From the NCBI RefSeq assembly GCF_003309065.1, contig NZ_POAF01000005.1, forward strand, positions 248,001-312,000: 64,000 nucleotides of DNA, given 5' to 3'. The position numbers were made by a program, and so were the translations under genes. Positions 1 through 64,000 of this stretch are shown here, in pieces (position 1 is the stretch's first letter; each line of letters starts with the position of its first letter). The notes beneath the pieces are model-generated. The model ran no database searches. It had not been told where the DNA came from and saw only the letters and a program-made list of their open reading frames with translations. The stretch is from Glutamicibacter soli. Its GTDB lineage: Bacteria > Actinomycetota > Actinomycetes > Actinomycetales > Micrococcaceae.

Positions 1-9
1 CTCGGACAT
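1..9 (-). CDS. grpE: GrpE nucleotide exchange factor, first codons only (partial)
   Basis: Only three codons (Met-Ser-Glu) fall inside the window, just downstream of dnaK on the same strand. A GGGAG ribosome-binding site lies in the intergenic bases overlapping the dnaK stop region. grpE is assigned because dnaK-grpE-dnaJ(-hspR) is the standard actinobacterial order and GrpE proteins often begin Met-Ser. The identity is inferred from position, not from sequence. Confidence 0.5.
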
Positions 10-22
10 ATTCCTAAACTCC

Positions 23-1873
23 CTACTTCTTGTCGGCTTCGTCTTCGTCGATGACCTCGGCGTCGACGATGTCTTCATCAGCGTTCGGCGCATCCTGCTC
101 GCCGGCAGCCGCGCCTTCGGCCTGGGTGTTGGCGTAGATTGCCTCGCCCAGCTTGGACTGCGAAGCCTGCAGCTTCTCGAACGCGGCCTTGACCTCGTCG
201 TCGTTGTCCTGCTTCTCCAAGGCGGCCTTCAAGGCGTCGACGTCGGCCTGGACCTCGGACTTGACCTCTTCAGGCAGCTTGTCCTCGTTGTCCTTGATCA
301 GCTTGTCCACCGAGTAGGCGGCCTGCTCGGCAGCGTTGCGGGTCTCGGCTGCCTCGCGGCGTGCCTTGTCCTCTTCCGCATGCGCTTCGGCTTCCTGCAC
401 CATGCGCTCGATGTCTTCCTTCGACAGCGAGGAGCCGCCGGTGATGGTCATCGACTGCTCGGTGCCGGTGCCCTTGTCCTTGGCGGACACGTGCACGATG
501 CCGTTGGCATCGATGTCGAAGGTGACCTCGACCTGCGGGATGCCGCGAGGAGCCGGAGCGATGCCGGTCAGCTCGAAGGTGCCCAGTGCCTTATTGTCGC
601 GGGTGAACTCGCGCTCGCCCTGGAAGACCTGGATCGATACCGAAGGCTGGTTGTCCTCGGCGGTGGTGAAGGTCTCCGAACGCTTGGTCGGGATCGCGGT
701 GTTGCGCTCGATCAGCTTGGTCATCACGCCGCCCTTGGTCTCAATGCCCAGGGACAGTGGGGTGACGTCGATCAGCAGCACGTCCTTGCGCTCGCCCTTC
801 AGCACGCCGGCCTGCAGGGCTGCGCCTACGGCGACAACCTCATCCGGGTTCACGCCCTTGTTGGCTTCCTTGCCGGCCAGGTCCTTGACCAGTTCGGCAA
901 CGGCTGGCATACGGGTCGAACCGCCAACGAGGATCACGTGGGCGATGTCGGAGATCTTCACGCCGGCTTCGGCGATGACGTCCTTGAATGGCTTCTTGGT
1001 GCGCTCCAGCAGATCTGCGGTCAGTTCCTGGAACTTCGCACGCGAGAGGTGCTCGTCCAGGTGTACCGGGCCCTCAGGGGTGACCGACAGGTACTGCAGC
1101 GAGATGTTGGTGCTGGTAGCCGAGGACAGTTCCTTCTTGGCCTGCTCTGCGGCTTCCTTCAGGCGCTGCAGTGCGATCTTGTCCTTGGACAGGTCTGCGC
1201 CCTTGGCCTTGGCCTGGGCCAGCAGCCAGTCGACAACACGCTGATCCCAGTCGTCGCCGCCCAGACGGTTGTCACCGGCGGTCGCGCGGACCTGGATGGT
1301 CGAGAAGCCGTCGTCATCCTTGCCAACTTCCAGCAGGGAGACGTCGAAGGTACCGCCACCGAGGTCGAAGACCAGGATGAGCTCGTCCTCGTTGCCCTTC
1401 TCCAGGCCGTAGGCCAGAGCAGCAGCAGTTGGCTCGTTGACGATGCGCAGCACGTTCAGGCCCGCGATCTCGCCGGCCTCCTTGGTGGCCTGGCGCTCGG
1501 CGTCGTTGAAGTATGCAGGAACGGTGATCACCGCGTCGGTGACCTTCTCGCCCAGGTACGACTCAGCGTCGTTCTTCAGCTTCATCAGGGTACGCGCCGA
1601 GATTTCCTGGGCGGTGTACTTCTTGTCATCGATGGCAACGGACCAGTCGGTGCCCATGTGGCGCTTGACCGATGCGATGGTGCGATCGATGTTGTTGACT
1701 GCCTGACGCTTGGCGATATCGCCGACCAGGACTTCGCCGCCCTTCGAGAAAGCAACGATGGACGGGGTAGTGCGGTTGCCTTCCGCGTTAGCGATGACGG
1801 TTGGCTCACCACCTTCGAGCACGGATACGACAGAGTTGGTGGTTCCAAGGTCAATACCTACGGCACGCGACAT
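23..1873 (-). CDS. dnaK: Hsp70 chaperone DnaK
   Basis: Cytoplasmic Hsp70 that binds unfolded peptides in an ATP-driven cycle with DnaJ and GrpE. The 616-residue length is normal for the family. Visible motifs are the N-terminal phosphate loop GIDLGTTNS (about 6-14), [12 protein letters not shown] (about 169-180) and [11 protein letters not shown] (about 315-325). A substrate-binding domain follows, then an acidic tail ending DEDEADKK. The ATG follows AAAGGAGAG at a good distance. It is the first gene of a minus-strand heat-shock operon continuing into grpE. The promoter region carries two HAIR elements, so HspR repression with DnaK as corepressor is expected. Long reading frames on the opposite strand are GC-rich shadows. 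Confidence 0.98.
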
Positions 1874-1930
1874 AATGGCTCTCCTTTGCCTTGTCTGAAA
1901 AAAATCCCAACGCTGGGGGCTTGGGCCCCC

Positions 1931-1951
1931 ATTGAGCGCTTCGGACTCAAG
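1931..1951. promoter_or_regulatory. HAIR element 2 (HspR operator), downstream site
   Basis: ATTGAGC-N7-ACTCAAG matches the HspR inverted repeat CTTGAGT-N7-ACTCAAG at 12 of 14 positions. It overlaps the dnaK -10 and the transcription start, where bound repressor would block polymerase. Confidence 0.7.
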
Positions 1952-1977
1952 TTTACTCAGCCGGTTTCGACTGTCAA
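1950..1977 (-). promoter_or_regulatory. dnaK promoter (sigma-A type)
   Basis: On the minus strand TTGACA (1972-1977) is followed after 16 bp by TAAACT (1950-1955), near-consensus vegetative elements 76-77 bp upstream of the dnaK ATG. The -10 overlaps one HAIR element and the -35 lies next to the other. Confidence 0.7.
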
Positions 1978-1982
1978 ATTAA

Positions 1983-2003
1983 CTTGAGTGAACTCGACTC
2001 AAC
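1983..2003. promoter_or_regulatory. HAIR element 1 (HspR operator), upstream site
   Basis: CTTGAGT-N7-ACTCAAC matches the HAIR consensus at 13 of 14 positions. It sits just upstream of the dnaK -35. Two HAIR sites bracketing the promoter agree with classical HspR control of dnaK in actinobacteria. Confidence 0.8.
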
Positions 2004-2124
2004 TTTGCGCTCTGTCTTATTCAACGGGCGGGGTGGCAGAATAATTCCCATCAACCGAAAACTTTTTCAGACCACTCCTGACAGTCCGGTCACGAAGCGA
2101 AAACTACAGATCAAAGGCGGAAGA

Positions 2125-2355
2125 ATGGCACGAACCAAAAAGAAATTCTCCGAGCTGTCCCCCATTGCACGGGCAGCTGCCATCGTTGCGGGCGTGATCG
2201 AGGTTGCCTTATTCGCCGCCGCGCAGATCGACATCTACCGACGCAGGCCCGAGCAGATTCACGGAAGCAAGGGATTGTGGGTGGGGTTGTGCTTCATCAA
2301 CATTCTCGGTCCGCTGAGCTATTTCAGGTTCGGCCGCAAGAAGCCGCAGGACTAA
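2125..2355 (+). CDS. Small PLDc_N-domain membrane protein
   Basis: A 76-residue protein with a basic N-terminus, a hydrophobic segment (about 15-35), a charged IDIYRRRPEQ loop and a second hydrophobic segment with WVGLCFINILGPLSYFRFGRK. This is the PLDc_N pattern found at the N-terminus of cardiolipin synthases and as free-standing small actinobacterial membrane proteins. The frame is open further upstream, but the ATG at 2125 is preferred because it follows AAAGGCGGAAG and leaves the HAIR/promoter region free. Its role is unknown. It is transcribed away from dnaK and ends in a strong shared terminator. Confidence 0.8.
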   Translation: MARTKKKFSELSPIARAAAIVAGVIEVALFAAAQIDIYRRRPEQIHGSKGLWVGLCFINILGPLSYFRFGRKKPQD

Positions 2356-2375
2356 TCTCCGCCTCCAAGATGGCA

Positions 2376-2427
2376 CAAGCCGGAAGGAGCCCACGCACTA
2401 CTGGTGCGCGGGCTCCTTCCGGCTTTG
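2376..2427. terminator. Bidirectional intrinsic terminator
   Basis: A long stem (CAAGCCGGAAGGAGCCC pairing with GGGCTCCTTCCGGCTTTG) lies between two convergent genes, with short T runs on the plus side. Confidence 0.8.
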
Positions 2428-2453
2428 CTTTGCAGCGTGCCGAGGGGAACGAA

Positions 2454-2924
2454 TTATTTGGTCAGCAGCGGCATGCCGAGCCCTGCCAGGACTCCGAAGA
2501 TCACTCCCCACAAGATGATGGAAATGACCTGCCAGAAAATCACTTTCTGCTTCGATGCGCCGAAGGACACCAGCGCCGCCGAGGTGATCTGCGAGGGAAG
2601 CATGGTCTGGCCAACCAGGCTGACCCCTGCAATGCCGAACTTGTCGAAAGCCCTGCGGATCTTTTCGTATTTCGGCTTCTTGCCCTCCTTGCCTTGGCGC
2701 ACCTTGGAGCGTACGGCATGGGCGCTGTTGACGAACAAGAGCATGGAAATGCCGTTGCCGAGCACCGCAACAAGAATCCCGACCGCCGGCGGCAGGCCCA
2801 TCAGCACTCCGATGACGGACCCGAAGTAGGACTCGACGAAGGGAATAGCCGAAACCAGCGCGACCGCCAGCCACTGCAGCGGCTCGGGGCAAGCAGCGAC
2901 AAAATTCTGCAGTGATTCAATCAT
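2454..2924 (-). CDS. Small multidrug export protein family membrane protein
   Basis: A 156-residue integral membrane protein with about four hydrophobic segments. The N-terminal part has PFVESYFGSVIG and GLPPAVGILVAVLGN. A basic cytoplasmic loop (KVRQGKEGKKPKYEKIRRAF) follows, then GIAGVSLVGQTMLPSQITSAALVSFGA. This matches the Sm_multidrug_ex family of small putative exporters. The substrate is unknown and the efflux label rests on family naming only. It is a single gene, converging with the upstream PLDc_N gene at a shared terminator, and starts with ATG after AGGAGCACC. Confidence 0.7.
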   Translation of the reverse strand: MIESLQNFVAACPEPLQWLAVALVSAIPFVESYFGSVIGVLMGLPPAVGILVAVLGNGISMLLFVNSAHAVRSKVRQGKEGKKPKYEKIRRAFDKFGIAGVSLVGQTMLPSQITSAALVSFGASKQKVIFWQVISIILWGVIFGVLAGLGMPLLTK

Positions 2925-3070
2925 GGTCAGGTGCTCCTGGCTAGGCGAAATAGATATTTCCTCTACTTCAAGACTAGGTTGGAGGACTTCACCGACCGGT
3001 CATCCGCCGGGGCTAAACTTTCGGTCTAGTCAGTGCGCTCGACGCTCACCGGGCGCAGGGTGGCAAAAGA

Positions 3071-3101
3071 AATCCTCCGCTCGGCGTACGAGCGGAGGAT
3101 T
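3071..3101 (-). terminator. Intrinsic terminator of the DEAD-box helicase gene
   Basis: A perfect 13-bp stem (AATCCTCCGCTCG/CGAGCGGAGGATT, loop GCGTA) is followed on the minus strand by TCTTTTG. Confidence 0.8.
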
Positions 3102-3140
3102 CCTAGGTTGGCAGCCGTTGTTCCGGCTGGCCCGAAATGC

Positions 3141-4694
3141 CTAGCGGCTGCGGGTGGCAGGGCTGGTGGCGCGGCGCGGACCACGCGAGCGGCCCCCGGT
3201 CGAGGCGCCTTGGGCGGCGCGGCCACCCTGGCGCGAGCCGCGGCCTGCACCCGATGGGCGTTCCGAGTTCGCACCACGGCCTGCACCGGCCGGACGCTCG
3301 GATCCTGCGCCGCGGCCAGCGCGTGCTGGACGCTCGCCCGAGGCCTTCGGACTGCGTTCATTGCGGCGGCCCGACTCGCTGCGCTGCTGGTTCTGGCCCT
3401 CGCCGGCCGAACGGCCGCCGCGTGAACCGCGCCCGCCGCGCCCGCCGCGCGAACCGCCGGATTCGCCGGCAGGCTTGCGCTTGGCAGGGTTGCTCTGCTG
3501 CTTCACCGGGGCGGTGTACGGCACCAGTTCGGCCACTTCGCCCACGACGTCCTTGACGACCTGCGAGTCCAGGGAGACCTTTTCGAATGGGACCTTCTTC
3601 AGGCCTGCCTGCTTCATCAGGGTCGCGACGTCGCCCTGCTGGTCCGGGGTGCAGATGGTCACCACGGTTCCGCTGGAGCCGGCGCGGGCCGTGCGGCCTG
3701 ACCGGTGGGTGTAGGCCTTGTGCTCTGCCGGCGGATCGATGTGGACCACCAGTTCCACGCCGTCGACGTGCACGCCGCGGGCTGCTACGTCGGTGGCGAC
3801 CAGGACCTTTGCCTCGCCCGAGGCGAAGGCGGCCAGGTTGCGGTCGCGGGCGTTCTGCGACAGGTTGCCGTGCAGGTCAACGGTTGGCACGCCGGCCTTG
3901 GACAGCACTACAGCCATCTTCTTGGCGTGGTGCTTGGTGCGCATGAACATGATGCGGCGCGAGGTGCCCTGCGCCAGCACACGGACCAGGTCCTTCTTGT
4001 CGTCGTTGCTGACCACGAAGACGTGGTGCTCCATGGTGTTCACTGCGGCCTCGGGCGCATCCACCGAATGGATGGTCGGGCTGCTCAGGTAGCGCTTGAC
4101 GACCTTGTCCACGCCGTTGTCCAGGGTGGCGGAGAACAGCATGTGCTGGATGCCGGTCGGCATGCGGTCCATGATGCGGCGCACGACCGGGAGGAAACCC
4201 ATGTCTGCCATGTGGTCGGCTTCATCCAGCACCGAGATCTCAAGCTGCGACAGGTCAACGATCTTCTGCTTGATCAGGTCGTCGAGGCGGCCGGGGCAGG
4301 CGATGACGATGTCGACGCCCTCGTTCATGGCCTTTTCCTGTCGACTCTGCGCGACGCCGCCGTAGATCACGGTGGTGCGCAGGCCGGAGGCGGCGGCCAG
4401 CGGATCAACGGTCTTGGCGATCTGGGTCGCCAGTTCGCGGGTCGGCGCCATGATCAGTGCGCGCGGGAAACGGGCCTTGCGGCGCTGCGGGCGCTCGCTC
4501 AGGCGGGCCACCAGCGGCAGCGAGAAGGCCAGGGTCTTGCCCGAGCCGGTCTGGCCGCGCCCCAGCACGTCTCCGCCGGCAAGGGTGGAGGGAAGGGTTG
4601 CTTCCTGGATCGGGAACGGGGTGTCGATGCCGCGCTCGGTCAGCACGTCAACCAGGTTTGCGGGCACGCCAAGGGCGCTAAAAGTAGAAGTCAA
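3141..4694 (-). CDS. DEAD-box ATP-dependent RNA helicase with RGG-rich tail
   Basis: Remodels RNA and ribonucleoproteins using ATP; acts in the cytoplasm. In order: a Q-motif region (FPIQ at 27-30), Walker A GRGQTGSGKT (45-54), PTRELATQI, the DEAD box VLDEADHMADMGF (about 155-170), SAT, and HRSGRTARAG (motif VI, about 330). These make two complete RecA-like lobes. From about residue 400 the protein is low complexity and arginine/glycine rich, with GGRGGRG runs and a three-copy 12-residue repeat, as in RhlE/DeaD-like cold-shock helicases that bind RNA through basic tails. The start is a TTG that follows GAGAGAAAG and fits the family N-terminus. Monocistronic with its own terminator. Confidence 0.93.
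   Translation of the reverse strand: MTSTFSALGVPANLVDVLTERGIDTPFPIQEATLPSTLAGGDVLGRGQTGSGKTLAFSLPLVARLSERPQRRKARFPRALIMAPTRELATQIAKTVDPLAAASGLRTTVIYGGVAQSRQEKAMNEGVDIVIACPGRLDDLIKQKIVDLSQLEISVLDEADHMADMGFLPVVRRIMDRMPTGIQHMLFSATLDNGVDKVVKRYLSSPTIHSVDAPEAAVNTMEHHVFVVSNDDKKDLVRVLAQGTSRRIMFMRTKHHAKKMAVVLSKAGVPTVDLHGNLSQNARDRNLAAFASGEAKVLVATDVAARGVHVDGVELVVHIDPPAEHKAYTHRSGRTARAGSSGTVVTICTPDQQGDVATLMKQAGLKKVPFEKVSLDSQVVKDVVGEVAELVPYTAPVKQQSNPAKRKPAGESGGSRGGRGGRGSRGGRSAGEGQNQQRSESGRRNERSPKASGERPARAGRGAGSERPAGAGRGANSERPSGAGRGSRQGGRAAQGASTGGRSRGPRRATSPATRSR
3231..3338 (-). repeat. Three-copy 36-bp coding repeat in the helicase tail
   Basis: Three consecutive 12-residue units, GERPARAGRGAG, SERPAGAGRGAN and SERPSGAGRGSR, encode part of the disordered Arg/Gly-rich tail. 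Such in-frame repeats can change copy number between strains. Coordinates were derived by counting residues back from the stop codon. Confidence 0.65.
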
Positions 4695-4924
4695 TGCTCA
4701 AACTTTCTCTCTGAATTCGCGCGTCGTTTTCGACGCTCGGGTTCGCCGATCCAGGAGGAAGTCCGATGCGGGGCGGCAAGAAAAGTGCCCGACGCCCGCG
4801 CGAAAACACCGGGAATCCGGGAGTTTCCGCTCGAAGGAAATCAAGTCTGTCGACGACTACGCACCGAGGCGGGCCGGGTGTTTCAGGCGTTGAACCATCG
4901 ATGCGTACAGATTTCAATTCTACA

Positions 4925-4960
4925 GGCAGGCTCCGGGACTTAGCAGTCCCGGAGCCTGCC
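4925..4960 (-). terminator. Intrinsic terminator downstream of the MMPL gene
   Basis: A perfect 16-bp stem (GGCAGGCTCCGGGACT with its complement, loop TAGC) lies 48 bp past the MMPL stop codon. The interval 4695-4924 holds no convincing gene, only the upstream region of the helicase. Confidence 0.75.
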
Positions 4961-5007
4961 AACGGGGCGAATCACAGGAGATTTCCGCCACGTCTGAAGC
5001 CTGGCGC

Positions 5008-7167
5008 TCAGGCCCGGTGCACACCCGCCGACGTCTTTTCCTGCGCCAATTTCGAGGGCCACCACACCGCAGGGCCGATGTCCTCGACCAGCGCCGGCAC
5101 CAGCAGGCTTCGCACGATAAAGGTATCGAGCAGCACGCCGAAGGCCACGATGAAGCCCAGCTGCCCCAGGAACATGATCGGCACGACCCCCAGCGCGGCG
5201 AAGGTCGCCGCCAGCACGATGCCGGCAGAGGTGATCACGCCGCCGGTGACGGTCAGGCCGCGGCGCATCCCGTCCCGCGTGCCGTGCAGCAGCGTCTCCT
5301 CGCGCACCCGGGTCATCAGGAAGATGTTGTAGTCCACGCCAAGGGCCACCAGGAACACGAATCCGAACAGCGGCACCGAGGGGTCGGCGCCCACGTAGTC
5401 CAGGACGTGGTTGAACACCAGCGCGCTGACGCCCATCGCCGTGCCGTAGGAGAGCACCGTGGTCAGAATCAGCAGGACCGGAGCCAGGATCGAGCGCAGC
5501 AGAAGCATCAGGATGACCAGGATCGCGACCAGGGTGATCGGAATGATCTTGAACAGGTCGGCCTCGGCGGTGGAGTTCTTGTCCATCTGGGTCGCGGTTG
5601 TTCCGCCGACCAGGGTCGTCGCATCGATCTCGTGCACCGTCTCGCGCAGCTGCGTGACAGTGTTCGCGGCCGCATCCGAGTCCGCCGCATCGCTCAGGGT
5701 GACGGAAATCAGGTTCCGTCCTTCGACGGTGTACGCCGGGGCGCCGCGCTGGGCCATGGCCGGACCGCCGTCTTCGGCCTGCAGGTAGGCGGAGTCGACA
5801 CCGGGCACGTCAAGGACCGCGTCCAGGGTGGTGTTCGCCTCGGCCTCGTTGACGATCACGGTGGCCGGCGAGCCGCTGCCGCCCGGGAAGTGCTCGCCGA
5901 GCGCCACCTGCCCGTCGCGGGCCTCGGAGCCGCCGATCACCAGTTCGCTTTGCGGCACGCCGCTGGCCTTGAGCTGCAGCGAGAACGCCGCGCCGACGGC
6001 CAGCACCAGTGCCGTCACCATCCAGATCGGGCGGGGATGGGAAGCGACGAAGGCGGCGATGCGGGCCCACAGTCCAGGCTTGGCCGCCGCCTGCGTTTCC
6101 GCGTCCTGCGTTTTGGGCATGAACGGCCAGTAGGCGGCCCGGCCCAGCAGTCCGAGCACGGCCGGCAGGAAGGAGAGGGCGGCAATGATCGAGAAGACGA
6201 TGCCCGCCGCGCCGATCGGGCCCAGCGCCTTGTTGGAGTTCAGGTCGGAGAAGAGCAGGCACAGCAGGCCCACGGTCACGGTGCCGCCGGAGGCGATGAT
6301 CGGCTCCAGCGAGCGCTTCCAGGCCTTGGCCACTGCCTGCCAGCGGTTCAGCCCCGTGGACAGGGCTTCCTTGTGGCGGGCAACGAACAGCAGCGAGTAG
6401 TCGGTGGCCGCACCGATCACCAGGATCGAGAGAATGCCCTGGGCCTGGCCGTCCAGCCGGATGATCCCCTCCTTGGCCATGAAGTAGACCACCAGGATGG
6501 CGGCGCACAGCGCCACCATGGAGGTCATCAGCACGGTCAGCGGAAGCAGCAGCGAACGGTAGACCAGCAGCAGGATCACCAGCACCGCGACCAGCGCGAC
6601 ACCTAGCAGCACCCCGTCGATGCCGCCGAATGCCTCGATCAGGTCCGCGGAGAACCCGGCGGGACCGGTGACATAGCTGCTCATGCCCTCCGGCTGGATG
6701 TCTGCCAGCAGGGCGCGCAGCGCGGTTACGCCCTCATCGGCCTTGACGGTCGAGGAGATCGGCATGATGAATTCGGCAGCCTTGCCATCCTCGGCCAAAA
6801 ACGGCCCCGTCACCTGCCCGTCGAGGAACTCGAAATCGGAAAGCTTCTCGGCGAGCGCGGCGGCCTGCTTCTGGTCGACGCCGCTTTCGGAGGTCACCAG
6901 CACCACCGCGGGAATTGCGTCGCTCGTGCGGAACTTGTTCTGCCATTCAAGGGCCTGCGTCGCTTCCGCGCTGGCCGGGAGGAAAGCTGTCTGGTCGTTG
7001 GTCTGCACGTCCGAGAGTTTGCCGAAGGTTGGTCCGCCGACCCCCGCGATGCCGATCCAGAGCACGATCAGCAGGGAATACACCACCGCCCGGATGGCGA
7101 TGCCCTTTCCGCTGACTGAGCGCGCGGCGGGGTCGGCGGGCTCATCGACTTTCGCTATGTGCGACAT
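5008..7167 (-). CDS. MMPL-family RND transporter
   Basis: A 719-residue inner-membrane exporter of the MmpL/YdfJ type, likely driven by the proton gradient. It shows the two-fold RND layout: TM1, a large extracytoplasmic loop (about 60-190), a TM bundle with GAATDYSLLFVARHKEAL (about 250-270), then a second loop and bundle with FGFVFLVALGVDYNIFLMTRVREE (about 595-620). The conserved D-Y pair in each repeat is the usual proton-relay position. It starts with ATG after GAGGACAGCCCC. It is divergent from a marR gene 110 bp away, with an inverted repeat between them, so MarR-controlled efflux of an amphipathic compound is inferred. The substrate cannot be read from sequence. Confidence 0.9.
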   Translation of the reverse strand: MSHIAKVDEPADPAARSVSGKGIAIRAVVYSLLIVLWIGIAGVGGPTFGKLSDVQTNDQTAFLPASAEATQALEWQNKFRTSDAIPAVVLVTSESGVDQKQAAALAEKLSDFEFLDGQVTGPFLAEDGKAAEFIMPISSTVKADEGVTALRALLADIQPEGMSSYVTGPAGFSADLIEAFGGIDGVLLGVALVAVLVILLLVYRSLLLPLTVLMTSMVALCAAILVVYFMAKEGIIRLDGQAQGILSILVIGAATDYSLLFVARHKEALSTGLNRWQAVAKAWKRSLEPIIASGGTVTVGLLCLLFSDLNSNKALGPIGAAGIVFSIIAALSFLPAVLGLLGRAAYWPFMPKTQDAETQAAAKPGLWARIAAFVASHPRPIWMVTALVLAVGAAFSLQLKASGVPQSELVIGGSEARDGQVALGEHFPGGSGSPATVIVNEAEANTTLDAVLDVPGVDSAYLQAEDGGPAMAQRGAPAYTVEGRNLISVTLSDAADSDAAANTVTQLRETVHEIDATTLVGGTTATQMDKNSTAEADLFKIIPITLVAILVILMLLLRSILAPVLLILTTVLSYGTAMGVSALVFNHVLDYVGADPSVPLFGFVFLVALGVDYNIFLMTRVREETLLHGTRDGMRRGLTVTGGVITSAGIVLAATFAALGVVPIMFLGQLGFIVAFGVLLDTFIVRSLLVPALVEDIGPAVWWPSKLAQEKTSAGVHRA

Positions 7168-7229
7168 GGGGCTGTCCTCACGTTGATTCGAATAGTTGCG
7201 ACCGCTGTGGCCTACCGCTACAGCGTACC

Positions 7230-7256
7230 AACATTTAGTTTGATGATGGAAATGTT
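7230..7256. promoter_or_regulatory. Inverted repeat, probable MarR operator
   Basis: AACATTT (7230-7236) and AAATGTT (7250-7256) form a perfect inverted repeat with a 13-bp spacer. It lies in the AT-rich divergent region between the MMPL exporter and the marR gene, overlapping where the marR -35 would be. An autoregulatory MarR operator is the natural reading. Confidence 0.55.
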
Positions 7257-7265
7257 TACTTAGTT

Positions 7266-7271
7266 TATAAT
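7266..7271 (+). promoter_or_regulatory. marR -10 element, leaderless start
   Basis: A perfect TATAAT ends six bases before the ATG, so transcription should begin at or next to the start codon. No ribosome-binding site is present. Confidence 0.7.
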
Positions 7272-7277
7272 TGTGTT

Positions 7278-7748
7278 ATGGACGCGAGCACACACCACCG
7301 GCTGTTGCAGCTGCTGCAGGATTTCGGGCAGGCCTCGGACCGCTACGTGGAATCCACCGGCGGGCACTACGGCACGCACCGGACCGACATGAACGGCCTG
7401 ACAGTGATCATGAAATACCAGCGCGCCGGAACCTCGCCCTCGCCCCGGGACTTGAGCAGGGAACTGCAGCTCAGCTCCCCCGCCACCACGGCCATGCTCG
7501 ACCGGCTGGACCGGCTGGGCTACATCATCCGCCAGCGAAGCGAGCAGGACCGCCGCAGCGTGCACATCGCCCTGACCGAGAAGGCCATGGCCGAGGCGCG
7601 GGAGATGTTCCGACCGCTCGGAGCGAAAATGATGGAGCTGATCTCCTCCTACGACGAGCAGCAGGTCGCACTGCTCAGCGACTTCATGGCCCGGGCCGTC
7701 GCCGGCGTGGATGAAGCCCGGCTGGAAGTCCTCGCGCCGCCGAACTAA
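7278..7748 (+). CDS. MarR-family transcriptional regulator
   Basis: A 156-residue winged-helix regulator. The central region has DLSRELQLSSPATTAMLDRLDRLGYIIRQRSEQDRRS (about 60-97), the typical MarR recognition helix plus wing with the Asp-Arg-Arg signature. Flanking helices form the dimer interface. It lies divergently from the MMPL exporter and probably represses both genes through the repeat at 7230-7256. The ATG sits six bases after a consensus -10, indicating a leaderless transcript. The ligand is unknown. Confidence 0.9.
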   Translation: MDASTHHRLLQLLQDFGQASDRYVESTGGHYGTHRTDMNGLTVIMKYQRAGTSPSPRDLSRELQLSSPATTAMLDRLDRLGYIIRQRSEQDRRSVHIALTEKAMAEAREMFRPLGAKMMELISSYDEQQVALLSDFMARAVAGVDEARLEVLAPPN

Positions 7749-7810
7749 GCCTCCTGCCGAACGCCCCGTCATGACCAGTCTTCGAGTCAAGAGAACTCCT
7801 GCAGTGCCAC

Positions 7811-7816
7811 TACCCT
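7811..7816 (+). promoter_or_regulatory. -10 element of the LysE-family gene, leaderless start
   Basis: TACCCT followed by exactly six bases (AGACAG) and the GTG start. The spacing equals that of marR upstream. Confidence 0.5.
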
Positions 7817-7822
7817 AGACAG

Positions 7823-8446
7823 GTGGCACTTTCTCTCTGGCTTTCACTTCTCGGCGCAACCATCGTCATCAGCTTCACCCCGGGCGCCGGGGCCATCAAC
7901 ACGATGAACAACTCGATGCGCCAAGGCTGGCGCGCTTCCATCTGGGGAGTGATCGGCCAGCAGATCGCCCTGCTGATCCACGTGGTCATCGTCGCCGCCG
8001 GAGTGGGCCTGCTGGTCTCCAGCTCCCCGCTGCTCTTCGCGGGCATCCGCTATGCCGGCGCCGCCTATCTGGTCTACCTGGGCATCCGGATGATGCTGTC
8101 CAAACCGGATGTCGCCTCGGACGGAACCAGCACCGGCGGCACGCTCACCCGTGGCGCCATGCTGCGCCGCGGCATCCTGGTCAATCTGCTGAACCCGAAG
8201 GCGATTGTCTTCTTCCTGGCATTCACCCCGCAGTTCATCCGCACCGACCAGCCGCTGTTGCCGCAATACCTGATCTATATCGGCACCATCGTCGCAGTCG
8301 ACGTGCTGGTGATGTTCTTCTTCTTCGCAGGCACCGCGCGCAGCTTCCAGCGCTTCACCACCACCGTGCGCGGGGCCAAGCTGCTCAATATCGTCTTCGG
8401 CGTCCTGTTCATTCTCGTCGCCGCGATGATGCTCCTAATCCACTAA
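7823..8446 (+). CDS. LysE/RhtB-family amino acid exporter
   Basis: A 207-residue membrane protein with about six hydrophobic segments. The family signature near the N-terminus is FTPGAGAINTMNNSMRQGW (about 18-36). GAAYLVYLGIRMML, typical of LysE/RhtB translocators, follows at about 75-92. These proteins export amino acids or related metabolites using the proton gradient; the substrate here is unknown. The start is GTG, chosen because the signature begins at the usual distance and a -10 hexamer lies six bases upstream. Same strand as marR but with its own promoter. Confidence 0.88.
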   Translation: MALSLWLSLLGATIVISFTPGAGAINTMNNSMRQGWRASIWGVIGQQIALLIHVVIVAAGVGLLVSSSPLLFAGIRYAGAAYLVYLGIRMMLSKPDVASDGTSTGGTLTRGAMLRRGILVNLLNPKAIVFFLAFTPQFIRTDQPLLPQYLIYIGTIVAVDVLVMFFFFAGTARSFQRFTTTVRGAKLLNIVFGVLFILVAAMMLLIH

Positions 8447-8470
8447 TCACCCCGTGATTTTGGGGTTGCT
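8447..8470 (+). terminator. Weak hairpin after the LysE-family gene
   Basis: ACCCC-GTGATTTT-GGGGT forms a short hairpin just past the stop codon, followed by TGCTC. It is a plausible but weak terminator. Confidence 0.35.
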
Positions 8471-8537
8471 CTAAATCGTTGCCGTATTGTTGCTGATTAT
8501 CTTGCGCGTAGCTCTCGATCGAAATGTGATGTGGCCA

Positions 8538-8543
8538 TAGACT
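8538..8543 (+). promoter_or_regulatory. -10 element of the phosphatase gene, leaderless start
   Basis: TAGACT, six bases (GATGCC), then ATG. The configuration is the same as at 7266 and 7811. Confidence 0.55.
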
Positions 8544-8549
8544 GATGCC

Positions 8550-9059
8550 ATGTTCCGGATAATGATCGTGTGCACGGGAAATATATGCCGCTCACCTATG
8601 GCCGAGTACATGCTGAAAAACGCCTTGCGTGAGGCAGACGTCACCGAGGTCGAGGTCTGCTCCCGGGCCATCAGCTACGGCGAAGTCGGCAACGGGATCG
8701 ACCCGCGCGCCGCAAGTGCCCTGCGCGCCCACGGACTGGACGCCTCGAACCACGTCGCAACGCAGGTTAAGGCCGACGAACTGGGTTCCATGGACCTGGT
8801 GCTGGCCATGGACACCGATCATTTCGAAGACCTCGTTCCTGCACTCACGGAGATCGATCCCAGCGAGCGCCCCATGCTGCGCATGTTCAGGTCCTTCGAC
8901 CCCGTCGCCGCCAGCGAGCCGCACGACCGCCAGGGTGTCTACGATCCCTGGTACGGTGACGCAGGAGATTTCCGCGAAACCTGGAAGCTCGTCTCCTCAG
9001 CCCTGCCTGCGCTCGTTGACTACGTCCGGAGTAATATAGCCTCTCGTGGAAACCGCTAG
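8550..9059 (+). CDS. Low-molecular-weight protein tyrosine phosphatase
   Basis: A 169-residue cytoplasmic phosphatase. The catalytic P-loop CTGNICRS lies at residues 8-15, with nucleophile Cys8 and phosphate-binding Arg14. The general-acid loop is DPWYGD near residue 135. The catalytic Cys-x5-Arg fold and the Asp-Pro loop make the family clear. In actinobacteria these enzymes dephosphorylate protein or cell-envelope tyrosine kinase targets; the substrate here is unknown. The reading frame overlaps the start of the next gene by 14 bp, so the two are co-transcribed. The start codon has no Shine-Dalgarno sequence but an upstream -10 at leaderless distance. Confidence 0.92.
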   Translation: MFRIMIVCTGNICRSPMAEYMLKNALREADVTEVEVCSRAISYGEVGNGIDPRAASALRAHGLDASNHVATQVKADELGSMDLVLAMDTDHFEDLVPALTEIDPSERPMLRMFRSFDPVAASEPHDRQGVYDPWYGDAGDFRETWKLVSSALPALVDYVRSNIASRGNR

Positions 9060-11073
9060 ACCCTACCTCATTGCTCTCGACGGACGCTCCGGCTCGGGAA
9101 AGAGCAGCCTCGCAGCGTTGCTAGCGAACCAGATGTCGAAAACCGCCTCGGTGGCTGTCCTGCGTCTGGAAGATCTCTACCACGGCTGGGACGGGCTGCA
9201 GGCCGCCCAGGACCTCTATTCCGGCCTGCTCGAACAGCTCGCCCACGGCCGCACCGCCAGCTGGCCGCTGTGGGACTGGGACGCCGATGCGCCAGGCGAC
9301 ACTGCCAGCCTCGACCCGGCGCAGGTCGTCATCGTGGAGGGCGTGGGCGCCGCGCACCGCCAGGTCCGCGGCCTGCTCGATCTGAGCATCTGGCTCCAAG
9401 CTCCAGCCGGGGTCCGCAAGCAGCGCGCCCTGCAGCGCGACGGCCAGACCTACGCCCCGCACTGGGAGCGCTGGGCCGCCCAGGAAGACGCGTACCTGTC
9501 CAGAGACGACGTGCCCCGCGCCGCGGACGTGGTCCTCGACGCCGACAGCCAGCGCTCGCCGTTCGAGCAGCTGCTGGGGCTCAGCGCTTTCCTGCCAGCC
9601 GGCCTGCGCGACCTGCTGCCAGCGACCACGCCTGCCTCTGCCGCGCCGCCGCTGGCCGGACACCATGCAGCCCCCGCGGATGCCGCCACCTTGTTCGAAG
9701 CGCTGGCCGAAGGCCTGGAGCATGCAGCCCTGCTGGAGTCCACCAGCCACCACCTCACCGACCCGCTGGATCGGAACAAGTACTCGCTGATCGCCCTGGC
9801 CGTCGGCGATGCCTATCCCCTGTTGCAGGCAAGCGCTTCCGGCGCCACCGTGCAGCGCGGCGGGGCCAGCCTGCGCCTGCAGCCAGGATTCTTCGAATCC
9901 TTGCAGGGCTTGTGGCCCGCGGCCGGGACCGAGCCGGACAACTACCCGCTGCCTGCCTGGGTCGGCTACCTGGGCTACGAGCTCAAGCGGGAGGTCTCAG
10001 CCGGAACCGCATCCGGAGCCGAGGCAGCGCGCCCCGATGCGGGGTTCTTCTCCCCTAATATCGTGCTGGTCATCAACCACCGCACCGGTCAGATGGCAAT
10101 CCACGCGCCCGCGCGCCTGCGCCAATGGATCACCGAGCATCTGGCCGAAGCCGGCGTTCAGCACCGCACCGCGCTGGACCTGCCGCCGGTGGAATTCGTT
10201 TGCGCCGACACCGAGCAGGGCTACAAGGACAAGATCACCCGCGCCCAGCGCCAGATTTACGAAGGCAACACCTACGAGGTCTGCCTGACCACCGAGCTGA
10301 CCGCAACCGCCGCGCAGTACAGCCCCTTCGAGGCCTACTGCCGAATGCGCACCTCCAGCCCGGCACCGTTCGCCCACTACCTGCGTATGGGCGGCACCGA
10401 AGTCGCCAGCATTTCCCCCGAACGCTTCCTGAGCCTCGGGGCCACCGGGGTGCTGCGCGCCGAACCGATCAAGGGCACTCGCCCGCGCGGGACCAGCGTG
10501 CAGGAGGACCAGGCGCTGAAGCAGGATTTGGCCACCAGCCCCAAGGACCGCGCGGAAAACATCATGATCGTCGACCTGCTGCGCAACGACCTCTCGCACC
10601 ATGCGGTCCCCGGCTCGGTGCGCGTGGCCCGACTGTGCGCGGTGGAAAGCTACGCCACCGTGCATCAGATGGTCTCCACCATCGACGCGCAGCTTCGCGA
10701 TCCGGCATTGTCGGCGCAGGCGCTGCGCGAGGCATTCCCTCCGGGCTCCATGACCGGCGCGCCCAAGCTGTCGACCATGCAGATCCTGGACGAGCTGGAA
10801 GACCGGCGTGAGCGCGGACTGTATTCCGGAGCCGTGGGCTATCTGGGCGCAGACGGGTCCGCCGATTTTTCGGTGGTCATCCGCACTTTGGTCTGCGACC
10901 GCACCCCGGACGGCGGATGGAAGCTGTGCCTGGGTCTGGGCGGTGCGATCACCGCCGATTCGGTGGCGCAGGATGAATGGGACGAGGTCATTACCAAGTC
11001 CGTGGGCGTGCTCTCCGCGTTGGGCTCGAAGTTCCCGCACCCTGCCGTCACCGCCGGCAAACAGCGGCGCTAG
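9046..11073 (+). CDS. Fusion of a P-loop uridine-kinase-like domain with aminodeoxychorismate synthase component I (PabB)
   Basis: A 675-residue two-part protein. Residues about 1-190 form a P-loop kinase-like domain: Walker A DGRSGSGKSS (12-21), DLYHGWDGL and a Walker-B-like VVIVEGVGA, similar to uridine kinase/AAA proteins. Residues about 220-670 are a chorismate-binding enzyme. The markers are EPIKGTRPRG, with the Lys of PabB-type active sites, then SPKDRAENIMIVDLLRNDLS and FPPGSMTGAPK. PabB makes 4-amino-4-deoxychorismate for folate synthesis, with ammonia from a PabA glutaminase not seen in this window. pabC lies 4.7 kb downstream. The GTG start overlaps the phosphatase gene. An anthranilate synthase role is less likely, given the PIKGT motif and the pabC nearby. 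Confidence 0.85.
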   Translation: METARPYLIALDGRSGSGKSSLAALLANQMSKTASVAVLRLEDLYHGWDGLQAAQDLYSGLLEQLAHGRTASWPLWDWDADAPGDTASLDPAQVVIVEGVGAAHRQVRGLLDLSIWLQAPAGVRKQRALQRDGQTYAPHWERWAAQEDAYLSRDDVPRAADVVLDADSQRSPFEQLLGLSAFLPAGLRDLLPATTPASAAPPLAGHHAAPADAATLFEALAEGLEHAALLESTSHHLTDPLDRNKYSLIALAVGDAYPLLQASASGATVQRGGASLRLQPGFFESLQGLWPAAGTEPDNYPLPAWVGYLGYELKREVSAGTASGAEAARPDAGFFSPNIVLVINHRTGQMAIHAPARLRQWITEHLAEAGVQHRTALDLPPVEFVCADTEQGYKDKITRAQRQIYEGNTYEVCLTTELTATAAQYSPFEAYCRMRTSSPAPFAHYLRMGGTEVASISPERFLSLGATGVLRAEPIKGTRPRGTSVQEDQALKQDLATSPKDRAENIMIVDLLRNDLSHHAVPGSVRVARLCAVESYATVHQMVSTIDAQLRDPALSAQALREAFPPGSMTGAPKLSTMQILDELEDRRERGLYSGAVGYLGADGSADFSVVIRTLVCDRTPDGGWKLCLGLGGAITADSVAQDEWDEVITKSVGVLSALGSKFPHPAVTAGKQRR

Positions 11074-11629
11074 AAGCACTCAGTGCCCCAGTCGTTCGCC
11101 ACGGCTCGACGGCGGCCATCCTCCGAGCGTGCAATGCGCGCGTGGCTGCTCTGAAAGACCATGACGGCGCTGCCCGCGTCTGAGCATGTTTCCCGGTTCG
11201 GCGCACATCTCTGGTCCATGACGAGCAGCATAGCCCGGACGCCGGCCTCGTAATGACCCGAAATATCGAAAACCACAGGTGGGGAATTCGTCGTGGGCAT
11301 GCTGGCATGAAAAGGTCGACCGCGGTAAGTGCGGCTTCGCTGTCGCCCAGCGAGGCCCTCATGGGGCAGACGACACTTCCCGATCCGCAACGTGCGGTGG
11401 AAACGACGTAACACAAGCACCGTACCTGCATTCAGGGACTGTCGGTGCAACTCTGCTCACGCGGGATGCGGCATCGTGCGGGGAAGCCTGCGCCACAACG
11501 TGAATTCACCTAGCCGGAGCGTGGAAGCAGTGCACGGGAACTTGAAGCATCAGCCGAAGGACCCCCGAAGTTGCTCCCTTTTTTCCAGTGTTTGGAACAG
11601 TCTTCTCCAAATCGTTAGAATTCAAACGC
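11074..11629. other. Gene-poor stretch, no convincing gene
   Basis: About 560 bp with visibly lower G+C than its neighbours and no reading frame resembling a known protein. The best candidate is a 76-codon frame on the minus strand from an ATG at 11300 to 11070, without a ribosome-binding site. It could be the decayed remnant of a lost gene or a long upstream region. No tRNA, IS end or riboswitch is recognisable. Confidence 0.5.
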
Positions 11630-11657
11630 TTGATTTATCCATCCGGGCCAAGATAAT
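11630..11657 (+). promoter_or_regulatory. Promoter of the secreted hydrolase gene
   Basis: TTGATT (11630-11635), a 16-bp spacer and GATAAT (11652-11657) lie about 70 bp before the ATG of the hydrolase. The surroundings are AT-rich. Confidence 0.5.
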
Positions 11658-11724
11658 TCAATAATGGCCAGGTGACCGACCGTCCAAGACGCCATGCAGA
11701 GTACCTACTTGGGAAGGAACTGAC

Positions 11725-13629
11725 ATGACAAACAAACGATGGGGTCGTGCCCTGGGCATGGCGATGGCGGTGGGACTCTCGGCAGGACTGGGCTTAGCCT
11801 CTCCTGCCAATTCAGCACCTCCGCAAACCAGGGAAAATGCCACATTAGGCGCATCTACGATGCAAATGGCTGCGAAGAACACCTACGACCAAACGAGCAA
11901 GGCCGAACGCAAACGTGTCGACGGGATCAAGACACCGCGACCGAAATGGTTCAACTGCAAGGAGCTGGCTTTTGGCGCCCAATGCACGACGGTGAACTTG
12001 CCCTTGGATTATGACAAGCCGCGCGGGGCCACCACCGAGGTCGCGTTGCTGCGTATCAAGGCGACAAACCAGTCGAAGCGCATTGGAACCCTGTTTGTGA
12101 ATCCCGGCGGACCGGGTGGTTCAGGGATTCAGATTGCCGCAGCGGCCCCTGAGTTCCTTTCTCCAAGTGTCCTTGAGCGTTTCGACATCGTCGGGTTTGA
12201 TCCACGCGGCACGAACTTCAGCGACAACGTGCGTTGCTGGAAGAATTTCGGCGCCCAGAGCGAAGCCTTGGAAGCAATGTACGTCCCCTATCCGGTCACA
12301 TCCAAGGAAATACGTGCCTATGTGAATTCCTCCAAGGCCTTCGGCAAGGCTTGCTCCACGACCGGCAAACCCCTCTCCACGTCGATGTCCACCGCGGAGG
12401 TCGCACGTGACATGGATGTCTTGCGTCGCATGGTAGGCGACAAGCAGCTGAGCTACCTGGGTTTCTCTTATGGCAGCTACCTTGGCACTGTCTATGCAAA
12501 CATGTTCCCCGACCGGGTCCGCGCGGTGGCCATCGACGGAGTACTCGATCCGGTGGCCTGGGCCGGAACCTTAGCCAACATGTGGATGCCGCAGACCCAA
12601 CGCATCAAATCAGGCGAAGGCGCCGAAAAGGCCATGCGCGGCATTCTGAGCCGCTGTAAGACCGCCGGTCCGGAGTACTGCATGCTGGCTGAACAAGGGG
12701 ATCCGCAGAAGCTCTATCGCGAGATCATGGCCGAGTTGAAGCGCTCCCCCTTGGTGTTCTCAGATCCCGAGTACCCTGACTTCGACTATTCCGTCACCGC
12801 GGCGATGATGTGGTCGATCCTGCTTGACTACCTGTATGACCCGCAGGGCTCCTCCATGGTGGACTCCGAGCTGACCTATACCTTGCTGGCGCTTCAGGAC
12901 CGTGCCGCGTCGAACGGAACCACGTTCCCGACGTCGGCTGGCAAGGACAAGGCTCCGACCAAGGCCAAGATGAAGGTGGCCCATAAGGCGCTGGCCCAAA
13001 GCCTACGTGCGATCGAGGCCGAGCAAAATGCCGCAGCGAAGGACATCGCCGGCAAGGCCGCAGCCACCGGTTTCGCCTTCCCGTATGAAAATTCCTTCGA
13101 GGCTTTCCAGACCGTGCTGTGCACCGACTCGCGCAACCCGGCCAAGGCCGAAAACTGGGCCCGCTACGCGGAGAACGCAGGCAGGAGCGCTCCGGGATTC
13201 GGTCAGCTGTGGACCTGGAGCTCAGCTCCGTGCGCCAGCACCACTTGGAAGGCCAAGGACGAGGACACCTATAGGGGACCGTTCACCAAACGAACCGTGA
13301 ACCCGATGCTGGTGGTTGGAAACTTCTATGACCCGGCCACGAACTACGCCGGGGCCCAAAAAGTCTCGAAGTTGATGCCCAAGGCCCGGCTTCTGAGCAG
13401 CAACAGTTGGGGCCACACTGCGTACGGCACCTCGAAGTGTGTCACCAATGCCATGGACCGCTACCTGCTCACCGTGCAGTTGCCTGCCACCGGAACGCTC
13501 TGCACCGGAGACGCGCAACCGTTCACCGAAAAACTGGAGGACCTGAACAGCCAACGCCGCAAGGCCGCTCCGGAACGCCAGCTGCCTCCGGTGGTGCCAC
13601 CGCTTCCAGGCGCACTTCCACGAAGTTGA
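11725..13629 (+). CDS. Secreted tripeptidyl-aminopeptidase-like alpha/beta hydrolase
   Basis: A 634-residue serine hydrolase related to Streptomyces SlpD/SlpE/Tap, which remove tripeptides from peptide N-termini outside the cell. An N-terminal Sec signal (basic start, then GMAMAVGLSAGLGLASPANSA) is followed by the oxyanion motif NPGGPGGSG (about 132-140), DIVGFDPRGT, and the nucleophile elbow GFSYGSYLG (Ser near 248). A C-terminal TAP-like domain contains SWGHTAYG, which supplies the catalytic His. It starts with ATG after AAGGAACTGAC. Monocistronic. The exact peptide specificity is not readable from sequence. Confidence 0.9.
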   Translation: MTNKRWGRALGMAMAVGLSAGLGLASPANSAPPQTRENATLGASTMQMAAKNTYDQTSKAERKRVDGIKTPRPKWFNCKELAFGAQCTTVNLPLDYDKPRGATTEVALLRIKATNQSKRIGTLFVNPGGPGGSGIQIAAAAPEFLSPSVLERFDIVGFDPRGTNFSDNVRCWKNFGAQSEALEAMYVPYPVTSKEIRAYVNSSKAFGKACSTTGKPLSTSMSTAEVARDMDVLRRMVGDKQLSYLGFSYGSYLGTVYANMFPDRVRAVAIDGVLDPVAWAGTLANMWMPQTQRIKSGEGAEKAMRGILSRCKTAGPEYCMLAEQGDPQKLYREIMAELKRSPLVFSDPEYPDFDYSVTAAMMWSILLDYLYDPQGSSMVDSELTYTLLALQDRAASNGTTFPTSAGKDKAPTKAKMKVAHKALAQSLRAIEAEQNAAAKDIAGKAAATGFAFPYENSFEAFQTVLCTDSRNPAKAENWARYAENAGRSAPGFGQLWTWSSAPCASTTWKAKDEDTYRGPFTKRTVNPMLVVGNFYDPATNYAGAQKVSKLMPKARLLSSNSWGHTAYGTSKCVTNAMDRYLLTVQLPATGTLCTGDAQPFTEKLEDLNSQRRKAAPERQLPPVVPPLPGALPRS

Positions 13630-13648
13630 GTAGCAAATAGGCCGAAGA

Positions 13649-13690
13649 GTATGGGCGGTGGAACCGGGCTTCCGGTGCTACCGCCCATAC
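13649..13690 (+). terminator. Hairpin after the secreted hydrolase gene
   Basis: GTATGGGCGGT pairs perfectly with ACCGCCCATAC 20 bp away, 20 bp past the stop. No clear T run follows, so it may be a weak terminator or a stabilising stem. Confidence 0.5.
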
Positions 13691-13943
13691 GGTTGTCAAC
13701 CCCGAAATCCTGCTTCGCGCACAGAGCACCGACGCAGTAAGCCAAGGTGGCTCGCCAATGCTTTGGCGTCCGCGATGCCGTCCATGACAGTCACATCTGG
13801 CTTGCTGCATGGATATGGCCAGCGGTAATTTCTGGCAGCCTGCTTGAGGGCCGGCGCGCATCGGGCCATCTCGAAACCCATGCGATGGCCAATCCCATCC
13901 CAGAGCCGATCAAGCGTGTTTGCAGCTCATCACCAATCGCGCT
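13691..13943. other. Intergenic stretch without an assigned gene
   Basis: Contains a minus-strand open frame (13696-13881, 61 codons, ATG without a clear ribosome-binding site) whose product matches nothing I recognise. A second minus-strand frame in another phase overlaps it. It could be a decayed gene. With 13649-13690 and the terminator at 13944, it fills the gap between two convergent genes. Confidence 0.35.
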
Positions 13944-13974
13944 GGAGCCTCCCGCGGTCATCGCGGGAGGCTCC
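13944..13974. terminator. Strong hairpin terminator downstream of cardiolipin synthase
   Basis: A perfect 13-bp stem GGAGCCTCCCGCG/CGCGGGAGGCTCC with loop GTCAT, about 100 bp beyond the cls stop codon in a convergent interval. Confidence 0.7.
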
Positions 13975-14076
13975 TATGGTGAGCCCGGCCAATGGGTGCA
14001 CGAAAGGCGGGCGAGGGAATCAAGGAAAAGACATCCAGCATCCAGAGCGCCCAGGCATGGTGCGCCGGAGCCATTG

Positions 14077-15573
14077 CTATTGCAGCGTGGCGGTCAGACG
14101 TGCCACGTTGTCGATCCAGCGCTGCATGCGCGGACGGCGTCGCCACTGGGCCAGAGTGATCTCCGAGGAGATCTCCAGGTAGTCGTTCTGCACCTTGTTC
14201 ACTGCATCGACCATTTCTTGCCCAAGCAGCATGACCGAGATTTCCATGTTCAGGCTGAACGAGCGCATGTCCATGTTGGAGGATCCGACCACCGCGACCT
14301 CGTTGTCCACGGTGAAGCACTTGGTGTGCAGCACCATCGGCGCCGGGTAGCGGTGGATCCGCACCCCGGCTTCCAGCAGCTGCTGGTAGTAGGACTGCTG
14401 CGCGTGGTGCACCAGGAACTGGTCCCCCTCCTCGCAGACGAACAGGTGCACTTCCACCCCGCGTTGGGCGGCGGTGGTGATGGCGTAGAGCAACGAGTCG
14501 TCCGGCACGAAGTAGGGGCTGGTGATCATCAGCCGTTCGGAGGCGGAATAGATTAGGGTGTTGAACAGGCGCAGGTTGTTCTCCCCGCCGAAACCGGGGC
14601 CGCTGGGCAGCAGCTGGGCCAGCGTGCTGCCGGGCCGGTCGTCGTAGGGCAGCGGGTGCCTGGCCTCGGTGATGTCCATCAGCACCTCTTGGCCGTCATC
14701 CTCCTGCCACCAGTCGGTGGCGAAGGTGACATCCAGGCTGCGCACCAGCGGGCCTTCCACGCGGAGCATCATCTCCACCCATTCGCGCCCCACCTTGTGC
14801 GCGGATTCGCGCTTGTAGCCGGGCTCGATGAGGTTCTGGCTTCCGGTGAACGCGACTTCGCCGTCGACCACCAGGATCTTGCGGTGGTTGCGCAGGTCCG
14901 GGCGGCGCCAGCGGCGGCCGATCAGGTCGATGGGCAGCATCGGGCGCCAGATGATGCCGGAGCTTTTCAGGCGCTTCTTGAAGTTGCGGTAGCCTTTCAC
15001 GCGCAGCGTGCCCAGATGGTCGAAGAGCAGGCGCACATTGACCCCGCGCTGCACGGCCGCTTCCAGGGAATCCAGCACCGGATCCACGTAGTCCGGGTCG
15101 TCGCCCATGATGTAGAACTGGATGTGCACGTAGCGCTTGGCCTTGTCGATCTCCTCGCGCATGGCTTCCAGCGAGCCGCGGTAGTCGGAGAGCACCTGCA
15201 CGGTGTTCCCGCCTTCCAGCGGCATGGCGCCGAGGTTGCGGTTGAGGATGACCGCCGATTCGACCCATTCCTCCGTGGAGTGGAATTCCTCGGGCAGCTG
15301 CATGTGGGCCGTGCCGCGCATGATTTCGTCGTGCGCCCGCTTCTGCTTCTCCAGCCGGCGGCGCGAGAGCCTCGGGTTGGCGAACAGCCAGTAGGCGACC
15401 AGGCCGACCACCGGGAGGAAGAAGATGGCCAGCAGCCAGGCCATGGCCGTGGTGGGGCGCCGGTTTCCGGGGACGATGCCGATCATGAAGTAGCGCACCA
15501 CCAGTTCGGCCGCGACAAGGATGCTCCACACGACGCCGCCGATCTGCAGCATCACTTCGTTACTCGGCCACAT
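14077..15573 (-). CDS. cls: Cardiolipin synthase (phospholipase D superfamily)
   Basis: Membrane enzyme that joins phosphatidylglycerol units (or PG and another phospholipid) to make cardiolipin. The 498-residue length is typical. An N-terminal PLDc_N region has two hydrophobic segments (about 8-30 and 42-64). Two catalytic HKD motifs follow: HRKILVVD (230-237) in NHRKILVVDGEVAFTGSQN, and HTKCFTVD in HTKCFTVDNEVAVVGSSNMD near 415-435. Both have the full His-x-Lys-x4-Asp set. The ATG has a strong GAGGGGGTG site upstream. It is divergent from pabC. Single gene with a downstream hairpin. Confidence 0.95.
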   Translation of the reverse strand: MWPSNEVMLQIGGVVWSILVAAELVVRYFMIGIVPGNRRPTTAMAWLLAIFFLPVVGLVAYWLFANPRLSRRRLEKQKRAHDEIMRGTAHMQLPEEFHSTEEWVESAVILNRNLGAMPLEGGNTVQVLSDYRGSLEAMREEIDKAKRYVHIQFYIMGDDPDYVDPVLDSLEAAVQRGVNVRLLFDHLGTLRVKGYRNFKKRLKSSGIIWRPMLPIDLIGRRWRRPDLRNHRKILVVDGEVAFTGSQNLIEPGYKRESAHKVGREWVEMMLRVEGPLVRSLDVTFATDWWQEDDGQEVLMDITEARHPLPYDDRPGSTLAQLLPSGPGFGGENNLRLFNTLIYSASERLMITSPYFVPDDSLLYAITTAAQRGVEVHLFVCEEGDQFLVHHAQQSYYQQLLEAGVRIHRYPAPMVLHTKCFTVDNEVAVVGSSNMDMRSFSLNMEISVMLLGQEMVDAVNKVQNDYLEISSEITLAQWRRRPRMQRWIDNVARLTATLQ

Positions 15574-15752
15574 CGCGGCACCCCCTCACGTCAGCGCCCG
15601 TGGGCGTCTGCGGCGTGTGCGCCGCATCCCGCAGTTAGAGAAGCGGGAAAAACATCTTTGCCTAGCCTATCGAATCCCCTGCCTCTTCTCGGAATGCAGT
15701 CCAAGAAGAGCCTCCGCAGGGGCTTCGCGCGCGGACTTGGCGGGAAATTCGA

Positions 15753-15758
15753 TAACCT
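15753..15758 (+). promoter_or_regulatory. -10 element of pabC at leaderless distance
   Basis: TAACCT, six bases (TGGAGA), then ATG. The six bases also resemble a Shine-Dalgarno sequence, so a short-leader transcript is an alternative. Confidence 0.45.
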
Positions 15759-15764
15759 TGGAGA

Positions 15765-16640
15765 ATGAGTTCTCTTGTATTCCTCGATCCGGCCTATCCC
15801 GCCGGACGCCTTGCCGACATCAACGCGCCCCAGCTCCCGGTCACCTTGCAGGGCGTGAACCGCGGCGACGGGGTCTTCGAGTCGATGCTGTACACCCAGC
15901 AGGCAGTCCGCAAGATCGAGGCACACCTGGCTCGCCTGGCGGTCTCCGCCGAGGCCTCCGACCTGCCGATCCCGGACGAGCGCAGCTGGCGTGCAGCGGT
16001 CGACACCGCTGTCGCCGACTTCGACGCCACCGGCGGCGCCGAGGAAGCAGTAGTCAAGCTGGTGGCCATGCGCGGCGAACTGGACCAGGACCCGGCCGTG
16101 TGCTGGGTGACCGTCACCCCCGCCCCGCGCGTGGGCATGGAGCAGCGGGAAACCGGCGTGGATGTGCTCTTCCTGGACCGCGGCTACGATTCGAAGCTCG
16201 CCGAACGCGCACCGTGGCTGCTGATGGGCGCCAAGACCCTGTCCTACGCGGTGAACATGGCGGCGCTGCGCTACGCCCGCAAGCACGGCGCCCACGAGGT
16301 CATCTTCACCTCCGCCGACGGCGTGGTGCTCGAAGCACCCACCGCCACCGTGCTGCTGGCCCAACGCGACGGAGAAACCCGCCGCCTGCTGACCCCGATG
16401 CTGGAAACCGGTATCCTGCCCGGCACCACCCAGAGCGCCATCTTCGACGCCGCGCAGCAGGACGGCTGGGAGCTGGGCTACGGCCCGCTGCGCCCGGAGG
16501 ACCTGTACCAGGCCGACGGCGTGTGGCTGGTGTCCTCGGTCCGCCTGCTCACCCCGGTGCGCACCCTGGATGCCAAGCCGATCCGGATGGACGCCGAGCT
16601 GCACGAACAGCTGTCCGCCCTGGCCGATTCGATCCGCTAG
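15765..16640 (+). CDS. pabC: Aminodeoxychorismate lyase / class IV aminotransferase
   Basis: A 291-residue PLP enzyme of fold type IV. ADC lyase releases pyruvate from aminodeoxychorismate to give p-aminobenzoate for folate. The PLP lysine lies in GAKTLSYAVNMAALRYA (Lys near 159). GADEVIF-like and DGVVLEAPTATVLL regions follow, and a phosphate-contacting TGILPGTTQSAIF stands near 210-222. A D-amino acid or branched-chain aminotransferase is the main alternative within this fold. The pabB-type fusion 4.7 kb upstream on the same strand favours PabC. It converges with the ECF operon. Confidence 0.8.
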   Translation: MSSLVFLDPAYPAGRLADINAPQLPVTLQGVNRGDGVFESMLYTQQAVRKIEAHLARLAVSAEASDLPIPDERSWRAAVDTAVADFDATGGAEEAVVKLVAMRGELDQDPAVCWVTVTPAPRVGMEQRETGVDVLFLDRGYDSKLAERAPWLLMGAKTLSYAVNMAALRYARKHGAHEVIFTSADGVVLEAPTATVLLAQRDGETRRLLTPMLETGILPGTTQSAIFDAAQQDGWELGYGPLRPEDLYQADGVWLVSSVRLLTPVRTLDAKPIRMDAELHEQLSALADSIR

Positions 16641-16646
16641 CCCCGG

Positions 16647-18971
16647 CTACCAGATCAGGTTGTAGGTCCCGGCCCAGATGGCGGCCGCGATGGCCGCGGC
16701 GCCCAGCAGGACGCCGGCGGCCAGCACCGCACCGTCGCGCCGGGTGAAGGTGGCGGTGCGGATCCAGGTGCGCTGCCCGGTGCCGAAGCCCTTGGCCTCC
16801 ATGGTCGTGGCCAGGCGCCCGGCCCGGCGGATCGCCTGCACCAGCAGCGCCAGTAGCTGGCCGAGCTTCGCACCCACGCGCTGGCGCACGGTGCCCAGGT
16901 TGCCGATGCCGCGGGCCCGCCGCGCCAGGGTCAGCGTGGTGAATTCCTCCACCATCAAGCCCAGCAGGCGCATGCCCGCCAAGGCACCGAGCACAAAACG
17001 GTGCGGCACCTTCAGCTGCTGGGACAGCGCGCCGCCCAGGTCGCTGGGGTTCGTGGTGGACAGCAGCAGCACCATCGGCACCGCCATGGCCAATGCGCGC
17101 AGCCCCGTGGCGACGCCTCCGGCCACCGAGCCCTCGGTGATGTCGAAGATCCCCAGATCCAGCAGCACCCGTCCCGAATCCTGGCCCACCAGGGCGATGC
17201 CCCAGGCCGCCAGGACGCCGGCCGCCAGCAGCGGCCAGCCGCGGCGGAAGAACCCGCCGATGCCCAGCCCCGCCAGCGGCAGCATCAGCAGCGTGGCCGC
17301 GATGACCACCGCCGCCGAAACCCAGTCCACCGTGCTGATCAGCGGCATGGTGGCCCCGGCGATCGCGCCGAACTTGGCCAGCGGATTGATCTTCGCCAGC
17401 CAGCTGTCCCCCACCGGGGCGTCCAGCATCGGCCCCGACGAGGTCCTCGTGGCGGCCACCTCGGCCGGCGCCAGCACCAGCTCGTCGGCCCCCAGCGCCG
17501 CGGCGAAATGCTCGTCATGGGTCACCGCGATGATCGCGGTGGATTCGGCAAGCTCCTCGATGAGCAGTTGCGCCAGCTCGCGCCAAGTGTTCGCGTCCTG
17601 CCCGAAGGTCGGCTCGTCAAGGATCACCACGTCGGGCGAGGCGGCCAGCACTGTGGCCACCGACAACCGGCGCTTCTCCCCTCCGGAAAGCGTGAACGGG
17701 TTGGCTTCGGCCAAGTCCTGCAGGCCAAGCCGCTCCAGCAACTCCTGCACCCGGACCTCGACCTGCCGCGGATCGTACTTCTGCTCCTCGGCCGCGCCGT
17801 GTCTGGCGCGCAGCGGCGCGAACGCCAGCTCCTCGCGCACGGACTGGGTGACGAACTGGTGCTCGGGTTCCTGGAACACCGAGCCGATGCGGGCGACCAG
17901 CGCTCCGGCCTTCCAGCTGAACGGCGAGGGCGGCAACCCGTCGGCCAGCTGGGGGCTGGCGGCGAACTGGCCTGACACAGGTTCCAGCAGCCCGCCCAGG
18001 GTCAGTGCCAGCGTGGACTTCCCTGCCCCGTTCTCCCCGCGGATCACCAGGGCCCTGCCGCCGGTGACCTCGAAGCTGGCCGGGGCGGTGCGCACAGCAT
18101 GCTCGCCCCGCGCGCAAACCAGCTCCTCGGCGTGCAGCATCGGGGCGCCGCCGGCCCTCGGCGCCGGCGAGGTCTGCGGAACATAGCCCGGAATCCAGAC
18201 CCCTGCCTGCGCCAATTCGGCGCGCACCGCCGCGTCCCCGGCCAGCGCCTCGGGCTGCAGGTCGTGGGCGATCCCCCCGCCGGGGGCCAGCACCAGCACC
18301 CGATCCACCTGCCGGGCCCACGCCTCCAGCCGGTGCTCCACCACGATCAGCGTCGCCCCGGTGGACTCCACGGCGCCGATCACCGCATCGCGCAGCGGCG
18401 GGATGCTGCCCGGGTCGATATTCGCGGTCGGCTCGTCAAGCAGCATCAGCCCGGGGCGCATGGCCAGGATCCCGGCCAGGGCCAGGCGCTGCTTCTGCCC
18501 GCCGGACAGTTCCTGCGTGCGATGTTCGTAGCCCAGTGCGCCGAGCCCCACGGCGTCAAGCGCCTGCGGGATCCGCTCGCGGATCTCCTGCGGGTCGACG
18601 CCCAGGTTCTCGGCGCCGAAGGCGACGTCGTCACCCACCCGGCTCTGCACCACCTGGGTTTCCGGATCCTGCTGCATCAGGCCCACCGGGAAGCTGCACG
18701 CGAACGCATCCTGCCCGCCGACCAGCAGCTCGCCGGTGGGACCGGCGTCCTGGTCGACTTCGAGCACGCCGGCCAGCGCATGCAGGAAGGTGGATTTGCC
18801 GGCCCCCGACGGGCCCAGCAGGAGCACCTTCTGACCTGCAGGGATCTGCACGTCAAGTCCGGCGATGGCCGGGCGGTCGCGCTCGGCATGCTGCCAGGTG
18901 AAGCCGCGCGCGCTGATCTCCACACCCTGCCGGGTCAGCGGGGCCGTACGCCCGTTGGCGGCGGCGCTCAT
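16647..18971 (-). CDS. Fused ECF transporter ATPase-ATPase-T component (YkoD-YkoC type)
   Basis: A 774-residue protein carrying both ATPases and the membrane coupling subunit of an energy-coupling-factor importer. ATPase 1: Walker A GPSGAGKST (about 52-60), LSGGQKQR, LLDEPT. ATPase 2: GENGAGKST (about 320), LSGGEKRR, ILDEPT. From about residue 530 a T component follows with four to five membrane segments and the coupling motifs ARRARG and EAKGFG. The reading frame stays open to 19415, but that part is a shadow of the S-component gene. The ATG at 18971 overlaps the upstream stop as ATGA. Together with YkoE it would import thiamine or hydroxymethylpyrimidine. Confidence 0.9.
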   Translation of the reverse strand: MSAAANGRTAPLTRQGVEISARGFTWQHAERDRPAIAGLDVQIPAGQKVLLLGPSGAGKSTFLHALAGVLEVDQDAGPTGELLVGGQDAFACSFPVGLMQQDPETQVVQSRVGDDVAFGAENLGVDPQEIRERIPQALDAVGLGALGYEHRTQELSGGQKQRLALAGILAMRPGLMLLDEPTANIDPGSIPPLRDAVIGAVESTGATLIVVEHRLEAWARQVDRVLVLAPGGGIAHDLQPEALAGDAAVRAELAQAGVWIPGYVPQTSPAPRAGGAPMLHAEELVCARGEHAVRTAPASFEVTGGRALVIRGENGAGKSTLALTLGGLLEPVSGQFAASPQLADGLPPSPFSWKAGALVARIGSVFQEPEHQFVTQSVREELAFAPLRARHGAAEEQKYDPRQVEVRVQELLERLGLQDLAEANPFTLSGGEKRRLSVATVLAASPDVVILDEPTFGQDANTWRELAQLLIEELAESTAIIAVTHDEHFAAALGADELVLAPAEVAATRTSSGPMLDAPVGDSWLAKINPLAKFGAIAGATMPLISTVDWVSAAVVIAATLLMLPLAGLGIGGFFRRGWPLLAAGVLAAWGIALVGQDSGRVLLDLGIFDITEGSVAGGVATGLRALAMAVPMVLLLSTTNPSDLGGALSQQLKVPHRFVLGALAGMRLLGLMVEEFTTLTLARRARGIGNLGTVRQRVGAKLGQLLALLVQAIRRAGRLATTMEAKGFGTGQRTWIRTATFTRRDGAVLAAGVLLGAAAIAAAIWAGTYNLIW

Positions 18972-19588
18972 TTGCGCACCGCAAGCGCCGGTTCCAGGTG
19001 CGCGCGGCGGCTGGCGAGGTTGCTCAGCGCGCCGGTGCGGGCCAGCGCCCGGGTAATCCACCAGGACAGCAGGCCGGCGACGACCAGGCCAGACACGGCG
19101 GTGGCTCCCACGTGGAACAGCTTCATGGACTCGGTGTATTCGGCCACGCTGCCCACGACGTAGGCTTCGCTGAGGCCGGCAAACAGGCCCGAGCCCAGGC
19201 CTGCAAGCAACGCCACCGGCAGGTTCCAGCGGCGGTAGCGGAACAGCGCGAACACCAGCTCGGCGCCCAGGCCCTGAACCAGGCCGGAAATCAGCACCGG
19301 CATGCCCCAGTGCGTGCCCAGCAGCGCCTCGACCACGGCGGCCAGCACCTCGCAGAACAGTGCGGCGCCGGGCTTGCGGATGATCAGCGCGCCGAGCACC
19401 GCCGGGAACAGCCACAGGCCGGTAAGCAGGGCAGTGCCGGGTGGGAAGGCGGTGAAAGCCAGCGAGAACAGGCCGTAGCTCGCGGACCAGGCCCAGAAGA
19501 CCACGCCGGAAGCGACGGCGATGACCGAGGCGATGACGATGTCGACTACGCGCCAGGTGCTGCGCTGCGTCGTGCGGGTTGTGCTCAT
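18968..19588 (-). CDS. ykoE: YkoE-type ECF substrate-binding (S) component for thiamine/HMP
   Basis: A 206-residue integral membrane protein with about five to six hydrophobic segments: VVDIVIASVIAVASGVVFWAW, GLFSLAFTAFPPGTALLTGLWLFPAVLGALIIRKPGAALFCEV and YVVGSVAEYTESMKLFHVGA. The pattern fits YkoE, the S subunit that captures thiamine or its HMP moiety. A TPP riboswitch stands in its leader and the energising subunits follow with a 4-bp overlap. The ATG lies 7 bases from an AGGAGG site that is itself in a hairpin. Expression should fall when thiamine pyrophosphate is abundant. Confidence 0.9.
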   Translation of the reverse strand: MSTTRTTQRSTWRVVDIVIASVIAVASGVVFWAWSASYGLFSLAFTAFPPGTALLTGLWLFPAVLGALIIRKPGAALFCEVLAAVVEALLGTHWGMPVLISGLVQGLGAELVFALFRYRRWNLPVALLAGLGSGLFAGLSEAYVVGSVAEYTESMKLFHVGATAVSGLVVAGLLSWWITRALARTGALSNLASRRAHLEPALAVRK

Positions 19589-19595
19589 GAGGTGT

Positions 19596-19612
19596 CCTCC
19601 TTGATCAGGAGG
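19596..19612 (-). promoter_or_regulatory. Shine-Dalgarno-sequestering hairpin of ykoE
   Basis: On the minus strand CCTCCT, a five-base loop (GATCA) and AGGAGG form a perfect 6-bp stem that buries the ykoE ribosome-binding site. It is the likely expression platform of the upstream TPP aptamer, acting on translation initiation. A second stem, GGCGCT/AGCGCC (19631-19646), lies between them and could act as a switch element. Confidence 0.6.
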
Positions 19613-19665
19613 GGAGATGAACGGAATCGGGGCGCTGTCCAGCGCCGGTCCGCATCCGAGATGCT

Positions 19666-19766
19666 CGACTTCCTTCGCCGGTACTAACCGGAGCAGGTTC
19701 GAGGGTCTGCGATCTATCGCACTCTCAGCGCCTTTTGCCGCGAACGGCTTGACGCTCCCCTGTCGG
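19666..19766 (-). ncRNA. TPP riboswitch (THI element)
   Basis: Reading the minus strand, the conserved TPP aptamer blocks appear in order. They are GGGGAGC (about 19760-19754), the pyrimidine-binding GCTGAGAG, then ACCCTCGAACCTG, CCGGTTAGTACCGGCG and AAGGAAG. A closing CGAC/GTCG helix lies at the ends. The element sits about 80 bases before ykoE and should lower expression of the thiamine ECF operon when TPP binds. Confidence 0.95.
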
Positions 19767-19845
19767 AATAATTACTGCCCACCCACCATACCGCAGGTAA
19801 GCTGGCAACGGAACGATAAGTCACAACGTTGAACGTGAGGTCCAC

Positions 19846-20097
19846 ATGAACGCAGTACAAAAGCTCATCGTAACCGGCATTTCCCTGGGCGCAGGCTTCC
19901 TCGGCAGCAAGCTGGTCGATCAGGTCTGGAAGGGTTTCACCGGCAACACCGCCCCGCGCAAGGGCAGCGAGGAAGCCGCCGAGGCTTCCATGCGCCAGGC
20001 GCTGGGCTTCGCCGTGTTCTCCGCCGTGGTCGCAGCGGTCATCCAGGTGCTGGCTGATCGCGGCACCACCAAGGCCATCGCCAAGTTCACCAAGTAG
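19846..20097 (+). CDS. DUF4235 small membrane protein
   Basis: An 83-residue protein with two hydrophobic stretches: KLIVTGISLGAGFLGSKLVDQVWKGFTG (about 6-33) and ALGFAVFSAVVAAVIQVLADRG (about 52-73). A charged linker, PRKGSEEAAEASMR, joins them. This is the actinobacterial DUF4235 pattern of two transmembrane segments around a WK-x-TG motif. Function unknown. It starts with ATG after GTGAGGTCCAC and is divergent from the riboswitch leader. Confidence 0.8.
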   Translation: MNAVQKLIVTGISLGAGFLGSKLVDQVWKGFTGNTAPRKGSEEAAEASMRQALGFAVFSAVVAAVIQVLADRGTTKAIAKFTK

Positions 20098-20107
20098 CAC
20101 TCCAGCG

Positions 20108-20155
20108 CAACAGCAGCGGGGCATTGCCTGCTCAGGGAATGGCCCGCTGCTGTTG
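20108..20155. terminator. Bidirectional terminator between the DUF4235 and mnhG genes
   Basis: CAACAGCAGCGGG pairs with CCCGCTGCTGTTG, extended by an inner GCATTGCC/GGGAATGG stem. It lies between convergent genes; TTGGTTGT follows on the plus strand. Confidence 0.75.
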
Positions 20156-20162
20156 GTTGTAG

Positions 20163-20570
20163 TTATTTCGCGTCCGGCCCGGTCTCCTGCGGATCAATTT
20201 CCGGCACGGTCCCGGTGTGCGGGGCGGAGGACACCTTCTCCACGACCTGGCGCAGCTCGTCGGAGTACAGGGTCTCCTTGGCCGCGTGCTTGGTGCGGTA
20301 GCCGGCGCGGCCGATCATGTGCGCGGACACCGGGGCGGTCAGCAGCTGCATCGCCCAGGCAAGGACGAGGACCGGGATGACGGTCCAGCTGCGCAGGTGG
20401 ATGGCCAGTCCGGCGAAGATCAGCAGGAAGCCCAGCACCTGGGGTTTGGTGGCCGCATGCATGCGGGTGAGCATGTCGGGGAAGGTCAGCAGGCCGATGC
20501 CGGCAATCAGGGACATCAGGCAGCCCAGAATCAGCAGCACGGCGACGAGGACGTCGAGGAAAAGGTCCAT
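20163..20570 (-). CDS. mnhG: Na+/H+ antiporter subunit G (MnhG/MrpG)
   Basis: A 135-residue last subunit of the Mrp antiporter, with three hydrophobic segments in the first 100 residues. The family motif GLLTFPDMLTRMHAATKPQVLG (about 27-48) is clear. A hydrophilic tail (TGTVPEIDPQE) follows. The ATG overlaps the mnhF stop (TAATG), so the true start is 20570 and not the longer open frame. Its individual role in the complex is structural. Confidence 0.93.
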   Translation of the reverse strand: MDLFLDVLVAVLLILGCLMSLIAGIGLLTFPDMLTRMHAATKPQVLGFLLIFAGLAIHLRSWTVIPVLVLAWAMQLLTAPVSAHMIGRAGYRTKHAAKETLYSDELRQVVEKVSSAPHTGTVPEIDPQETGPDAK

Positions 20571-20836
20571 TACGCGTTCCTCTGATCCGAGACATAGCGC
20601 GAGACGGTCACCGAGCCGATGAACCCGATGGTGCAGGCGGCGACCACGAACAGAACGTAGTCGGTGTGCCTGTTCAACGCCATCTCCAGGCACAGGGCCG
20701 CGGAGATGATCAGCAGCATGACATCCAGGGCCAGCACCCGGTCGAGGATCGAGGGGCCTTTCGCCACACGGACCAGGCAGGCGATGGCGCCCAGCCCGAG
20801 CAGGCTGCCGCAGATCCAGACGACAACTTCGATCAT
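20570..20836 (-). CDS. mnhF: Na+/H+ antiporter subunit F (MnhF/MrpF)
   Basis: An 88-residue small membrane subunit with three hydrophobic segments. It carries the family's RVAKGPSILDRVLALD motif (about 23-38), with the conserved Pro and Asp. The ATG at 20836 overlaps the mnhE stop as ATGA. The upstream extension of the open frame is a shadow of mnhE. It is translationally coupled on both sides. Confidence 0.93.
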   Translation of the reverse strand: MIEVVVWICGSLLGLGAIACLVRVAKGPSILDRVLALDVMLLIISAALCLEMALNRHTDYVLFVVAACTIGFIGSVTVSRYVSDQRNA

Positions 20837-21465
20837 GGCTTCTCCTTTGTCCTTCTCACGCGGGGGCTGCATTCGTTCTTGATGGCTTCGTACTCGTCCT
20901 GGCTGCCGATCGCCATGATCAGGCGGCGTTCGATGTCGCGGATGTTCTCCCGCGCCTTCTCGACCTCCCGTGCGGAGTCGACGTCGATGTAGTGCAGGTA
21001 CAGGGTCGAGGAGCTGCGGTCCACGTCGAGCACGAAGGACCCGGGAATCAGCGTCAGCACATGGCCCACGGTCATCACGATCAGGTCCGAGTCGGTGCGC
21101 AGCGGCACCGCGATCACCGAGCTGCGCGTCTTCTTCCCGCGCACCACCGCCAGCCAGGCGACGTGCACGCTGGCGGCGACGACCTGGCCCAGGAACCATC
21201 CGAACAGCTTGACGCAGTACCAGAGGTTCAGCCGCCCGGAGAGCACCACCGGCGGCAGCGGGAACAGGTTCACGATGACCAGCGCGATGACGGCGCCAAA
21301 GATCAGGTTGCCCGGGGAGAAGTCCTGCCAGAGCGCTCCCCAGACGAAAACCAGCAGGAGCAGCAGCGGCCACTCCTGCTTGAGCGTGGCGCGGTGGCGG
21401 ACGCCGGCGGTGTCCAGCGCGTCGTCGATGCGCTGGTCGCGCGGGGCCAGGTTCTTGTTCGGCAT
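20833..21465 (-). CDS. mnhE: Na+/H+ antiporter subunit E (MnhE/MrpE)
   Basis: A 210-residue subunit. A basic N-terminal extension of about 30 residues is followed by membrane segments (LLLLLVFVWGALW, NLIFGAVIALVIVNLF). The C-terminal MnhE domain contains VMTVGHVLTLIPGSFVLDV and LYLHYIDV. It is longer than the usual 160-170 residues because of the N-terminal and C-terminal charged extensions. It lies 13 bp after mnhD and overlaps mnhF. Confidence 0.92.
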   Translation of the reverse strand: MPNKNLAPRDQRIDDALDTAGVRHRATLKQEWPLLLLLVFVWGALWQDFSPGNLIFGAVIALVIVNLFPLPPVVLSGRLNLWYCVKLFGWFLGQVVAASVHVAWLAVVRGKKTRSSVIAVPLRTDSDLIVMTVGHVLTLIPGSFVLDVDRSSSTLYLHYIDVDSAREVEKARENIRDIERRLIMAIGSQDEYEAIKNECSPRVRRTKEKP

Positions 21466-21478
21466 GTTGTCCCTCCGC

Positions 21479-23080
21479 TCAGTAACTCAGGATGGCGTTG
21501 ATGTACGGTTCGTGGGCGATCAGCTGCGCCGCCACTCGCTGGCAGAACTCGAAGATCGGCCCGGCGAACACCGTCAGCGCGATGCCCGCCACCACCAGCG
21601 AGCCGGTGGCGTAGCGCATGCCCCAGGGCAGCGCCTCGGATTCGAGTTCGCGGGCCAGCTTCAGGCCCAGGTGCGGCGCCTGGGCGCCGCCGGCGGCGGT
21701 CTGGTCCGCGACCTTCGCCGCCTCGTCCACCAGGTCCGGGTTGGGGATCTCGGCGTCCGCCGCGCGGCGCCAGAACATGCGGGCCCACACGCGGATGATC
21801 GCCAGCAGGGTCAGCAGGCTGGTCAGCAGGCCGGCGGCGATGACCACCCAGGTCAACGCGTCTGCATCCTGCGCGGCCGCATGCAGCAGTCCGAACTTTC
21901 CCAGGAAGCCGGAGAACGGCGGGATGCCGCCCAAGTTGATGGCCGGGATGAAGAACAGCAGCGACAGCGCCGGGGACAGCTTGGCCAGCGATCCCAGCCG
22001 GGTCACGTTCGCGCTGCCGGCGCGGCGCTCGATCAGCCCCGCCACCATGAACAGCGAGGTCTGCACGATGATGTGGTGGCCGACGTAGTAGATGGTCGCC
22101 GCGATGGCCAGCTCGCCGCCCACGGCCACGCCGAAGATCAGGTAGCCGATGTGGCTGGTCAGCGTGAAGGACAGCATACGCTTGAAGTCGGTCTGCGCGA
22201 TCGCGCCGAGGATACCGATGACCATGGTCAGCGCCGCGACCACTAGCAGTCCGGCGTTCACCGCGCCTCCCGGGAACAGCAGCGTCTCGGTGCGCACGAT
22301 CGCGTACACCCCCACCTTGGTCAGCAGGCCGGCGAACACCGCGGTCACCGGGGCCGGGGCCGTCGGATAGGAGTCCGGAAGCCACAGCGACAGCGGGAAG
22401 ACCGCCGCCTTGATGCCGAAGGCGATCAGCAGCAGCACATGCAGGATCAGCTGCGGTCCCTGGTCAAGCTGCGGCAGCTTCACTGCCAGGTCCGCCATGT
22501 TCACGGTGCCGGTCGCCGCGTAGGTCATCGCGATGCCCATCAGGAAGATCACCGAGGAGACCACGGAGACCACCACATAGGTGGTGCCCGCGCGGATGCG
22601 CTCGGCAGTGGCGCCCAGGGTCAGCAGCACGTAGCTGGCGGTCAGCAGGATCTCGAAGCCGACATACAGGTTGAACAGGTCAGCTGCCAGGAACGCGTTG
22701 GACACGCCGGCCAGCAGGATCAGGTAGGCCGGGTGGAACACCGACACCGGCCCGGGTTCGTCCCCGTCGGCCAGGCCCTGGCTGGTCGCGTAGAACAGCA
22801 CCGCCAGCGACACCAGGGTGGAGATCAGCAGCATGAAGGCGCTGAAGCCGTCGACCATCAGCGAGATGCCCCACGGCGACTGCCAGCCGCCGATATGCAC
22901 CGCGTAGCTCTCCCCGCCCCACACGGCGGCCAGCATGCCGGCTTCCAGGAGCAGGGTCACGCACAGGATGCCGATGGTGATCAGGCGCTGCAGCTTGATG
23001 CGGCGGCGGACCAGGAAGGCGGCGCCGGCGCCGAAGATCGGCAGCACCACCGCCAGCGGAGCAAGATCCAGGAAATTCAC
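21479..23080 (-). CDS. mnhD: Na+/H+ antiporter subunit D (MnhD/MrpD)
   Basis: A 533-residue proton-channel-like subunit homologous to NuoM/NuoN, with about 14 hydrophobic segments. Conserved pieces include the NLYVGFEILLTASYVLLTLG glutamate segment (about 130-150), LLLIAFGIKAAVFPLSLWLPDSYPTAPAPVTAVFAGLLTKVG with the key lysine (about 215-260), and the FKRMLSFTLTSHIGY region. Together with subunit A it forms the antiporter's proton path. It overlaps mnhC by 4 bp. Confidence 0.95.
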   Translation of the reverse strand: MNFLDLAPLAVVLPIFGAGAAFLVRRRIKLQRLITIGILCVTLLLEAGMLAAVWGGESYAVHIGGWQSPWGISLMVDGFSAFMLLISTLVSLAVLFYATSQGLADGDEPGPVSVFHPAYLILLAGVSNAFLAADLFNLYVGFEILLTASYVLLTLGATAERIRAGTTYVVVSVVSSVIFLMGIAMTYAATGTVNMADLAVKLPQLDQGPQLILHVLLLIAFGIKAAVFPLSLWLPDSYPTAPAPVTAVFAGLLTKVGVYAIVRTETLLFPGGAVNAGLLVVAALTMVIGILGAIAQTDFKRMLSFTLTSHIGYLIFGVAVGGELAIAATIYYVGHHIIVQTSLFMVAGLIERRAGSANVTRLGSLAKLSPALSLLFFIPAINLGGIPPFSGFLGKFGLLHAAAQDADALTWVVIAAGLLTSLLTLLAIIRVWARMFWRRAADAEIPNPDLVDEAAKVADQTAAGGAQAPHLGLKLARELESEALPWGMRYATGSLVVAGIALTVFAGPIFEFCQRVAAQLIAHEPYINAILSY

Positions 23081-23526
23081 TCTTCCCCCTCGCGAATCGG
23101 TCGGCCTTCTTCGTCAACGAACTCGGTCGTGTCCTCGGCCACCGGCGAATCTTCCTCTTCGTCATAGGCGGTGGACTGCGACACCTTGATGTCTTCGGTG
23201 TCGTCGGCCAGCACGTCGGCGCTGGTCAGCGTCCAGGAGCGGTAGATCATCGCGAGCAGGAACGCGGTCACCGCGAAGGTGATCACGATCGCGGTCAGGA
23301 TCAGCGCCTGCGGCAGCGGGTCGGAGTACTGGTCCGCGGGCAGGTCGGGCTTGAACAGCGGCGCCGCGCCCTTGCGCCCGCCGGCCGTCAGGATCAGCAG
23401 GTTCACCCCGTTGCCCAGCAGCATGATGCCCAGCAGCACGCGGGTCAGGGTGCGTTCGAGCACCAGGTAGAACCCGGTGGCCAGCAGCACCCCGGTGATG
23501 ACCAGGAAAGTGATGTTCACGCTCAT
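23077..23526 (-). CDS. mnhC: Na+/H+ antiporter subunit C (MnhC/MrpC)
   Basis: A 149-residue NuoK-like subunit. Three hydrophobic segments carry the typical GIMLLGNGVNLLILTAGG (about 33-50) and DPLPQALILTAIVITFAVTAFLLAM. From about residue 105 an acidic tail of roughly 45 residues, rich in Asp/Glu, extends beyond the usual family length. It overlaps mnhD and mnhA by 4 bp at each end. Confidence 0.94.
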   Translation of the reverse strand: MSVNITFLVITGVLLATGFYLVLERTLTRVLLGIMLLGNGVNLLILTAGGRKGAAPLFKPDLPADQYSDPLPQALILTAIVITFAVTAFLLAMIYRSWTLTSADVLADDTEDIKVSQSTAYDEEEDSPVAEDTTEFVDEEGRPIREGEE

Positions 23527-26498
23527 CGGCCGACTCCCGTCTGCGACGCTTGGATTGGGTCATGCTGTTCGATGGGGCTGCGGCCCTCGGAGAGCAGGTC
23601 GATCTCGCTGCCCAGCGAGCGCAGCACGTCCTGCACCAGGCCGAGCACCACCAGGTACACGCCGATGTCGAAGATCGTGGAGGTCACGAACTTGTGCTCG
23701 CCGAAGACCGGAAGCCAGAACTCCCACGCGTAGGTCGTGAAGATCTCGTCCCCCGCGAACAGCGGCATAATCCCGGACAGCCCGGCCAGCGCGATGCCGC
23801 CGCCGATCAGCATGCCCGGGGCGATGCGCATTGACTCGGACAGCTCGATGCGCCCGCCGGCCAGGTAGCGGATGGTCAGCGCCAGGCCGGCGATCAGGCC
23901 GCCGGCGAACCCGCCGCCGGGGGTGTTGTGCCCGGCCAGCAGCGTGTAAACGGACATGATCAGCACCGAGTGGAACATCAGGCGGGTGACCACTTCGAAG
24001 ATGATCGAGCGGCGTTCGGCCACCAGGGTGTTGCCGGCCATCAGCCAGTCCTGGTTGGAACTGGCGGCGAAGCGCCGGGCGATGCGCAGCTCGACCTCCT
24101 TCTCCGCCTGGGAGCCCATGGCCTCGGAGCCGGAGTCGATGCTGCCCGGGGCCACCTGGTGGGCGCGCACCCTTCGGCCGAAGCCGCGGCCGGCGAAGAT
24201 CAGCGAGGCCACGCCGGTGGCCGCGGCGGCCAGCACGGTGATTTCCCCAAAGGTGTCCCACACGCGCATGTCCACCAGCGCCACGTTCACGACGTTCTTG
24301 CCGAAGCCCTCGTAATAGGCAAGTTCCGGCCATTCCAGGGAGATCGGCGCCTGCCCGCGGGCTGCCATCATCGCGATCGCGATGTACACGACCATGATCG
24401 ACAGCGCGATCGCCAGGATCGCGCGGCCCCACTTGATGCGGGTCAGCCCGACCCACAGGCGCTTGGGCAGCGCGCGCAGCGCCAGCACGAAGGAGACCAG
24501 CACGATGGTTTCCACCAGCAGCTGGGTCAGCGCCAGGTCCGGGGCGCCCTGCAGGGCGAAGATCGCGACCATGCCGTAGCCGGTCACGGAGACCATCAGC
24601 ACCGCCATGAAGCGCTTGGGCGCGGCGATCGCGATCACGCAGCCGGCGATGATGATCGCCCCGATGATCAGCTGCGCCGGGTGGTCGGCAATGACCCAGT
24701 TGGTCGGCCACGGGGTTTCCACCGCCAGCGCGATGCCCAGCGGCAGGACCAGCACCACTGACAGGATCACGCCCAGGTAGAAGGACAGCGAACCGCGCTG
24801 GGTACGGCCGGTGATCCAGATGGCCGCCATGTCCAGCACGTTCACCGACATGCGGTACAGCTCCTCGGCGGAGGTGACCATGCGGCGCAACGGCGCGCCG
24901 GTATCGGTGCGCCGGCGGATCCAGTAGAAGAAAAGGCCAAGCCCCACCGAGATCGCGCTCAGGCCCAGGGCCGCGTTGAACCCGGCGAAGGCCGCCAGGT
25001 GCATGTCCGGGGCCCCGCCCTGCAGCGCGGACCAGTGCTTGGAGAGCAGCTCCACCGGGTACGGGAACAGCCCGAACACCAGGGTCAGGGTGCTCAGCAC
25101 CAGCAGCGGGGTCAGGAAGATCAGCGTCGGCGGCTTACAGACCAGCGGGTCGACCTTGTACTTCTTCACGCCGAACGCGCCGAAGAAGAAACGCAAGGAG
25201 TAGGCCATGGTCAGCGCGGCGCCCAGCACCATGCCGATCAGCGCGTACGGGCCCCACCCGGTGTCCAGGTGCAGCGCCGATTCGTAGACAGCTTCCTTGG
25301 CCACGAAGCCGAGCAGCAGCGGCAGCCCCGCCATGGAGGCCGCGGCGATGCCGGCCGCGGTGGTCAGGATCGGCATCGCATGGCGCAGCCCGGTGAGCTT
25401 GCGGATGTCGCGGGTACCGGTGTTGTGGTCGATGATGCCCACCGACAGGAACAAGGTGGCCTTGAACAGGCCGTGGGCCAGGGTCAGCGCCAGCGCCGCG
25501 AAGGCGGCGTCCGGGGTGCCCAGGCCGAAGACGGCGATGATGAAACCCAGCTGGGAGACGGTGCCGAAAGCCAGGATCAGCTTCAGGTCGTACTGCTTCA
25601 GCGCGCGGAACCCGCCGATGAGCATGGTGAGCAGGCCGATGCCGACGGTCATCGGCACCCACAGGCCGGTCTCGGCGAATCCGGGAGCCAGTCGGGCGAT
25701 CAGGTAGACGCCTGCCTTGACCATCGCGGCGGCGTGCAGGTAGGCGGAGACCGGGGTGGGCGCCGCCATCGCCCCGGGAAGCCAGAAGTGGAAGGGCACC
25801 AGTGCGGACTTGGACAGCGCGCCGACGATGATCAGCGCCACTGCCACGTCGGTGTAGGTTCCCAGCGCGACCAGTTCGCCGGAGGCTGCGATGATCTCGG
25901 ACAGCTGGTAGCTGCCGGCCTTGGTGCCCAGCATCAGGATGCCGGCGAGCATCACCAGGCCGCCGAAGGTCGTAATGATCAGCGCGTTCATGGCCGAGCG
26001 GCGCGCGGTGATCAGGGCCTGGCTGAAGCCGATCAGCAGGTAGGACAGCACGCTGGTGATTTCCCAGAAGATGAACATGATGATCACGTCATCTGCGGTC
26101 ACCAAACCGGTCATGGCGCCGGCGAACGCGACCATCTTGGCTGCGAAGCCGCCGATCTGCGGGTCGTCGTTCTTGAAGTAGCGCGCGCAGTAGAACAGCA
26201 CCAGCGCGCCGACGCCCAGGATCAGCAGCAGGATCGTGGCGGACAGGGTGTCCATGCGGAAGTTCAGCCCGATGTTCAGCCCGGGGATCCAGTCGATGCG
26301 GATCGAGGGCGGGGCGTTCGGGGCCCCGGAGGCCAGCGACTGGTCGGAGGCCAGCACGGCGGGCAGCTTGGTGAGCAGCCAGATGAATCCCGCGGCAGGA
26401 ACCGTCGCGACGACGTAGAACGCGTTGCGCTTCAGCACCCGGAAAAGCAGTGGGCACAGCAGTGCTGTGGCAAACAGTGCACTGAGAATGATGAGCAC
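23523..26498 (-). CDS. mnhA: Na+/H+ antiporter fused subunits A and B (MnhA-MnhB)
   Basis: A 991-residue core subunit of the Mrp complex. It exchanges cytoplasmic Na+ for external H+ and supports pH and salt tolerance. The NuoL-like part has FWEITSVLSYLLIGF (about 150-165), KSALVPFHFWLPGAMAAPTPVSAYLHAAAMVKAG (about 245-280) and ALTLAHGLFKATLFLSVG. The last 150 residues are an MnhB domain: RLMFHSVLIMSVYTLLAGHNTPGGGFAGG. The open frame runs to 26543, but the GTG at 26498 is chosen because it follows GAGGAG and begins a membrane segment. First gene of the six-gene operon. Confidence 0.93.
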   Translation of the reverse strand: MLIILSALFATALLCPLLFRVLKRNAFYVVATVPAAGFIWLLTKLPAVLASDQSLASGAPNAPPSIRIDWIPGLNIGLNFRMDTLSATILLLILGVGALVLFYCARYFKNDDPQIGGFAAKMVAFAGAMTGLVTADDVIIMFIFWEITSVLSYLLIGFSQALITARRSAMNALIITTFGGLVMLAGILMLGTKAGSYQLSEIIAASGELVALGTYTDVAVALIIVGALSKSALVPFHFWLPGAMAAPTPVSAYLHAAAMVKAGVYLIARLAPGFAETGLWVPMTVGIGLLTMLIGGFRALKQYDLKLILAFGTVSQLGFIIAVFGLGTPDAAFAALALTLAHGLFKATLFLSVGIIDHNTGTRDIRKLTGLRHAMPILTTAAGIAAASMAGLPLLLGFVAKEAVYESALHLDTGWGPYALIGMVLGAALTMAYSLRFFFGAFGVKKYKVDPLVCKPPTLIFLTPLLVLSTLTLVFGLFPYPVELLSKHWSALQGGAPDMHLAAFAGFNAALGLSAISVGLGLFFYWIRRRTDTGAPLRRMVTSAEELYRMSVNVLDMAAIWITGRTQRGSLSFYLGVILSVVLVLPLGIALAVETPWPTNWVIADHPAQLIIGAIIIAGCVIAIAAPKRFMAVLMVSVTGYGMVAIFALQGAPDLALTQLLVETIVLVSFVLALRALPKRLWVGLTRIKWGRAILAIALSIMVVYIAIAMMAARGQAPISLEWPELAYYEGFGKNVVNVALVDMRVWDTFGEITVLAAAATGVASLIFAGRGFGRRVRAHQVAPGSIDSGSEAMGSQAEKEVELRIARRFAASSNQDWLMAGNTLVAERRSIIFEVVTRLMFHSVLIMSVYTLLAGHNTPGGGFAGGLIAGLALTIRYLAGGRIELSESMRIAPGMLIGGGIALAGLSGIMPLFAGDEIFTTYAWEFWLPVFGEHKFVTSTIFDIGVYLVVLGLVQDVLRSLGSEIDLLSEGRSPIEQHDPIQASQTGVGR

Positions 26499-26710
26499 GC
26501 GTCTCCTCTGTCGACTGGAAATGGGGCAGAGTTCGACGACCAAAAATAGCCGGCACTTGTAATTTTATCAGTCTGGGCTCAGACTTCCTTCATGTCAGAG
26601 CGTTTCCATGCCGTCATCTCGGCGGTTCGGACGGCACATCTATCGCGCCCGGCCCTACGCCAGCCCTCCGCCGCTTCTCTCAAATTCATCTGCTGATTAC
26701 CGCAAACGGG

Positions 26711-26716
26711 TACTAT
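26711..26716 (+). promoter_or_regulatory. -10 element of the UMF1 transporter gene, leaderless start
   Basis: TACTAT followed by six bases (GCGAGC) and the ATG. No ribosome-binding site is visible. Confidence 0.55.
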
Positions 26717-26722
26717 GCGAGC

Positions 26723-28060
26723 ATGAGTTTCAATCAGCGAACGCAGCCGGTTCCTCCAGCAGAGAAATGGCTGACCAAGTACACCTGGGCGTGGGCCAGC
26801 TGGGACTGGGGCCAGGCCGCGATCAACGCGGTGATGATCACCTTCGTGTTCACTGTGTACCTGACCAGCGAACTTTTCGGCGACAAGGACCATGCTTCGC
26901 TCGTGCTCTCGCAGGCGCTGGCCATCGGCGGGGTACTCATCGCCCTGCTGGTACCGGTCACCGGCATGCGCGCCGACGCCGCCGGGCGCCGCAAGCTGTG
27001 GATCATGGTCAACACCATCGCGCTGGTGCTCATCTGCGCCGCCGGCTTCTTCGTCTACCCCGATCCCGGTTTCCTGTGGTTCGGCGCGCTGCTGATCGCG
27101 GCGATGTCGGTGGCCAGCGAGTTCGCCGGGGTGAACTACAACGCGGTGCTCAACCAGATCTCCACCCCCGCCACGGTCGGCAAGGTCTCGGGCTTCGGCT
27201 GGGGCATGGGCTACGTGGGCGGCATCCTGGCGCTGGCCCTGGTGCTCTTCGGCTTCGTGGATCCGATCTTCCAATGGCCCGGAGCCTCCACGGAGAACTC
27301 GCTGAACCTGCGGCTGGTCGCGGTGTTCTCCGCGCTGTGGTGCCTGGTGTTCGCGCTGCCGCTGTTCTTCATCATCCCCGAATCCCCCGCCGCGATGAGC
27401 GAGAAGATCCCGCTGCGTAGCTCCTACGCGGTGCTGTTCCGGCGCATCGCAAGCCTGTGGCGCGAGGACAAGAACCTGATCTTCTTCCTGCTCTCCTCCG
27501 CGGTGTTCCGCGACGGCCTGGCGGCGATCTTCACCTTCGGCGGCGTCATCGCCGCCGGCACCTTCGGGTTCGCATTGAGCGAGGTCATCATCTTCGCCAT
27601 CGTGGGCAACGTGGTGGCTGCGGTCGGCGCGATCATCGGCGGACGGCTTGACGACGTACTCGGCCCCAAAGCCGTGATCACCGGCTCCCTGGTCGGCCTG
27701 CTGCTGGCCGGGGCCGGGGTGTTTTTCTCCCCCGCCGCCACCGGATTCTGGATCTTCGGCCTGCTGCTGTGCCTATTCGTCGGCCCGGCCCAGGCCGCCG
27801 CCCGCTCCTACTTGGCCCGGCTCATTCCCGCCGGCCGCGAGGGCGAGATGTTCGGGCTGTACGCGACCACCGGCCGCGCGGTGTCCTTCCTGGCTCCGGC
27901 ATTGTTCGGCGCCGCGATTGCGATTGCCACCCCGTTGGTGGCAGCCGGCGAGGCCCAGCGCTACGGCATTCTGGGCATCCTGATGGTCTTGGCGGTCGGC
28001 TTGGCCCTGCTGCTTCCGATCCGCGCGCCGAAGAAGTCCTCCAACGAAGCCTCTGCTTAA
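26723..28060 (+). CDS. MFS transporter, UMF1/Atg22-like family
   Basis: A 445-residue permease with about 12 membrane segments. The start WAWASWDWGQAAINAVMITFVFTVYL (about 22-47) is the mark of the UMF1 (vacuole-effluxer Atg22-like) group. LVPVTGMRADAAGRRK, a loop-2-like MFS motif, and ASEFAGVNYNAVLNQI follow. Substrate unknown; relatives are suggested to export amino acids. It is divergent from the Mrp operon and converges with dcd at a strong terminator. Confidence 0.88.
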   Translation: MSFNQRTQPVPPAEKWLTKYTWAWASWDWGQAAINAVMITFVFTVYLTSELFGDKDHASLVLSQALAIGGVLIALLVPVTGMRADAAGRRKLWIMVNTIALVLICAAGFFVYPDPGFLWFGALLIAAMSVASEFAGVNYNAVLNQISTPATVGKVSGFGWGMGYVGGILALALVLFGFVDPIFQWPGASTENSLNLRLVAVFSALWCLVFALPLFFIIPESPAAMSEKIPLRSSYAVLFRRIASLWREDKNLIFFLLSSAVFRDGLAAIFTFGGVIAAGTFGFALSEVIIFAIVGNVVAAVGAIIGGRLDDVLGPKAVITGSLVGLLLAGAGVFFSPAATGFWIFGLLLCLFVGPAQAAARSYLARLIPAGREGEMFGLYATTGRAVSFLAPALFGAAIAIATPLVAAGEAQRYGILGILMVLAVGLALLLPIRAPKKSSNEASA

Positions 28061-28061
28061 G

Positions 28062-28102
28062 CGCCTCGTCCCGGCAGCCGTTCGGGCTGCCGGGACGAGG
28101 CG
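28062..28102. terminator. Bidirectional intrinsic terminator
   Basis: A perfect 18-bp stem (CGCCTCGTCCCGGCAGCC and its complement) with loop GTTCG, directly between the convergent UMF1 transporter and dcd genes. Confidence 0.85.
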
Positions 28103-28120
28103 AAGCGATTCGCGAGGGTG

Positions 28121-28702
28121 CTAGTTCTCGATGATGGTGCGGTGGAAGTTCAGGTGGCTGCGTGAGGCCGTCGGGCCGCGCTGGCCCTGGTAGCGGTTGC
28201 CGTAGCGGCCCGAACCGTAGGGGTTCTCGGTTTCCGAGGTCAGCTTGAAGAAGCACAGCTGGCCGATCTTGGAGCCGGGCCACAGCTTGATCGGCAAGGT
28301 GGCCATGTTCGACAGCTCCAGGGTTACGTGGCCGGAGAAGCCAGGGTCGATGAAGCCGGCGGTCGAGTGGGTCAGCAGGCCCAGGCGCCCCAGGGAGCTC
28401 TTGCCCTCCAGGCGCGCGGCGATGGAGTTGCCCAGGGTGACCACTTCATAGGTGGAGCCGAGCACGAACTCTCCCGGATGCAGGATGAACGGTTCCTCGG
28501 GATCGACCTCGACCAGACGGGTCAATTCGCTCTGGTCCTGGGCCGGGTCGATGTGCGCGTACTTGTGGTTGTCGAACAGCCGGAAGAACCGGTCGATTCG
28601 AACGTCCACCGATGCGGGCTGGATCATCTCGGCATTAAACGGCTCCAGGCCGATCTCTCCGGACTCAATTTCTCTGCGAATATCACCATCTGAATACAAC
28701 AC
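28121..28702 (-). CDS. dcd: dCTP deaminase (possibly bifunctional with dUTPase)
   Basis: A 193-residue trimeric pyrimidine enzyme. It deaminates dCTP toward dUTP or dUMP for thymidylate synthesis. The N-terminus [14 protein letters not shown] matches the family's LSD-x-DI start. The core has [32 protein letters not shown] (about 110-142), with the catalytic Glu in the TLELSN segment and the trimer-binding Arg/Ser. The frame stays open for 51 more codons, but GTG at 28702 is chosen by family N-terminus and by the TAAATT sequence just upstream. Actinobacterial relatives can also hydrolyse dUTP; that is knowledge of the family, not seen here. Confidence 0.93.
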
Positions 28703-28879
28703 GCCTTTAAATTTATCGTGTCTGCGGCGCAACGGTGAATACCGCACCCCTATATGTACGCGCGATTCGCGCTTCCGGAGGTTTCGAAGTGGGCGGATTC
28801 TCATGTGCTGTCCAGAAAATCCGGATATTCTGGGAGCGGGACGCAGTGTCCCCACCGCACCACCGAGGGATTTCCATTC

Positions 28880-29749
28880 ATGCGCTTGGCTTCCGCCCTG
28901 ACCAGCTCCGTACTCGTCGGAACGCTCGTGTTCTCCGGCACGGCCGCCGTTGCCGCGCCCGAGGAGATTCCGGCCGTCGAGGCCTCGGAGCTGACTTCTG
29001 CGTCGAGCCTGCTGGCGCTGATCAACCCGAGCACCAAGCTCTCCCCCGAGGACTACACCCCGAAGGACCTGGTCACCCTATCCGGGACCTCCTTCCAGCT
29101 GCGCAAGCCGGCCGCCGACGCGGTGGAGGAATTGGTCGCAGACGCCCGCGCCGCGGGCCACAGCATCAAGGTACTCAGTGCCTTCCGCTCCTACCAGCGC
29201 CAAGCCTCCCTGTTCAACAAGTACCAGGCGCAGTACGGCACCGAGTACGCTGAGCGCATCTCTGCCCGTCCGGGAACCAGCGAGCACCAGCTGGGCTTGG
29301 CCGCCGATCTCGGCTATACCAACAGCCGCGCCGAGTTGAAGGAAGCCTTCGGGCAGACCCCGGCAGGCCAGTGGATCGCCGAGCACGCGGTCGACTACGG
29401 GCTGATCGTGCGCTATCCGGTGGGCAAGGAAGAGATCACCGGCTACAAGTACGAGCCGTGGCATGTGCGCTATATCGGCAAGGAGCAGGCCAAGGCCATG
29501 CAGGAATCCGGCGCCGAGACCTTCGAGGAATACTTCGGCATGCTGCAGGACGCGTCCATGCAGGCTCAAGCCACCCCGGCGGCGAAGCCGAGTGATGAAC
29601 CGGGCTCCGTGCCGTCCACGCCCATCGAGCCAACCTCCGAGAAGGAGAACCAGAAGGTCGAAGGCTCCGGCGTGCTGCGCGAGGACGACCTCATGGTGCT
29701 GCGTTTCCTGCCGCCCTACCGCGACTGGAGCTTCGGCTTCACCAAGTAG
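28880..29749 (+). CDS. D-alanyl-D-alanine carboxypeptidase, M15B (VanY) family
   Basis: A 289-residue exported zinc peptidase that trims D-Ala from peptidoglycan stem peptides. An N-terminal signal peptide ends near AAVAA (about 21-26). The M15 signature [12 protein letters not shown] (134-145) gives zinc ligands His136 and Asp143. EPWHVRYIG near 193-201 gives the third ligand His and the catalytic Glu. A Ser/Pro/Glu-rich linker after residue 235 leads to a short C-terminal segment. The start is ATG with GAGGG upstream. The open frame upstream is non-coding because the signal peptide starts here. The dcd gene is divergent. Confidence 0.9.
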
Positions 29750-29752
29750 CGG

Positions 29753-30091
29753 CTAGAAGATCGCCGCCACCGAAAGCAGCACCATCGGCGGCACCAGGGT
29801 CGAACCCAAGGCTGTGAGCCAGTGCGCGGTCTTGCCGGTGGCGTTCTGGCAGGCTCCGCTGCGCTTGCGGCGGCTCACCAGATACACGTTTACCAGGATC
29901 CAGACGATCGCTCCGATGGCCAGCGGCGGCCCGAGCACGAGGTTGGACGAGAAGTAGCCCTCCACGTTGTAGGCGAGGGACTCTGCGCCCAGGGAGATCA
30001 TCGGCCCTTGGCTGACGTACATGTACAGCATCCAGAAATAGATGATGCCGGGGATTCCAAGCAGGACATTGACGACAAAAAGCCGACTCAT
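29753..30091 (-). CDS. Three-helix membrane protein, function unknown
   Basis: A 112-residue protein with three hydrophobic segments: LFVVNVLLGIPGIIYFWMLYMYVSQ (about 4-28), LGPPLAIGAIVWILVNVYLVSRRKR (about 52-76) and LTALGSTLVPPMVLLSVAAIF at the C-terminus. A short loop holds GACQNATGKTAHW. It is not a family I can name. The ATG at 30091 follows GGAGG and is preferred over the longer open frame. It ends 3 bp from the convergent carboxypeptidase gene. Confidence 0.6.
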   Translation of the reverse strand: MSRLFVVNVLLGIPGIIYFWMLYMYVSQGPMISLGAESLAYNVEGYFSSNLVLGPPLAIGAIVWILVNVYLVSRRKRSGACQNATGKTAHWLTALGSTLVPPMVLLSVAAIF

Positions 30092-30261
30092 GCGGTTGCC
30101 TCCAAGCGGTGCCCGGATGCGCTGTGCACCGCAGGCGACAGGCGATGCCTGCGTATCGGTTCCTCCGAGTCTACCCCCGCTTCCTGGGCATTCCGGGGCT
30201 TTTCGCACACCCGGCCGGTGTGCATCAGCTGTGAAAATCCGCGGTTAAACAAACTGTCCGC

Positions 30262-30286
30262 CGCCGCTCCCCTGCGGGGAACGGCG
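30262..30286 (-). terminator. Probable fumarase terminator
   Basis: CGCCG and CGGCG enclose CCCC-TGC-GGGG, with a mismatch in the middle. It lies about 45 bp past the fumarase stop codon. The stem is moderate and the T run poor. Confidence 0.45.
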
Positions 30287-30329
30287 ACGGAGCGCAGGTG
30301 TTTGCGCCGGTCAGCGGCGCTATCCGGGA

Positions 30330-32036
<1,707 letters not shown>

Positions 32037-32146
32037 GCTCGTTCCTTGAATCTATGGTGGGTGCTCGCTATCCAGTTTAGGCCTTGTAACCGGATTTGGC
32101 TTATTCGGCGTTTGCGCCCGGGCGGTGATCGCGACATGCTTGGGGT

Positions 32147-32632
32147 ATGAGCACCGAGAACACCTCCGCCCCGCTGGACGGACAAGATCCTAACGAGCGC
32201 CCGGATATGATCATCGAAACCCCGATGGACAAGGAGCGGGCCCGGCCGAAAACCCACTTCGAAATGATGCTGCAGGCAGGGCTTAACAAACCGGAGCTTT
32301 CCGGTTCGGTGCTCAGCGCGTTCATGAGCGCGGAGGTCTTCTTCCTCTCCCGCGAGGAGGTCACCGGCGAGAACAAGAACGCCCAGCCGCTGCTGCTGAC
32401 CAACCCGGCCGGCGCTCCGATGGTCGCCGTGTTCACCTCCGTCGAGCGCATCCCCTCCAGCTACATCGACCAGGCAGGCTACGGCGTGAAGGTGCAGGGC
32501 GCGACGATCGTGCGCGCGCTGCAGGGCACCGGTTTCGTAGTGAACCCCGGCGACGAGCTGAGCTTCGAGATTCCCGCCGAGGGCGTGGACATCCTCAAGG
32601 AGCAGATGCTCAAGCAGGATCCCGAAGCCTAG
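32147..32632 (+). CDS. SseB-family protein
   Basis: A 161-residue soluble protein. The central part (FEMMLQAGLNKPELSGSVLSAFMSAEVFFLSRE, then PLLLTNPAGAPMVAVFTSVERIPSSY, then GFVVNPGDELSFEIPAEGVDIL) fits the SseB domain, with its conserved NPG...F segment. Family members are widespread in actinobacteria; the function is largely unknown. The N-terminal 30 residues are acidic and likely flexible. The tRNA gene follows about 90 bp downstream. Confidence 0.75.
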   Translation: MSTENTSAPLDGQDPNERPDMIIETPMDKERARPKTHFEMMLQAGLNKPELSGSVLSAFMSAEVFFLSREEVTGENKNAQPLLLTNPAGAPMVAVFTSVERIPSSYIDQAGYGVKVQGATIVRALQGTGFVVNPGDELSFEIPAEGVDILKEQMLKQDPEA

Positions 32633-32651
32633 CAATCCACCGCAGCGGGAC

Positions 32652-32665
32652 CCGGATTTTTCCGG
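32652..32665 (+). other. Short inverted repeat between sseB and the tRNA gene
   Basis: CCGGA-TTTT-TCCGG is a perfect palindrome 20 bp past the SseB gene. It may be a weak terminator. The sequence TATGCT at 32681-32686 is a possible -10 for the tRNA. Confidence 0.4.
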
Positions 32666-32724
32666 AGCCTGATCGTGCGATATGCTGTTTTTCGCCCGGG
32701 CCGTCATTAGGCCGCTCGGAGCAT

Positions 32725-32795
32725 GCGGGCGTAGCTCAATGGTAGAGCGCTAGCTTCCCAAGCTCGATACGCGGGTTCGATTCCCGTCGCCCGCT
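32725..32795 (+). tRNA. tRNA-Gly (anticodon CCC)
   Basis: The cloverleaf can be drawn by hand. The acceptor stem is GCGGGCG/CGCCCGC and the D-stem GCTC/GAGC with loop AATGGTA. The anticodon loop TTCCCAA gives CCC. The T-arm is GCGGG-TTCGATT-CCCGT and the discriminator base is T. The 3' CCA is not encoded. The anticodon stem CTAGC/GCTCG contains one T-C mismatch at pair 28-42. Confidence 0.93.
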
Positions 32796-32802
32796 CGCAC
32801 AG

Positions 32803-32837
32803 ATTGCCGGGACACCCATGGGTGCCCCGGCAATTTT
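32803..32837 (+). terminator. tRNA-Gly terminator
   Basis: ATTGCCGGG pairs with CCCGGCAAT around an inner CACC/GGTG stem, followed by TTTTC. It lies 7 bp after the tRNA. Confidence 0.85.
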
Positions 32838-32859
32838 CTGTTCCACCGCGAGGAGTTTC

Positions 32860-33789
32860 ATGACCGGAGTTCTTGAAGGCTTCTCGATCATCTGGGTGGT
32901 CATCGCAGTGGGCTACCTGGTGGGGCGCACCGGGGTGCTCGGGGAGCAGGCCCGCTACGTGCTCAACCGCGTCACGTTTTTCGTCGCCAGCCCGGCGCTG
33001 CTGTTCACCACCCTGGCCGATTCCGACCCCGTCGCCGTGCTCGGCCCGCTGCTCTGGGTGGCAGGCCTGTCCGCGGTGCTCACCGCCGTCGTCTACCATC
33101 TGGCCACCGCCCGCTGGCTCAAGCGCCCTGCCTCGGAACGGATCGTCGCGGCCATGGCCGCCTCCACGGTGAACTCCGCCAATCTGGGGCTTCCCATCGC
33201 GCTGTACGTGCTCGGCGACATGTCCTACGCGGCGCCGATCATCCTGTTCCAGCTGGCCCTGTACCAGCCGGTGAACCTGGCGATGCTCGACGCCACCACC
33301 TCCAAGCACCGCACGACCCCCATGGCCATGGTCCTGGCCACCGCGAAGAACCCGATGATCATCGGCTCGCTGCTGGGCCTGGTCGTCGCGCTGACCGGTG
33401 TCCAGGTCCCGCAGATCGTGCTCGAACCGGTCAACCTGATCGCCGGCGCCTCGATCCCCGCCATGCTGCTGGCCTTCGGCATCTCGCTGGTTGGCTCCAA
33501 GCCGCTGGAGAAAGCTTCCGGCCGCCGGGCCGACGTGCTCATCGGCTCGGTCGCCAAGCTGGTGGTCCATCCGCTGCTGGCCTGGGTGCTGGCCTACTAC
33601 CTGTTCGACCTGCGCGGCGAGCTGCTGGTCGCCTCGGTCATCATGGCCGGGCTTCCCACCGCGCAGAACATCTTCGTCACCGCCTCGCGCTACGAGCACG
33701 GGGTCGTGATCGCCAAGGACACCGTGCTGATGACCACCATCTGCGCCATCCCGCTGATGATGGCGCTGGCGCTGCTGCTGGGCATCTGA
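32860..33789 (+). CDS. AEC-family (auxin efflux carrier-like) transporter
   Basis: A 309-residue membrane protein with about ten hydrophobic segments: SIIWVVIAVGYLVGRTGVLG (about 8-27), NRVTFFVASPALLFTTLA, STVNSANLGLPIALYVLG, and a C-terminal VIMAGLPTAQNIFVTASRY. The NxGLP and Pro/Asn-rich AGLPTAQN segments are hallmarks of the AEC/malonate or malate transporter group. Substrate unknown, perhaps an organic acid. The ATG at 32860 follows GAGGAG and is preferred over the longer frame, which would run into the tRNA terminator. Confidence 0.88.
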   Translation: MTGVLEGFSIIWVVIAVGYLVGRTGVLGEQARYVLNRVTFFVASPALLFTTLADSDPVAVLGPLLWVAGLSAVLTAVVYHLATARWLKRPASERIVAAMAASTVNSANLGLPIALYVLGDMSYAAPIILFQLALYQPVNLAMLDATTSKHRTTPMAMVLATAKNPMIIGSLLGLVVALTGVQVPQIVLEPVNLIAGASIPAMLLAFGISLVGSKPLEKASGRRADVLIGSVAKLVVHPLLAWVLAYYLFDLRGELLVASVIMAGLPTAQNIFVTASRYEHGVVIAKDTVLMTTICAIPLMMALALLLGI

Positions 33790-33825
33790 ACCGTCGTATT
33801 TCTTTACATGACTTGGGTACGGAAA

Positions 33826-33849
33826 AGACCCGGCACCCGGGTCTATGAT
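33826..33849 (+). promoter_or_regulatory. Palindrome overlapping the -10 of the amino acid ABC operon
   Basis: AGACCCGG (33826-33833) and CCGGGTCT (33837-33844) form a perfect inverted repeat with a 3-bp centre. Its last base is the first of TATGAT (33844-33849), a near-consensus -10. The layout suits a repressor operator; it could alternatively be the terminator of the upstream gene. Confidence 0.5.
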
Positions 33850-33919
33850 CGGGGAATAGCCCGCGGCCGCCGGCCGTTGTGTACGGTTATCCGTTCCCTA
33901 GCATCCTTGTGAGGTCATC

Positions 33920-34726
33920 GTGAAACGCATCGCTCCCCTGCTGGCCACCGCCGCCGCCCTTGCCCTGACGCTGAGCGCCTGCGGCGGATCCCCGGACAGC
34001 GGCGGCACCCCCGATGAAGCGGGCGCCTCCGCGCTGCAGAAGGTCAAGGACGCCGGCGTGCTGACCGTGGGCACCGAAGGCACCTATCGCCCCTTCTCCT
34101 ACAATGAGGGCTCCGAGCTGACCGGCTACGACGTGGAGGTCATCAAGGCGGTCGGCGAGAAGATGGGTGTCGAGGTCAAGTTCCAGCAGACCCAGTGGGA
34201 TGCGATCTTCGCCGGGCTGGACGCCGGGCGCTTCGACGTGATCGCCAACCAGGTCGCCATCAATCCCGAACGCGAAGCCAAGTACCTGTTCTCCGAGCCC
34301 TACACGGTCTCCACCGGCGTGATCGTCACCAAGAGCGACAACACGGACATCACCTCCTTCGAGTCGCTCAAGGGCAAGAAGACCGCGCAGTCGCTGACCA
34401 GCAACTACTACGAGACCGCGAAGGCCGCCGGCGCCACCGTGGAACCGGTGGAGGGCTGGGCCCAGGCGGTCACCCTGCTCAAGCAGGGCCGCGTGGATGC
34501 CACCGTCAACGACAAGCTGACCTTCCTGGACGCGCAGAAGACGCACCCGGATGACAGCATCAAGATCGCCGCCGAGGCCGAGGACAAGACCGATTCGGCC
34601 GTCGCGCTGCGCAAGGACGCCACCGACCTGCAGGAGGCCATCAACACGGCTCTGGACTCCCTGCGCGCCGACGGCGAACTGGCGAAGATCTCCGAGAAAT
34701 ACTTTGGCGAGGACGTCAGCAAGTAG
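33920..34726 (+). CDS. Amino acid ABC transporter substrate-binding lipoprotein
   Basis: A 268-residue extracellular solute receptor anchored by a lipid. The N-terminal signal ends in the lipobox LTLSAC (Cys21), then a GS-rich linker. The mature part starts VLTVGTEGTYRPFSY and contains GYDVEVIKAVGEKMG (about 71-85), ANQVAINPEREAKYLFSEPY and NYYETAKAAGATVEPV. The pattern fits family-3 receptors for polar amino acids, closest to cystine-binding TcyA-type proteins. The start is GTG after GAGGTCATC. First gene of an operon with its permease and ATPase. Confidence 0.9.
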   Translation: MKRIAPLLATAAALALTLSACGGSPDSGGTPDEAGASALQKVKDAGVLTVGTEGTYRPFSYNEGSELTGYDVEVIKAVGEKMGVEVKFQQTQWDAIFAGLDAGRFDVIANQVAINPEREAKYLFSEPYTVSTGVIVTKSDNTDITSFESLKGKKTAQSLTSNYYETAKAAGATVEPVEGWAQAVTLLKQGRVDATVNDKLTFLDAQKTHPDDSIKIAAEAEDKTDSAVALRKDATDLQEAINTALDSLRADGELAKISEKYFGEDVSK

Positions 34727-34745
34727 CGACCGGCTTCCCAGTAGA

Positions 34746-34785
34746 CTGGCTCCACACGTAGCACGCGTGGAGCCGGTTTCATTTT
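34746..34785 (+). terminator. Intra-operon hairpin after the receptor gene
   Basis: CTGGCTCCAC pairs with GTGGAGCCGG, followed by TTTCATTTTT. It looks like a leaky terminator that would lower permease/ATPase transcripts relative to the receptor and protect the receptor mRNA. Confidence 0.7.
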
Positions 34786-34801
34786 TCGCAAAAGGTGACC
34801 C

Positions 34802-35467
34802 ATGGACTCGAATTGGCAGTTGTTCCTCGACTCGCTCTGGCCGCTGACCCAGGCCGCGATCACCGCCAGCATTCCGCTGGCCGTCATCAGCTTCGCCATC
34901 GGCCTGGCCGTGGCGCTGCTCATGGCGCTGATGCGGATCAGCGGCAGCAAGGTGCTCTCCTCGGTCGCCCGCGTCTACATCTCGATCATCCGCGGCACTC
35001 CCCTGCTGGTGCAGCTGTTCGTGATCTTCTACGGCATGCCCTCGATCGGGCTGACCATCGACCCGTGGCCCAGCGCCATCATCGTGTTCAGCCTGAACAC
35101 CGGCGGCTACTGCGCCGAGATCCTGCGCGCCGCAATCCTCTCGGTCCCGGCCGGGCAGTGGGAGGCAGGCTACACCGTCGGCATGTCACGCACCCGCACG
35201 CTGTACCGCATCATCCTGCCCCAGGCCGCCCGCGTCGCGGTGCCGCCGCTATCCAACTCGTTCATCTCCCTGGTCAAGGACACCTCGCTGGCCTCGATCA
35301 TCCTGGTCGGCGAGATGTTCCGCAAGGCGCAGGAAATCACCGCAGTGACCTTCGAATTCATGCTGCTGTACTGCACCGCGGCCGGCATCTACTGGGTCAT
35401 CTGCCTGCTGCTCTCCGCCCTGCAGAATTCACTGGAAGGAAGGCTTGAAAAGCATGTCGCCAAGTAA
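34802..35467 (+). CDS. Amino acid ABC transporter permease
   Basis: A 221-residue inner-membrane permease of the HisM/GlnP type with five hydrophobic segments. The coupling (EAA) loop reads EAGYTVGMSRTRTLYRIILPQAARVAVPPL (about 120-149), and the N-terminal signature is RGTPLLVQLFVIFYG (about 64-78). It starts with ATG after AAAGGTGACCC. It overlaps the ATPase gene by 14 bp, so the two are translationally coupled. A single permease gene implies a homodimer. Confidence 0.93.
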   Translation: MDSNWQLFLDSLWPLTQAAITASIPLAVISFAIGLAVALLMALMRISGSKVLSSVARVYISIIRGTPLLVQLFVIFYGMPSIGLTIDPWPSAIIVFSLNTGGYCAEILRAAILSVPAGQWEAGYTVGMSRTRTLYRIILPQAARVAVPPLSNSFISLVKDTSLASIILVGEMFRKAQEITAVTFEFMLLYCTAAGIYWVICLLLSALQNSLEGRLEKHVAK

Positions 35468-36227
35468 CCAGGCCGCAAGCCTGCTGACCGTCACCGGCCT
35501 GCACAAGTCCTTCGGGGCGAACCAGGTGCTCAAGGGCATCGACTTCACGGTGCACACCGGCGAGGTGGTGGCGTTGATCGGGCCCTCGGGATCCGGCAAG
35601 ACCACCGCGCTACGCTGCCTGAACGGACTGGAGATCCCGGATGCCTGCACCGTCGCCTTCGCCGGCGGCCCCGAGGTCGCCTTCAGCGCGGGCTTCAAGC
35701 CGAAGCAGGCGCAGATCCTGCGCCAGCGCTCGGCCATGGTTTTCCAGGGCCACCATCTCTTCCCGCACCTGAGCGTGCTGCAGAACGTGACCGTCGGCCC
35801 GCTGGAGGTGCAGAAGCGCCCGCGCGCCGAGGTCATGGAGCAAGCCACGGCGCTGCTGGCCCGCGTCGGGCTGGCGGACAAGGCCCAGGCCTACCCGAAT
35901 TCGCTCTCCGGCGGCCAGCAGCAGCGCGTGGGCATCGTGCGCGCGCTGATGCTCAAGCCCGACCTGCTGCTCTTCGACGAGCCGACCAGCGCGCTGGACC
36001 CGGAGCTGGTCGGCGAGGTGCTGGTGGTCATCAAGGAGCTGGCCCAGGAAGGCTGGTCGATGGTGCTGGTGACCCACGAGCTGGCCTTCGCCCGGGACGT
36101 CGCGGACACCGTGGTGTTCATGGACGGCGGGGTCGCGGTGGAAACCGGGCCCGCCTCCCAGGTGCTCGCCGCGCCGCAGAACCCGCGCACCCAGGCCTTC
36201 GTCCAGCGTCTGCTGCACCCCTTTTAG
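35454..36227 (+). CDS. Amino acid ABC transporter ATP-binding protein
   Basis: A 257-residue ATPase. Walker A GPSGSGKTT (about 42-50), Q-loop FQGHHLFPHL, signature [15 protein letters not shown] (about 150), Walker B LLLFDEPTSALDPE and switch His in VLVTHEL. It energises the importer encoded by the two upstream genes. The frame can start three codons earlier at a TTG, but the ATG at 35454 is preferred. The insertion around CTVAFAGGPEVAFSAGF, before the Q-loop, is typical of the polar amino acid branch. Confidence 0.92.
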   Translation: MSPSNQAASLLTVTGLHKSFGANQVLKGIDFTVHTGEVVALIGPSGSGKTTALRCLNGLEIPDACTVAFAGGPEVAFSAGFKPKQAQILRQRSAMVFQGHHLFPHLSVLQNVTVGPLEVQKRPRAEVMEQATALLARVGLADKAQAYPNSLSGGQQQRVGIVRALMLKPDLLLFDEPTSALDPELVGEVLVVIKELAQEGWSMVLVTHELAFARDVADTVVFMDGGVAVETGPASQVLAAPQNPRTQAFVQRLLHPF

Positions 36228-36267
36228 AGGCTCACCGGTTCCCATGCCAGCCGCGGAATTTCTGCAT

Positions 36268-36273
36268 TAGGCT
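36268..36273 (+). promoter_or_regulatory. -10 element of the HerA-like gene; fixes the start
   Basis: TAGGCT, then six bases (ATGGCT), then ATG at 36280. If this is the -10, the ATG at 36274 lies before the transcription start and cannot be used. Confidence 0.5.
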
Positions 36274-36279
36274 ATGGCT

Positions 36280-38010
36280 ATGGAATCCGCGCTGCTGACA
36301 AACCTGATCAACGGGTACGCCTTCACCACCGACTGCCTGGAGCTGGGCGCTGCGATCGTCGACGGGGCCGCGCGCCCCGAGGCACAGGTCCGCGTACCGC
36401 TGTCGATGCTCAACCGCCACGGCCTGATCGCCGGAGCCACCGGCACCGGCAAGACCGTGACCCTGCAGGTGATGGCAGAGCAGCTGGCGGTCGCCGGCGT
36501 ACCGGTGTTCCTGGCCGACCTCAAGGGCGACCTCAGCGGCCTGGCCCAGCCGGCCGAACCCAGCGCGAAGCTCGACGAGCGCCTGGCCGGCATCGGGCAC
36601 CGCTTCACCGCCCGGTCCAACAAGGTCGAATTCCTGGTCCTGGGCCAAGGCCCCGGCGGCATCCCGGTGCGCGCCACTGTGGACTCCTTCGGCCCCATCC
36701 TGCTGGCCCGCGTGCTGGAGCTGAACGAGACCCAGGAGCAGGTCCTGCAACTGGTGTTCCACTACGCCGACACCCGCAAGCTGCCGCTGGATGACCTCAA
36801 GGACCTGAAGTCGGTGCTGGAATTCCTGCTCGGTCCCGAAGGCAAGGAAGACCTGCGCTCGCTGGGCGGGGTCTCCCCAGCCAGCGCCTCGGTGATCCTG
36901 CGCGGGCTGACCATCCTGCAGGCCCAGGGCATGGACCCGTTTTTCGGGCAGCCCGAATTCGACACCGCAGACCTGCTGCGCAGCGAGGGCACCGGGATCA
37001 TCAGCGTGCTGGAGCTCCCCGCGCCGAACCGCCAGCCGCTGCTGTTCTCCACCTTCCTCATGTGGCTGCTCGCTGACCTGTTCGACGAGCTGCCCGAAGC
37101 CGGGGACCTGGACAAACCCAAGCTGGTGTTCTTCCTGGACGAGGCGCACCTGCTATTCAAGGGGGCCTCCAAGGCCTTCACCGAGGCCGTCATCTCCACC
37201 GTCCGGCTGATCCGTTCCAAGGGTGTGGGCCTGTTCTTCATCTCGCAGTCCCCCGCCGACCTGCCCGACGAGGTGCTGGCGCAGCTGGGTACCCGGGTGC
37301 AGCACGCGGTGCGCGTGTTCACTCCCAAGGACGCCGAAGCGCTCAAGGAGGTCATGGGCACCTTCCCGGCCGGCGAACTGGACTTGAAGACCGCGCTCAC
37401 CCAGGCAGGCGTGGGTGAGGCAGTGATCACGGTGCTCGGCGAGAAGGGCGTGCCGACCCCCGCCGCGTGGACGCGGCTGTCTTCCCCGGGCTCGCGCATC
37501 GGCCCGGCCGACGCCTCGGTGGTCTCCGGCATCATCGCCGCTTCCGCTCTGGCGGCCAGGTACTCCACCGCGCTGGACCGCGATTCGGCCCATGAAATGC
37601 TCACCGGGCAGCCCGCTGCCGCCCAACCGGCCCAAGCGCAGCCTGCCGCGCAGCCCGCCAACCAGCCCGGCACCCCGGAGCCGGCGTCCGCGAGCTCGCA
37701 GGGCGGGCCGGCGACCAGCGCTGACATCGACGAGGAAGCCCGGCGCATCGCCGAGTCCATCCTGGGCAAACCCACCACGGTGCCGGCCAGCGACTTCCCG
37801 ATGCCGGACTACCAGCAGGGCCCGGAGCCCGAACCTGCCCCGCGCTCCCGCCGCAAGGATTCGACACCGCAGGACTCGACCTCCTCGCGGCGCCCTGCCG
37901 AGCGCACGCAGAGCAGCGAGCTGATGGATTTCGCGTTGGATGCGGCGAACATGCTCGGGCGCGAGGTGCTGCGCGGCATGTTCGGCACCCGCAAGCGCAA
38001 ACGGCGGTGA
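36280..38010 (+). CDS. HerA-like ATPase (DUF853 family)
   Basis: A 576-residue ATPase. A Walker A GATGTGKTVTLQ lies near residues 50-61 and a Walker B LVFFLDEAHLLFKG near 285-298. An FISQSPADLPDEVLAQLGTRVQHAVRVFTPKD stretch (about 320-352) contains the sensor region of FtsK/HerA ATPases. From about 445 the chain is Ala/Pro/Gln rich and probably disordered, then a short basic C-terminus. DUF853 proteins resemble the archaeal DNA-translocating HerA but are usually encoded alone; no NurA-like nuclease is adjacent. The real role is unknown. The start is set by the leaderless -10. Confidence 0.88.
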   Translation: MESALLTNLINGYAFTTDCLELGAAIVDGAARPEAQVRVPLSMLNRHGLIAGATGTGKTVTLQVMAEQLAVAGVPVFLADLKGDLSGLAQPAEPSAKLDERLAGIGHRFTARSNKVEFLVLGQGPGGIPVRATVDSFGPILLARVLELNETQEQVLQLVFHYADTRKLPLDDLKDLKSVLEFLLGPEGKEDLRSLGGVSPASASVILRGLTILQAQGMDPFFGQPEFDTADLLRSEGTGIISVLELPAPNRQPLLFSTFLMWLLADLFDELPEAGDLDKPKLVFFLDEAHLLFKGASKAFTEAVISTVRLIRSKGVGLFFISQSPADLPDEVLAQLGTRVQHAVRVFTPKDAEALKEVMGTFPAGELDLKTALTQAGVGEAVITVLGEKGVPTPAAWTRLSSPGSRIGPADASVVSGIIAASALAARYSTALDRDSAHEMLTGQPAAAQPAQAQPAAQPANQPGTPEPASASSQGGPATSADIDEEARRIAESILGKPTTVPASDFPMPDYQQGPEPEPAPRSRRKDSTPQDSTSSRRPAERTQSSELMDFALDAANMLGREVLRGMFGTRKRKRR

Positions 38011-38068
38011 AACACCGCAATAAGTAGCCCGGTTTCAGGGTCGGCGGTGAAAACCGATAGCCTGAGAC

Positions 38069-39094
38069 GTGATGAATTCTCGTACCTCAGCGCCCGTCAC
38101 CGCTTCGCGCATCGCCGTGCGGTGGGCCATTGCCGCCGTTGTCGTCATAGCCCTGCTGGTCGGCGGCGCGCTGGCCGCCAACCGCCTGCTCTTCTCCCCG
38201 CAAAAGCAGGTCGCCTTGCTGCAGCAGTACCTGGCCGCGGGCGACGGCGCCCATGCGCTGGGCCTCATGCAGGCCACGGTGCCCCAGGGCGACGCGGTCG
38301 CGCTGGACGGCGAGGTGCTCAAGCGCACCCAGGAAGGCATCACCGACTTCACCGTCGACGCCGCCGTGCCCAGCGAGCAGGATCCGGATCTGCGCCAGGT
38401 CACCGCGCACTACAAGGCCGCCGGGGTGGAGAAGGAGTCCACCTACACACTGCGCCACACCGGCAAGAACTGGCTGTTCTTCGACACCTGGGCCTTCGAG
38501 CCATCCACGCTGCCGACGGTGCAGATCAAGGCGAACACTGTCAACGAGGTCAACGTCAACCAGCAGGCCATCCCGCTGAAGGCCGGCACCAGCACGCTGC
38601 CGGTGTTCTACCCGGCGGTGCTCGACGCCAGCTTCAGCACCAAGAACTTCGAGGCGGATACCCGCGGCGTGGTGGTCACCGGGGTCGGCAAGCAGCCGGT
38701 GCAGATCGCGCTGAAGACCCAGCCGACCAAGGAATTCATCGCCTCCATCAGCGCCAAGGTCAAGAAGTACCTCGACGGCTGCGCCACGCAGCAGGTGCTC
38801 ATGCCCTCGGGCTGCCCGTTCGCCTACAACACCACCGCCCGGGTGGATTCCTCCTCGATCAAGTGGTCCATCGACAAATACCCGACCATCGATGTCAGCT
38901 ACTACAACGGCGCCTGGATCCTGGCCCCGCTGGAGGTCAAGGCCAGCGTGAATCTGGTGGAGCAGGACCTGCGCACCGGCGCCAAGGAAGCGAAGAAGGT
39001 CACCGAGAAGTTCTCCTTCACCGCGCACCTGACCACCAGCACCACCGAGGTCTCCGTGTCCCCGGTGGCCGGCGGCGAGCAGGCCGCCCGCTAG
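38069..39094 (+). CDS. Membrane-anchored extracytoplasmic protein, unknown function
   Basis: A 341-residue protein. One N-terminal hydrophobic segment (VRWAIAAVVVIALLVGGALAANRLL, about 18-42) anchors it, and the rest is soluble and probably outside the cell. The exported part looks like two beta-rich halves. One carries LLQQYLAAGDGAHALGLMQATVP and the other has a cysteine pair, CATQQVLMPSGC, near residue 240. The family is not one I can name; it resembles actinobacterial proteins with repeated NTF2/DUF4878-like folds. The start is GTG at 38069, with TAGCCT five bases upstream. It converges with an MFS gene. Confidence 0.6.
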   Translation: MMNSRTSAPVTASRIAVRWAIAAVVVIALLVGGALAANRLLFSPQKQVALLQQYLAAGDGAHALGLMQATVPQGDAVALDGEVLKRTQEGITDFTVDAAVPSEQDPDLRQVTAHYKAAGVEKESTYTLRHTGKNWLFFDTWAFEPSTLPTVQIKANTVNEVNVNQQAIPLKAGTSTLPVFYPAVLDASFSTKNFEADTRGVVVTGVGKQPVQIALKTQPTKEFIASISAKVKKYLDGCATQQVLMPSGCPFAYNTTARVDSSSIKWSIDKYPTIDVSYYNGAWILAPLEVKASVNLVEQDLRTGAKEAKKVTEKFSFTAHLTTSTTEVSVSPVAGGEQAAR

Positions 39095-39127
39095 CCTGCG
39101 GCCCGGCCGGCGGCCAGCGCGCGGCAG

Positions 39128-40381
39128 CTAGCGCAGGTTCAGCATTTCGCGGATCTGCGCGCGCAGCGGCACCGCGTCGTGGCGGAACTTCTGCCAGGCA
39201 ACCAGCGCCGCGATGCTCGCGGCCAGCGACAGCCCGGCACCGATGGACACCGCCACCCGCACCCCCAGCTCCTCGGCCAGCCAGCCGATCAGCGGCGAGC
39301 CGATCGGGGTGCCGCCCATGACCACCATCAGGTACAGCGCCAGCACGCGCGCCCGGTATTGGGCCGGCACCGAGGTCTGCACCATGGTGTTGCAGCTGTT
39401 TAGGAAGGTCAGCGACGCCAGCCCCACCGGCACCAGCATGATGCCGAAGAGCACGTAGTTCGGCATCCAGGCGCTGGCCAGCGCGGAAATGCCGAAGGCG
39501 ATGCCGCCGCCGATCAGGTAGCGCCAGCGCGGGCTGGAGCGCCGGGCGGCCAGCAGCGCGCCGCCGAAGGTGCCCACCGCCATGATGCTGCCCAGGATGC
39601 CGAATTCGCCGGCGCCCACCCCGAAGGCCTCGGTGGCCATCATCGCGTTGGTCATCTGGAAGTTCAGCCCGAAGGTGCCGATCACGAACGCGAGCCCGAA
39701 GATCAGCAGCAGGTCGCGCCGGCCCTTCACGTAGCGGAATCCCTCGCGCACCTGCCCGCGCTCGCGCTTGACCGGCTTGGCCGGGTGCAGCTGGCCCTTG
39801 CGCATGAACACCAGCGAGGAGATCACCGCCAGGAACGAGGCGCCGTTGACTAAGAACGCCGGGCCGGTGCCGAAGGTGGCGATCACCGCGCCGGCCACGC
39901 CGGGGCCGGCAAGCCGGGCCAGGTTGAAGTTCGCGCTGTTCAGCGCCACCGCGTTGGCCAGATGGGTGCCCGGGACGATCTCGGAGACGAAGGCCTGGCG
40001 GGCCGGGGCGTCGAACGCTGAACCGATGCCCAGCAGGGTGGCCAGGATGTACACGTGCCACAGCGCCGCGGTCTCGGTGACCACCAGCAGGCCCAGCACG
40101 ATCGCGCACAGGCCCATGAACGCCTGGGTCATGATCAGCAGCCGACGCTTGTTGAAGCGGTCGGCGACCAGCCCCGCATAGGGACCGAGCAGCAGGATCG
40201 GCAGGAACTGCAGGCCGGTGGTGATGCCGGTGGCAGTGCCGTCGTTGTCGGTGAGGACCGTGAGCACCAGCCAGTCCTGCGCCACGCGCTGCATCCAGGT
40301 GCCGATGTTGGAGACCAGCGCGCCCGCCACCCAGTTGCGGTAGTTGGGTATTTCCAGAGCCCGGAACATTTGCGATGCCAT
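39128..40381 (-). CDS. MFS transporter, probable exporter (MFS_3 type)
   Basis: A 417-residue permease with 12 hydrophobic segments. The opening FRALEIPNYRNWVAGALVSNIGTWMQRVAQDWLVL (about 6-40) and LLLGPYAGLVADRFNKRRLLIMTQ are typical of the MFS_3/EntS-like group that exports siderophores or drugs. The MFS loop motif D-x2-NKRR is present. The frame is open to 40429, but an ATG at 40381 gives the family N-terminus without a Gly-rich leader. The start is uncertain because no ideal ribosome-binding site is close. Substrate unknown. Confidence 0.85.
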   Translation of the reverse strand: MASQMFRALEIPNYRNWVAGALVSNIGTWMQRVAQDWLVLTVLTDNDGTATGITTGLQFLPILLLGPYAGLVADRFNKRRLLIMTQAFMGLCAIVLGLLVVTETAALWHVYILATLLGIGSAFDAPARQAFVSEIVPGTHLANAVALNSANFNLARLAGPGVAGAVIATFGTGPAFLVNGASFLAVISSLVFMRKGQLHPAKPVKRERGQVREGFRYVKGRRDLLLIFGLAFVIGTFGLNFQMTNAMMATEAFGVGAGEFGILGSIMAVGTFGGALLAARRSSPRWRYLIGGGIAFGISALASAWMPNYVLFGIMLVPVGLASLTFLNSCNTMVQTSVPAQYRARVLALYLMVVMGGTPIGSPLIGWLAEELGVRVAVSIGAGLSLAASIAALVAWQKFRHDAVPLRAQIREMLNLR

Positions 40382-40510
40382 CAGTATCTGCCGGATCCCT
40401 CCGGCGCCTCCCGCATCCAGTCTAGCCATGCGTGCGCCGGACTTGCTGAGGTTTCCTCATATTTCTCTTCCGGGGCGCTTGCGGGGCAACCACCGGGACC
40501 CCGTTGAATG

Positions 40511-40553
40511 CCCGATGCCGGCCCCGCTCGCGGTGAGCGGGGCCGGCATCGGG
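40511..40553 (-). terminator. Terminator of the thioredoxin/NHL gene
   Basis: A perfect 19-bp stem CCCGATGCCGGCCCCGCTC with its complement, loop GCGGT, lies 25 bp past the stop. No clear T run follows, but the stem is very stable. Confidence 0.7.
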
Positions 40554-40578
40554 ACGGGCCTGGGAGCCTGGCGGCAGG

Positions 40579-42486
40579 CTAGTTCACGCCGCGCAGGTCA
40601 AGCTGCAGCTCGTTCTCGCCCTCGGCGTCCAGCAGCACCGGGATGCCCCAGTCCTGCTGGTACAGGTGGCAGGCCGCGTGGTCCGGGATCTCGCCGCCTG
40701 GCTCGCCGTCGCAGGCGGCCGCGCGGGCGGTGATGTGCAGGACGCCCTCGGCAACCTGCGGGTTCAGGCTCAGCGTGCGGGTCAGGCCGGTGGAGGTGCC
40801 CGCGCCGTCGAGGATCAGCTCCTCGGGGCTGGCGGAGATCTTCAACTGGGTCGGATCTCCCCAGCGGTCATCGAGCTTCTGGCCCTTCGGCGCGGCGAAG
40901 CGCACCTGGATCGCGTGGGCCCCTGCCTGCACCCGGGTCTTGGGGCGCTGGGTCTGGCTGGCGCCCTCGTCGATGACCAGCGCCTCGGCGGGGATCGGGA
41001 TGCGCACCAGCTGGTGGGTGTTGGTCTCCACCACCAGCAGCACCGGGTCGCCGTCCACGGAAGCGTCCACCAGCACGTCGGCCGGCTCCTTCAAGCCCTT
41101 GGCCAGGGTGGAGACGGTGTTGGTCGACGGGTCGAAGCGGCGCACCGCGCCGTTGTAGGAGTCGGCGATCGCGATCGAGCCGTCCGGCAGCACCGCCACG
41201 CCCAGCGGGTGCTGCAGGCGCGCCTGCTCGGCTGCGCCGTCGCGGAAGCCGAAGTCGAACAGGCCCGCGCCGATCGCGGTGTGCACGGCCACGGCGTGCC
41301 CTTCGGAAATCTCGATGCGGCGCAGCGCGCTGGTCTCCGAGTCGGCCACCCACACGTCCGCCCCGGCCAGGGCCAGGCCCGAAGGCTGGGCGAACCACGC
41401 CTCGGTGGGCTCGCCGTCGGCCAAGCCCTCCAGGCCGCTGCCGGCGAAGACCGACACGGCGCACGTGCGCGGGTCGAAGGCGAAGATCTGGTGGGTGCCG
41501 GCCATCGCGATGACCACCAGGCCCGATGGGTGGTAGAGCACGTCCCACGGGGAGGAGAGCGAAATGTTCAGCGCGTCGGTGCCCAGCTGCGTGGGCTGCT
41601 GCGCGCTGCGCGCGGTGTCCGCATCCAGCAGGCGCTGCACGCCGTTGCCGGCCAGCGTACCCACCGCGCCGGTGGACAGGTTGACCGAGCGCAGGCGGTG
41701 GTTCACGGTGTCGGCGACGATCACGTCGTAGCCAACTTCTGCGGCAAGCTCCGCCGGCAGCGCGGTCAGCCCCTGCAGCTCGTTGAACTGCGCGGTGTCC
41801 GCGTCGCCGTCCGCGTAGCCCTTCACGCCGGCGCCGATGGTGCGCACCAGCTGCAGGTCGGCGGTCAGCTCCACCAGGCGGTGGTGGCCCGAATCTCCCA
41901 CCAAGAAGTTGCCGTTGCCCAGCGAGATGGCCTTGCCCGGGAAGCGCAGGTCGCCTTCGCGGGCCTCGGGCGCCACGTAGGGGCCGTCGCCGCGGTGCAG
42001 GGTGCCCTTGGCCTCGTGCTCGGCGATCAGTTCCTCGATCAGCGAGCCCAGGCCCTGGGCGTGGCCCTCGCCGGAAAGGTGCGCGACGATGTAGCCCTCG
42101 GGATCCAGCACCACCAGGGTCGGCCAGGCGCGCGCGCCGTAGGCCTGCCAGGTCACCAGCTCCGGGTCGTCCAGCACCGGGTGGTGGATCTCGTAGCGCT
42201 CGACGGCGGCGGCCAGCGCCTCCGGGTCGGCTTCGTGCTCGAACTTCGGGGAGTGCACACCCACGGTGACCAGCACGTCGGAGTACTGCGCCTCCAGCGG
42301 GCGCAGCTCGTCGAGCACGTGCAGGCAGTTGATGCAGCAGAAGGTCCAGAAGTCCAGGATCACGATCTTGCCGCGCAGGGCTTCGAGGTCCAGCTGCTTG
42401 CCGCCGGTATTCAGCCAGTTGCGGCCCAGCAGTTCGCTGGCGCGGACCTTGTAGTTGGCTCGGACCGAATCGGAAGTGGCGCTCAT
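40579..42486 (-). CDS. Thioredoxin-like protein with NHL beta-propeller repeats
   Basis: A 635-residue protein. Residues about 20-175 form a thioredoxin/AhpC-like domain with the redox pair in FWTFCCINCLHVLDEL (Cys-Ile-Asn-Cys near 50-57) and a cis-Pro region RAWPTLVVLDPEG. NHL repeats follow, such as GDSGHHRLVELT, VADTVNHRLRSVN and IADSYNGAVRRFD. The C-terminal part binds as an unassigned beta domain. No signal peptide is visible, so it probably acts in the cytoplasm on disulfides. Homologues are called NHL domain-containing thioredoxin family proteins. It starts with ATG after AAAGGATGCCC. Confidence 0.85.
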   Translation of the reverse strand: MSATSDSVRANYKVRASELLGRNWLNTGGKQLDLEALRGKIVILDFWTFCCINCLHVLDELRPLEAQYSDVLVTVGVHSPKFEHEADPEALAAAVERYEIHHPVLDDPELVTWQAYGARAWPTLVVLDPEGYIVAHLSGEGHAQGLGSLIEELIAEHEAKGTLHRGDGPYVAPEAREGDLRFPGKAISLGNGNFLVGDSGHHRLVELTADLQLVRTIGAGVKGYADGDADTAQFNELQGLTALPAELAAEVGYDVIVADTVNHRLRSVNLSTGAVGTLAGNGVQRLLDADTARSAQQPTQLGTDALNISLSSPWDVLYHPSGLVVIAMAGTHQIFAFDPRTCAVSVFAGSGLEGLADGEPTEAWFAQPSGLALAGADVWVADSETSALRRIEISEGHAVAVHTAIGAGLFDFGFRDGAAEQARLQHPLGVAVLPDGSIAIADSYNGAVRRFDPSTNTVSTLAKGLKEPADVLVDASVDGDPVLLVVETNTHQLVRIPIPAEALVIDEGASQTQRPKTRVQAGAHAIQVRFAAPKGQKLDDRWGDPTQLKISASPEELILDGAGTSTGLTRTLSLNPQVAEGVLHITARAAACDGEPGGEIPDHAACHLYQQDWGIPVLLDAEGENELQLDLRGVN

Positions 42487-42662
42487 GGGCATCCTTTCGC
42501 AGTTGCCTGGGTGTGGCAGATTGTCTTCAATTATCCGCCACCGCACCGGTGGGGACTAAAGGTGTTAAGCAACGTTGAGTGCCGCCCCGGCAGGCGCCGG
42601 ATTCGACTCCTGCGCAGTGTAACCCGCGCGCGCCCGGCGGTATTCCCCGCGCGCCTGCGGCG

Positions 42663-43403
42663 CTACTGCACCTGGGTCATCGCGGTGTCCAGGATGCTGG
42701 TGGCCACCTGGTTGAAGGTCTTGTCCTCCAGCGGCTGGGAGGAGACGAAGGAGACCATGCCGGCGTAGTTCCCGGTGGCGGAGATCAGCACCAGCGAATC
42801 CTGCGGGTACTTCCCGTTGCGCGTGTAGTACAGCGCCGAATCCACCGAGTCCACCTTCGGGTCGGAGAACTTCAGGGTCTCGGAGTAGTCAAGCCCGTTG
42901 ATCTTCACGCTCCGGCAGTCAGCCAGGATGGCCGACACGTTCGCGAAGTGCTCCTTGAGCTCCTGGCGGTCCTGGTCGTTCTCCAGCTTGGCGACCTCGA
43001 TGGAACCGGTGATGTTCTGCGACTCGTTGGTGAAGTCGGTGCGGGCCGCCTCGGTGCCCAGCTGCACCGGGGACCAGTTCAAGTCGTCGACCGGGGCCGC
43101 GCAGCTGCCCGGCAGCACCACGATGTCCTTGAGCGTATCGGTCGGCTTTTCGGCCAGCGCCTTGAGGTCCTCGCCCTGGATCTTCGCGGAGTTCGGGAAG
43201 CCCAGCTTGGCGGCGATCACGGCGCCTGCGGTGGCGGCGACCTCGGCGGTGCTCAGGTCCGGCACCTCCGGGGTCTGGGTGGCCGACTCCCCCGAGGCGA
43301 TCTTGTGCGTCTGGTCCTGCGGCATCTCGGCCGGTTCGGCCGCGCAGGCGCTGAGGGTGAGCAGCAGGCCCGCTGCCATCAGTGCGGTGAACTTCTTAGC
43401 CAC
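42663..43403 (-). CDS. Lipoprotein in the copper/oxidase gene group
   Basis: A 246-residue exported lipoprotein. The signal KKFTALMAAGLLLTLSAC ends in a lipobox Cys. The mature part has one Cys pair, LPGSCAAP and AILADCRS, that may form a disulfide. The sequence matches no family I can name. The GTG start follows AAGGAAACCC and lies inside the last codons of the CopD-CtaG gene, overlapping it by 8 bp, so the two are co-translated. By context it may assist copper or oxidase assembly, but this is inference. Confidence 0.65.
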   Translation of the reverse strand: MAKKFTALMAAGLLLTLSACAAEPAEMPQDQTHKIASGESATQTPEVPDLSTAEVAATAGAVIAAKLGFPNSAKIQGEDLKALAEKPTDTLKDIVVLPGSCAAPVDDLNWSPVQLGTEAARTDFTNESQNITGSIEVAKLENDQDRQELKEHFANVSAILADCRSVKINGLDYSETLKFSDPKVDSVDSALYYTRNGKYPQDSLVLISATGNYAGMVSFVSSQPLEDKTFNQVATSILDTAMTQVQ

Positions 43404-45480
43404 GGGTTTCCTTCTCATCGATCTTCTTGTAGCGCTCGAACATCTGGTTGTAGGCTTCCAGCTCGGCATCGCCGTCGCGGTCGGCCTTGCGGTCGTAGCG
43501 TTTGGTGTCCTTGTTGTCCTGGCGCAGCCAGGAGACCGCGACCATGATGGCAAGCACCAGGGTCGGGACCTCGCCGATCGCCCACATGTAACCGGCGCCC
43601 AGCTCCTGGTCGGCGATGGCGCTGCCGCCCCAGGTGCGGCCCATGTTGCCGAAGTAGTCCGGGGCCAGCAACTGGGTGGTGCTCATCAGCGCGACGCCCA
43701 CGAAGGCGTGGAAGGCGACGGTGGCCAGCAGCGCCACCAAGCGGATCGGGTACGGGTAGCGCTTCGGGACCGGGTCCGCATCGATCAGCGAGAGCGCGAA
43801 CAGGTAGCCGGTGAGCAGGAAGTGCAGGTTCATCAGCTCGTGGCCTGCGTGGTAGACCATGGCAGGTTCCAGCACCGGGGAGAAGTAGAAGATCACGATC
43901 GACCCGGCGAAGTTCACCGCAGCGAAGATCGGGTGGGTGATCACCTTCGAGTAGCGCGAGTGGATGACGTAGTTGATCCATTCGCGCGGCCCGCGGGTGC
44001 CGTCGGTGCGCGGGGTGAGCGCCTGCAGCAGCAGCGTCACCGGCATGCCCAGCACCAGGAAGATCGGCACGATCATGGTCAGCGACATGTGGTCGATCAT
44101 GTGCGTGGAGAACTGCACCTTGCCGTAGACCGCGACGGCGCCGCTGGTCACGTAGAACAGCGCGGCCAGGCCGACGATCCAGCTGGCCAGGCGCAGGATG
44201 CTCGGCTTGTCGCCGCGGCGGCGCAGCGTGATGAACGCCCAGAGGTAGAAGGCCAGGCCGAACAGGCACACCGCCACCCAGATCCAGTCCATGCGCCAGA
44301 CGGTGAACCAGCTGGACATGGTCGGCGCCTCGGGCAGGTCGTACCCGGTCAGCAGCCGCGCCGGGGACACCACCGGTGGGGCCTCGTCGCTGGTCGGCGG
44401 CGCGGTGCGGGCCAGCACGGTGGCCAGTGACATCACCGCGGCCATGATGGCGACCTCTGCGGCGATCACGCTCCAGGCGGCCTTCAGGACGCTGTAGTCG
44501 CCCGCCAGCAGCTTCGGGATCACCCGGCTGCGGTGCATCAGGCCCAGCGCGCCGAGCATCAGCGTGAGCAGCGCCTTGCCCATCAGCAGGAAGCCGTAGG
44601 TGGAAAACAGCTGGCCGACCTCGGTCACACGGATGACCGCGGAGGCCACGCCGGAGCCGATCATCAGGAAGATCGCGCCGGTGGCGACCGCAGAGAAGCG
44701 CTTGAGCACCACGCCAGCCAGCAGCTGGCCGCGCTGCCGGCCCGGGGCTTCGCCGCCCATGGCAGGGGCAAGCAGGCCGAGCATCATGATGCCGCCGAAC
44801 CACAGGACCACGGCCAGCAGGTGCAGGCCGATGGAGTTCACCGCGGCGAAGTGGTCGTCGCCCCCGGAGGCGTGGCCGATGAACGCCAGCGGGATGATGC
44901 CGGACATCGAGAAGACCGCGGCGAGCCCCACCCCGGTCTTGGAGCGCACTGCCAGCGCCAGCGAGGTGGTGATCGCGGAAATCACGACCATCCACGCCCA
45001 GGCGCGGCCGGTGGTGATGCCCATGATGTAGTCCAGCATCGCCACGGAGTACTCCGGGCGCAGGTTGATCGGGATGCCGGCCAGGTCCCAGAAGGTCAGC
45101 ATCAGCACCCCGGCGGCGGACAGCGTCCACACCACGCCGGCGCCCGCGGCGATGTTCATGCAGCGGGTGAAGGCCGGGTGGTCGTGGGTCTGGTCCTCGG
45201 CCTCGCCGGCGGCCGCGCGCTTGGTCTTCACCGCGCGCGGCACAATGGCCGCCGCGAAGACCAGCGCCGCCACGGCCAGCGCCATGGAGGTGTGGTGGAT
45301 GGCTCGGGTGGCGGGCAGCGCCCAACGCACGAACGGCCCGGGGTCTCCCAGCAGGCTCGGCGCGGCGATTCCGGCGAGGAGCACCGCCACCACGAAGGTG
45401 AGTGCCATCGCCAGGATCCCCGGCAGGATGAAGCGGGTGACTTTTGGCGCGCTCTCGCGCTGTGCAGTATCTATGGCCAT
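43396..45480 (-). CDS. CopD-CtaG fusion, copper transport and cytochrome oxidase assembly protein
   Basis: A 694-residue multi-pass membrane protein with about 15 hydrophobic segments. The first half resembles the CopD copper import domain: SGGDDHFAAVNSIGLHLLAVVLWFGGIMMLGLL (about 200-235) carries the conserved His residues. The second half is a caa3-type CtaG assembly domain, with KVQFSTHMIDHMSLTMIVPIFLVLGMPVTLLLQAL (about 430-465) and YHAGHELMNLHFLLTGYLFALSLIDADPVPKRYPYPIR. Together they suggest copper handling for cytochrome c oxidase maturation. It starts with ATG after GGAAAGGTT. The downstream lipoprotein gene overlaps. Confidence 0.9.
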   Translation of the reverse strand: MAIDTAQRESAPKVTRFILPGILAMALTFVVAVLLAGIAAPSLLGDPGPFVRWALPATRAIHHTSMALAVAALVFAAAIVPRAVKTKRAAAGEAEDQTHDHPAFTRCMNIAAGAGVVWTLSAAGVLMLTFWDLAGIPINLRPEYSVAMLDYIMGITTGRAWAWMVVISAITTSLALAVRSKTGVGLAAVFSMSGIIPLAFIGHASGGDDHFAAVNSIGLHLLAVVLWFGGIMMLGLLAPAMGGEAPGRQRGQLLAGVVLKRFSAVATGAIFLMIGSGVASAVIRVTEVGQLFSTYGFLLMGKALLTLMLGALGLMHRSRVIPKLLAGDYSVLKAAWSVIAAEVAIMAAVMSLATVLARTAPPTSDEAPPVVSPARLLTGYDLPEAPTMSSWFTVWRMDWIWVAVCLFGLAFYLWAFITLRRRGDKPSILRLASWIVGLAALFYVTSGAVAVYGKVQFSTHMIDHMSLTMIVPIFLVLGMPVTLLLQALTPRTDGTRGPREWINYVIHSRYSKVITHPIFAAVNFAGSIVIFYFSPVLEPAMVYHAGHELMNLHFLLTGYLFALSLIDADPVPKRYPYPIRLVALLATVAFHAFVGVALMSTTQLLAPDYFGNMGRTWGGSAIADQELGAGYMWAIGEVPTLVLAIMVAVSWLRQDNKDTKRYDRKADRDGDAELEAYNQMFERYKKIDEKETRG

Positions 45481-45536
45481 AACCTTTCCATCATCTCACT
45501 TGCCCGCGCCGGAGCGGAGGCCGCTGGGCGGTTTTC

Positions 45537-45573
45537 TGCCGGTCGGCGGTGCATCTCACACCGCCGGCCGGCA
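45537..45573 (-). terminator. Hairpin between the DyP peroxidase and CopD-CtaG genes
   Basis: TGCCGG-T-CGGCGGTG pairs with CAC-A-CCGCCG-G-CCGGCA, directly after the DyP stop codon. There is no T run, so partial termination or RNA stabilisation is more likely than full termination. Confidence 0.5.
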
Positions 45574-45578
45574 GCGGC

Positions 45579-46745
45579 CTAGCCCAGCAGCTGCTGGCCC
45601 AGGTACATGCCCGGTTCGATGCCCGGCAGGATCGCGTACAGCGCCGATCCTCTCGGGGTCAGCCAGGTGTTCAGCAAGTCCGCCTCGGCCAGCCGACGCT
45701 GCAGCGGGATGAAGCTGGTCGCCGGATCACGCTGGTAGCTGGCGAACAGCAGCCCGGAGGCCTCGACGTCGACGAAGTTATAGCCGCGGCGGTGGATCGC
45801 CTCCTGCGCGCTGCGCGGCATCGCGAGCGCCACGTGGGAGTTCGCACCGATCACCGGCAGCCCCACCTCGTTCACGGCATCCAGGTCCACCGGATCCTCC
45901 GGCACGCTGCCGGTCAACGGCGAGCCGTCGGACTGCCGGCGCCCCAGCGCGAAGTCGCGCCCCGAGGTGGCGACCTCGTCCCAGCCTTCCAGGTCCATCT
46001 CGAACCGGCGCAGCGCCAGCGTGGTGCCATTGGCGATCCAGCTGGGCTGATCCGGCGTGCCGAACACTGCCAGCTCGCGGGTCTCCCCCTGGGGGTTGTT
46101 GACCCCGTCGACCTGTCCGAACAGGTTGCGGAAGGTGTCGCCGGAGCCGCGCTGGTGCATGAATCCGCGCTGGATGAACTGCTTGTCCGCCAGCCCGCGC
46201 AGGTTCTTGGACACCGCGCGCACCGCGTGGGCCAGCACCGTGGGGTCCTGGCCGCAGAACTGGATGAGAAGATCGCTCTGCCCGTACCGCTTGTGCAGCT
46301 TGTCCCCCGCGAAGCCCGGCAGCGTGCCGACCTTTGCGCCGCCCATGACATCCAGCAGGCTCTGGCCGACCCCGACCGTGAGGGTCAGGTCGCTGGGGCC
46401 GGCTGCCATTTCGGCCTCGGTGTCAGCCAGCACTCCGCGCCCGGCGGTCAGCCGCTGCGCGTCGTCGGTGATCATCTTCAGCAGCGAGCGCAGCTGGTCC
46501 TTCTTGCCGCCGTCTCGCCAGTTGAGGTTCCAGCCGACGAAGACCGCGTGGGCCTGCGGCGCATCCAGGATCCCGGACTGGTACTTCCCGTGGAACGGGA
46601 GGTACTGCGGGCCCTGCTGCGCGGGCGCCGCGGCAGTGGCTGGCCCGGCCACGGCCTGCGAGGTGCCGAAGCCGGCGAGCACGCCGCCCAGCGCCGCGGC
46701 CGCCGAGGTGCCCAGCAGCATCCGGCGGGTTGGTGCATTAGCCAT
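45579..46745 (-). CDS. Tat-exported DyP-type peroxidase
   Basis: A 388-residue heme peroxidase of the EfeB/DyP family, exported folded: twin-arginine TRRMLLGTSAAAALGGVLAGFG at about 6-27. The hallmark GxxDG occurs as GQVDGVNNP near 212, with Asp as the acid-base residue. The heme-ligand His lies in GANSHVALAMPRS near 300. It oxidises dyes, aromatics or porphyrins with H2O2; relatives extract iron from heme. The ATG overlaps the end of the PCuAC gene by 8 bp, so the two are translationally coupled. A link between copper delivery and peroxidase is inferred from that overlap. Confidence 0.9.
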   Translation of the reverse strand: MANAPTRRMLLGTSAAAALGGVLAGFGTSQAVAGPATAAAPAQQGPQYLPFHGKYQSGILDAPQAHAVFVGWNLNWRDGGKKDQLRSLLKMITDDAQRLTAGRGVLADTEAEMAAGPSDLTLTVGVGQSLLDVMGGAKVGTLPGFAGDKLHKRYGQSDLLIQFCGQDPTVLAHAVRAVSKNLRGLADKQFIQRGFMHQRGSGDTFRNLFGQVDGVNNPQGETRELAVFGTPDQPSWIANGTTLALRRFEMDLEGWDEVATSGRDFALGRRQSDGSPLTGSVPEDPVDLDAVNEVGLPVIGANSHVALAMPRSAQEAIHRRGYNFVDVEASGLLFASYQRDPATSFIPLQRRLAEADLLNTWLTPRGSALYAILPGIEPGMYLGQQLLG

Positions 46746-47307
46746 CGTGGTTCATCGATTCATGATCCATGGAGCCGTGGTCCATGCCGCCGTGATTCTC
46801 GTAGCTCTCCTTGGCGCCGGTGAAGTTGCGGACTTCGAACGGCACCTCGGTGCTCGATCCGTCGCTGAAGCTCAGGGTCAGCGACGCGGTTTCCGAGGCG
46901 ACCAGCGGGGCCTTCAAGTCCATGTACATCAGGTGGGTTCCGCCGGGCTCAAGGACTGCGTCCTTGCCGGCCTCGATCTTCAGCGCGCCGTCCAGCTGCG
47001 ACATCTTCGCGTCGGTGCCGGTACCGGTGGTTTCGTGGATCTGGATGACGTTGCCTGCCTGATCCTCGACCTTGGCCAGTTCGATGTCGGTGCTGCCGGC
47101 GTTGTGCAGCACGCCGAAGGCGGCGGTCATGCCCGTCTGGGCTGCCTTGGCCCAGGTTTCGCTGGCCTGCAGGGAAGATGCCTGGGTGGCCGGGCTTTCG
47201 GAAGCCGCCGCCCCGGTGGCGTTCGCGCCGTCCTGGGCGCAGCCGGTGAGCAGCAGTCCCAGTCCGAGCAGGGCGGCGGTGGTCTTCAGGGTGTTCTTGG
47301 TGTTCAT
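46738..47307 (-). CDS. PCuAC-type copper chaperone lipoprotein with His/Met tail
   Basis: A 189-residue lipoprotein. The signal ends in LLLTGC and a Ser/Ala linker follows. The mature domain has the copper-binding residues IHET (His), M ten residues on, and THLMYMDL, matching the H-x10-M-x21-22-H-x-M pattern of DUF461/PCuAC. A C-terminal tail (GGMDHGSMDHESMNHDG) is rich in His, Met and Asp and may bind more copper. PCuAC proteins deliver Cu(I) to the oxidase CuA/CuB sites. The ATG at 47307 follows GAGAAACCC. The start in the longer frame is rejected. Confidence 0.88.
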   Translation of the reverse strand: MNTKNTLKTTAALLGLGLLLTGCAQDGANATGAAASESPATQASSLQASETWAKAAQTGMTAAFGVLHNAGSTDIELAKVEDQAGNVIQIHETTGTGTDAKMSQLDGALKIEAGKDAVLEPGGTHLMYMDLKAPLVASETASLTLSFSDGSSTEVPFEVRNFTGAKESYENHGGMDHGSMDHESMNHDG

Positions 47308-47331
47308 GGGTTTCTCAAGCTTTCGGTGTGC

Positions 47332-47387
47332 AACCGGCGGCACGATTTTCCGGCGTGCGCAATCACGGCACGTCGGGCGCGCCGGTT
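47332..47387 (-). other. Branched hairpin between the CopC and PCuAC genes
   Basis: AACCGGCG (47332-47339) pairs with CGCCGGTT (47380-47387), enclosing an inner GCACG/CGTGC stem. It could attenuate or stabilise the transcript in the only sizeable gap of this group. It has no terminator T run. Confidence 0.4.
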
Positions 47388-47401
47388 AGGAATGGGGAAG
47401 A

Positions 47402-47986
47402 TTATTTGGTGTTGCGCATGAACTTGACCAGTACGGCGATGACGCCGCCCAGCACCACGACGCCAGCAATGATCCAGACGACCGGGTTCATCCCGGCGCC
47501 CAGGTCCTGCACCGGCTGGACCGGCTGTACGGTGGGCTGATCCGCGCTCGGCGACGCTGGAGCGCTTTCCGAAACGGTTGCGCTCGGCACGGCAGAGGCA
47601 GGTGCGTCGACGGTGAAGTTGATGGAGTCCTCCACCGGGTGCCCATCGGAGGAGATCACCCGCACGGCCAGGGTGTATTCGCCGGAGGCAAGCTCGGCGT
47701 CCGGCACCACGGTGACGGTGGTGCCCTTGGTGCTGGCGGTGGTCGCGACCTTCTTGCCCGCTTGGCTCAAGGCGACGACGGTCGAGTCGGTGCCCGAGAG
47801 CTGCTGCAGTTCCGCGGAGAAGGTCATCGTGATCTCCTTCGGCGAGCTCTTCACGCTAGCGCCGTTCTCCGGGCTGGAGCCGGTGAGGAAGTCGTGGGCG
47901 TTGGCCGCCCCGACGGTTCCCAAGGCCGCCAGCAGTGCGACCGCCGCGCCGGCGATCAGTCGGGAGATGTTGTTACGCAGTTTCAC
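47402..47986 (-). CDS. CopC-domain copper resistance protein, membrane anchored
   Basis: A 194-residue exported protein. The signal ends ...GTVGAANA, after which the first mature residue is the copper-ligand His in AHDFLTGSSPENGASVKSSPKEITMTFS. A second His lies in SSDGHPVEDSINF near 118. A Ser/Pro-rich linker precedes a C-terminal membrane helix (NPVVWIIAGVVVLGGVIAVLVKFM). CopC proteins bind Cu(II) outside the membrane and hand it to CopD. The GTG start follows GGAAGGACCACT; the ORF is open much further but is non-coding there. Confidence 0.9.
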   Translation of the reverse strand: MKLRNNISRLIAGAAVALLAALGTVGAANAHDFLTGSSPENGASVKSSPKEITMTFSAELQQLSGTDSTVVALSQAGKKVATTASTKGTTVTVVPDAELASGEYTLAVRVISSDGHPVEDSINFTVDAPASAVPSATVSESAPASPSADQPTVQPVQPVQDLGAGMNPVVWIIAGVVVLGGVIAVLVKFMRNTK

Positions 47987-48036
47987 AGTGGTCCTTCCAG
48001 GTCCCCGGGGTCCGGGGGAGTACGTATTGATGGGGT

Positions 48037-48645
48037 TCAGGCGCTCAATACGAAGGAAGGCGGTCCGCGCCGTTCGGGCAACCTGCCCAGCTGCGCAAGC
48101 TTGAGTTGGAAACGCAGCGGGTAGTAGCCGGGAATCGGGCGCAGTTCCGGGACCGGAATGCGGATCAAGGACAGGAGCAGTCGGGCAGATCCCAGGGTAA
48201 GCACCCCGCGCAGCGGAACGAGCAACCGCTCGGCGCCGTTCAGCACGAGGATGCTGGTTGCGGCGGCCAGCACGTGGGCGTAGAGCATCGATTCGCTCTG
48301 CACCTGGGCGTATTGTTCGACGATCTGGCCCGAGAGATCCACGGGACCGTGATGGGCCGCGTGTTCCATTGCGGCCAGCGGCCCGGTCTCGCCATGGCTC
48401 ATCACCGACAGCGACAAGTGGAACAGCCCTTGGCTGAGCATAACCACCAGGCTGGTGGCCCACAGCGAGAATTTGCGTCCCAGCATGGCCATGGCGATCA
48501 CGGCCGAGACGCAGGTGATCAGCAGCATTACCATCAGCGACATCTTGGTCGGTGCCTGGTGCGCGTGGGCGGCGAACGCGGTCCAGGTGCACACTGAAGC
48601 CGCGAGCCAACCGCGCACAACGCGGATCGCTGGGTTCTTGGGCAC
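48037..48645 (-). CDS. Histidine-rich membrane protein of the copper group, unknown family
   Basis: A 202-residue protein with about four hydrophobic segments: WLAASVCTWTAFAAHA, SLMVMLLITCVSAVIAMAML, SLWATSLVVMLSQGLFHLSLSVM and YAHVLAAATSILVLNGAERLLV. The loop SHGETGPLAAMEHAAHHGPVDL between segments is rich in His and Met and could bind metal. I do not recognise the family. The GTG at 48645 is the first possible start downstream of the promoter at 48686-48714; the frame's earlier Met codons lie inside the HU terminator. First gene of the group. Confidence 0.6.
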   Translation of the reverse strand: MPKNPAIRVVRGWLAASVCTWTAFAAHAHQAPTKMSLMVMLLITCVSAVIAMAMLGRKFSLWATSLVVMLSQGLFHLSLSVMSHGETGPLAAMEHAAHHGPVDLSGQIVEQYAQVQSESMLYAHVLAAATSILVLNGAERLLVPLRGVLTLGSARLLLSLIRIPVPELRPIPGYYPLRFQLKLAQLGRLPERRGPPSFVLSA

Positions 48646-48685
48646 GTGGTTCAGCCGTTCGTCGACGGGTAGGTGATCACCGCTG

Positions 48686-48714
48686 ATTCTACGCGAAGTA
48701 GAAGATTGCCTCAA
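48686..48714 (-). promoter_or_regulatory. Promoter of the copper group with an overlapping inverted repeat
   Basis: On the minus strand TTGAGG (48709-48714), a 17-bp spacer and TAGAAT (48686-48691). The perfect inverted repeat TTCTAC-N5-GTAGAA (48687-48703) covers the -10 and part of the spacer, as an operator would. CTAC/GTAG half-sites recall BlaI/CopY-type repressors, but the regulator is unknown. Confidence 0.6.
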
Positions 48715-48730
48715 AGTCCGGGGCATGCCA

Positions 48731-48768
48731 AAGGCCCGGGTCCGCGACATCGCGTGGAACCGGGCCTT
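48731..48768 (-). terminator. Terminator of HU copy 1
   Basis: AAGGCCCGG pairs with CCGGGCCTT, continued by TCCGCG/CGCGTGGA-type pairing with one mismatch. It lies about 20 bp past the HU stop and upstream of the copper promoter. Confidence 0.7.
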
Positions 48769-48786
48769 CAGGAAAGCTTGCGGTGC

Positions 48787-49071
48787 TTACTTCTTGGCGA
48801 CAGCGGCCTTCAGCTTCGAACCAGCGGTCAGCTTCACCGAGTGGCCGGCAGGAATCTCGATGGCTTCGCCGGTCTGCGGGTTGCGGCCGGTGCGAGCTGC
48901 ACGGTCGGTGCGCTCCACTGCCAGCCAGCCTGGGATCGAAACCTTCTCGCCCTGCGAGATCTGCTCAACGAAAACGTCGAAAACAGCATCCAGAACACCG
49001 TTGACGGCAACCTGGGAGTTTTCGGTCTTCGCTGCAACAGCGGCAACAAGTTCGCTACGGTTCATAGCCAA
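48787..49071 (-). CDS. hup: HU-family DNA-binding protein, copy 1
   Basis: A 94-residue nucleoid protein that binds and bends DNA as a dimer. The sequence is complete: NRSELVAAVA at the start, GWLAVERTDRAARTGRNPQTGEAIEIPAG (the beta-arm region, about 48-76) and KLTAGSKLKAAVAKK at the end. It lacks the long Lys-rich tail of mycobacterial HupB. The start is a TTG, because GGAGG lies 7 bases upstream of it but 13 from the next ATG, and the resulting N-terminus fits the family. Its protein is identical to copy 2. The stop is TAA here, TAG in copy 2. Confidence 0.95.
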   Translation of the reverse strand: MAMNRSELVAAVAAKTENSQVAVNGVLDAVFDVFVEQISQGEKVSIPGWLAVERTDRAARTGRNPQTGEAIEIPAGHSVKLTAGSKLKAAVAKK

Positions 49072-49146
49072 TGTATGTCCTCCTGGACTAGTGGTCCAAG
49101 GCCCGGTTCAGACCTCGAACGCCGCGCGGTCGCACGGACTTATCAG
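48788..49146. repeat. Direct repeat, copy 1 (HU gene and upstream region)
   Basis: These 359 bp are identical, base for base by eye, to 49345-49703. The repeat covers the HU coding region except its last stop base, the ribosome-binding site and about 75 bp upstream. Identity fades after TATCAG. Confidence 0.95.
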
Positions 49147-49281
49147 TCAAGAACATACCAAACCTGAGGGAGAGAAACGCCCGAAAACAGCGTATTCTCC
49201 GGGATTTTTTCAGCTATTGCCCATTTTTTGGGCCCAAAGGCGGCAATTCTTGACCCGAACGGCGTTAAAACGCTTAACGAA

Positions 49282-49324
49282 GCCGCCCGCCGGGCCGAAG
49301 CGGAGCTTCGTTCCGGCGGGCGGC
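49282..49324 (-). terminator. Terminator of HU copy 2
   Basis: GCCGCCCGCCGG pairs perfectly with CCGGCGGGCGGC around an inner GAAGC/GCTTC stem. It lies 20 bp past the copy-2 stop, between the two HU genes. Confidence 0.75.
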
Positions 49325-49343
49325 TGCGGGAAGGATCGGGGTA

Positions 49344-49628
49344 CTACTTCTTGGCGACAGCGGCCTTCAGCTTCGAACCAGCGGTCAGCTTCACCGAGTG
49401 GCCGGCAGGAATCTCGATGGCTTCGCCGGTCTGCGGGTTGCGGCCGGTGCGAGCTGCACGGTCGGTGCGCTCCACTGCCAGCCAGCCTGGGATCGAAACC
49501 TTCTCGCCCTGCGAGATCTGCTCAACGAAAACGTCGAAAACAGCATCCAGAACACCGTTGACGGCAACCTGGGAGTTTTCGGTCTTCGCTGCAACAGCGG
49601 CAACAAGTTCGCTACGGTTCATAGCCAA
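49344..49628 (-). CDS. hup: HU-family DNA-binding protein, copy 2
   Basis: A second 94-residue HU gene, identical in protein and in DNA to copy 1 over the whole coding region apart from the stop codon (TAG). The ribosome-binding site and TTG start are shared. Upstream of 49703 the sequence differs from copy 1, so the two copies may be expressed differently. Separate terminators follow each copy. Whether both are needed for HU dosage, or one is a recent duplicate, is not clear from sequence. Confidence 0.95.
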   Translation of the reverse strand: MAMNRSELVAAVAAKTENSQVAVNGVLDAVFDVFVEQISQGEKVSIPGWLAVERTDRAARTGRNPQTGEAIEIPAGHSVKLTAGSKLKAAVAKK

Positions 49629-49703
49629 TGTATGTCCTCCTGGACTAGTGGTCCAAGGCCCGGTTCAGACCTCGAACGCCGCGCGGTCGCACGGACTTAT
49701 CAG
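49345..49703. repeat. Direct repeat, copy 2 (HU gene and upstream region)
   Basis: Second copy of the 359-bp repeat, offset by 557 bp from 48788-49146. The 198 bp between the copies contain the copy-2 terminator and no gene. Confidence 0.95.
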
Positions 49704-49797
49704 AGATGAACTTACCAGCAATAACCGTCAATTCCTGCATCAATCCGCGGATTGCATGGAGTTTCTCCTGCCATTCGAGGTGTGAAAGTTCACGAAA

Positions 49798-50799
49798 TCA
49801 GCCGTGTGCGAACGGGTCGAATCCGTCGTTAGCCGCCGTGAACAGTTGCCAGGCGCGCTGCTGCAGTTGCTTGCTGCGGGTGCTCTTTGCGGGGCTGGCC
49901 AGTGTAATCGGGCCCTTCGAGACGTATTTGGGCCCCAAGTACACGCCGGTCGGTGCGGAGCCGAGGTCCGGGTTCAGCGCCGCCTCGACGATGGCGACCG
50001 CGCCTTCGTGTTTGCCCTGCGCGAAACCGGCCTGCAGCTGCCCCTGCAGGCGTTTGGCGTAGCCGGGCTCGTTGACGCCGGCGATCTGCGGAGTCAGCCC
50101 GGACACCGAATAACCTGGGTGCACGGTGATGGAGCGTGCCGGCCAGGACAGCTGGCGCAGGCGCCGGTCCAGAGCCAAGCCGAACCCCTGCAGCACGGCC
50201 TTGGACTGCGCATAGGCCCGGTAGGGGTGGTAGTCCTGCTCGAGTTTCAGGTTCTGCAGGTCGGCCTGCAGCATCAGGGTGGACATCGAGCCCAGCGCGA
50301 TGAAGCGCAGCGGGTGGGACGCGAAAGTTGCGGCGAGCTCCCCCACGAGCCGCGCATGGCCGAGCACGTTGGTCGTCATCACCTGCTCGTAGCCGAGCAG
50401 CCCGGGCTGGCGCGTGCGCGGGGTGTGGATGATGCCGGCGTTGGCGACCAGCACGTCGATGGTGCGGCCGCGCAGTTCGGCGGCCAGACCCACCGCGGAG
50501 GCCATGGAGTCCGCGTCGAACTGCATGAATTCGAGTTGCGCCTGCGGCACGCGTCGGCGGATCTGCGCGGCGGCGTGTTCGGCCCGCGCCTGGTTGCGGC
50601 AGGCCATGAGCACGGTGGCCCCGCTCTCGGCCAGGGCCAGCGCGGTGAAGAAGCCCAGCCCGGCGTTGGCCCCGGTGACTACCGCGGTCCTGCCTCGGCC
50701 CAGGCCGGCCCAGCGGCCGCGGTTTGCATGGACGTCGCCCAGCGGTTGCGTGTACTGGGGTGCTGAATGTCTACCGGTGGCTTGCTGCATGGCTTCCAC
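49798..50799 (-). CDS. SDR-family NAD(P)-dependent oxidoreductase
   Basis: A 333-residue short-chain dehydrogenase/reductase. An N-terminal extension of about 35 residues precedes the coenzyme motif TGANAGLG (about 42-49). VANAGI and a Tyr-x3-Lys active site in YRAYAQSK (about 193-200) follow, with the catalytic Ser in ALGSMS. It is closest to the retinol-dehydrogenase/WWOX-like SDRs (ACRNQARAEHAAAQIR after the coenzyme fold). The substrate is unknown. GTG at 50799 or the ATG nine bases later (50790) could be the start. It is divergent from the DUF1992 gene. Confidence 0.88.
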   Translation of the reverse strand: MEAMQQATGRHSAPQYTQPLGDVHANRGRWAGLGRGRTAVVTGANAGLGFFTALALAESGATVLMACRNQARAEHAAAQIRRRVPQAQLEFMQFDADSMASAVGLAAELRGRTIDVLVANAGIIHTPRTRQPGLLGYEQVMTTNVLGHARLVGELAATFASHPLRFIALGSMSTLMLQADLQNLKLEQDYHPYRAYAQSKAVLQGFGLALDRRLRQLSWPARSITVHPGYSVSGLTPQIAGVNEPGYAKRLQGQLQAGFAQGKHEGAVAIVEAALNPDLGSAPTGVYLGPKYVSKGPITLASPAKSTRSKQLQQRAWQLFTAANDGFDPFAHG

Positions 50800-50924
50800 G
50801 CTACTATGCGCCCGCTGCGGGTTCCGGAAGGCTCGGGCCGGTTCGGCTGTGAATACGCCATGCCCGCCCGCACGGCGCAGGGGTCATCCTTGAACACGCG
50901 GTGGCACGGTGGGAAAATAGAGCC

Positions 50925-51536
50925 ATGGGTGCCCCGAAACCTGACGAGAATGCGGCACTGAACGCCGCCCGTTACAAGTTGAGCCAATCGGCTGGCGAAC
51001 AGTTGCCGGTGGACGAATACGCCGAGGCCACCGGCATGGCCCCGGTGGACAAGGCTCCGAGCACTCCCCTGCAGTTCTACGCCGAGGACGAGGCCTGGGA
51101 GGTCGCGAACTCCGTGCTGGACGAGGCCTTTGCTCGCGGCGACTTCGACAACCTCGCCTTGGCGGGAAAGAATATCGACCACATCACCAACACCACCGAT
51201 CCGGACTGGTGGCTGAAGTCGATGATGCACCGCGAGAAGATCTCCGGTCTCGGCCCGCCGGCGCTGACGCTACGAGTGGAGGACGAGCATATGGACCAGA
51301 CGCTGGACCAGCTGCCTACCGAGGCGGCGGTGCGCGAACATATCGAGGACTTCAACCAGCGTGTTATCGAGGCCCGGCGCCAGCTGCTGGGCGGCCCTCC
51401 GGTGATCACCGCCCTGCGCGATGCCACCGCCGAGGTCCTTGCCTGGCAGCAGCGACGTCGCGCCGCCGCCCCGGCCCATGAGGAACAGCCCGACCAGGCC
51501 ACGCGCCGCTGGTGGCAACGCAGGAAGCGGGCTTAA
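50925..51536 (+). CDS. DUF1992 (DnaJC28-like) protein
   Basis: A 203-residue soluble protein. The DUF1992 region appears as WEVANSVLDEAFARGDFDNLALAGKNID (about 52-79), then DPDWWLKSMMHREKISGLGPPALTLR. The N-terminus contains YKLSQSAGEQLPVDEYAEATGM. Family function is unknown; eukaryotic relatives carry a J-domain, which is absent here. Its ATG has GAAAAT six bases upstream, in the same position as other leaderless genes in the window, and no ribosome-binding site. A bidirectional terminator separates it from the ribosomal protein operon. Confidence 0.8.
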   Translation: MGAPKPDENAALNAARYKLSQSAGEQLPVDEYAEATGMAPVDKAPSTPLQFYAEDEAWEVANSVLDEAFARGDFDNLALAGKNIDHITNTTDPDWWLKSMMHREKISGLGPPALTLRVEDEHMDQTLDQLPTEAAVREHIEDFNQRVIEARRQLLGGPPVITALRDATAEVLAWQQRRRAAAPAHEEQPDQATRRWWQRRKRA

Positions 51537-51538
51537 CG

Positions 51539-51574
51539 GCGAAAGCCGCCCTCCCGAAGGAGTGCGGCTTTCGC
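51539..51574. terminator. Bidirectional terminator
   Basis: GCGAAAGCCGC pairs with GCGGCTTTCGC, 14-nt loop, between the convergent DUF1992 and rpsN genes. Confidence 0.8.
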
Positions 51575-51596
51575 TAAGTCAGAAGACTTGCAGGTC

Positions 51597-51902
51597 TTAC
51601 CAGGAAGACTTGGTGATGCCCGGGAGCTCACCACGGTGTGCCATGTCGCGGAAGCGAACACGGGAGATACCGAACTTCTGGAAGGTACCGCGTGGGCGGC
51701 CGTCAATGGCGTCGCGGTTGCGAACGCGCACTGGGGAAGCGTTGCGTGGCAGCTTCTGCAGGCCAACGCGGGCTGCTTCGCGAGCCTCGTCGGTGGCGTT
51801 TGGATCGATCAGGGTCTTCTTCAGTTCGAGGCGCTTTTCAGCGTAACGCTCGACGATGACCTTGCGCTGTTCGTTCTTTGCGATCTTGGACTTCTTGGCC
51901 AT
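51597..51902 (-). CDS. rpsN: 30S ribosomal protein S14, zinc-free form
   Basis: A 101-residue S14 of the long, cysteine-free type. It contains [13 protein letters not shown] at the start, [50 protein letters not shown] in the conserved C-terminal half, and no CXXC zinc ribbon. It binds 16S rRNA in the small-subunit head. Last gene of an L28-L33-S14 operon; in many actinobacteria such cysteine-free sets are induced at low zinc, but I see no Zur box here. Confidence 0.96.
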
Positions 51903-51905
51903 GTC

Positions 51906-52076
51906 TTAGCGCTCCTCTCGGAATTCTACGTGCTTGCGGACTACCGGGTCGTACTTCTTCAGAACCATGCGGTCTGGGTCGTTACGACGGTTCTTACGGG
52001 TTACGTAAGTGAAACCGGTGCCGGCGGTGGACTTCAGCTTGATGATCGGACGTACGTCCTTATCCTTCTTTGCCAT
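51906..52076 (-). CDS. rpmG: 50S ribosomal protein L33, zinc-free form
   Basis: A 56-residue protein read directly from the minus strand. It begins [19 protein letters not shown], continues with [25 protein letters not shown] and ends HVEFREER. It is the L33 fold without the usual two CXXC pairs. The ATG lies 2 bp from the rpmB stop codon and the gene ends 3 bp from rpsN, so the three are one transcript. Confidence 0.95.
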
Positions 52077-52078
52077 TT

Positions 52079-52315
52079 TTAGAGCTTCACACCCTTCGCA
52101 ATCAGGTCTGCAACAACAGCGTCGATACCGCGGGCATCGATGACCTTGATGCCCTTGACCGACAGGGTCAGGGTCACCTTACGGCGCAGCGAAGGCACGT
52201 AGTAGGTCTTCTTCTGGATGTTCGGATCGAAACGACGCTTGTTGCGACGGTGCGAGTGGGAGATGCTATGTCCGAAGGCCGGAGTAGTACCGGTTACCTG
52301 GCAAACAGCTGCCAT
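52079..52315 (-). CDS. rpmB: 50S ribosomal protein L28
   Basis: A 78-residue large-subunit protein: [33 protein letters not shown] at the start, then [24 protein letters not shown]. It has only one Cys, so it lacks the zinc-binding pairs of C+ L28 proteins. The ATG at 52315 follows GAGGAGTGATC and is preferred to the ATG two codons earlier. First gene of the operon. Confidence 0.95.
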
Positions 52316-52321
52316 GATCAC

Positions 52322-52645
52322 TCCTCAGTTAGTTAGTAGTAAAAATTCGACGGTACTCGCGCGTGCTGCCCATAAGTGAATATCGACAGCACATCTGCGT
52401 TATGAGTCCCGCCAACCAGTGAAACACCGTTATTACTGCACACTAGGAAGAAACCAGGCTGGGTGAGAACCAACCGAAGAGCCTTAAAGTATGTAAGACG
52501 GTGAACTTCGCAGCCGATCGAGCATTTTCCCCGTACTCAGTGGGTTGCGACATTCGGTATTACGGGCTATTCGTGCATGCCAAGATCCCAAATGATGGCA
52601 TTACGGCATGCGCGATTAACGCCAGATAAGCTTATCGAGAATTTC
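52322..52645. other. Intergenic region between rpmB and the MarR gene
   Basis: About 320 bp, more AT-rich than its surroundings. It must hold the rpmB promoter, but I see no perfect promoter, no Zur-type palindrome and no gene. TGCTGTC...GGCAGCA, read on the minus strand at about 52340-52400, is a possible imperfect inverted repeat. Confidence 0.4.
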
Positions 52646-53173
52646 TCAGGGTTCCAAATCCTTGGAAGGGTCCTGCAGGATCCAATGCTCCGGGTCCATC
52701 CCCGCGGTCAACTTGCGGGTAATTCGTCGAAGATCGTTAATGTCCTTGTCACTCAGAGATTCGAAGAGCAGCGCACGGACAGTTGCCACATGGTGGGGTG
52801 CCATGCGCACCACAGCCTGCCAACCAGCGTCGGTTAATGAGGCGATTTTCACACGGGCGTCTTCTTCGGACTGCTCGCGTGCCACCCAACCGCGGACCTC
52901 CAGTTTCTTCACCACGTGCGACAAGCGCGAGAGCGAAGCGCTGGTGCGCGATGCCAGCTTGGTCATGCTCATCTTTCGCCCCGTGGACTCCGAGAGCATC
53001 GCGAGCATGTGGTAGTCGAAAAGGGTAATGCCATCCAGAACCTGCAGGTCCGAATCGAGGGCGGCAGGCAGCAGCGTCAACACCGCATTCAGCCCCAGCC
53101 ATGCTTCGCGCTCCTGCTCCGAAAGCCAAACCGGCGTCTCGCCCATGAAGTTGTCCCATCTTTGGTCGTGCAT
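52646..53173 (-). CDS. MarR-family transcriptional regulator
   Basis: A 175-residue winged-helix protein. The centre reads SMTKLASRTSASLSRLSHVVKKLEVRGWVAREQSEEDARVKIASLTDAG (about 68-117), with the recognition helix and wing of the MarR fold, although Asp-Ala-Arg replaces the usual Asp-Arg-Arg. A tryptophan-rich N-terminus (DNFMGETPVWLSEQEREAWLG) is typical of actinobacterial members. Its target is not evident: neighbours on both sides are unrelated operons. The ATG at 53173 has a close GGGAG; an ATG at 53146 is an alternative. Confidence 0.88.
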   Translation of the reverse strand: MHDQRWDNFMGETPVWLSEQEREAWLGLNAVLTLLPAALDSDLQVLDGITLFDYHMLAMLSESTGRKMSMTKLASRTSASLSRLSHVVKKLEVRGWVAREQSEEDARVKIASLTDAGWQAVVRMAPHHVATVRALLFESLSDKDINDLRRITRKLTAGMDPEHWILQDPSKDLEP

Positions 53174-53388
53174 CGCTCCCGCAGCATCAGCGGTGCGACG
53201 GTATTAATTTGCGGGCCGCAAGCGACCCACAGCAGCCCTTCCAACATTCCAAGGATGCGAAGCACCTCACACTAAGGGGGAAGCATTTTGTCACTCTCTT
53301 GGAAAGAACGGTGCTGAGGGCTCCATAGTATGCGAATTTCTCTTCGGGTGACAGCGCAGAACAACGACAGATTCTCGCCGGGACGCCA

Positions 53389-53421
53389 CAGAGGGAACCC
53401 GGGCGTGCCAGGTTCCCTCTG
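53389..53421 (-). terminator. Terminator of the polyamine transport operon
   Basis: CAGAGGGAACC pairs with GGTTCCCTCTG, 11-nt loop, 12 bp past the potC stop codon. Confidence 0.75.
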
Positions 53422-53433
53422 GAGCAGGCGTGT

Positions 53434-54225
53434 TTAGACCTTTTCCAGTTGCTTCTTCTTGCGGTAGCTGATGATCTGCCCGATGATCACCACCAGCAGG
53501 GCGACGATGAACATCGCCGAGCCGATCATGTTGGCCTGGGCGGGGATGCCGCGGGTGGCCGAAACGTAGATGAACTTCGGGAAGGTCTGGAAGTTGCCGG
53601 AGTTGAAGTTCGTGATGATGAAGTCGTCGAAGCTCATCGCGAAGCTCAGCAGCGCGGCGGCCACGATGCCCGGAAGCAGCAGCGGGAAGGTCACCTTCCA
53701 GAACGCCAGCCGCGGCGAGGCGTAGAGGTCGGCGGCGGCTTCCTCAAGCCGCGGATCCAGCGAGGACACCCGGGCGCGGACCGTGACGATCACGAAGGAC
53801 ATGCAGAACACGGTATGCGCGATCACGATGGTCCAGTAGCCCAGCTCCCATCCAAGGTTCAGGAACTGCGCCAGCAGCGAGGCGCCGAGCACTACTTCCG
53901 GGGTGGCCAGCGGCAGGATGATCAGCACGTCGGTCAGCTTGCGGAAGCGGAACTTGTAGCGCACCAGGCCCAGCGCGATGCAGGTGCCCAGCGCGGTGGC
54001 GATCAGGGTGGCGACGATGCCGACCTGCAGCGAGTTGGCCAGCGACTCGCATACCGCCGGGGCGCCGCACGGGTTCGCCCAATTATCCCAGGTGAAACCG
54101 CGCCATTCGAGGTTGGTGCGGCCCGCATCGTTGAACGAGAACACAAAGATGTAGACGATCGGCACCAGCAGGTAGACGAAGGCCAGGCCTCCGACGACGG
54201 GAACAAACCAGCGTCCCAATTTCAT
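53434..54225 (-). CDS. potC: Polyamine ABC transporter permease PotC
   Basis: A 263-residue permease with six hydrophobic segments. KLGRWFVPVVGGLAFVYLLVPIVYIFVFSFNDAG starts it, and the EAA-type loop reads EEAAADLYASPRLAFWKVTFPLLLPGIVAAALLSFAMSFDDFIIT (about 160-205), matching PotC. It pairs with PotB in the membrane. The ATG follows the potB stop directly (TAA then ATG). Last gene of a five-gene operon. Confidence 0.94.
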   Translation of the reverse strand: MKLGRWFVPVVGGLAFVYLLVPIVYIFVFSFNDAGRTNLEWRGFTWDNWANPCGAPAVCESLANSLQVGIVATLIATALGTCIALGLVRYKFRFRKLTDVLIILPLATPEVVLGASLLAQFLNLGWELGYWTIVIAHTVFCMSFVIVTVRARVSSLDPRLEEAAADLYASPRLAFWKVTFPLLLPGIVAAALLSFAMSFDDFIITNFNSGNFQTFPKFIYVSATRGIPAQANMIGSAMFIVALLVVIIGQIISYRKKKQLEKV

Positions 54226-55152
54226 TTACATCAGCTCCTTGGTGCCGAAACGCCGGATATAGATCGTGACCAGGACCAGGATGGAGACCATGAGCACGAA
54301 GCTCAGCGCCGCCGCCCCGGGGTAGTCGATGACCTTGAAGAACCTGGAATCGATCACCTGGCCGATCATCGTCGTATTGCGGTTGTTGCCCAGCAGTGCG
54401 GAGTTCACGTAGTCGCCGGCCGCCGGGATGAAGGTCAGCAGCGTGCCGGCGAAGATGCCCGGGGCGCTCATCGGCAGCGTGATCCTGAAGAAGGAGTTCA
54501 TCGGGCTGGCGTACAGGTCGCCCGCGGCCTCCAGCAATCGGGTGTCCAACCGGCCCAGGTTCGCGTAGATCGGCAGCACCATGAACGGCAGGAAGTTGTA
54601 GGTCAGTCCGGCGACGACGGCGAAGGGCGTCGCGGTCAGGTGCCCGTCGGCTGGCAGGATCGCCACGAACTTCAGCGCCTGGGCGATGAAGCCCTCGTCG
54701 GCCAGGATCTGCTTCCACGCCTGCGTGCGCAGGATGAAGCTGGAGAAGAACGGGGCGATCAGCAGCACCAGCAGGATGCCCTGCAGCAGCGGCTTCTCGC
54801 GCAGCCGCACCGCCACCAGGTAGGCCATCGGGAAGCCGATCAGCAGCGCCAGCACGGTGGCGATCAGCGCGAACCAGAAGGAGCGCAGCAGCTCGGGCCA
54901 GTAGGCCGAGAGCACCGTCATGTAGTTGCCGATCTCGAAGCCCGGCACGAATTCGCCGATCTCAGCTCCCGGCGGCTTCACGTACAGGCTCATCGCCAGC
55001 AGCACCACCACCGGCAGCGCGAAGAACAGCGCCAGCACCAGCAGCCCCGGGGCCACCAGGTAGATGCCGGTGCGCCCCTTGCGGCGCTCGGCGCGGATCT
55101 CATCCTTGCTGCGCAGGTCGCTCAGGCCCGACTTGCTGATGGTCTGCGTCAT
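54226..55152 (-). CDS. potB: Polyamine ABC transporter permease PotB
   Basis: A 308-residue permease: one N-terminal cytoplasmic stretch, then six hydrophobic segments. The coupling region is EAAGDLYASPMNSFFRITLPMSAPGIFAGTLLTFIPAAGDYVNSALLG (about 200-248). It matches PotB/PotH-type subunits of spermidine/putrescine importers. The start ATG overlaps the potA stop by 4 bp. Confidence 0.94.
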   Translation of the reverse strand: MTQTISKSGLSDLRSKDEIRAERRKGRTGIYLVAPGLLVLALFFALPVVVLLAMSLYVKPPGAEIGEFVPGFEIGNYMTVLSAYWPELLRSFWFALIATVLALLIGFPMAYLVAVRLREKPLLQGILLVLLIAPFFSSFILRTQAWKQILADEGFIAQALKFVAILPADGHLTATPFAVVAGLTYNFLPFMVLPIYANLGRLDTRLLEAAGDLYASPMNSFFRITLPMSAPGIFAGTLLTFIPAAGDYVNSALLGNNRNTTMIGQVIDSRFFKVIDYPGAAALSFVLMVSILVLVTIYIRRFGTKELM

Positions 55153-56288
55153 TGCTCCACCCCCGCGTCCATGCGCTCGTCGCCGGCCAGGCCGAACGAG
55201 TAGTCGGCCTCCCAGTACAGGTAGACGGTGTCCCCCACGGCCGCCGGCTGCTGCCCGCGGTTCTGTGAGAAGGTGCCGATGCGCCCGATGCCCGGCACGT
55301 CCACCAGGTATTCGGTGGTGGTGCCGGTGAAGGACACGTCGATCACGGTGCCCGACAGCTCGTTGTGCGCTGCCCCGGAGGAGGTGCGGTCGATGGTGAT
55401 CTTCTCCGGGCGCACGCCCACGACCACCTGCCCGCTGGTCTGCACCGCGCGGTCCTCGGGCAGCAGCACGCTGTGCCCGGCGACGTCGACCTCCAGCAGC
55501 CCGGCGCGCTTGCCGGTGACCTCGCCGCGCATCAGGTTCGACTTGCCCAGGAAGTTCGCGACGAACGCGGTGCGCGGCAGCTCGTAGAGCTCGCGCGGCG
55601 GGCCCATCTGCTCGATCCGCCCCTCGTTCATGACCGCGACGGTGTCGGCCATGGTCATGGCCTCCTCTTGGTCGTGGGTCACGTGGATGAAGGTCAGGCC
55701 CACCTCGGTCTGGATGGTCTTCAGCTCCAGCTGCATCTGCCGGCGCAGCTTCATGTCCAGCGCGCCCAGCGGCTCGTCGAGCAGCAGCACCTGCGGGCGG
55801 TTGACCAGCGCGCGGGCCAGGGCCACTCGCTGCTGCTGGCCGCCGGAGAGCTGGGCCGGCTTGCGGTTGGCAAGATGCGCCAGCTCCACCATTTCCAGCC
55901 CGGCCTGCGCCTTGGCCATCGCTTCGGGGTCCTTCTTGCGCTTCAGCCCGAACGCGACGTTCTCCAGCACGCTCATGTGCGGGAACAGCGCGTAGGACTG
56001 GAAGACGGTATTCACCGGCCGCTTGTGGCTGGGCAGCGAGGTGACGTCCTCGCCGCCGATCGAGATGCTGCCCTCGCTGGGTGCCTCCAGGCCGGCGATC
56101 ATGCGCAGCGTGGTGGACTTGCCGCAGCCCGAGGGGCCCAGCAGCGCGAAGAACGTGCCTGAAGGGACCAGCAGGTCCAGGTCCTTGACGGCGACGAACT
56201 CGGCGAAGCGCTTCGTGATGCCGCGCAGCTCAAGGTCCGCCCCCGAGGTGCGGGTTTCTGGCAGGGTGGGTGCAAGATTGGCGTTCAT
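55149..56288 (-). CDS. potA: Polyamine ABC transporter ATP-binding protein PotA
   Basis: A 379-residue ATPase. Walker [10 protein letters not shown] (about 49-57), Q-loop [36 protein letters not shown] and switch His in HVTHDQEEA. The C-terminal TOBE-like region ([24 protein letters not shown]) is typical of PotA. The start ATG at 56288 overlaps the potD1 stop (ATGA); the longer open frame to 56615 is a shadow. Confidence 0.95.
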
Positions 56289-57508
56289 ACCCCGATCACT
56301 TCCTGGAATTGGTTCTGGAAATCTGTTTCTTCCTCCACCGACAGCTCGCGCTCGGAGCTGGTATTGGAAAGGAATTCTTCGGTCGGGAAGATCAACGGAT
56401 CCTCCACGAGCTCGGGATCGAACTTCTCCATCTCCTCTTGGGCACCGAGAACCGGGCAGAGGTAGTTCACGTAGGCGGCGACCTCCGCGGCCACGTCGGG
56501 CTGGTAGTAGAAGTCCATGAGCCTCTCCGCGTTCTTCTTGTGCGGCGAGCCCATGGGCACCTGGAAGTTGTCGCTCCACAGCAGGCCGCCGCTCTCGGGC
56601 AGCGCGAACTCCCACTTGCCGCCCTCCTCGAAGTTCAGCTGCGTGATATCCCCCGAATAGGCCAGGCCGGCGATCGCGTCGCCGCTGATCAAATCCTGCT
56701 TGTAGGCATTGCCCTTGACCTGGCGGATCTGCCCGTTCCGGATATTACGGTCAAGCACTTCCAGGCTGCGGCCGAACTCGACCTGTCCCCAGGACCCGGC
56801 GATGTCCACGCCGTCGTCGAGCATCAGCATCGGCATCGTGTCGCGCATCTCGTCGAGCATGAAGATGCGTCCCTTGAGCTCCGGATCCCACAGGTCCTCG
56901 ACGTTGCGCAGCCCCTTGGGGAACGCCTCCTTGTTCCAGACCAGGCCGGTGTAGCCGGACTGCCAGGTCAGGGACTTTTTGCGCCCCGGATCGAAGCGCA
57001 CCTCCTGCAGCGCCGGCAGCAGGTTCTTGATGTTCGGGATGTTGTTGTGGTCCAGCTCCTGGGCGTAGCCCTGGCGGATGATGCGTTCGGTCATCCAGTC
57101 GCTGAAGACCATCAGGTCCTGGCCGATGTCCTGCCCGGCGGCCAGCTGGGCCTGCACCTTGCCGTAGTAGGAGTCGTTCGAATCGATGTCCTCCGCGTAC
57201 TTTGCTTTCAGCCCGCTTTCCTTCATGAAGCGCTGCAGCGTCGGGTAGTTCTTGGCCTTCTCGTCGTAGTCAAGGTACAGGGTCCAGTTGGCCCAGTTCA
57301 CCACGGCTTCGCTGTCCGACAGGTCGGTGGCCGGGGCCAGCGCCGCGGCGTTGCCCGAGCTGGTGCCCTTGGTCCCGCAGGCGGACAGCAGCCCGGCCAG
57401 GGCCAGGCCCGCCGCTCCTGCCAACACCGAGCGGCGCGAAGCCTGCGCCTGCTCGATGCCCTGCAACAGCCGTCGGCGCTGGTTATTGATAGCGCGTTGG
57501 CGCGTCAT
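56285..57508 (-). CDS. potD: Polyamine-binding lipoprotein PotD, copy 1
   Basis: A 407-residue solute receptor. The signal holds SRRSVLAGAAGLALAGLLSACG, a possible Tat-type start with a lipobox Cys. The mature part has VNWANWTLYLDYD, YYGKVQAQLAAGQDIGQDLMVFSDWM, SLTWQSGYTGLVWNKEAFP and PMLMLDDGVDI, typical of the PotD/PotF family that captures spermidine or putrescine. It is clearly paralogous to the adjacent copy 2. Starts with ATG after AGGAGCATGGC, 16 bp after the copy-2 stop. Confidence 0.92.
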   Translation of the reverse strand: MTRQRAINNQRRRLLQGIEQAQASRRSVLAGAAGLALAGLLSACGTKGTSSGNAAALAPATDLSDSEAVVNWANWTLYLDYDEKAKNYPTLQRFMKESGLKAKYAEDIDSNDSYYGKVQAQLAAGQDIGQDLMVFSDWMTERIIRQGYAQELDHNNIPNIKNLLPALQEVRFDPGRKKSLTWQSGYTGLVWNKEAFPKGLRNVEDLWDPELKGRIFMLDEMRDTMPMLMLDDGVDIAGSWGQVEFGRSLEVLDRNIRNGQIRQVKGNAYKQDLISGDAIAGLAYSGDITQLNFEEGGKWEFALPESGGLLWSDNFQVPMGSPHKKNAERLMDFYYQPDVAAEVAAYVNYLCPVLGAQEEMEKFDPELVEDPLIFPTEEFLSNTSSERELSVEEETDFQNQFQEVIGV

Positions 57509-57524
57509 GCCATGCTCCTATGAA

Positions 57525-58754
57525 TCATGCGCCGATGGCACTTTGGAAATCTGCGGCGAAACTCGATTCCTCGTCCGCCTCCAGCGACCGGAAGACGTGG
57601 GCCTTGGCCAGATCCTCCTCGGCCGGGAAGATGAGCGGGTTCTTCATCAGCGACGGATCGATCTTCTCCATCGCCTCCTTGGCTCCGGTGACCGGGCAGA
57701 TGAAGTTCACATAGGCCGCCACCTGGGCGGCGATCTCCGGCTGGAAGTAGTAGTCCATCAGCTTCTCCGCGTTCGCCTTGCGCGGGGAGCCGACGGGAAC
57801 CATCAGGTTGTCGCTCCACAGCGTGCCGCCGGCCTCGGGGATCACGAATTCCCACTGGTCGTCGTTCTCGAAGTTCATCTGGACCAGATCCCCTGACCAT
57901 ACGATGCCGGCGATGGCGTCTCCTGAGATGAAGTCCTCCTTGTAGGAGTTGCCCTTGACCTGTCGGATCTGGCCGCTGTCGATGTTCGCGCGCAGCACCT
58001 CCAGCGCCTTCTGGAACTCGTCCTGGCCCCACTGGCCGGAGATGTCCACGCCGTCTTGCAGCATCAGCAGGCCCATGGTGTCGCGCATTTCGTCGAGCAC
58101 CGTGATCCGGCCTTTCAGCGCCGGATCCCACAGATCCGAGACGCTCTTCAGTCCCTTGGGGTACTTCGCTTTGTTCCAGGCGATGCCCGCGTAGCCGGAC
58201 TGCCAGGTCAGCGAGTGCTCGCGGCCCGGATCGAAGTCCACGCCCTGCAGGCTCGGCAGCAGGTTGGAGCTGTTGGGGATGTTCGCCAGATCCAGCGCCT
58301 GAGTGTAGCCCTGGCGGATCACGCGCCCGGCCATCCAGTCGGTCAACGTGAAGATGTCCTGGCCGATGTCCTGCCCCGCCTTCAGCTGGGCCTGCACCTT
58401 GCCGTAGTAGGTGTCGTTGCCGTCGACGTCCTCGGAGTAGTTCACCGTAATGCCGCTCTGCTTGCTGAAGGCTTCGAGCGTCGGATAGGTCTTGGATTTG
58501 TCGTCGTAGTCCAGATAGAGCGTCCAGTTGGCCCAGTTCAGCGTCGGATCCGATGCGGATACGTCGGTCACGGCCGGAGCAGGGCCCGCCGTGGCACCTC
58601 CGCCGCCACCGGTGCCGCAGGCGGCAAGCAGCCCGCCTAGGCCCAGTGCGCCGGCGGCGCCGAGCACCGAACGGCGGCTGAGGCTGCGCTGGCTCATGGC
58701 GTTGACCAGTGCTCGAATTTGTGGATCCTGCGGCGTCTTGTGCGAGTGCGACAT
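57525..58754 (-). CDS. potD: Polyamine-binding lipoprotein PotD, copy 2
   Basis: A 409-residue solute receptor and the first gene of the operon. The signal carries SLSRRSVLGAAGALGLGGLLAACG, with Tat-like arginines and a lipobox. The mature part repeats the copy-1 landmarks: LNWANWTLYLDYDDKSKTY, DGNDTYYGKVQAQLKAGQDIGQDIFTLTDWM and EHSLTWQSGYAGIAWNKAKY. The ATG at 58754 is preferred over the one at 58778 because GGGGGAG lies at a good distance. Two receptors on one transporter may widen the substrate range. Confidence 0.92.
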   Translation of the reverse strand: MSHSHKTPQDPQIRALVNAMSQRSLSRRSVLGAAGALGLGGLLAACGTGGGGGATAGPAPAVTDVSASDPTLNWANWTLYLDYDDKSKTYPTLEAFSKQSGITVNYSEDVDGNDTYYGKVQAQLKAGQDIGQDIFTLTDWMAGRVIRQGYTQALDLANIPNSSNLLPSLQGVDFDPGREHSLTWQSGYAGIAWNKAKYPKGLKSVSDLWDPALKGRITVLDEMRDTMGLLMLQDGVDISGQWGQDEFQKALEVLRANIDSGQIRQVKGNSYKEDFISGDAIAGIVWSGDLVQMNFENDDQWEFVIPEAGGTLWSDNLMVPVGSPRKANAEKLMDYYFQPEIAAQVAAYVNFICPVTGAKEAMEKIDPSLMKNPLIFPAEEDLAKAHVFRSLEADEESSFAADFQSAIGA

Positions 58755-58785
58755 CGGACCATCTCCCCCATTTCTCATCGCTGCA

Positions 58786-58801
58786 TGTGCGATCGATCAC
58801 A
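58786..58801. promoter_or_regulatory. CRP/GlxR-like site in the potD2 leader
   Basis: Minus strand TGTGATCGATCGCACA resembles the actinobacterial CRP/GlxR site TGTGA-N6-TCACA (one mismatch in the right arm). It lies between the predicted transcription start and the potD2 ATG, where binding would repress. Confidence 0.4.
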
Positions 58802-58819
58802 CGATTCGTGTTGAGGAAC

Positions 58820-58848
58820 ATCCTGTCAGGTCGAGGTGGCGCTGACAA
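58820..58848 (-). promoter_or_regulatory. potD2 promoter with embedded inverted repeat
   Basis: TTGTCA (58843-58848), 17-bp spacer and CAGGAT (58820-58825) on the minus strand. TGTCAG (58824-58829) and CTGACA (58842-58847) form a perfect inverted repeat spanning the -10 to -35, a likely repressor operator, perhaps for the adjacent Lrp protein. Confidence 0.55.
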
Positions 58849-58974
58849 GACTCCGGCAAAAGATTCCACATTAAAATCCTCCCCATAGCGTCGAAAACTT
58901 TATTGATAAACCCCTTTCGCAACTGATTCGGTGGCGGTAGTGTCGTGGCTAACGCTGTTGAGACGAGGATGATC

Positions 58975-59442
58975 ATGACACTGCCGCCACCGGCGAGCGC
59001 CGGCATCGACGAGATTTCCAAGGAGATCATCGAGCAGCTGCAGGAAGACGGACGCCGCTCCTACGCCGCCATCGGCAAGGCGGTGGGCCTGAGCGAGGCG
59101 GCCGTCCGCCAGCGTGTGCAGAAGCTCGCCGACAGCCAGATCATGCAGATCGTGGCCGTCACCAACCCGCTGGAGCTGGGTTTCACCCGGCAGGCGATGA
59201 TCAGCATCGTCGCCGCATCGGACATCAGCTCCACCGCCGACAGGATCGCCGAACTGCCCGAGGTCGACTACTGCGTGGTCACCGCCGGCAATGCGGACAT
59301 CCTGGCCGAGGTGATCTGCTCCAGCGACGAAGACCTTCTGCGGGTTATCAGCACCATCCGCGGCATCGAGGGTGTGCTCAGCACCAACACCTTCACCTAC
59401 CTTTCACTCAAAAAACAGGAATACAACTGGGGAACACGATGA
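58975..59442 (+). CDS. Lrp/AsnC-family transcriptional regulator
   Basis: A 155-residue regulator. The N-terminal helix-turn-helix reads SKEIIEQLQEDGRRSYAAIGKAVGLSEAAVRQRVQKLADSQIMQIVAVTNP (about 14-64), and the C-terminal RAM domain follows with QAMISIVAASDISSTADRIAELPEVDYCVVTAGNADILAEVIC. It lies divergently from the pot operon and overlaps the aminotransferase by 4 bp, so it likely controls both in response to a polyamine or amino acid. The ATG at 58975 follows GAGG at six bases; earlier in-frame starts are less suited. Confidence 0.92.
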   Translation: MTLPPPASAGIDEISKEIIEQLQEDGRRSYAAIGKAVGLSEAAVRQRVQKLADSQIMQIVAVTNPLELGFTRQAMISIVAASDISSTADRIAELPEVDYCVVTAGNADILAEVICSSDEDLLRVISTIRGIEGVLSTNTFTYLSLKKQEYNWGTR

Positions 59443-60818
59443 ATACTCCACTTGGCACCGACCGCCAGCAAGCCGCCCGCGACCACCTCTGGATGCACAT
59501 GGCCCGGCACTCCGGCCTGCACAACGGGGGCAAGGTGCCGATCATTTCGCGCGGCGAGGGACACATGATCTACGACGACGCCGGCCGCGGCTACATCGAC
59601 GGCCTGGCAGGGCTGTTCGTCGTCAACGCGGGCCACGGCCGCGCCGAGCTGGCCGAGGTCATGGCCAAGCAGGCGGAGAAGCTGGCGTTCATGCCGCTAT
59701 GGTCCTACGCCCACGAGCCGGCCATCGACCTGGCCGAGCGCCTGGCAGGCTACGCCCCGGGCGATTTGAACCGCGTCTTCTTCACCACCGGCGGCGGCGA
59801 GGCGGTGGAATCCGCGTTCAAGCTAGCCAAGCAGTACTTCAAGCTCAAGGGCCAGCCGGGCAAGACCAAGGTCATCTCCCGCGCGCTGGCCTACCACGGC
59901 ACCCCGCAAGGCGCGCTGGCGATCACCTCGCTGCCGGGGATGAAGACCCCGTTCGAGCCGCTGGTTCCCGGCACCTTCCGCGTGCCGAACACCAACTTCT
60001 ACCGCGCGCCGGAGATGTTCTCCGAGAACGAGAAGGACTTCGGGCTGTGGGCCGCCGAGCGCATCCGCGAGGCCATCGAATTCGAGGGCGCCGACTCGGT
60101 CGCCGCGGTCTTCCTGGAGCCGGTGCAGAACTCCGGCGGCTGCTTCCCGCCTCCCCCGGGCTACTTCGACCGGGTGCGCGAGATCTGCGACGAGTACGAC
60201 GTGCTGCTGGTCTCCGATGAGACCATCTGCGCCTTCGGCCGCATCGGGGACATGTTCGCCTGCAACGACTTCGGCTACACCCCTGACATCATCACCTCCG
60301 CCAAGGCGCTGACCAGCGGCTACGTCCCGCTGGGCGTGATGATCGCCTCCGAGAAGCTGTTCGAGCCGTTCACCAAGGGCGACACCACCTTCTACCACGG
60401 CTACACCTTCGGCGGTCACCCGGTGGCCGCGGCGGTGGCGATGGCGAACCTCGACATCTTCGAACGCGAGGACCTGAACGGCAACGTGCATCGCAACGCC
60501 GACGCCTTCAAGTCCACCTTGGAGAAGCTCAAGGACATCGACATCGTGGGCGACGTGCGCGGCGCCGGCTACTTCTACGGCATCGAGCTGGTGAAGGACA
60601 AGTCCACCAAGGAAACCTTCAACGACGAGGAATCCGAGCGGCTGCTGCGCGACTACCTCACCCCGGCGCTGTGGGAGGCAGGCCTGTACTGCCGCGCCGA
60701 CGACCGCGGCGACCCGGTCATCCAGCTCGCGCCGCCGATCACCATCGGCCAGCCCGAGTTCGACCAGATCGAGTCGATCCTGCGCTCGGTGCTCTCCGAG
60801 GCGTCCAGCAAGATCTAG
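59439..60818 (+). CDS. spuC: Class III aminotransferase, putrescine-pyruvate (SpuC) type
   Basis: A 459-residue PLP enzyme of the omega-aminotransferase class. VNAGHGRAELAEVMAKQAEKLAFMPLWSYAHEPA lies near the N-terminus and FTTGGGEAVESAFKLAKQYFKLKG near 115-138. LLVSDETICAFGRIGDMF (Asp of the PLP pocket near 255) and TSAKALTSGYVPLGVM (PLP Lys near 289) follow. The sequence resembles putrescine or GABA aminotransferases. The adjacent polyamine importer and the overlapping Lrp gene favour putrescine as substrate. ATG overlaps the Lrp stop (ATGA). Confidence 0.88.
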   Translation: MNTPLGTDRQQAARDHLWMHMARHSGLHNGGKVPIISRGEGHMIYDDAGRGYIDGLAGLFVVNAGHGRAELAEVMAKQAEKLAFMPLWSYAHEPAIDLAERLAGYAPGDLNRVFFTTGGGEAVESAFKLAKQYFKLKGQPGKTKVISRALAYHGTPQGALAITSLPGMKTPFEPLVPGTFRVPNTNFYRAPEMFSENEKDFGLWAAERIREAIEFEGADSVAAVFLEPVQNSGGCFPPPPGYFDRVREICDEYDVLLVSDETICAFGRIGDMFACNDFGYTPDIITSAKALTSGYVPLGVMIASEKLFEPFTKGDTTFYHGYTFGGHPVAAAVAMANLDIFEREDLNGNVHRNADAFKSTLEKLKDIDIVGDVRGAGYFYGIELVKDKSTKETFNDEESERLLRDYLTPALWEAGLYCRADDRGDPVIQLAPPITIGQPEFDQIESILRSVLSEASSKI

Positions 60819-60831
60819 TTTCCACACCCTT

Positions 60832-60863
60832 CGGGCGCGGCCGGTGTAACCTGGCTGCGCCCG
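60832..60863 (+). terminator. Terminator after the aminotransferase gene
   Basis: CGGGCGCGGCC pairs with GGCTGCGCCCG (one G-T pair), followed by ATTGG. It lies 14 bp past the stop codon. Confidence 0.65.
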
Positions 60864-60926
60864 ATTGGTGCTTTGTGGCCTGTGACACTACTGTGTGGAT
60901 TAAGCAGCCATGGAAGCAGGAACGTC

Positions 60927-61979
60927 ATGCTGGAACCGACCCGAATCACGCTCGCCCGCCACGCGGCGGGGTATAGCACCCTGGATCTCGCCCGCCTGGT
61001 TCAGGTCGGCGAATCCACCGTCCGCCGCTACGAAACCTGCGGCGCCCCCGAGGCTCTGGCCGGGCAGCTGGCCGGCGCGCTGGGCTGCGCCCCGGGCTAC
61101 TTCCACCGCCCGCCGGCTGCCGGGATCGATGTCGAACGCATCTTCTTCCGCACCCCGCGGCGCATCAGCCGGGCGCAGAAAACCGCCTGCTCGGCGCTGG
61201 GCCGCACCGGGGTCGAACTCTACAACCTGATCACCGCCGACTACACGCTGCCGGACACCGAGGTGCCCGACTACACCGGGTTCGACCCGGAGGCCGCCGC
61301 CGCGCAGTTGCGCCTGGACTGGAACCTGGGCTGCGGGCCGGTGCCCGACCTGATCTACGTGCTCGAATCGCGCGGCGTGCGGGTGCTCAGCCTGGCATCC
61401 GGGACCAGCTTCAGCTTCTGGGAAGAGGGGCAGGCGTTCATCTTCCTGGCCGCCGGGGACCGCGCCGAACAGCGCCACCAGCTGGCGCACGAGCTGGGCC
61501 ACCTGCTGCTGCACAGCGCGCTGGGAGCCGACGGGCATGCGGCGGCCGAAGCCGAGGCGGAGCAGTTCGCCGCGCGCCTGCTGCTGCCGGCGCTATCGCT
61601 GCAGGCGCGCATGGGCGACACCCTGCAACTGCCGCAGCTGCTTGACCTGCAGGAGCTGTTCGGCGTCCCGGCCCGGATCATCCTGTCCCACGCCCGCGAA
61701 TGCGGCATGCTCGGCGACGCCAGCTACAGCTGGCTGGTGCAGGAACTGGCGCTGGAACCGGCGCCGCGCCGCGCCCCGCTGGCCTCGCGGGTGTTCTCCC
61801 TGGTGTTCCCGTCGCTGCGCGGCGAAGACCGGCTGGATACCGCGCGGATCGCCGACACCCTGGGGGTGCCTGCCCGCACCCTGCACGAGCTGACCTTCGG
61901 ACACGCCTTCATGGTGCTGCCGGGGCTGCGGGACGCCGCGCCGCGGGGCATGCCCGGTCACCTGCGCGCGCTGTCCTAG
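60927..61979 (+). CDS. XRE regulator with M78 (ImmA/IrrE) peptidase domain
   Basis: A 350-residue protein. The N-terminal helix-turn-helix is ITLARHAAGYSTLDLARLVQVGESTVRRYETCGAP (about 6-40). A metallopeptidase-like domain contains HQLAHELGHLLLHSALGADGHAAAEAEAEQFAARLLLP (about 182-220), with the HELGH zinc motif and a downstream Glu. Proteins of this type regulate short-chain fatty acid and acetate metabolism (ScfR/RamB-like) in actinobacteria. The start is the ATG at 60927 after AGGAACGTC; the frame is open further. The acyl-CoA dehydrogenase gene follows. Confidence 0.85.
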   Translation: MLEPTRITLARHAAGYSTLDLARLVQVGESTVRRYETCGAPEALAGQLAGALGCAPGYFHRPPAAGIDVERIFFRTPRRISRAQKTACSALGRTGVELYNLITADYTLPDTEVPDYTGFDPEAAAAQLRLDWNLGCGPVPDLIYVLESRGVRVLSLASGTSFSFWEEGQAFIFLAAGDRAEQRHQLAHELGHLLLHSALGADGHAAAEAEAEQFAARLLLPALSLQARMGDTLQLPQLLDLQELFGVPARIILSHARECGMLGDASYSWLVQELALEPAPRRAPLASRVFSLVFPSLRGEDRLDTARIADTLGVPARTLHELTFGHAFMVLPGLRDAAPRGMPGHLRALS

Positions 61980-62070
61980 CGCGGGCGCCACCCTAGCGGT
62001 GCATGCCTGCCCGGACTAGGCTGGGCATTCCAGGCGGTGGCCTGCCGCCCGGTCTCGAAAGGGTACTGCC

Positions 62071-63999
62071 ATGGACATCAACGCCGCCAAGGCCCGCGAA
62101 CTGGCCGAAGAATCCCGCGAACAGGGCTGGCAGCGGCCGAGCTTCGCCAAGGGCATCTACATGGGCGAGGTCGACTTCTCGCTCATCGAACCGCTGCCCG
62201 CCCCCGATCCGGAAGCCGCCGCCCGCGGCGCGGCCTTCATCGCCGAGCTGGAGACGGTGCTGGACGGGTTCGACCCCGGGCGCATCGAGGCGGATTCCCG
62301 GGTGCCCGACGAATACATCGCTCAGCTGCGCGAGGTGGGCGCGTTCGGCATGAAGATCCCCACCGAGTACGGCGGGCTGGGGCTGAGCCTGCTGGACTAC
62401 GGCCGCGCACTGATGCGGGTGGGCTCGGTCAGCCCCGCGGTCGGCGCCCTGCTCTCCGCCCACCAGTCCATCGGCGTGCCCGAGCCAGTCAAGTCCTTCG
62501 GCACCGAGGCGCAGAAGCGCGAGTACCTGCCGCGCTGCGCCGCCGGGGCGATCAGCGCCTTCCTGCTCACCGAGAACGACGTGGGCTCGGACCCCGCGCG
62601 GCTGGGCACGCGTGCGACGCTGAGCGAGGACGGCGCCTACTACACCCTGGAGGGCGCGAAGCTGTGGACCACCAACGGGGTGGTCGCCGAGCTGCTGGTG
62701 GTGATGGCCGCCGTCGAACCCCACGAGGCCTGCGGCGAGGTCCCGGCCGGCAAGGGCGGGATCACCGCGTTCATCGTGGAGGCCGACGCGCCGGGCATCA
62801 CCGTGGAGAACCGCAACGCGTTCATGGGCCTGCGCGGGATCGAGAACGGCGTGACCCGCTTCGCGCAGGTGCGCGTGCCGGCCGCCAACCGGCTCTCGCG
62901 CGAGGGCACTGGCCTGAAAATCGCGCTGAGCACCCTGAACACCGGGCGCCTGTCCATCCCCGCGATGTGCGCCGGCGCCGGCAAGTGGGCGACGAAGATC
63001 GCGCGCGAATGGTCCGCCGCCCGCGTGCAGTGGGGCCACCCGATCGGCGAGCACCAGGCCGTCTCCTCCAAACTCGCCTACATCGCCGCCAGCACCTACG
63101 CGCTGGAGGCGGTGTTCGAGGTCAGCGCGCTGCTGGCGGACGCGGGCATGAAGGACGTGCGCATCGAGGCGGCGCTGGCCAAGCTGTACTCCTCCGAGGT
63201 CTCCTGCCGGATCGCCGACGAGCTCGTGCAGATCCGCGGCGGGCGCGGCTACGAGACCGCCGCCTCCCAGGCCGCCCGCGGCGAGCGCGCGGTCCCGGTC
63301 GAGCAGCTGCTGCGCGATCTGCGCATCAACCGCATCTTCGAGGGCTCCACCGAGATCATGCACCTGCTCATCGCCCGCGAAGCCGTCGACGCGCACCTGC
63401 AGGCCGCCGGCGCGCTGGCGGTGGCCGACTCCACGCTGGCGGAAAAGGCCGCCGCGGCGCGCGAGGCCTCCGGATTCTACGCCCGCTGGCTGCCCAAGCT
63501 CGTCGCCGGCGCCGGCAGCCTGCCCGGCACCTACTCGGAGCACGGCCCGCTGGCCAAGCATCTGCGCTACATCGAGCGCACCAGCCGCAAGCTGGCCCGG
63601 CAGACCTTCGCCGGCATGGCGCGCTGGCAGGCAGGGCTGGAGAAGCAGCAGGTGTTCCTGGGGCACATCGTGGACATCGGAGCCGAGCTGTTCGCCATGG
63701 CAGCGGTAATCGCCAAGACCTCAGCTCTGCTGGATTCCACCGCCCCCGAGCGCTTCTCCGCCGAGACCCTGGCGCAGGCGTTCTGCGAACAGGCCACCCG
63801 GCGCTGCGAGGACCATTTCGAGCACCTGTGGGACGGCACCTCGCACGACGACAAGGTCGCCGAGGACCTGCTCGACGGGGCCTACCTCTGGCTTGAGGAG
63901 GGTGTGCGCGACGTGTCCGAGGGCACCGGCCCATGGATTGCGCCGTGGTCCGAGTCCGGGCGCGCGGACGTCCGCCGTCTCTACGGAACGGCGGACTAG
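62071..63999 (+). CDS. Acyl-CoA dehydrogenase, long (VLCAD/ACAD9-like) form
   Basis: A 642-residue flavoenzyme for beta-oxidation. It has the full ACAD core: EYGGLGLSLLDYGRALMRVGS (about 93-113), LTENDVGSDPARLGTRA (about 167-183), KLWTTNGVVAELLVVMA, and the C-terminal-domain RIFEGSTEIMHLLIAREA (about 413-430). The catalytic Glu is probably the Glu of FEGSTE. A further 200 residues after the core are like the extension of VLCAD/ACAD9 enzymes, which suggests long-chain substrates. ATG follows AAAGGGTACTGCC. It lies 91 bp behind the XRE/M78 regulator, which may control it. Confidence 0.9.
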   Translation: MDINAAKARELAEESREQGWQRPSFAKGIYMGEVDFSLIEPLPAPDPEAAARGAAFIAELETVLDGFDPGRIEADSRVPDEYIAQLREVGAFGMKIPTEYGGLGLSLLDYGRALMRVGSVSPAVGALLSAHQSIGVPEPVKSFGTEAQKREYLPRCAAGAISAFLLTENDVGSDPARLGTRATLSEDGAYYTLEGAKLWTTNGVVAELLVVMAAVEPHEACGEVPAGKGGITAFIVEADAPGITVENRNAFMGLRGIENGVTRFAQVRVPAANRLSREGTGLKIALSTLNTGRLSIPAMCAGAGKWATKIAREWSAARVQWGHPIGEHQAVSSKLAYIAASTYALEAVFEVSALLADAGMKDVRIEAALAKLYSSEVSCRIADELVQIRGGRGYETAASQAARGERAVPVEQLLRDLRINRIFEGSTEIMHLLIAREAVDAHLQAAGALAVADSTLAEKAAAAREASGFYARWLPKLVAGAGSLPGTYSEHGPLAKHLRYIERTSRKLARQTFAGMARWQAGLEKQQVFLGHIVDIGAELFAMAAVIAKTSALLDSTAPERFSAETLAQAFCEQATRRCEDHFEHLWDGTSHDDKVAEDLLDGAYLWLEEGVRDVSEGTGPWIAPWSESGRADVRRLYGTAD

Positions 64000-64000
64000 C

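Follow-up and report, generated by a model that had tools for sequence, protein, structure and literature searches.

A tandem pair of HU genes in Glutamicibacter whose copies seem to be kept matched by DNA exchange within each genome

Introduction

Bacterial paralogs usually diverge or get lost. Where two genes for the chromatin protein HU are kept, they may be kept as different proteins, as with the diverged paralogs HU alpha and HU beta of Escherichia coli and with HupA and HupS, the two HU genes found in one Streptomyces genome. Direct repeats of 359 bp only 198 bp apart, the arrangement described below, would moreover be expected to delete easily. A different fate of prokaryotic duplicates is set out by Wang and Chen (2018, PMC6053082), whose Tables 1 and 2 hold 26 genes under long-lasting concerted evolution, tuf, amoCAB, psbA and fla among them, and who name recurrent gene conversion as the cause of paralogs matching within a genome. 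One row of their Table 2 is given to the archaeal histone genes of Methanococcales, which are counted there among the homopolymer-forming proteins (PMC6053082). Here we set beside these systems a tandem HU pair from Glutamicibacter soli, found in what we call the window, the whole 64,000-nt stretch of DNA that was analysed, and followed through the genus and the family.

Results

Two HU genes with identical leaders and coding sequences

The features of the locus are collected in Table 1. By direct base comparison the two identical tracts agreed over 359 bp without a mismatch, ribosome-binding site and 75 bp upstream included, exactly as the first-pass annotation had claimed, and the bases that border them were unlike at either end (T at 48787 and C at 49344; T at 49147 and A at 49704). 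The same arrangement emerged from a repeat search, in which a 300-nt reference copy within the tract was matched at 100% with a spacing of 557; the two HU starts thus lie 557 bp apart and the repeats are separated by 198 bp. Both open reading frames translate into the same 94-residue protein, and their coding sequences (CDSs) were unlike solely in the third stop-codon base, the upstream copy ending in TAG and the downstream one in TAA, the lone difference that had been reported. When copy B was compared with the Pfam profile Bac_DNA_binding (PF00216), it scored 93.7 bits (E 8.1e-27; curated cut-off 22.4), and its residues 3-91 aligned with positions 1-89 of the 90 in the profile, the full HU domain. 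In the window's genome, a 25-contig draft, copies A and B share one contig and were the only HU matches at E 0.001.

Upstream of the pair stands a gene that we take, from the appearance of its sequence, to encode an SDR. Ribosomal protein genes follow on the same side at 51597-52321, presumably those for S14 and apparently L28, and on the downstream side of the pair are genes that look like copper/iron-uptake genes, all of these being our naming by eye from the translations.

Table 1. Coordinates of the HU pair and its surroundings in the window (all on the minus strand)
Feature	Position	Strand	Description
SDR-like gene	49798..50799	-	synteny anchor, upstream of the HU pair
Inferred -10 hexamer, promoter A	49709..49714	-	TAAGTT, TGG before; by eye
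Leader A	49629..49703	-	hairpin H1, hairpin H2 (12-bp stem), GTCCAGGAGGAC Shine-Dalgarno box; covariance match G000:C21:297617-297700
HU copy A	49344..49628	-	first in sense direction; 94 aa, TTG start, TAG stop
Identical tract, copy A	49345..49703	-	75-nt leader and CDS minus last stop base
Inverted repeat behind copy A	49273..49333	-	possible terminator; repeat search, 83% complementary
Inferred -10 hexamer, promoter B	49152..49157	-	TATGTT, TGG before; by eye
Leader B	49072..49146	-	same as leader A in sequence; covariance match G000:C21:297060-297143
HU copy B	48787..49071	-	second in sense direction; 94 aa, TTG start, TAA stop
Identical tract, copy B	48788..49146	-	75-nt leader and CDS to second stop base
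Inverted repeat behind copy B	48731..48768	-	possible terminator; repeat search, 88% complementary

Promoters and tract ends

At the place of the inferred -10 hexamer of promoter A, 13 aligned A rows carried TGGTAAGTT; at that of promoter B, 13 aligned B rows carried TATGTT and the single-copy genomes G003 and G005 carried TAGGTT. Neither inferred element was detected by a scan with the sigma-70 consensus. In the window the identical tract starts 5 nt past the hexamer of each promoter, a distance that would place its start near the expected start of transcription, and the transcribed leader and gene would then be alike and the promoters unlike. Exact identity in the 13 resolved pairs of the genus, described below, reached 5 to 80 nt upstream and 0 to 29 nt downstream. 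The claim that each copy has a terminator of its own held in so far as each is followed by its own inverted repeat; a terminator scan reported neither of the two. Ten Kocuria loci (L076, L078, L079, L081, L087, L091, L094, L098, L099 and L107) offered a separate observation, in that their HU promoter apparently lies right at the end of the preceding S14 gene, whose stop codon, TAA or TAG, falls by eye within a -10-like TGGTAATTT or TGGTAGTTT.

Distribution in the genus and the family

The first-pass annotation had proposed a comparison of copy number in related genomes, and each of the 18 Glutamicibacter genomes that we compared gave an HU match. The tandem pair was intact in 13, with a start-to-start spacing of 557 to 573 bp; two (G003 and G005) had a single HU gene inside a long contig; and in three, all drafts, a contig breaks inside HU. 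The leader of G008 lies 11 bases from the end of contig C12, and contig C13 consists of the last 20 HU codons followed by a whole HU gene; in G009 the leader runs up to the edge of contig C14, and contig C9 opens with the final 21 codons of HU; and in G017 a contig begins with a truncated HU, after which comes a whole one. Near-identical repeats would be expected to cause such breaks in short-read assemblies, so that the resolved pairs may understate the identity, and 16 of the 18 genomes bear the pair if the three are counted.

Outside the genus a second copy was exceptional. A family search over 295 genomes at E 1e-10, to which the genus supplies 18, found one HU match in 274 of the other 277; there was none in G086 and G136, also at E 0.01, and there were four in G036, which belongs to another Micrococcaceae genus. 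Positions 1-20000 of the 32.8-kb contig C7 of G036 (locus L139) consist of a unit of about 10 kb, HU included, repeated head to tail, and the repeated parts align at 99.5% identity, with 1 mismatch and 39 gap openings. This is most likely an assembly fault that inflates the HU copy number, and for that reason G036 was left out as a true multicopy genome. Among the best 80 of 491 HU loci from named genomes, seven had a second HU nearby, and all seven were from Glutamicibacter, as judged by a match to the compared genomes or by sequence.

The order SDR gene, HU (one copy or two), ORF48037 was the same at all 15 genus loci that span both sides, and the three loci at contig ends had the ORF48037 side; farther out from HU the gene order varied. 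A DUF gene that elsewhere adjoins the SDR gene was missing from its place in G004, G013, G014, G015 and G016 (loci L114, L123, L124, L125 and L126, at which the stretch reaches that place).

Coding parts follow the genome and flanks follow position

Statistics within genomes were drawn from the 13 resolved pairs (G003, G005, G008, G009 and G017 have none). Mean CDS identity was 98.1% within a genome, compared with 92.4% between genomes for A copies and 92.4% for B copies. The upstream flank (-140 to -86) showed the opposite order, with 58% identity within a genome and 73% (A-A) or 82% (B-B) between genomes, in agreement with the earlier claim that the upstream flanks diverge, and the downstream segment from +30 to +110 did likewise (0.59 within, 0.68 A-A and 0.71 B-B). 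Leaders were intermediate, at 91% within a genome and 85-88% between genomes (0.85 and 0.88), those of G002, G010 and G012 being 78-79% alike within the genome. For the first 25 bases past the stop, identity was highest within a genome (0.70, against 0.41 A-A and 0.47 B-B), which implies that the matched tracts often extend beyond the stop codon, as they do not in the window.

Individual pairs varied widely. Their CDSs differed at 0, 0, 0, 0, 0, 1, 1, 4, 7, 9, 15, 16 and 18 of 285 sites, the pairs with one difference being those of the window's genome (G000) and G016; between genomes the differences numbered 2-35 of 285. With 15-18 differing sites in G007, G012 and G015, homogenisation is neither complete nor constant. 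It is weak in G006, G007 and G015, the A copies of G007 and G015 clustering apart from their B copies, and in several weakly matched pairs the same-position copy of the sister genome was closer than the copy's own partner. Paralogs were closer within a genome, synonymous sites included, on average and not in every pair, which is the mark of concerted evolution that we looked for. Some relatives' pairs are thus partly diverged, by up to 18 of 285 CDS sites; a case of diverged hup genes in relatives, with the identity arising from misassembly, is nevertheless not what we found, since the pair in the one-contig genome G004 is identical.

One genome may preserve the end of a conversion tract. G002 (G. 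ardleyensis) and G012 (Arthrobacter sp. MYb213) are sisters in a tree of neighbouring proteins; of 285 sites, 2 separate their A copies and 13 separate their B copies. Up to column 271 the B copy of G002 equals the A copy of that genome, and so over columns 32-98 it has the A-type states from which B of G012 departs; at columns 272-284 it has 3' states common only to G012 B. The next relative, G010, matches G012 B at several of the 5' sites. The simplest reading of these site patterns is that B was converted by A in the G002 lineage and that the conversion ended before column 272.

A structured leader upstream of HU

Leader extents rest on the inferred transcription start. Folded piecewise, the 30 genus leaders formed hairpin H1, then hairpin H2 (8-12 pairs, very variable in sequence), and then GTCCAGGAGGAC with the Shine-Dalgarno (SD) sequence. 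Their alignment, A2, has 26 rows, 24 of them distinct; omitted were G016 and the second rows of G000 and G004, whose leaders duplicate a row that was kept, and G009, whose leader is cut by the contig end. Standard pairs filled 96.0% of 547 cells, as opposed to 34.5-45.7% with slid partners, a control biased in favour of the leader structure because the structure was derived from the same sequences; none of 500 shuffles scored as high. The covariation score was 0.248 (0.025-0.122 with slid partners). Both sides had changed at 5 of the 12 H2 pairs (9 cells) and at no pair of H1 or the SD hairpin, and the control slid by -1 also had 5 double-changed pairs, with 11 cells against the native 9. Structure has been kept here as sequence changed, the behaviour sought in a cis-regulatory RNA leader.

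Exchange of H2 arms among 35 distinct leaders raised the mean energy from -13.6 to -10.3 kcal/mol, and among the 22 segments from Glutamicibacter only from -13.9 to -11.5 kcal/mol; in each case 0 of 200 exchanges matched the native value (L036 and L038 were excluded from the H2 energy and swap tests). Against base shuffles, z was -2 or lower for 31 of the 35 distinct H2 segments, the exceptions being G003S, G014B, L047 and L049. Ten leaders were also folded together with promoter-side bases, and several of these were not unusually stable (z of 0.03 for G002A, -0.78 for G003, -0.39 for L039, -1.34 for L048 and -1.42 for L036). When the segment from -75 to +45 was folded, H1 was rearranged at lowest energy in a number of the genus leaders, among them G002A, G002B, G006A, G006B, G010A and G012A. 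The SD hairpin had a mean probability of 0.92 over 46 sequences in this fold, with low values for L048 (0.01), L050 (0.32) and G006B (0.46), and the SD bases were on average 65% unpaired, so that the hairpin exposes the SD to about the same degree as it conceals it.

Among the 80 family loci that were the best of the 491 HU loci, the full GTCCAGGAGGAC box was present in 75 and TCCAGGAGGA in 79. A covariance model of the leader matched 65 of 100 family genomes at E 0.01, counted per genome and not by HU position; in the window's genome it matched the two HU leaders only, and G027 and G073 each had a second match that lay away from HU. At E 0.1 it matched all 69 family loci outside the genus (71 matches in total), although the SD box and the gene start belong to the model and are part of what is matched beyond the close genera. 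Rfam 15 had no family over either leader at E up to 5 in positions 47500-51000 of the window, where the sole match listed was mir-4900 at 47701-47737, below its gathering score.

We considered whether GTCCAGGAGGAC is a general Shine-Dalgarno motif: it occurs four times in the window's genome, twice at HU, and the reversed pattern occurs twice. One occurrence away from HU (L136) also precedes an ATG, and in view of such occurrences the box is not wholly specific to HU. Order-wide, GTCCAGGAGGAC followed by TGGC was found in 79 of 297 genomes, counted anywhere in the genome, and the bases after the box vary. A conserved upstream open reading frame in the leader was rejected, the GTG...TAG frame of the window changing its length in G001 (by eye).

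Discussion

We favour one old tandem duplication of HU in Glutamicibacter, after which recurrent recombination within genomes would have kept matching the copies to each other as the promoters and the spacer diverged by position; we put the probability of this reading at roughly 0.86. Judged by comparative sequence analysis, DNA exchange inside each genome seems to go on correcting the HU copies to match.

The account that fares best among the others is that HU was duplicated separately in individual lineages. Tandem repeats turn over easily, and such duplications would likewise leave the copies clustering genome by genome. For the tandem fla genes, this kind of origin is brought up by Wang and Chen (PMC6053082). 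We regard it as decidedly unlikely for HU: it predicts like flanks or fresh junctions, whereas A-type and B-type flanks are each alike across 13 genomes, the pair-bearing genomes form one clade, and the shared spacer and flanks point to a single junction. The clade comes from a tree of the two neighbouring proteins (plain LG model), which was rooted on four loci outside the genus, three from Paeniglutamicibacter and one from Arthrobacter sp. AQ5-05, and from which G009 was left out as too short. It united the 15 included pair-bearing genomes (98/99) and placed G003 and G005 outside, with a program warning that the long branch of G003 meets the outgroup. Because the single HU genes of G003 and G005 have, by eye, a B-type upstream flank, B looks ancestral; a deletion by crossing-over would leave promoter A, which argues that these two lineages never had the pair.

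Purifying selection, acting through codon bias or RNA structure, might instead hold the copies alike without any exchange. HU is usually highly expressed, and the leader structure is conserved, as this explanation would have it. We find it highly improbable all the same, given that the 30 genus copies are variable at 70 of the 285 CDS columns, that the most alike pairs share their own genome's states in both copies, and that sites variable between genomes change together within a genome. It also sits badly with the AU test, which rejected a tree with all A copies as one clade (p-AU 2.7e-5; 285-bp CDS, six sets of identical rows left free); in the CDS tree itself, 3 of 21 inner branches were well supported, the CDS being short at 285 bp.

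The first-pass annotation had put forward either a very recent duplication or gene conversion still under way. The second is supported; the first, set in the window's strain or species, fits the 359 identical bases and the lack of any change in the gene, synonymous or other, except in the stop codon, but is scarcely tenable when the same pair, in the same place and with the same two promoter types, occurs in 13 of 18 genomes of the genus and the upstream flanks of the copies are on average only 58% alike. With its place and its position-specific promoters common to the genus, the pair is, on these comparisons, old; the duplication predates the species compared and the pair is syntenic among them, as is asked of a case of concerted evolution. 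A duplicated or mis-joined assembly, which a 25-contig draft and the resemblance of the G036 repetition to such a fault might suggest, can practically be dismissed, as had been judged from the window, for the flanks and stops are distinct and the same pair, in the same 557-bp layout, is present in the one-contig genomes G004, G007 and G015.

On the reading that we favour, a single duplication with recurrent exchange, a lone ancestral hup gene with a B-type promoter would have been duplicated in tandem once, after the lineages of G003 and G005 split off. Recombination between the repeats, presumably involving RecA, would then repeatedly have overwritten one copy with the other inside individual genomes, with gene conversion, or unequal exchange via a transient triplication, as candidate routes. 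In the window the tract would take in the leader and CDS, its upstream edge lying close to the inferred start of transcription; in other genomes it would end as far as 29 bases beyond the stop codon, or include just a portion of leader or CDS. Outside it lie both promoters and the spacer, which would have diverged, each being conserved by position. Deletion by crossing-over would remove the spacer together with the end of A and promoter B, and as the spacer is kept in all 13 resolved pairs, any lineages in which it was deleted presumably failed to persist. The pair may be kept because it supplies one HU protein from two differently driven transcription units, and the benefit would be more HU, a raised dosage, or HU under two controls, in either case without mismatched dimers.

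The HU leader may be an undescribed regulatory leader. A broader proposal is speculative, and we hold it to be rather doubtful: that the Micrococcaceae leader, with H1, H2 and the SD hairpin, acts as a cis-regulatory RNA of an undescribed kind, which HU itself may read, that leader plus gene form the unit of conversion, and that the two promoters feed a jointly autoregulated HU pool. If it were true, the pair would be a two-promoter dosage device and not mere redundancy. The leader offers a separate lead on how HU synthesis is set.

Both HU copies and the spacer have persisted through most of the genus while the coding parts have, it appears, been matched to each other again and again. The 13 resolved pairs, at varied stages of homogenisation, make up a compact natural system for measuring bacterial conversion tracts, and they make it possible to test why two transcription units should be needed for a chromatin protein. 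A literature search by title and abstract opening had no homogenised HU genes among the matches listed; its coverage of subscription journals was small and absence is unproven. We rate the pair as an addition to the already known concerted evolution of prokaryotic duplicates.

Compared with E. coli HU alpha and beta and with Streptomyces HupA and HupS, which are also two HU genes, the Glutamicibacter genes differ in being alike and adjacent. As with the genes treated by Wang and Chen, the HU paralogs are nearer to each other within a genome than to their syntenic orthologs, synonymous sites too; HU, or hup, is absent from the 26 genes of Tables 1 and 2 of that paper (PMC6053082). Set against the cases in those tables, this one is a tandem pair, one genus deep, whose homogenised unit in some genomes includes the mRNA leader and whose promoters differ. 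It parallels the archaeal histone genes of Methanococcales in Table 2 (PMC6053082): both encode chromatin proteins under concerted evolution, in unrelated protein families and different domains of life.
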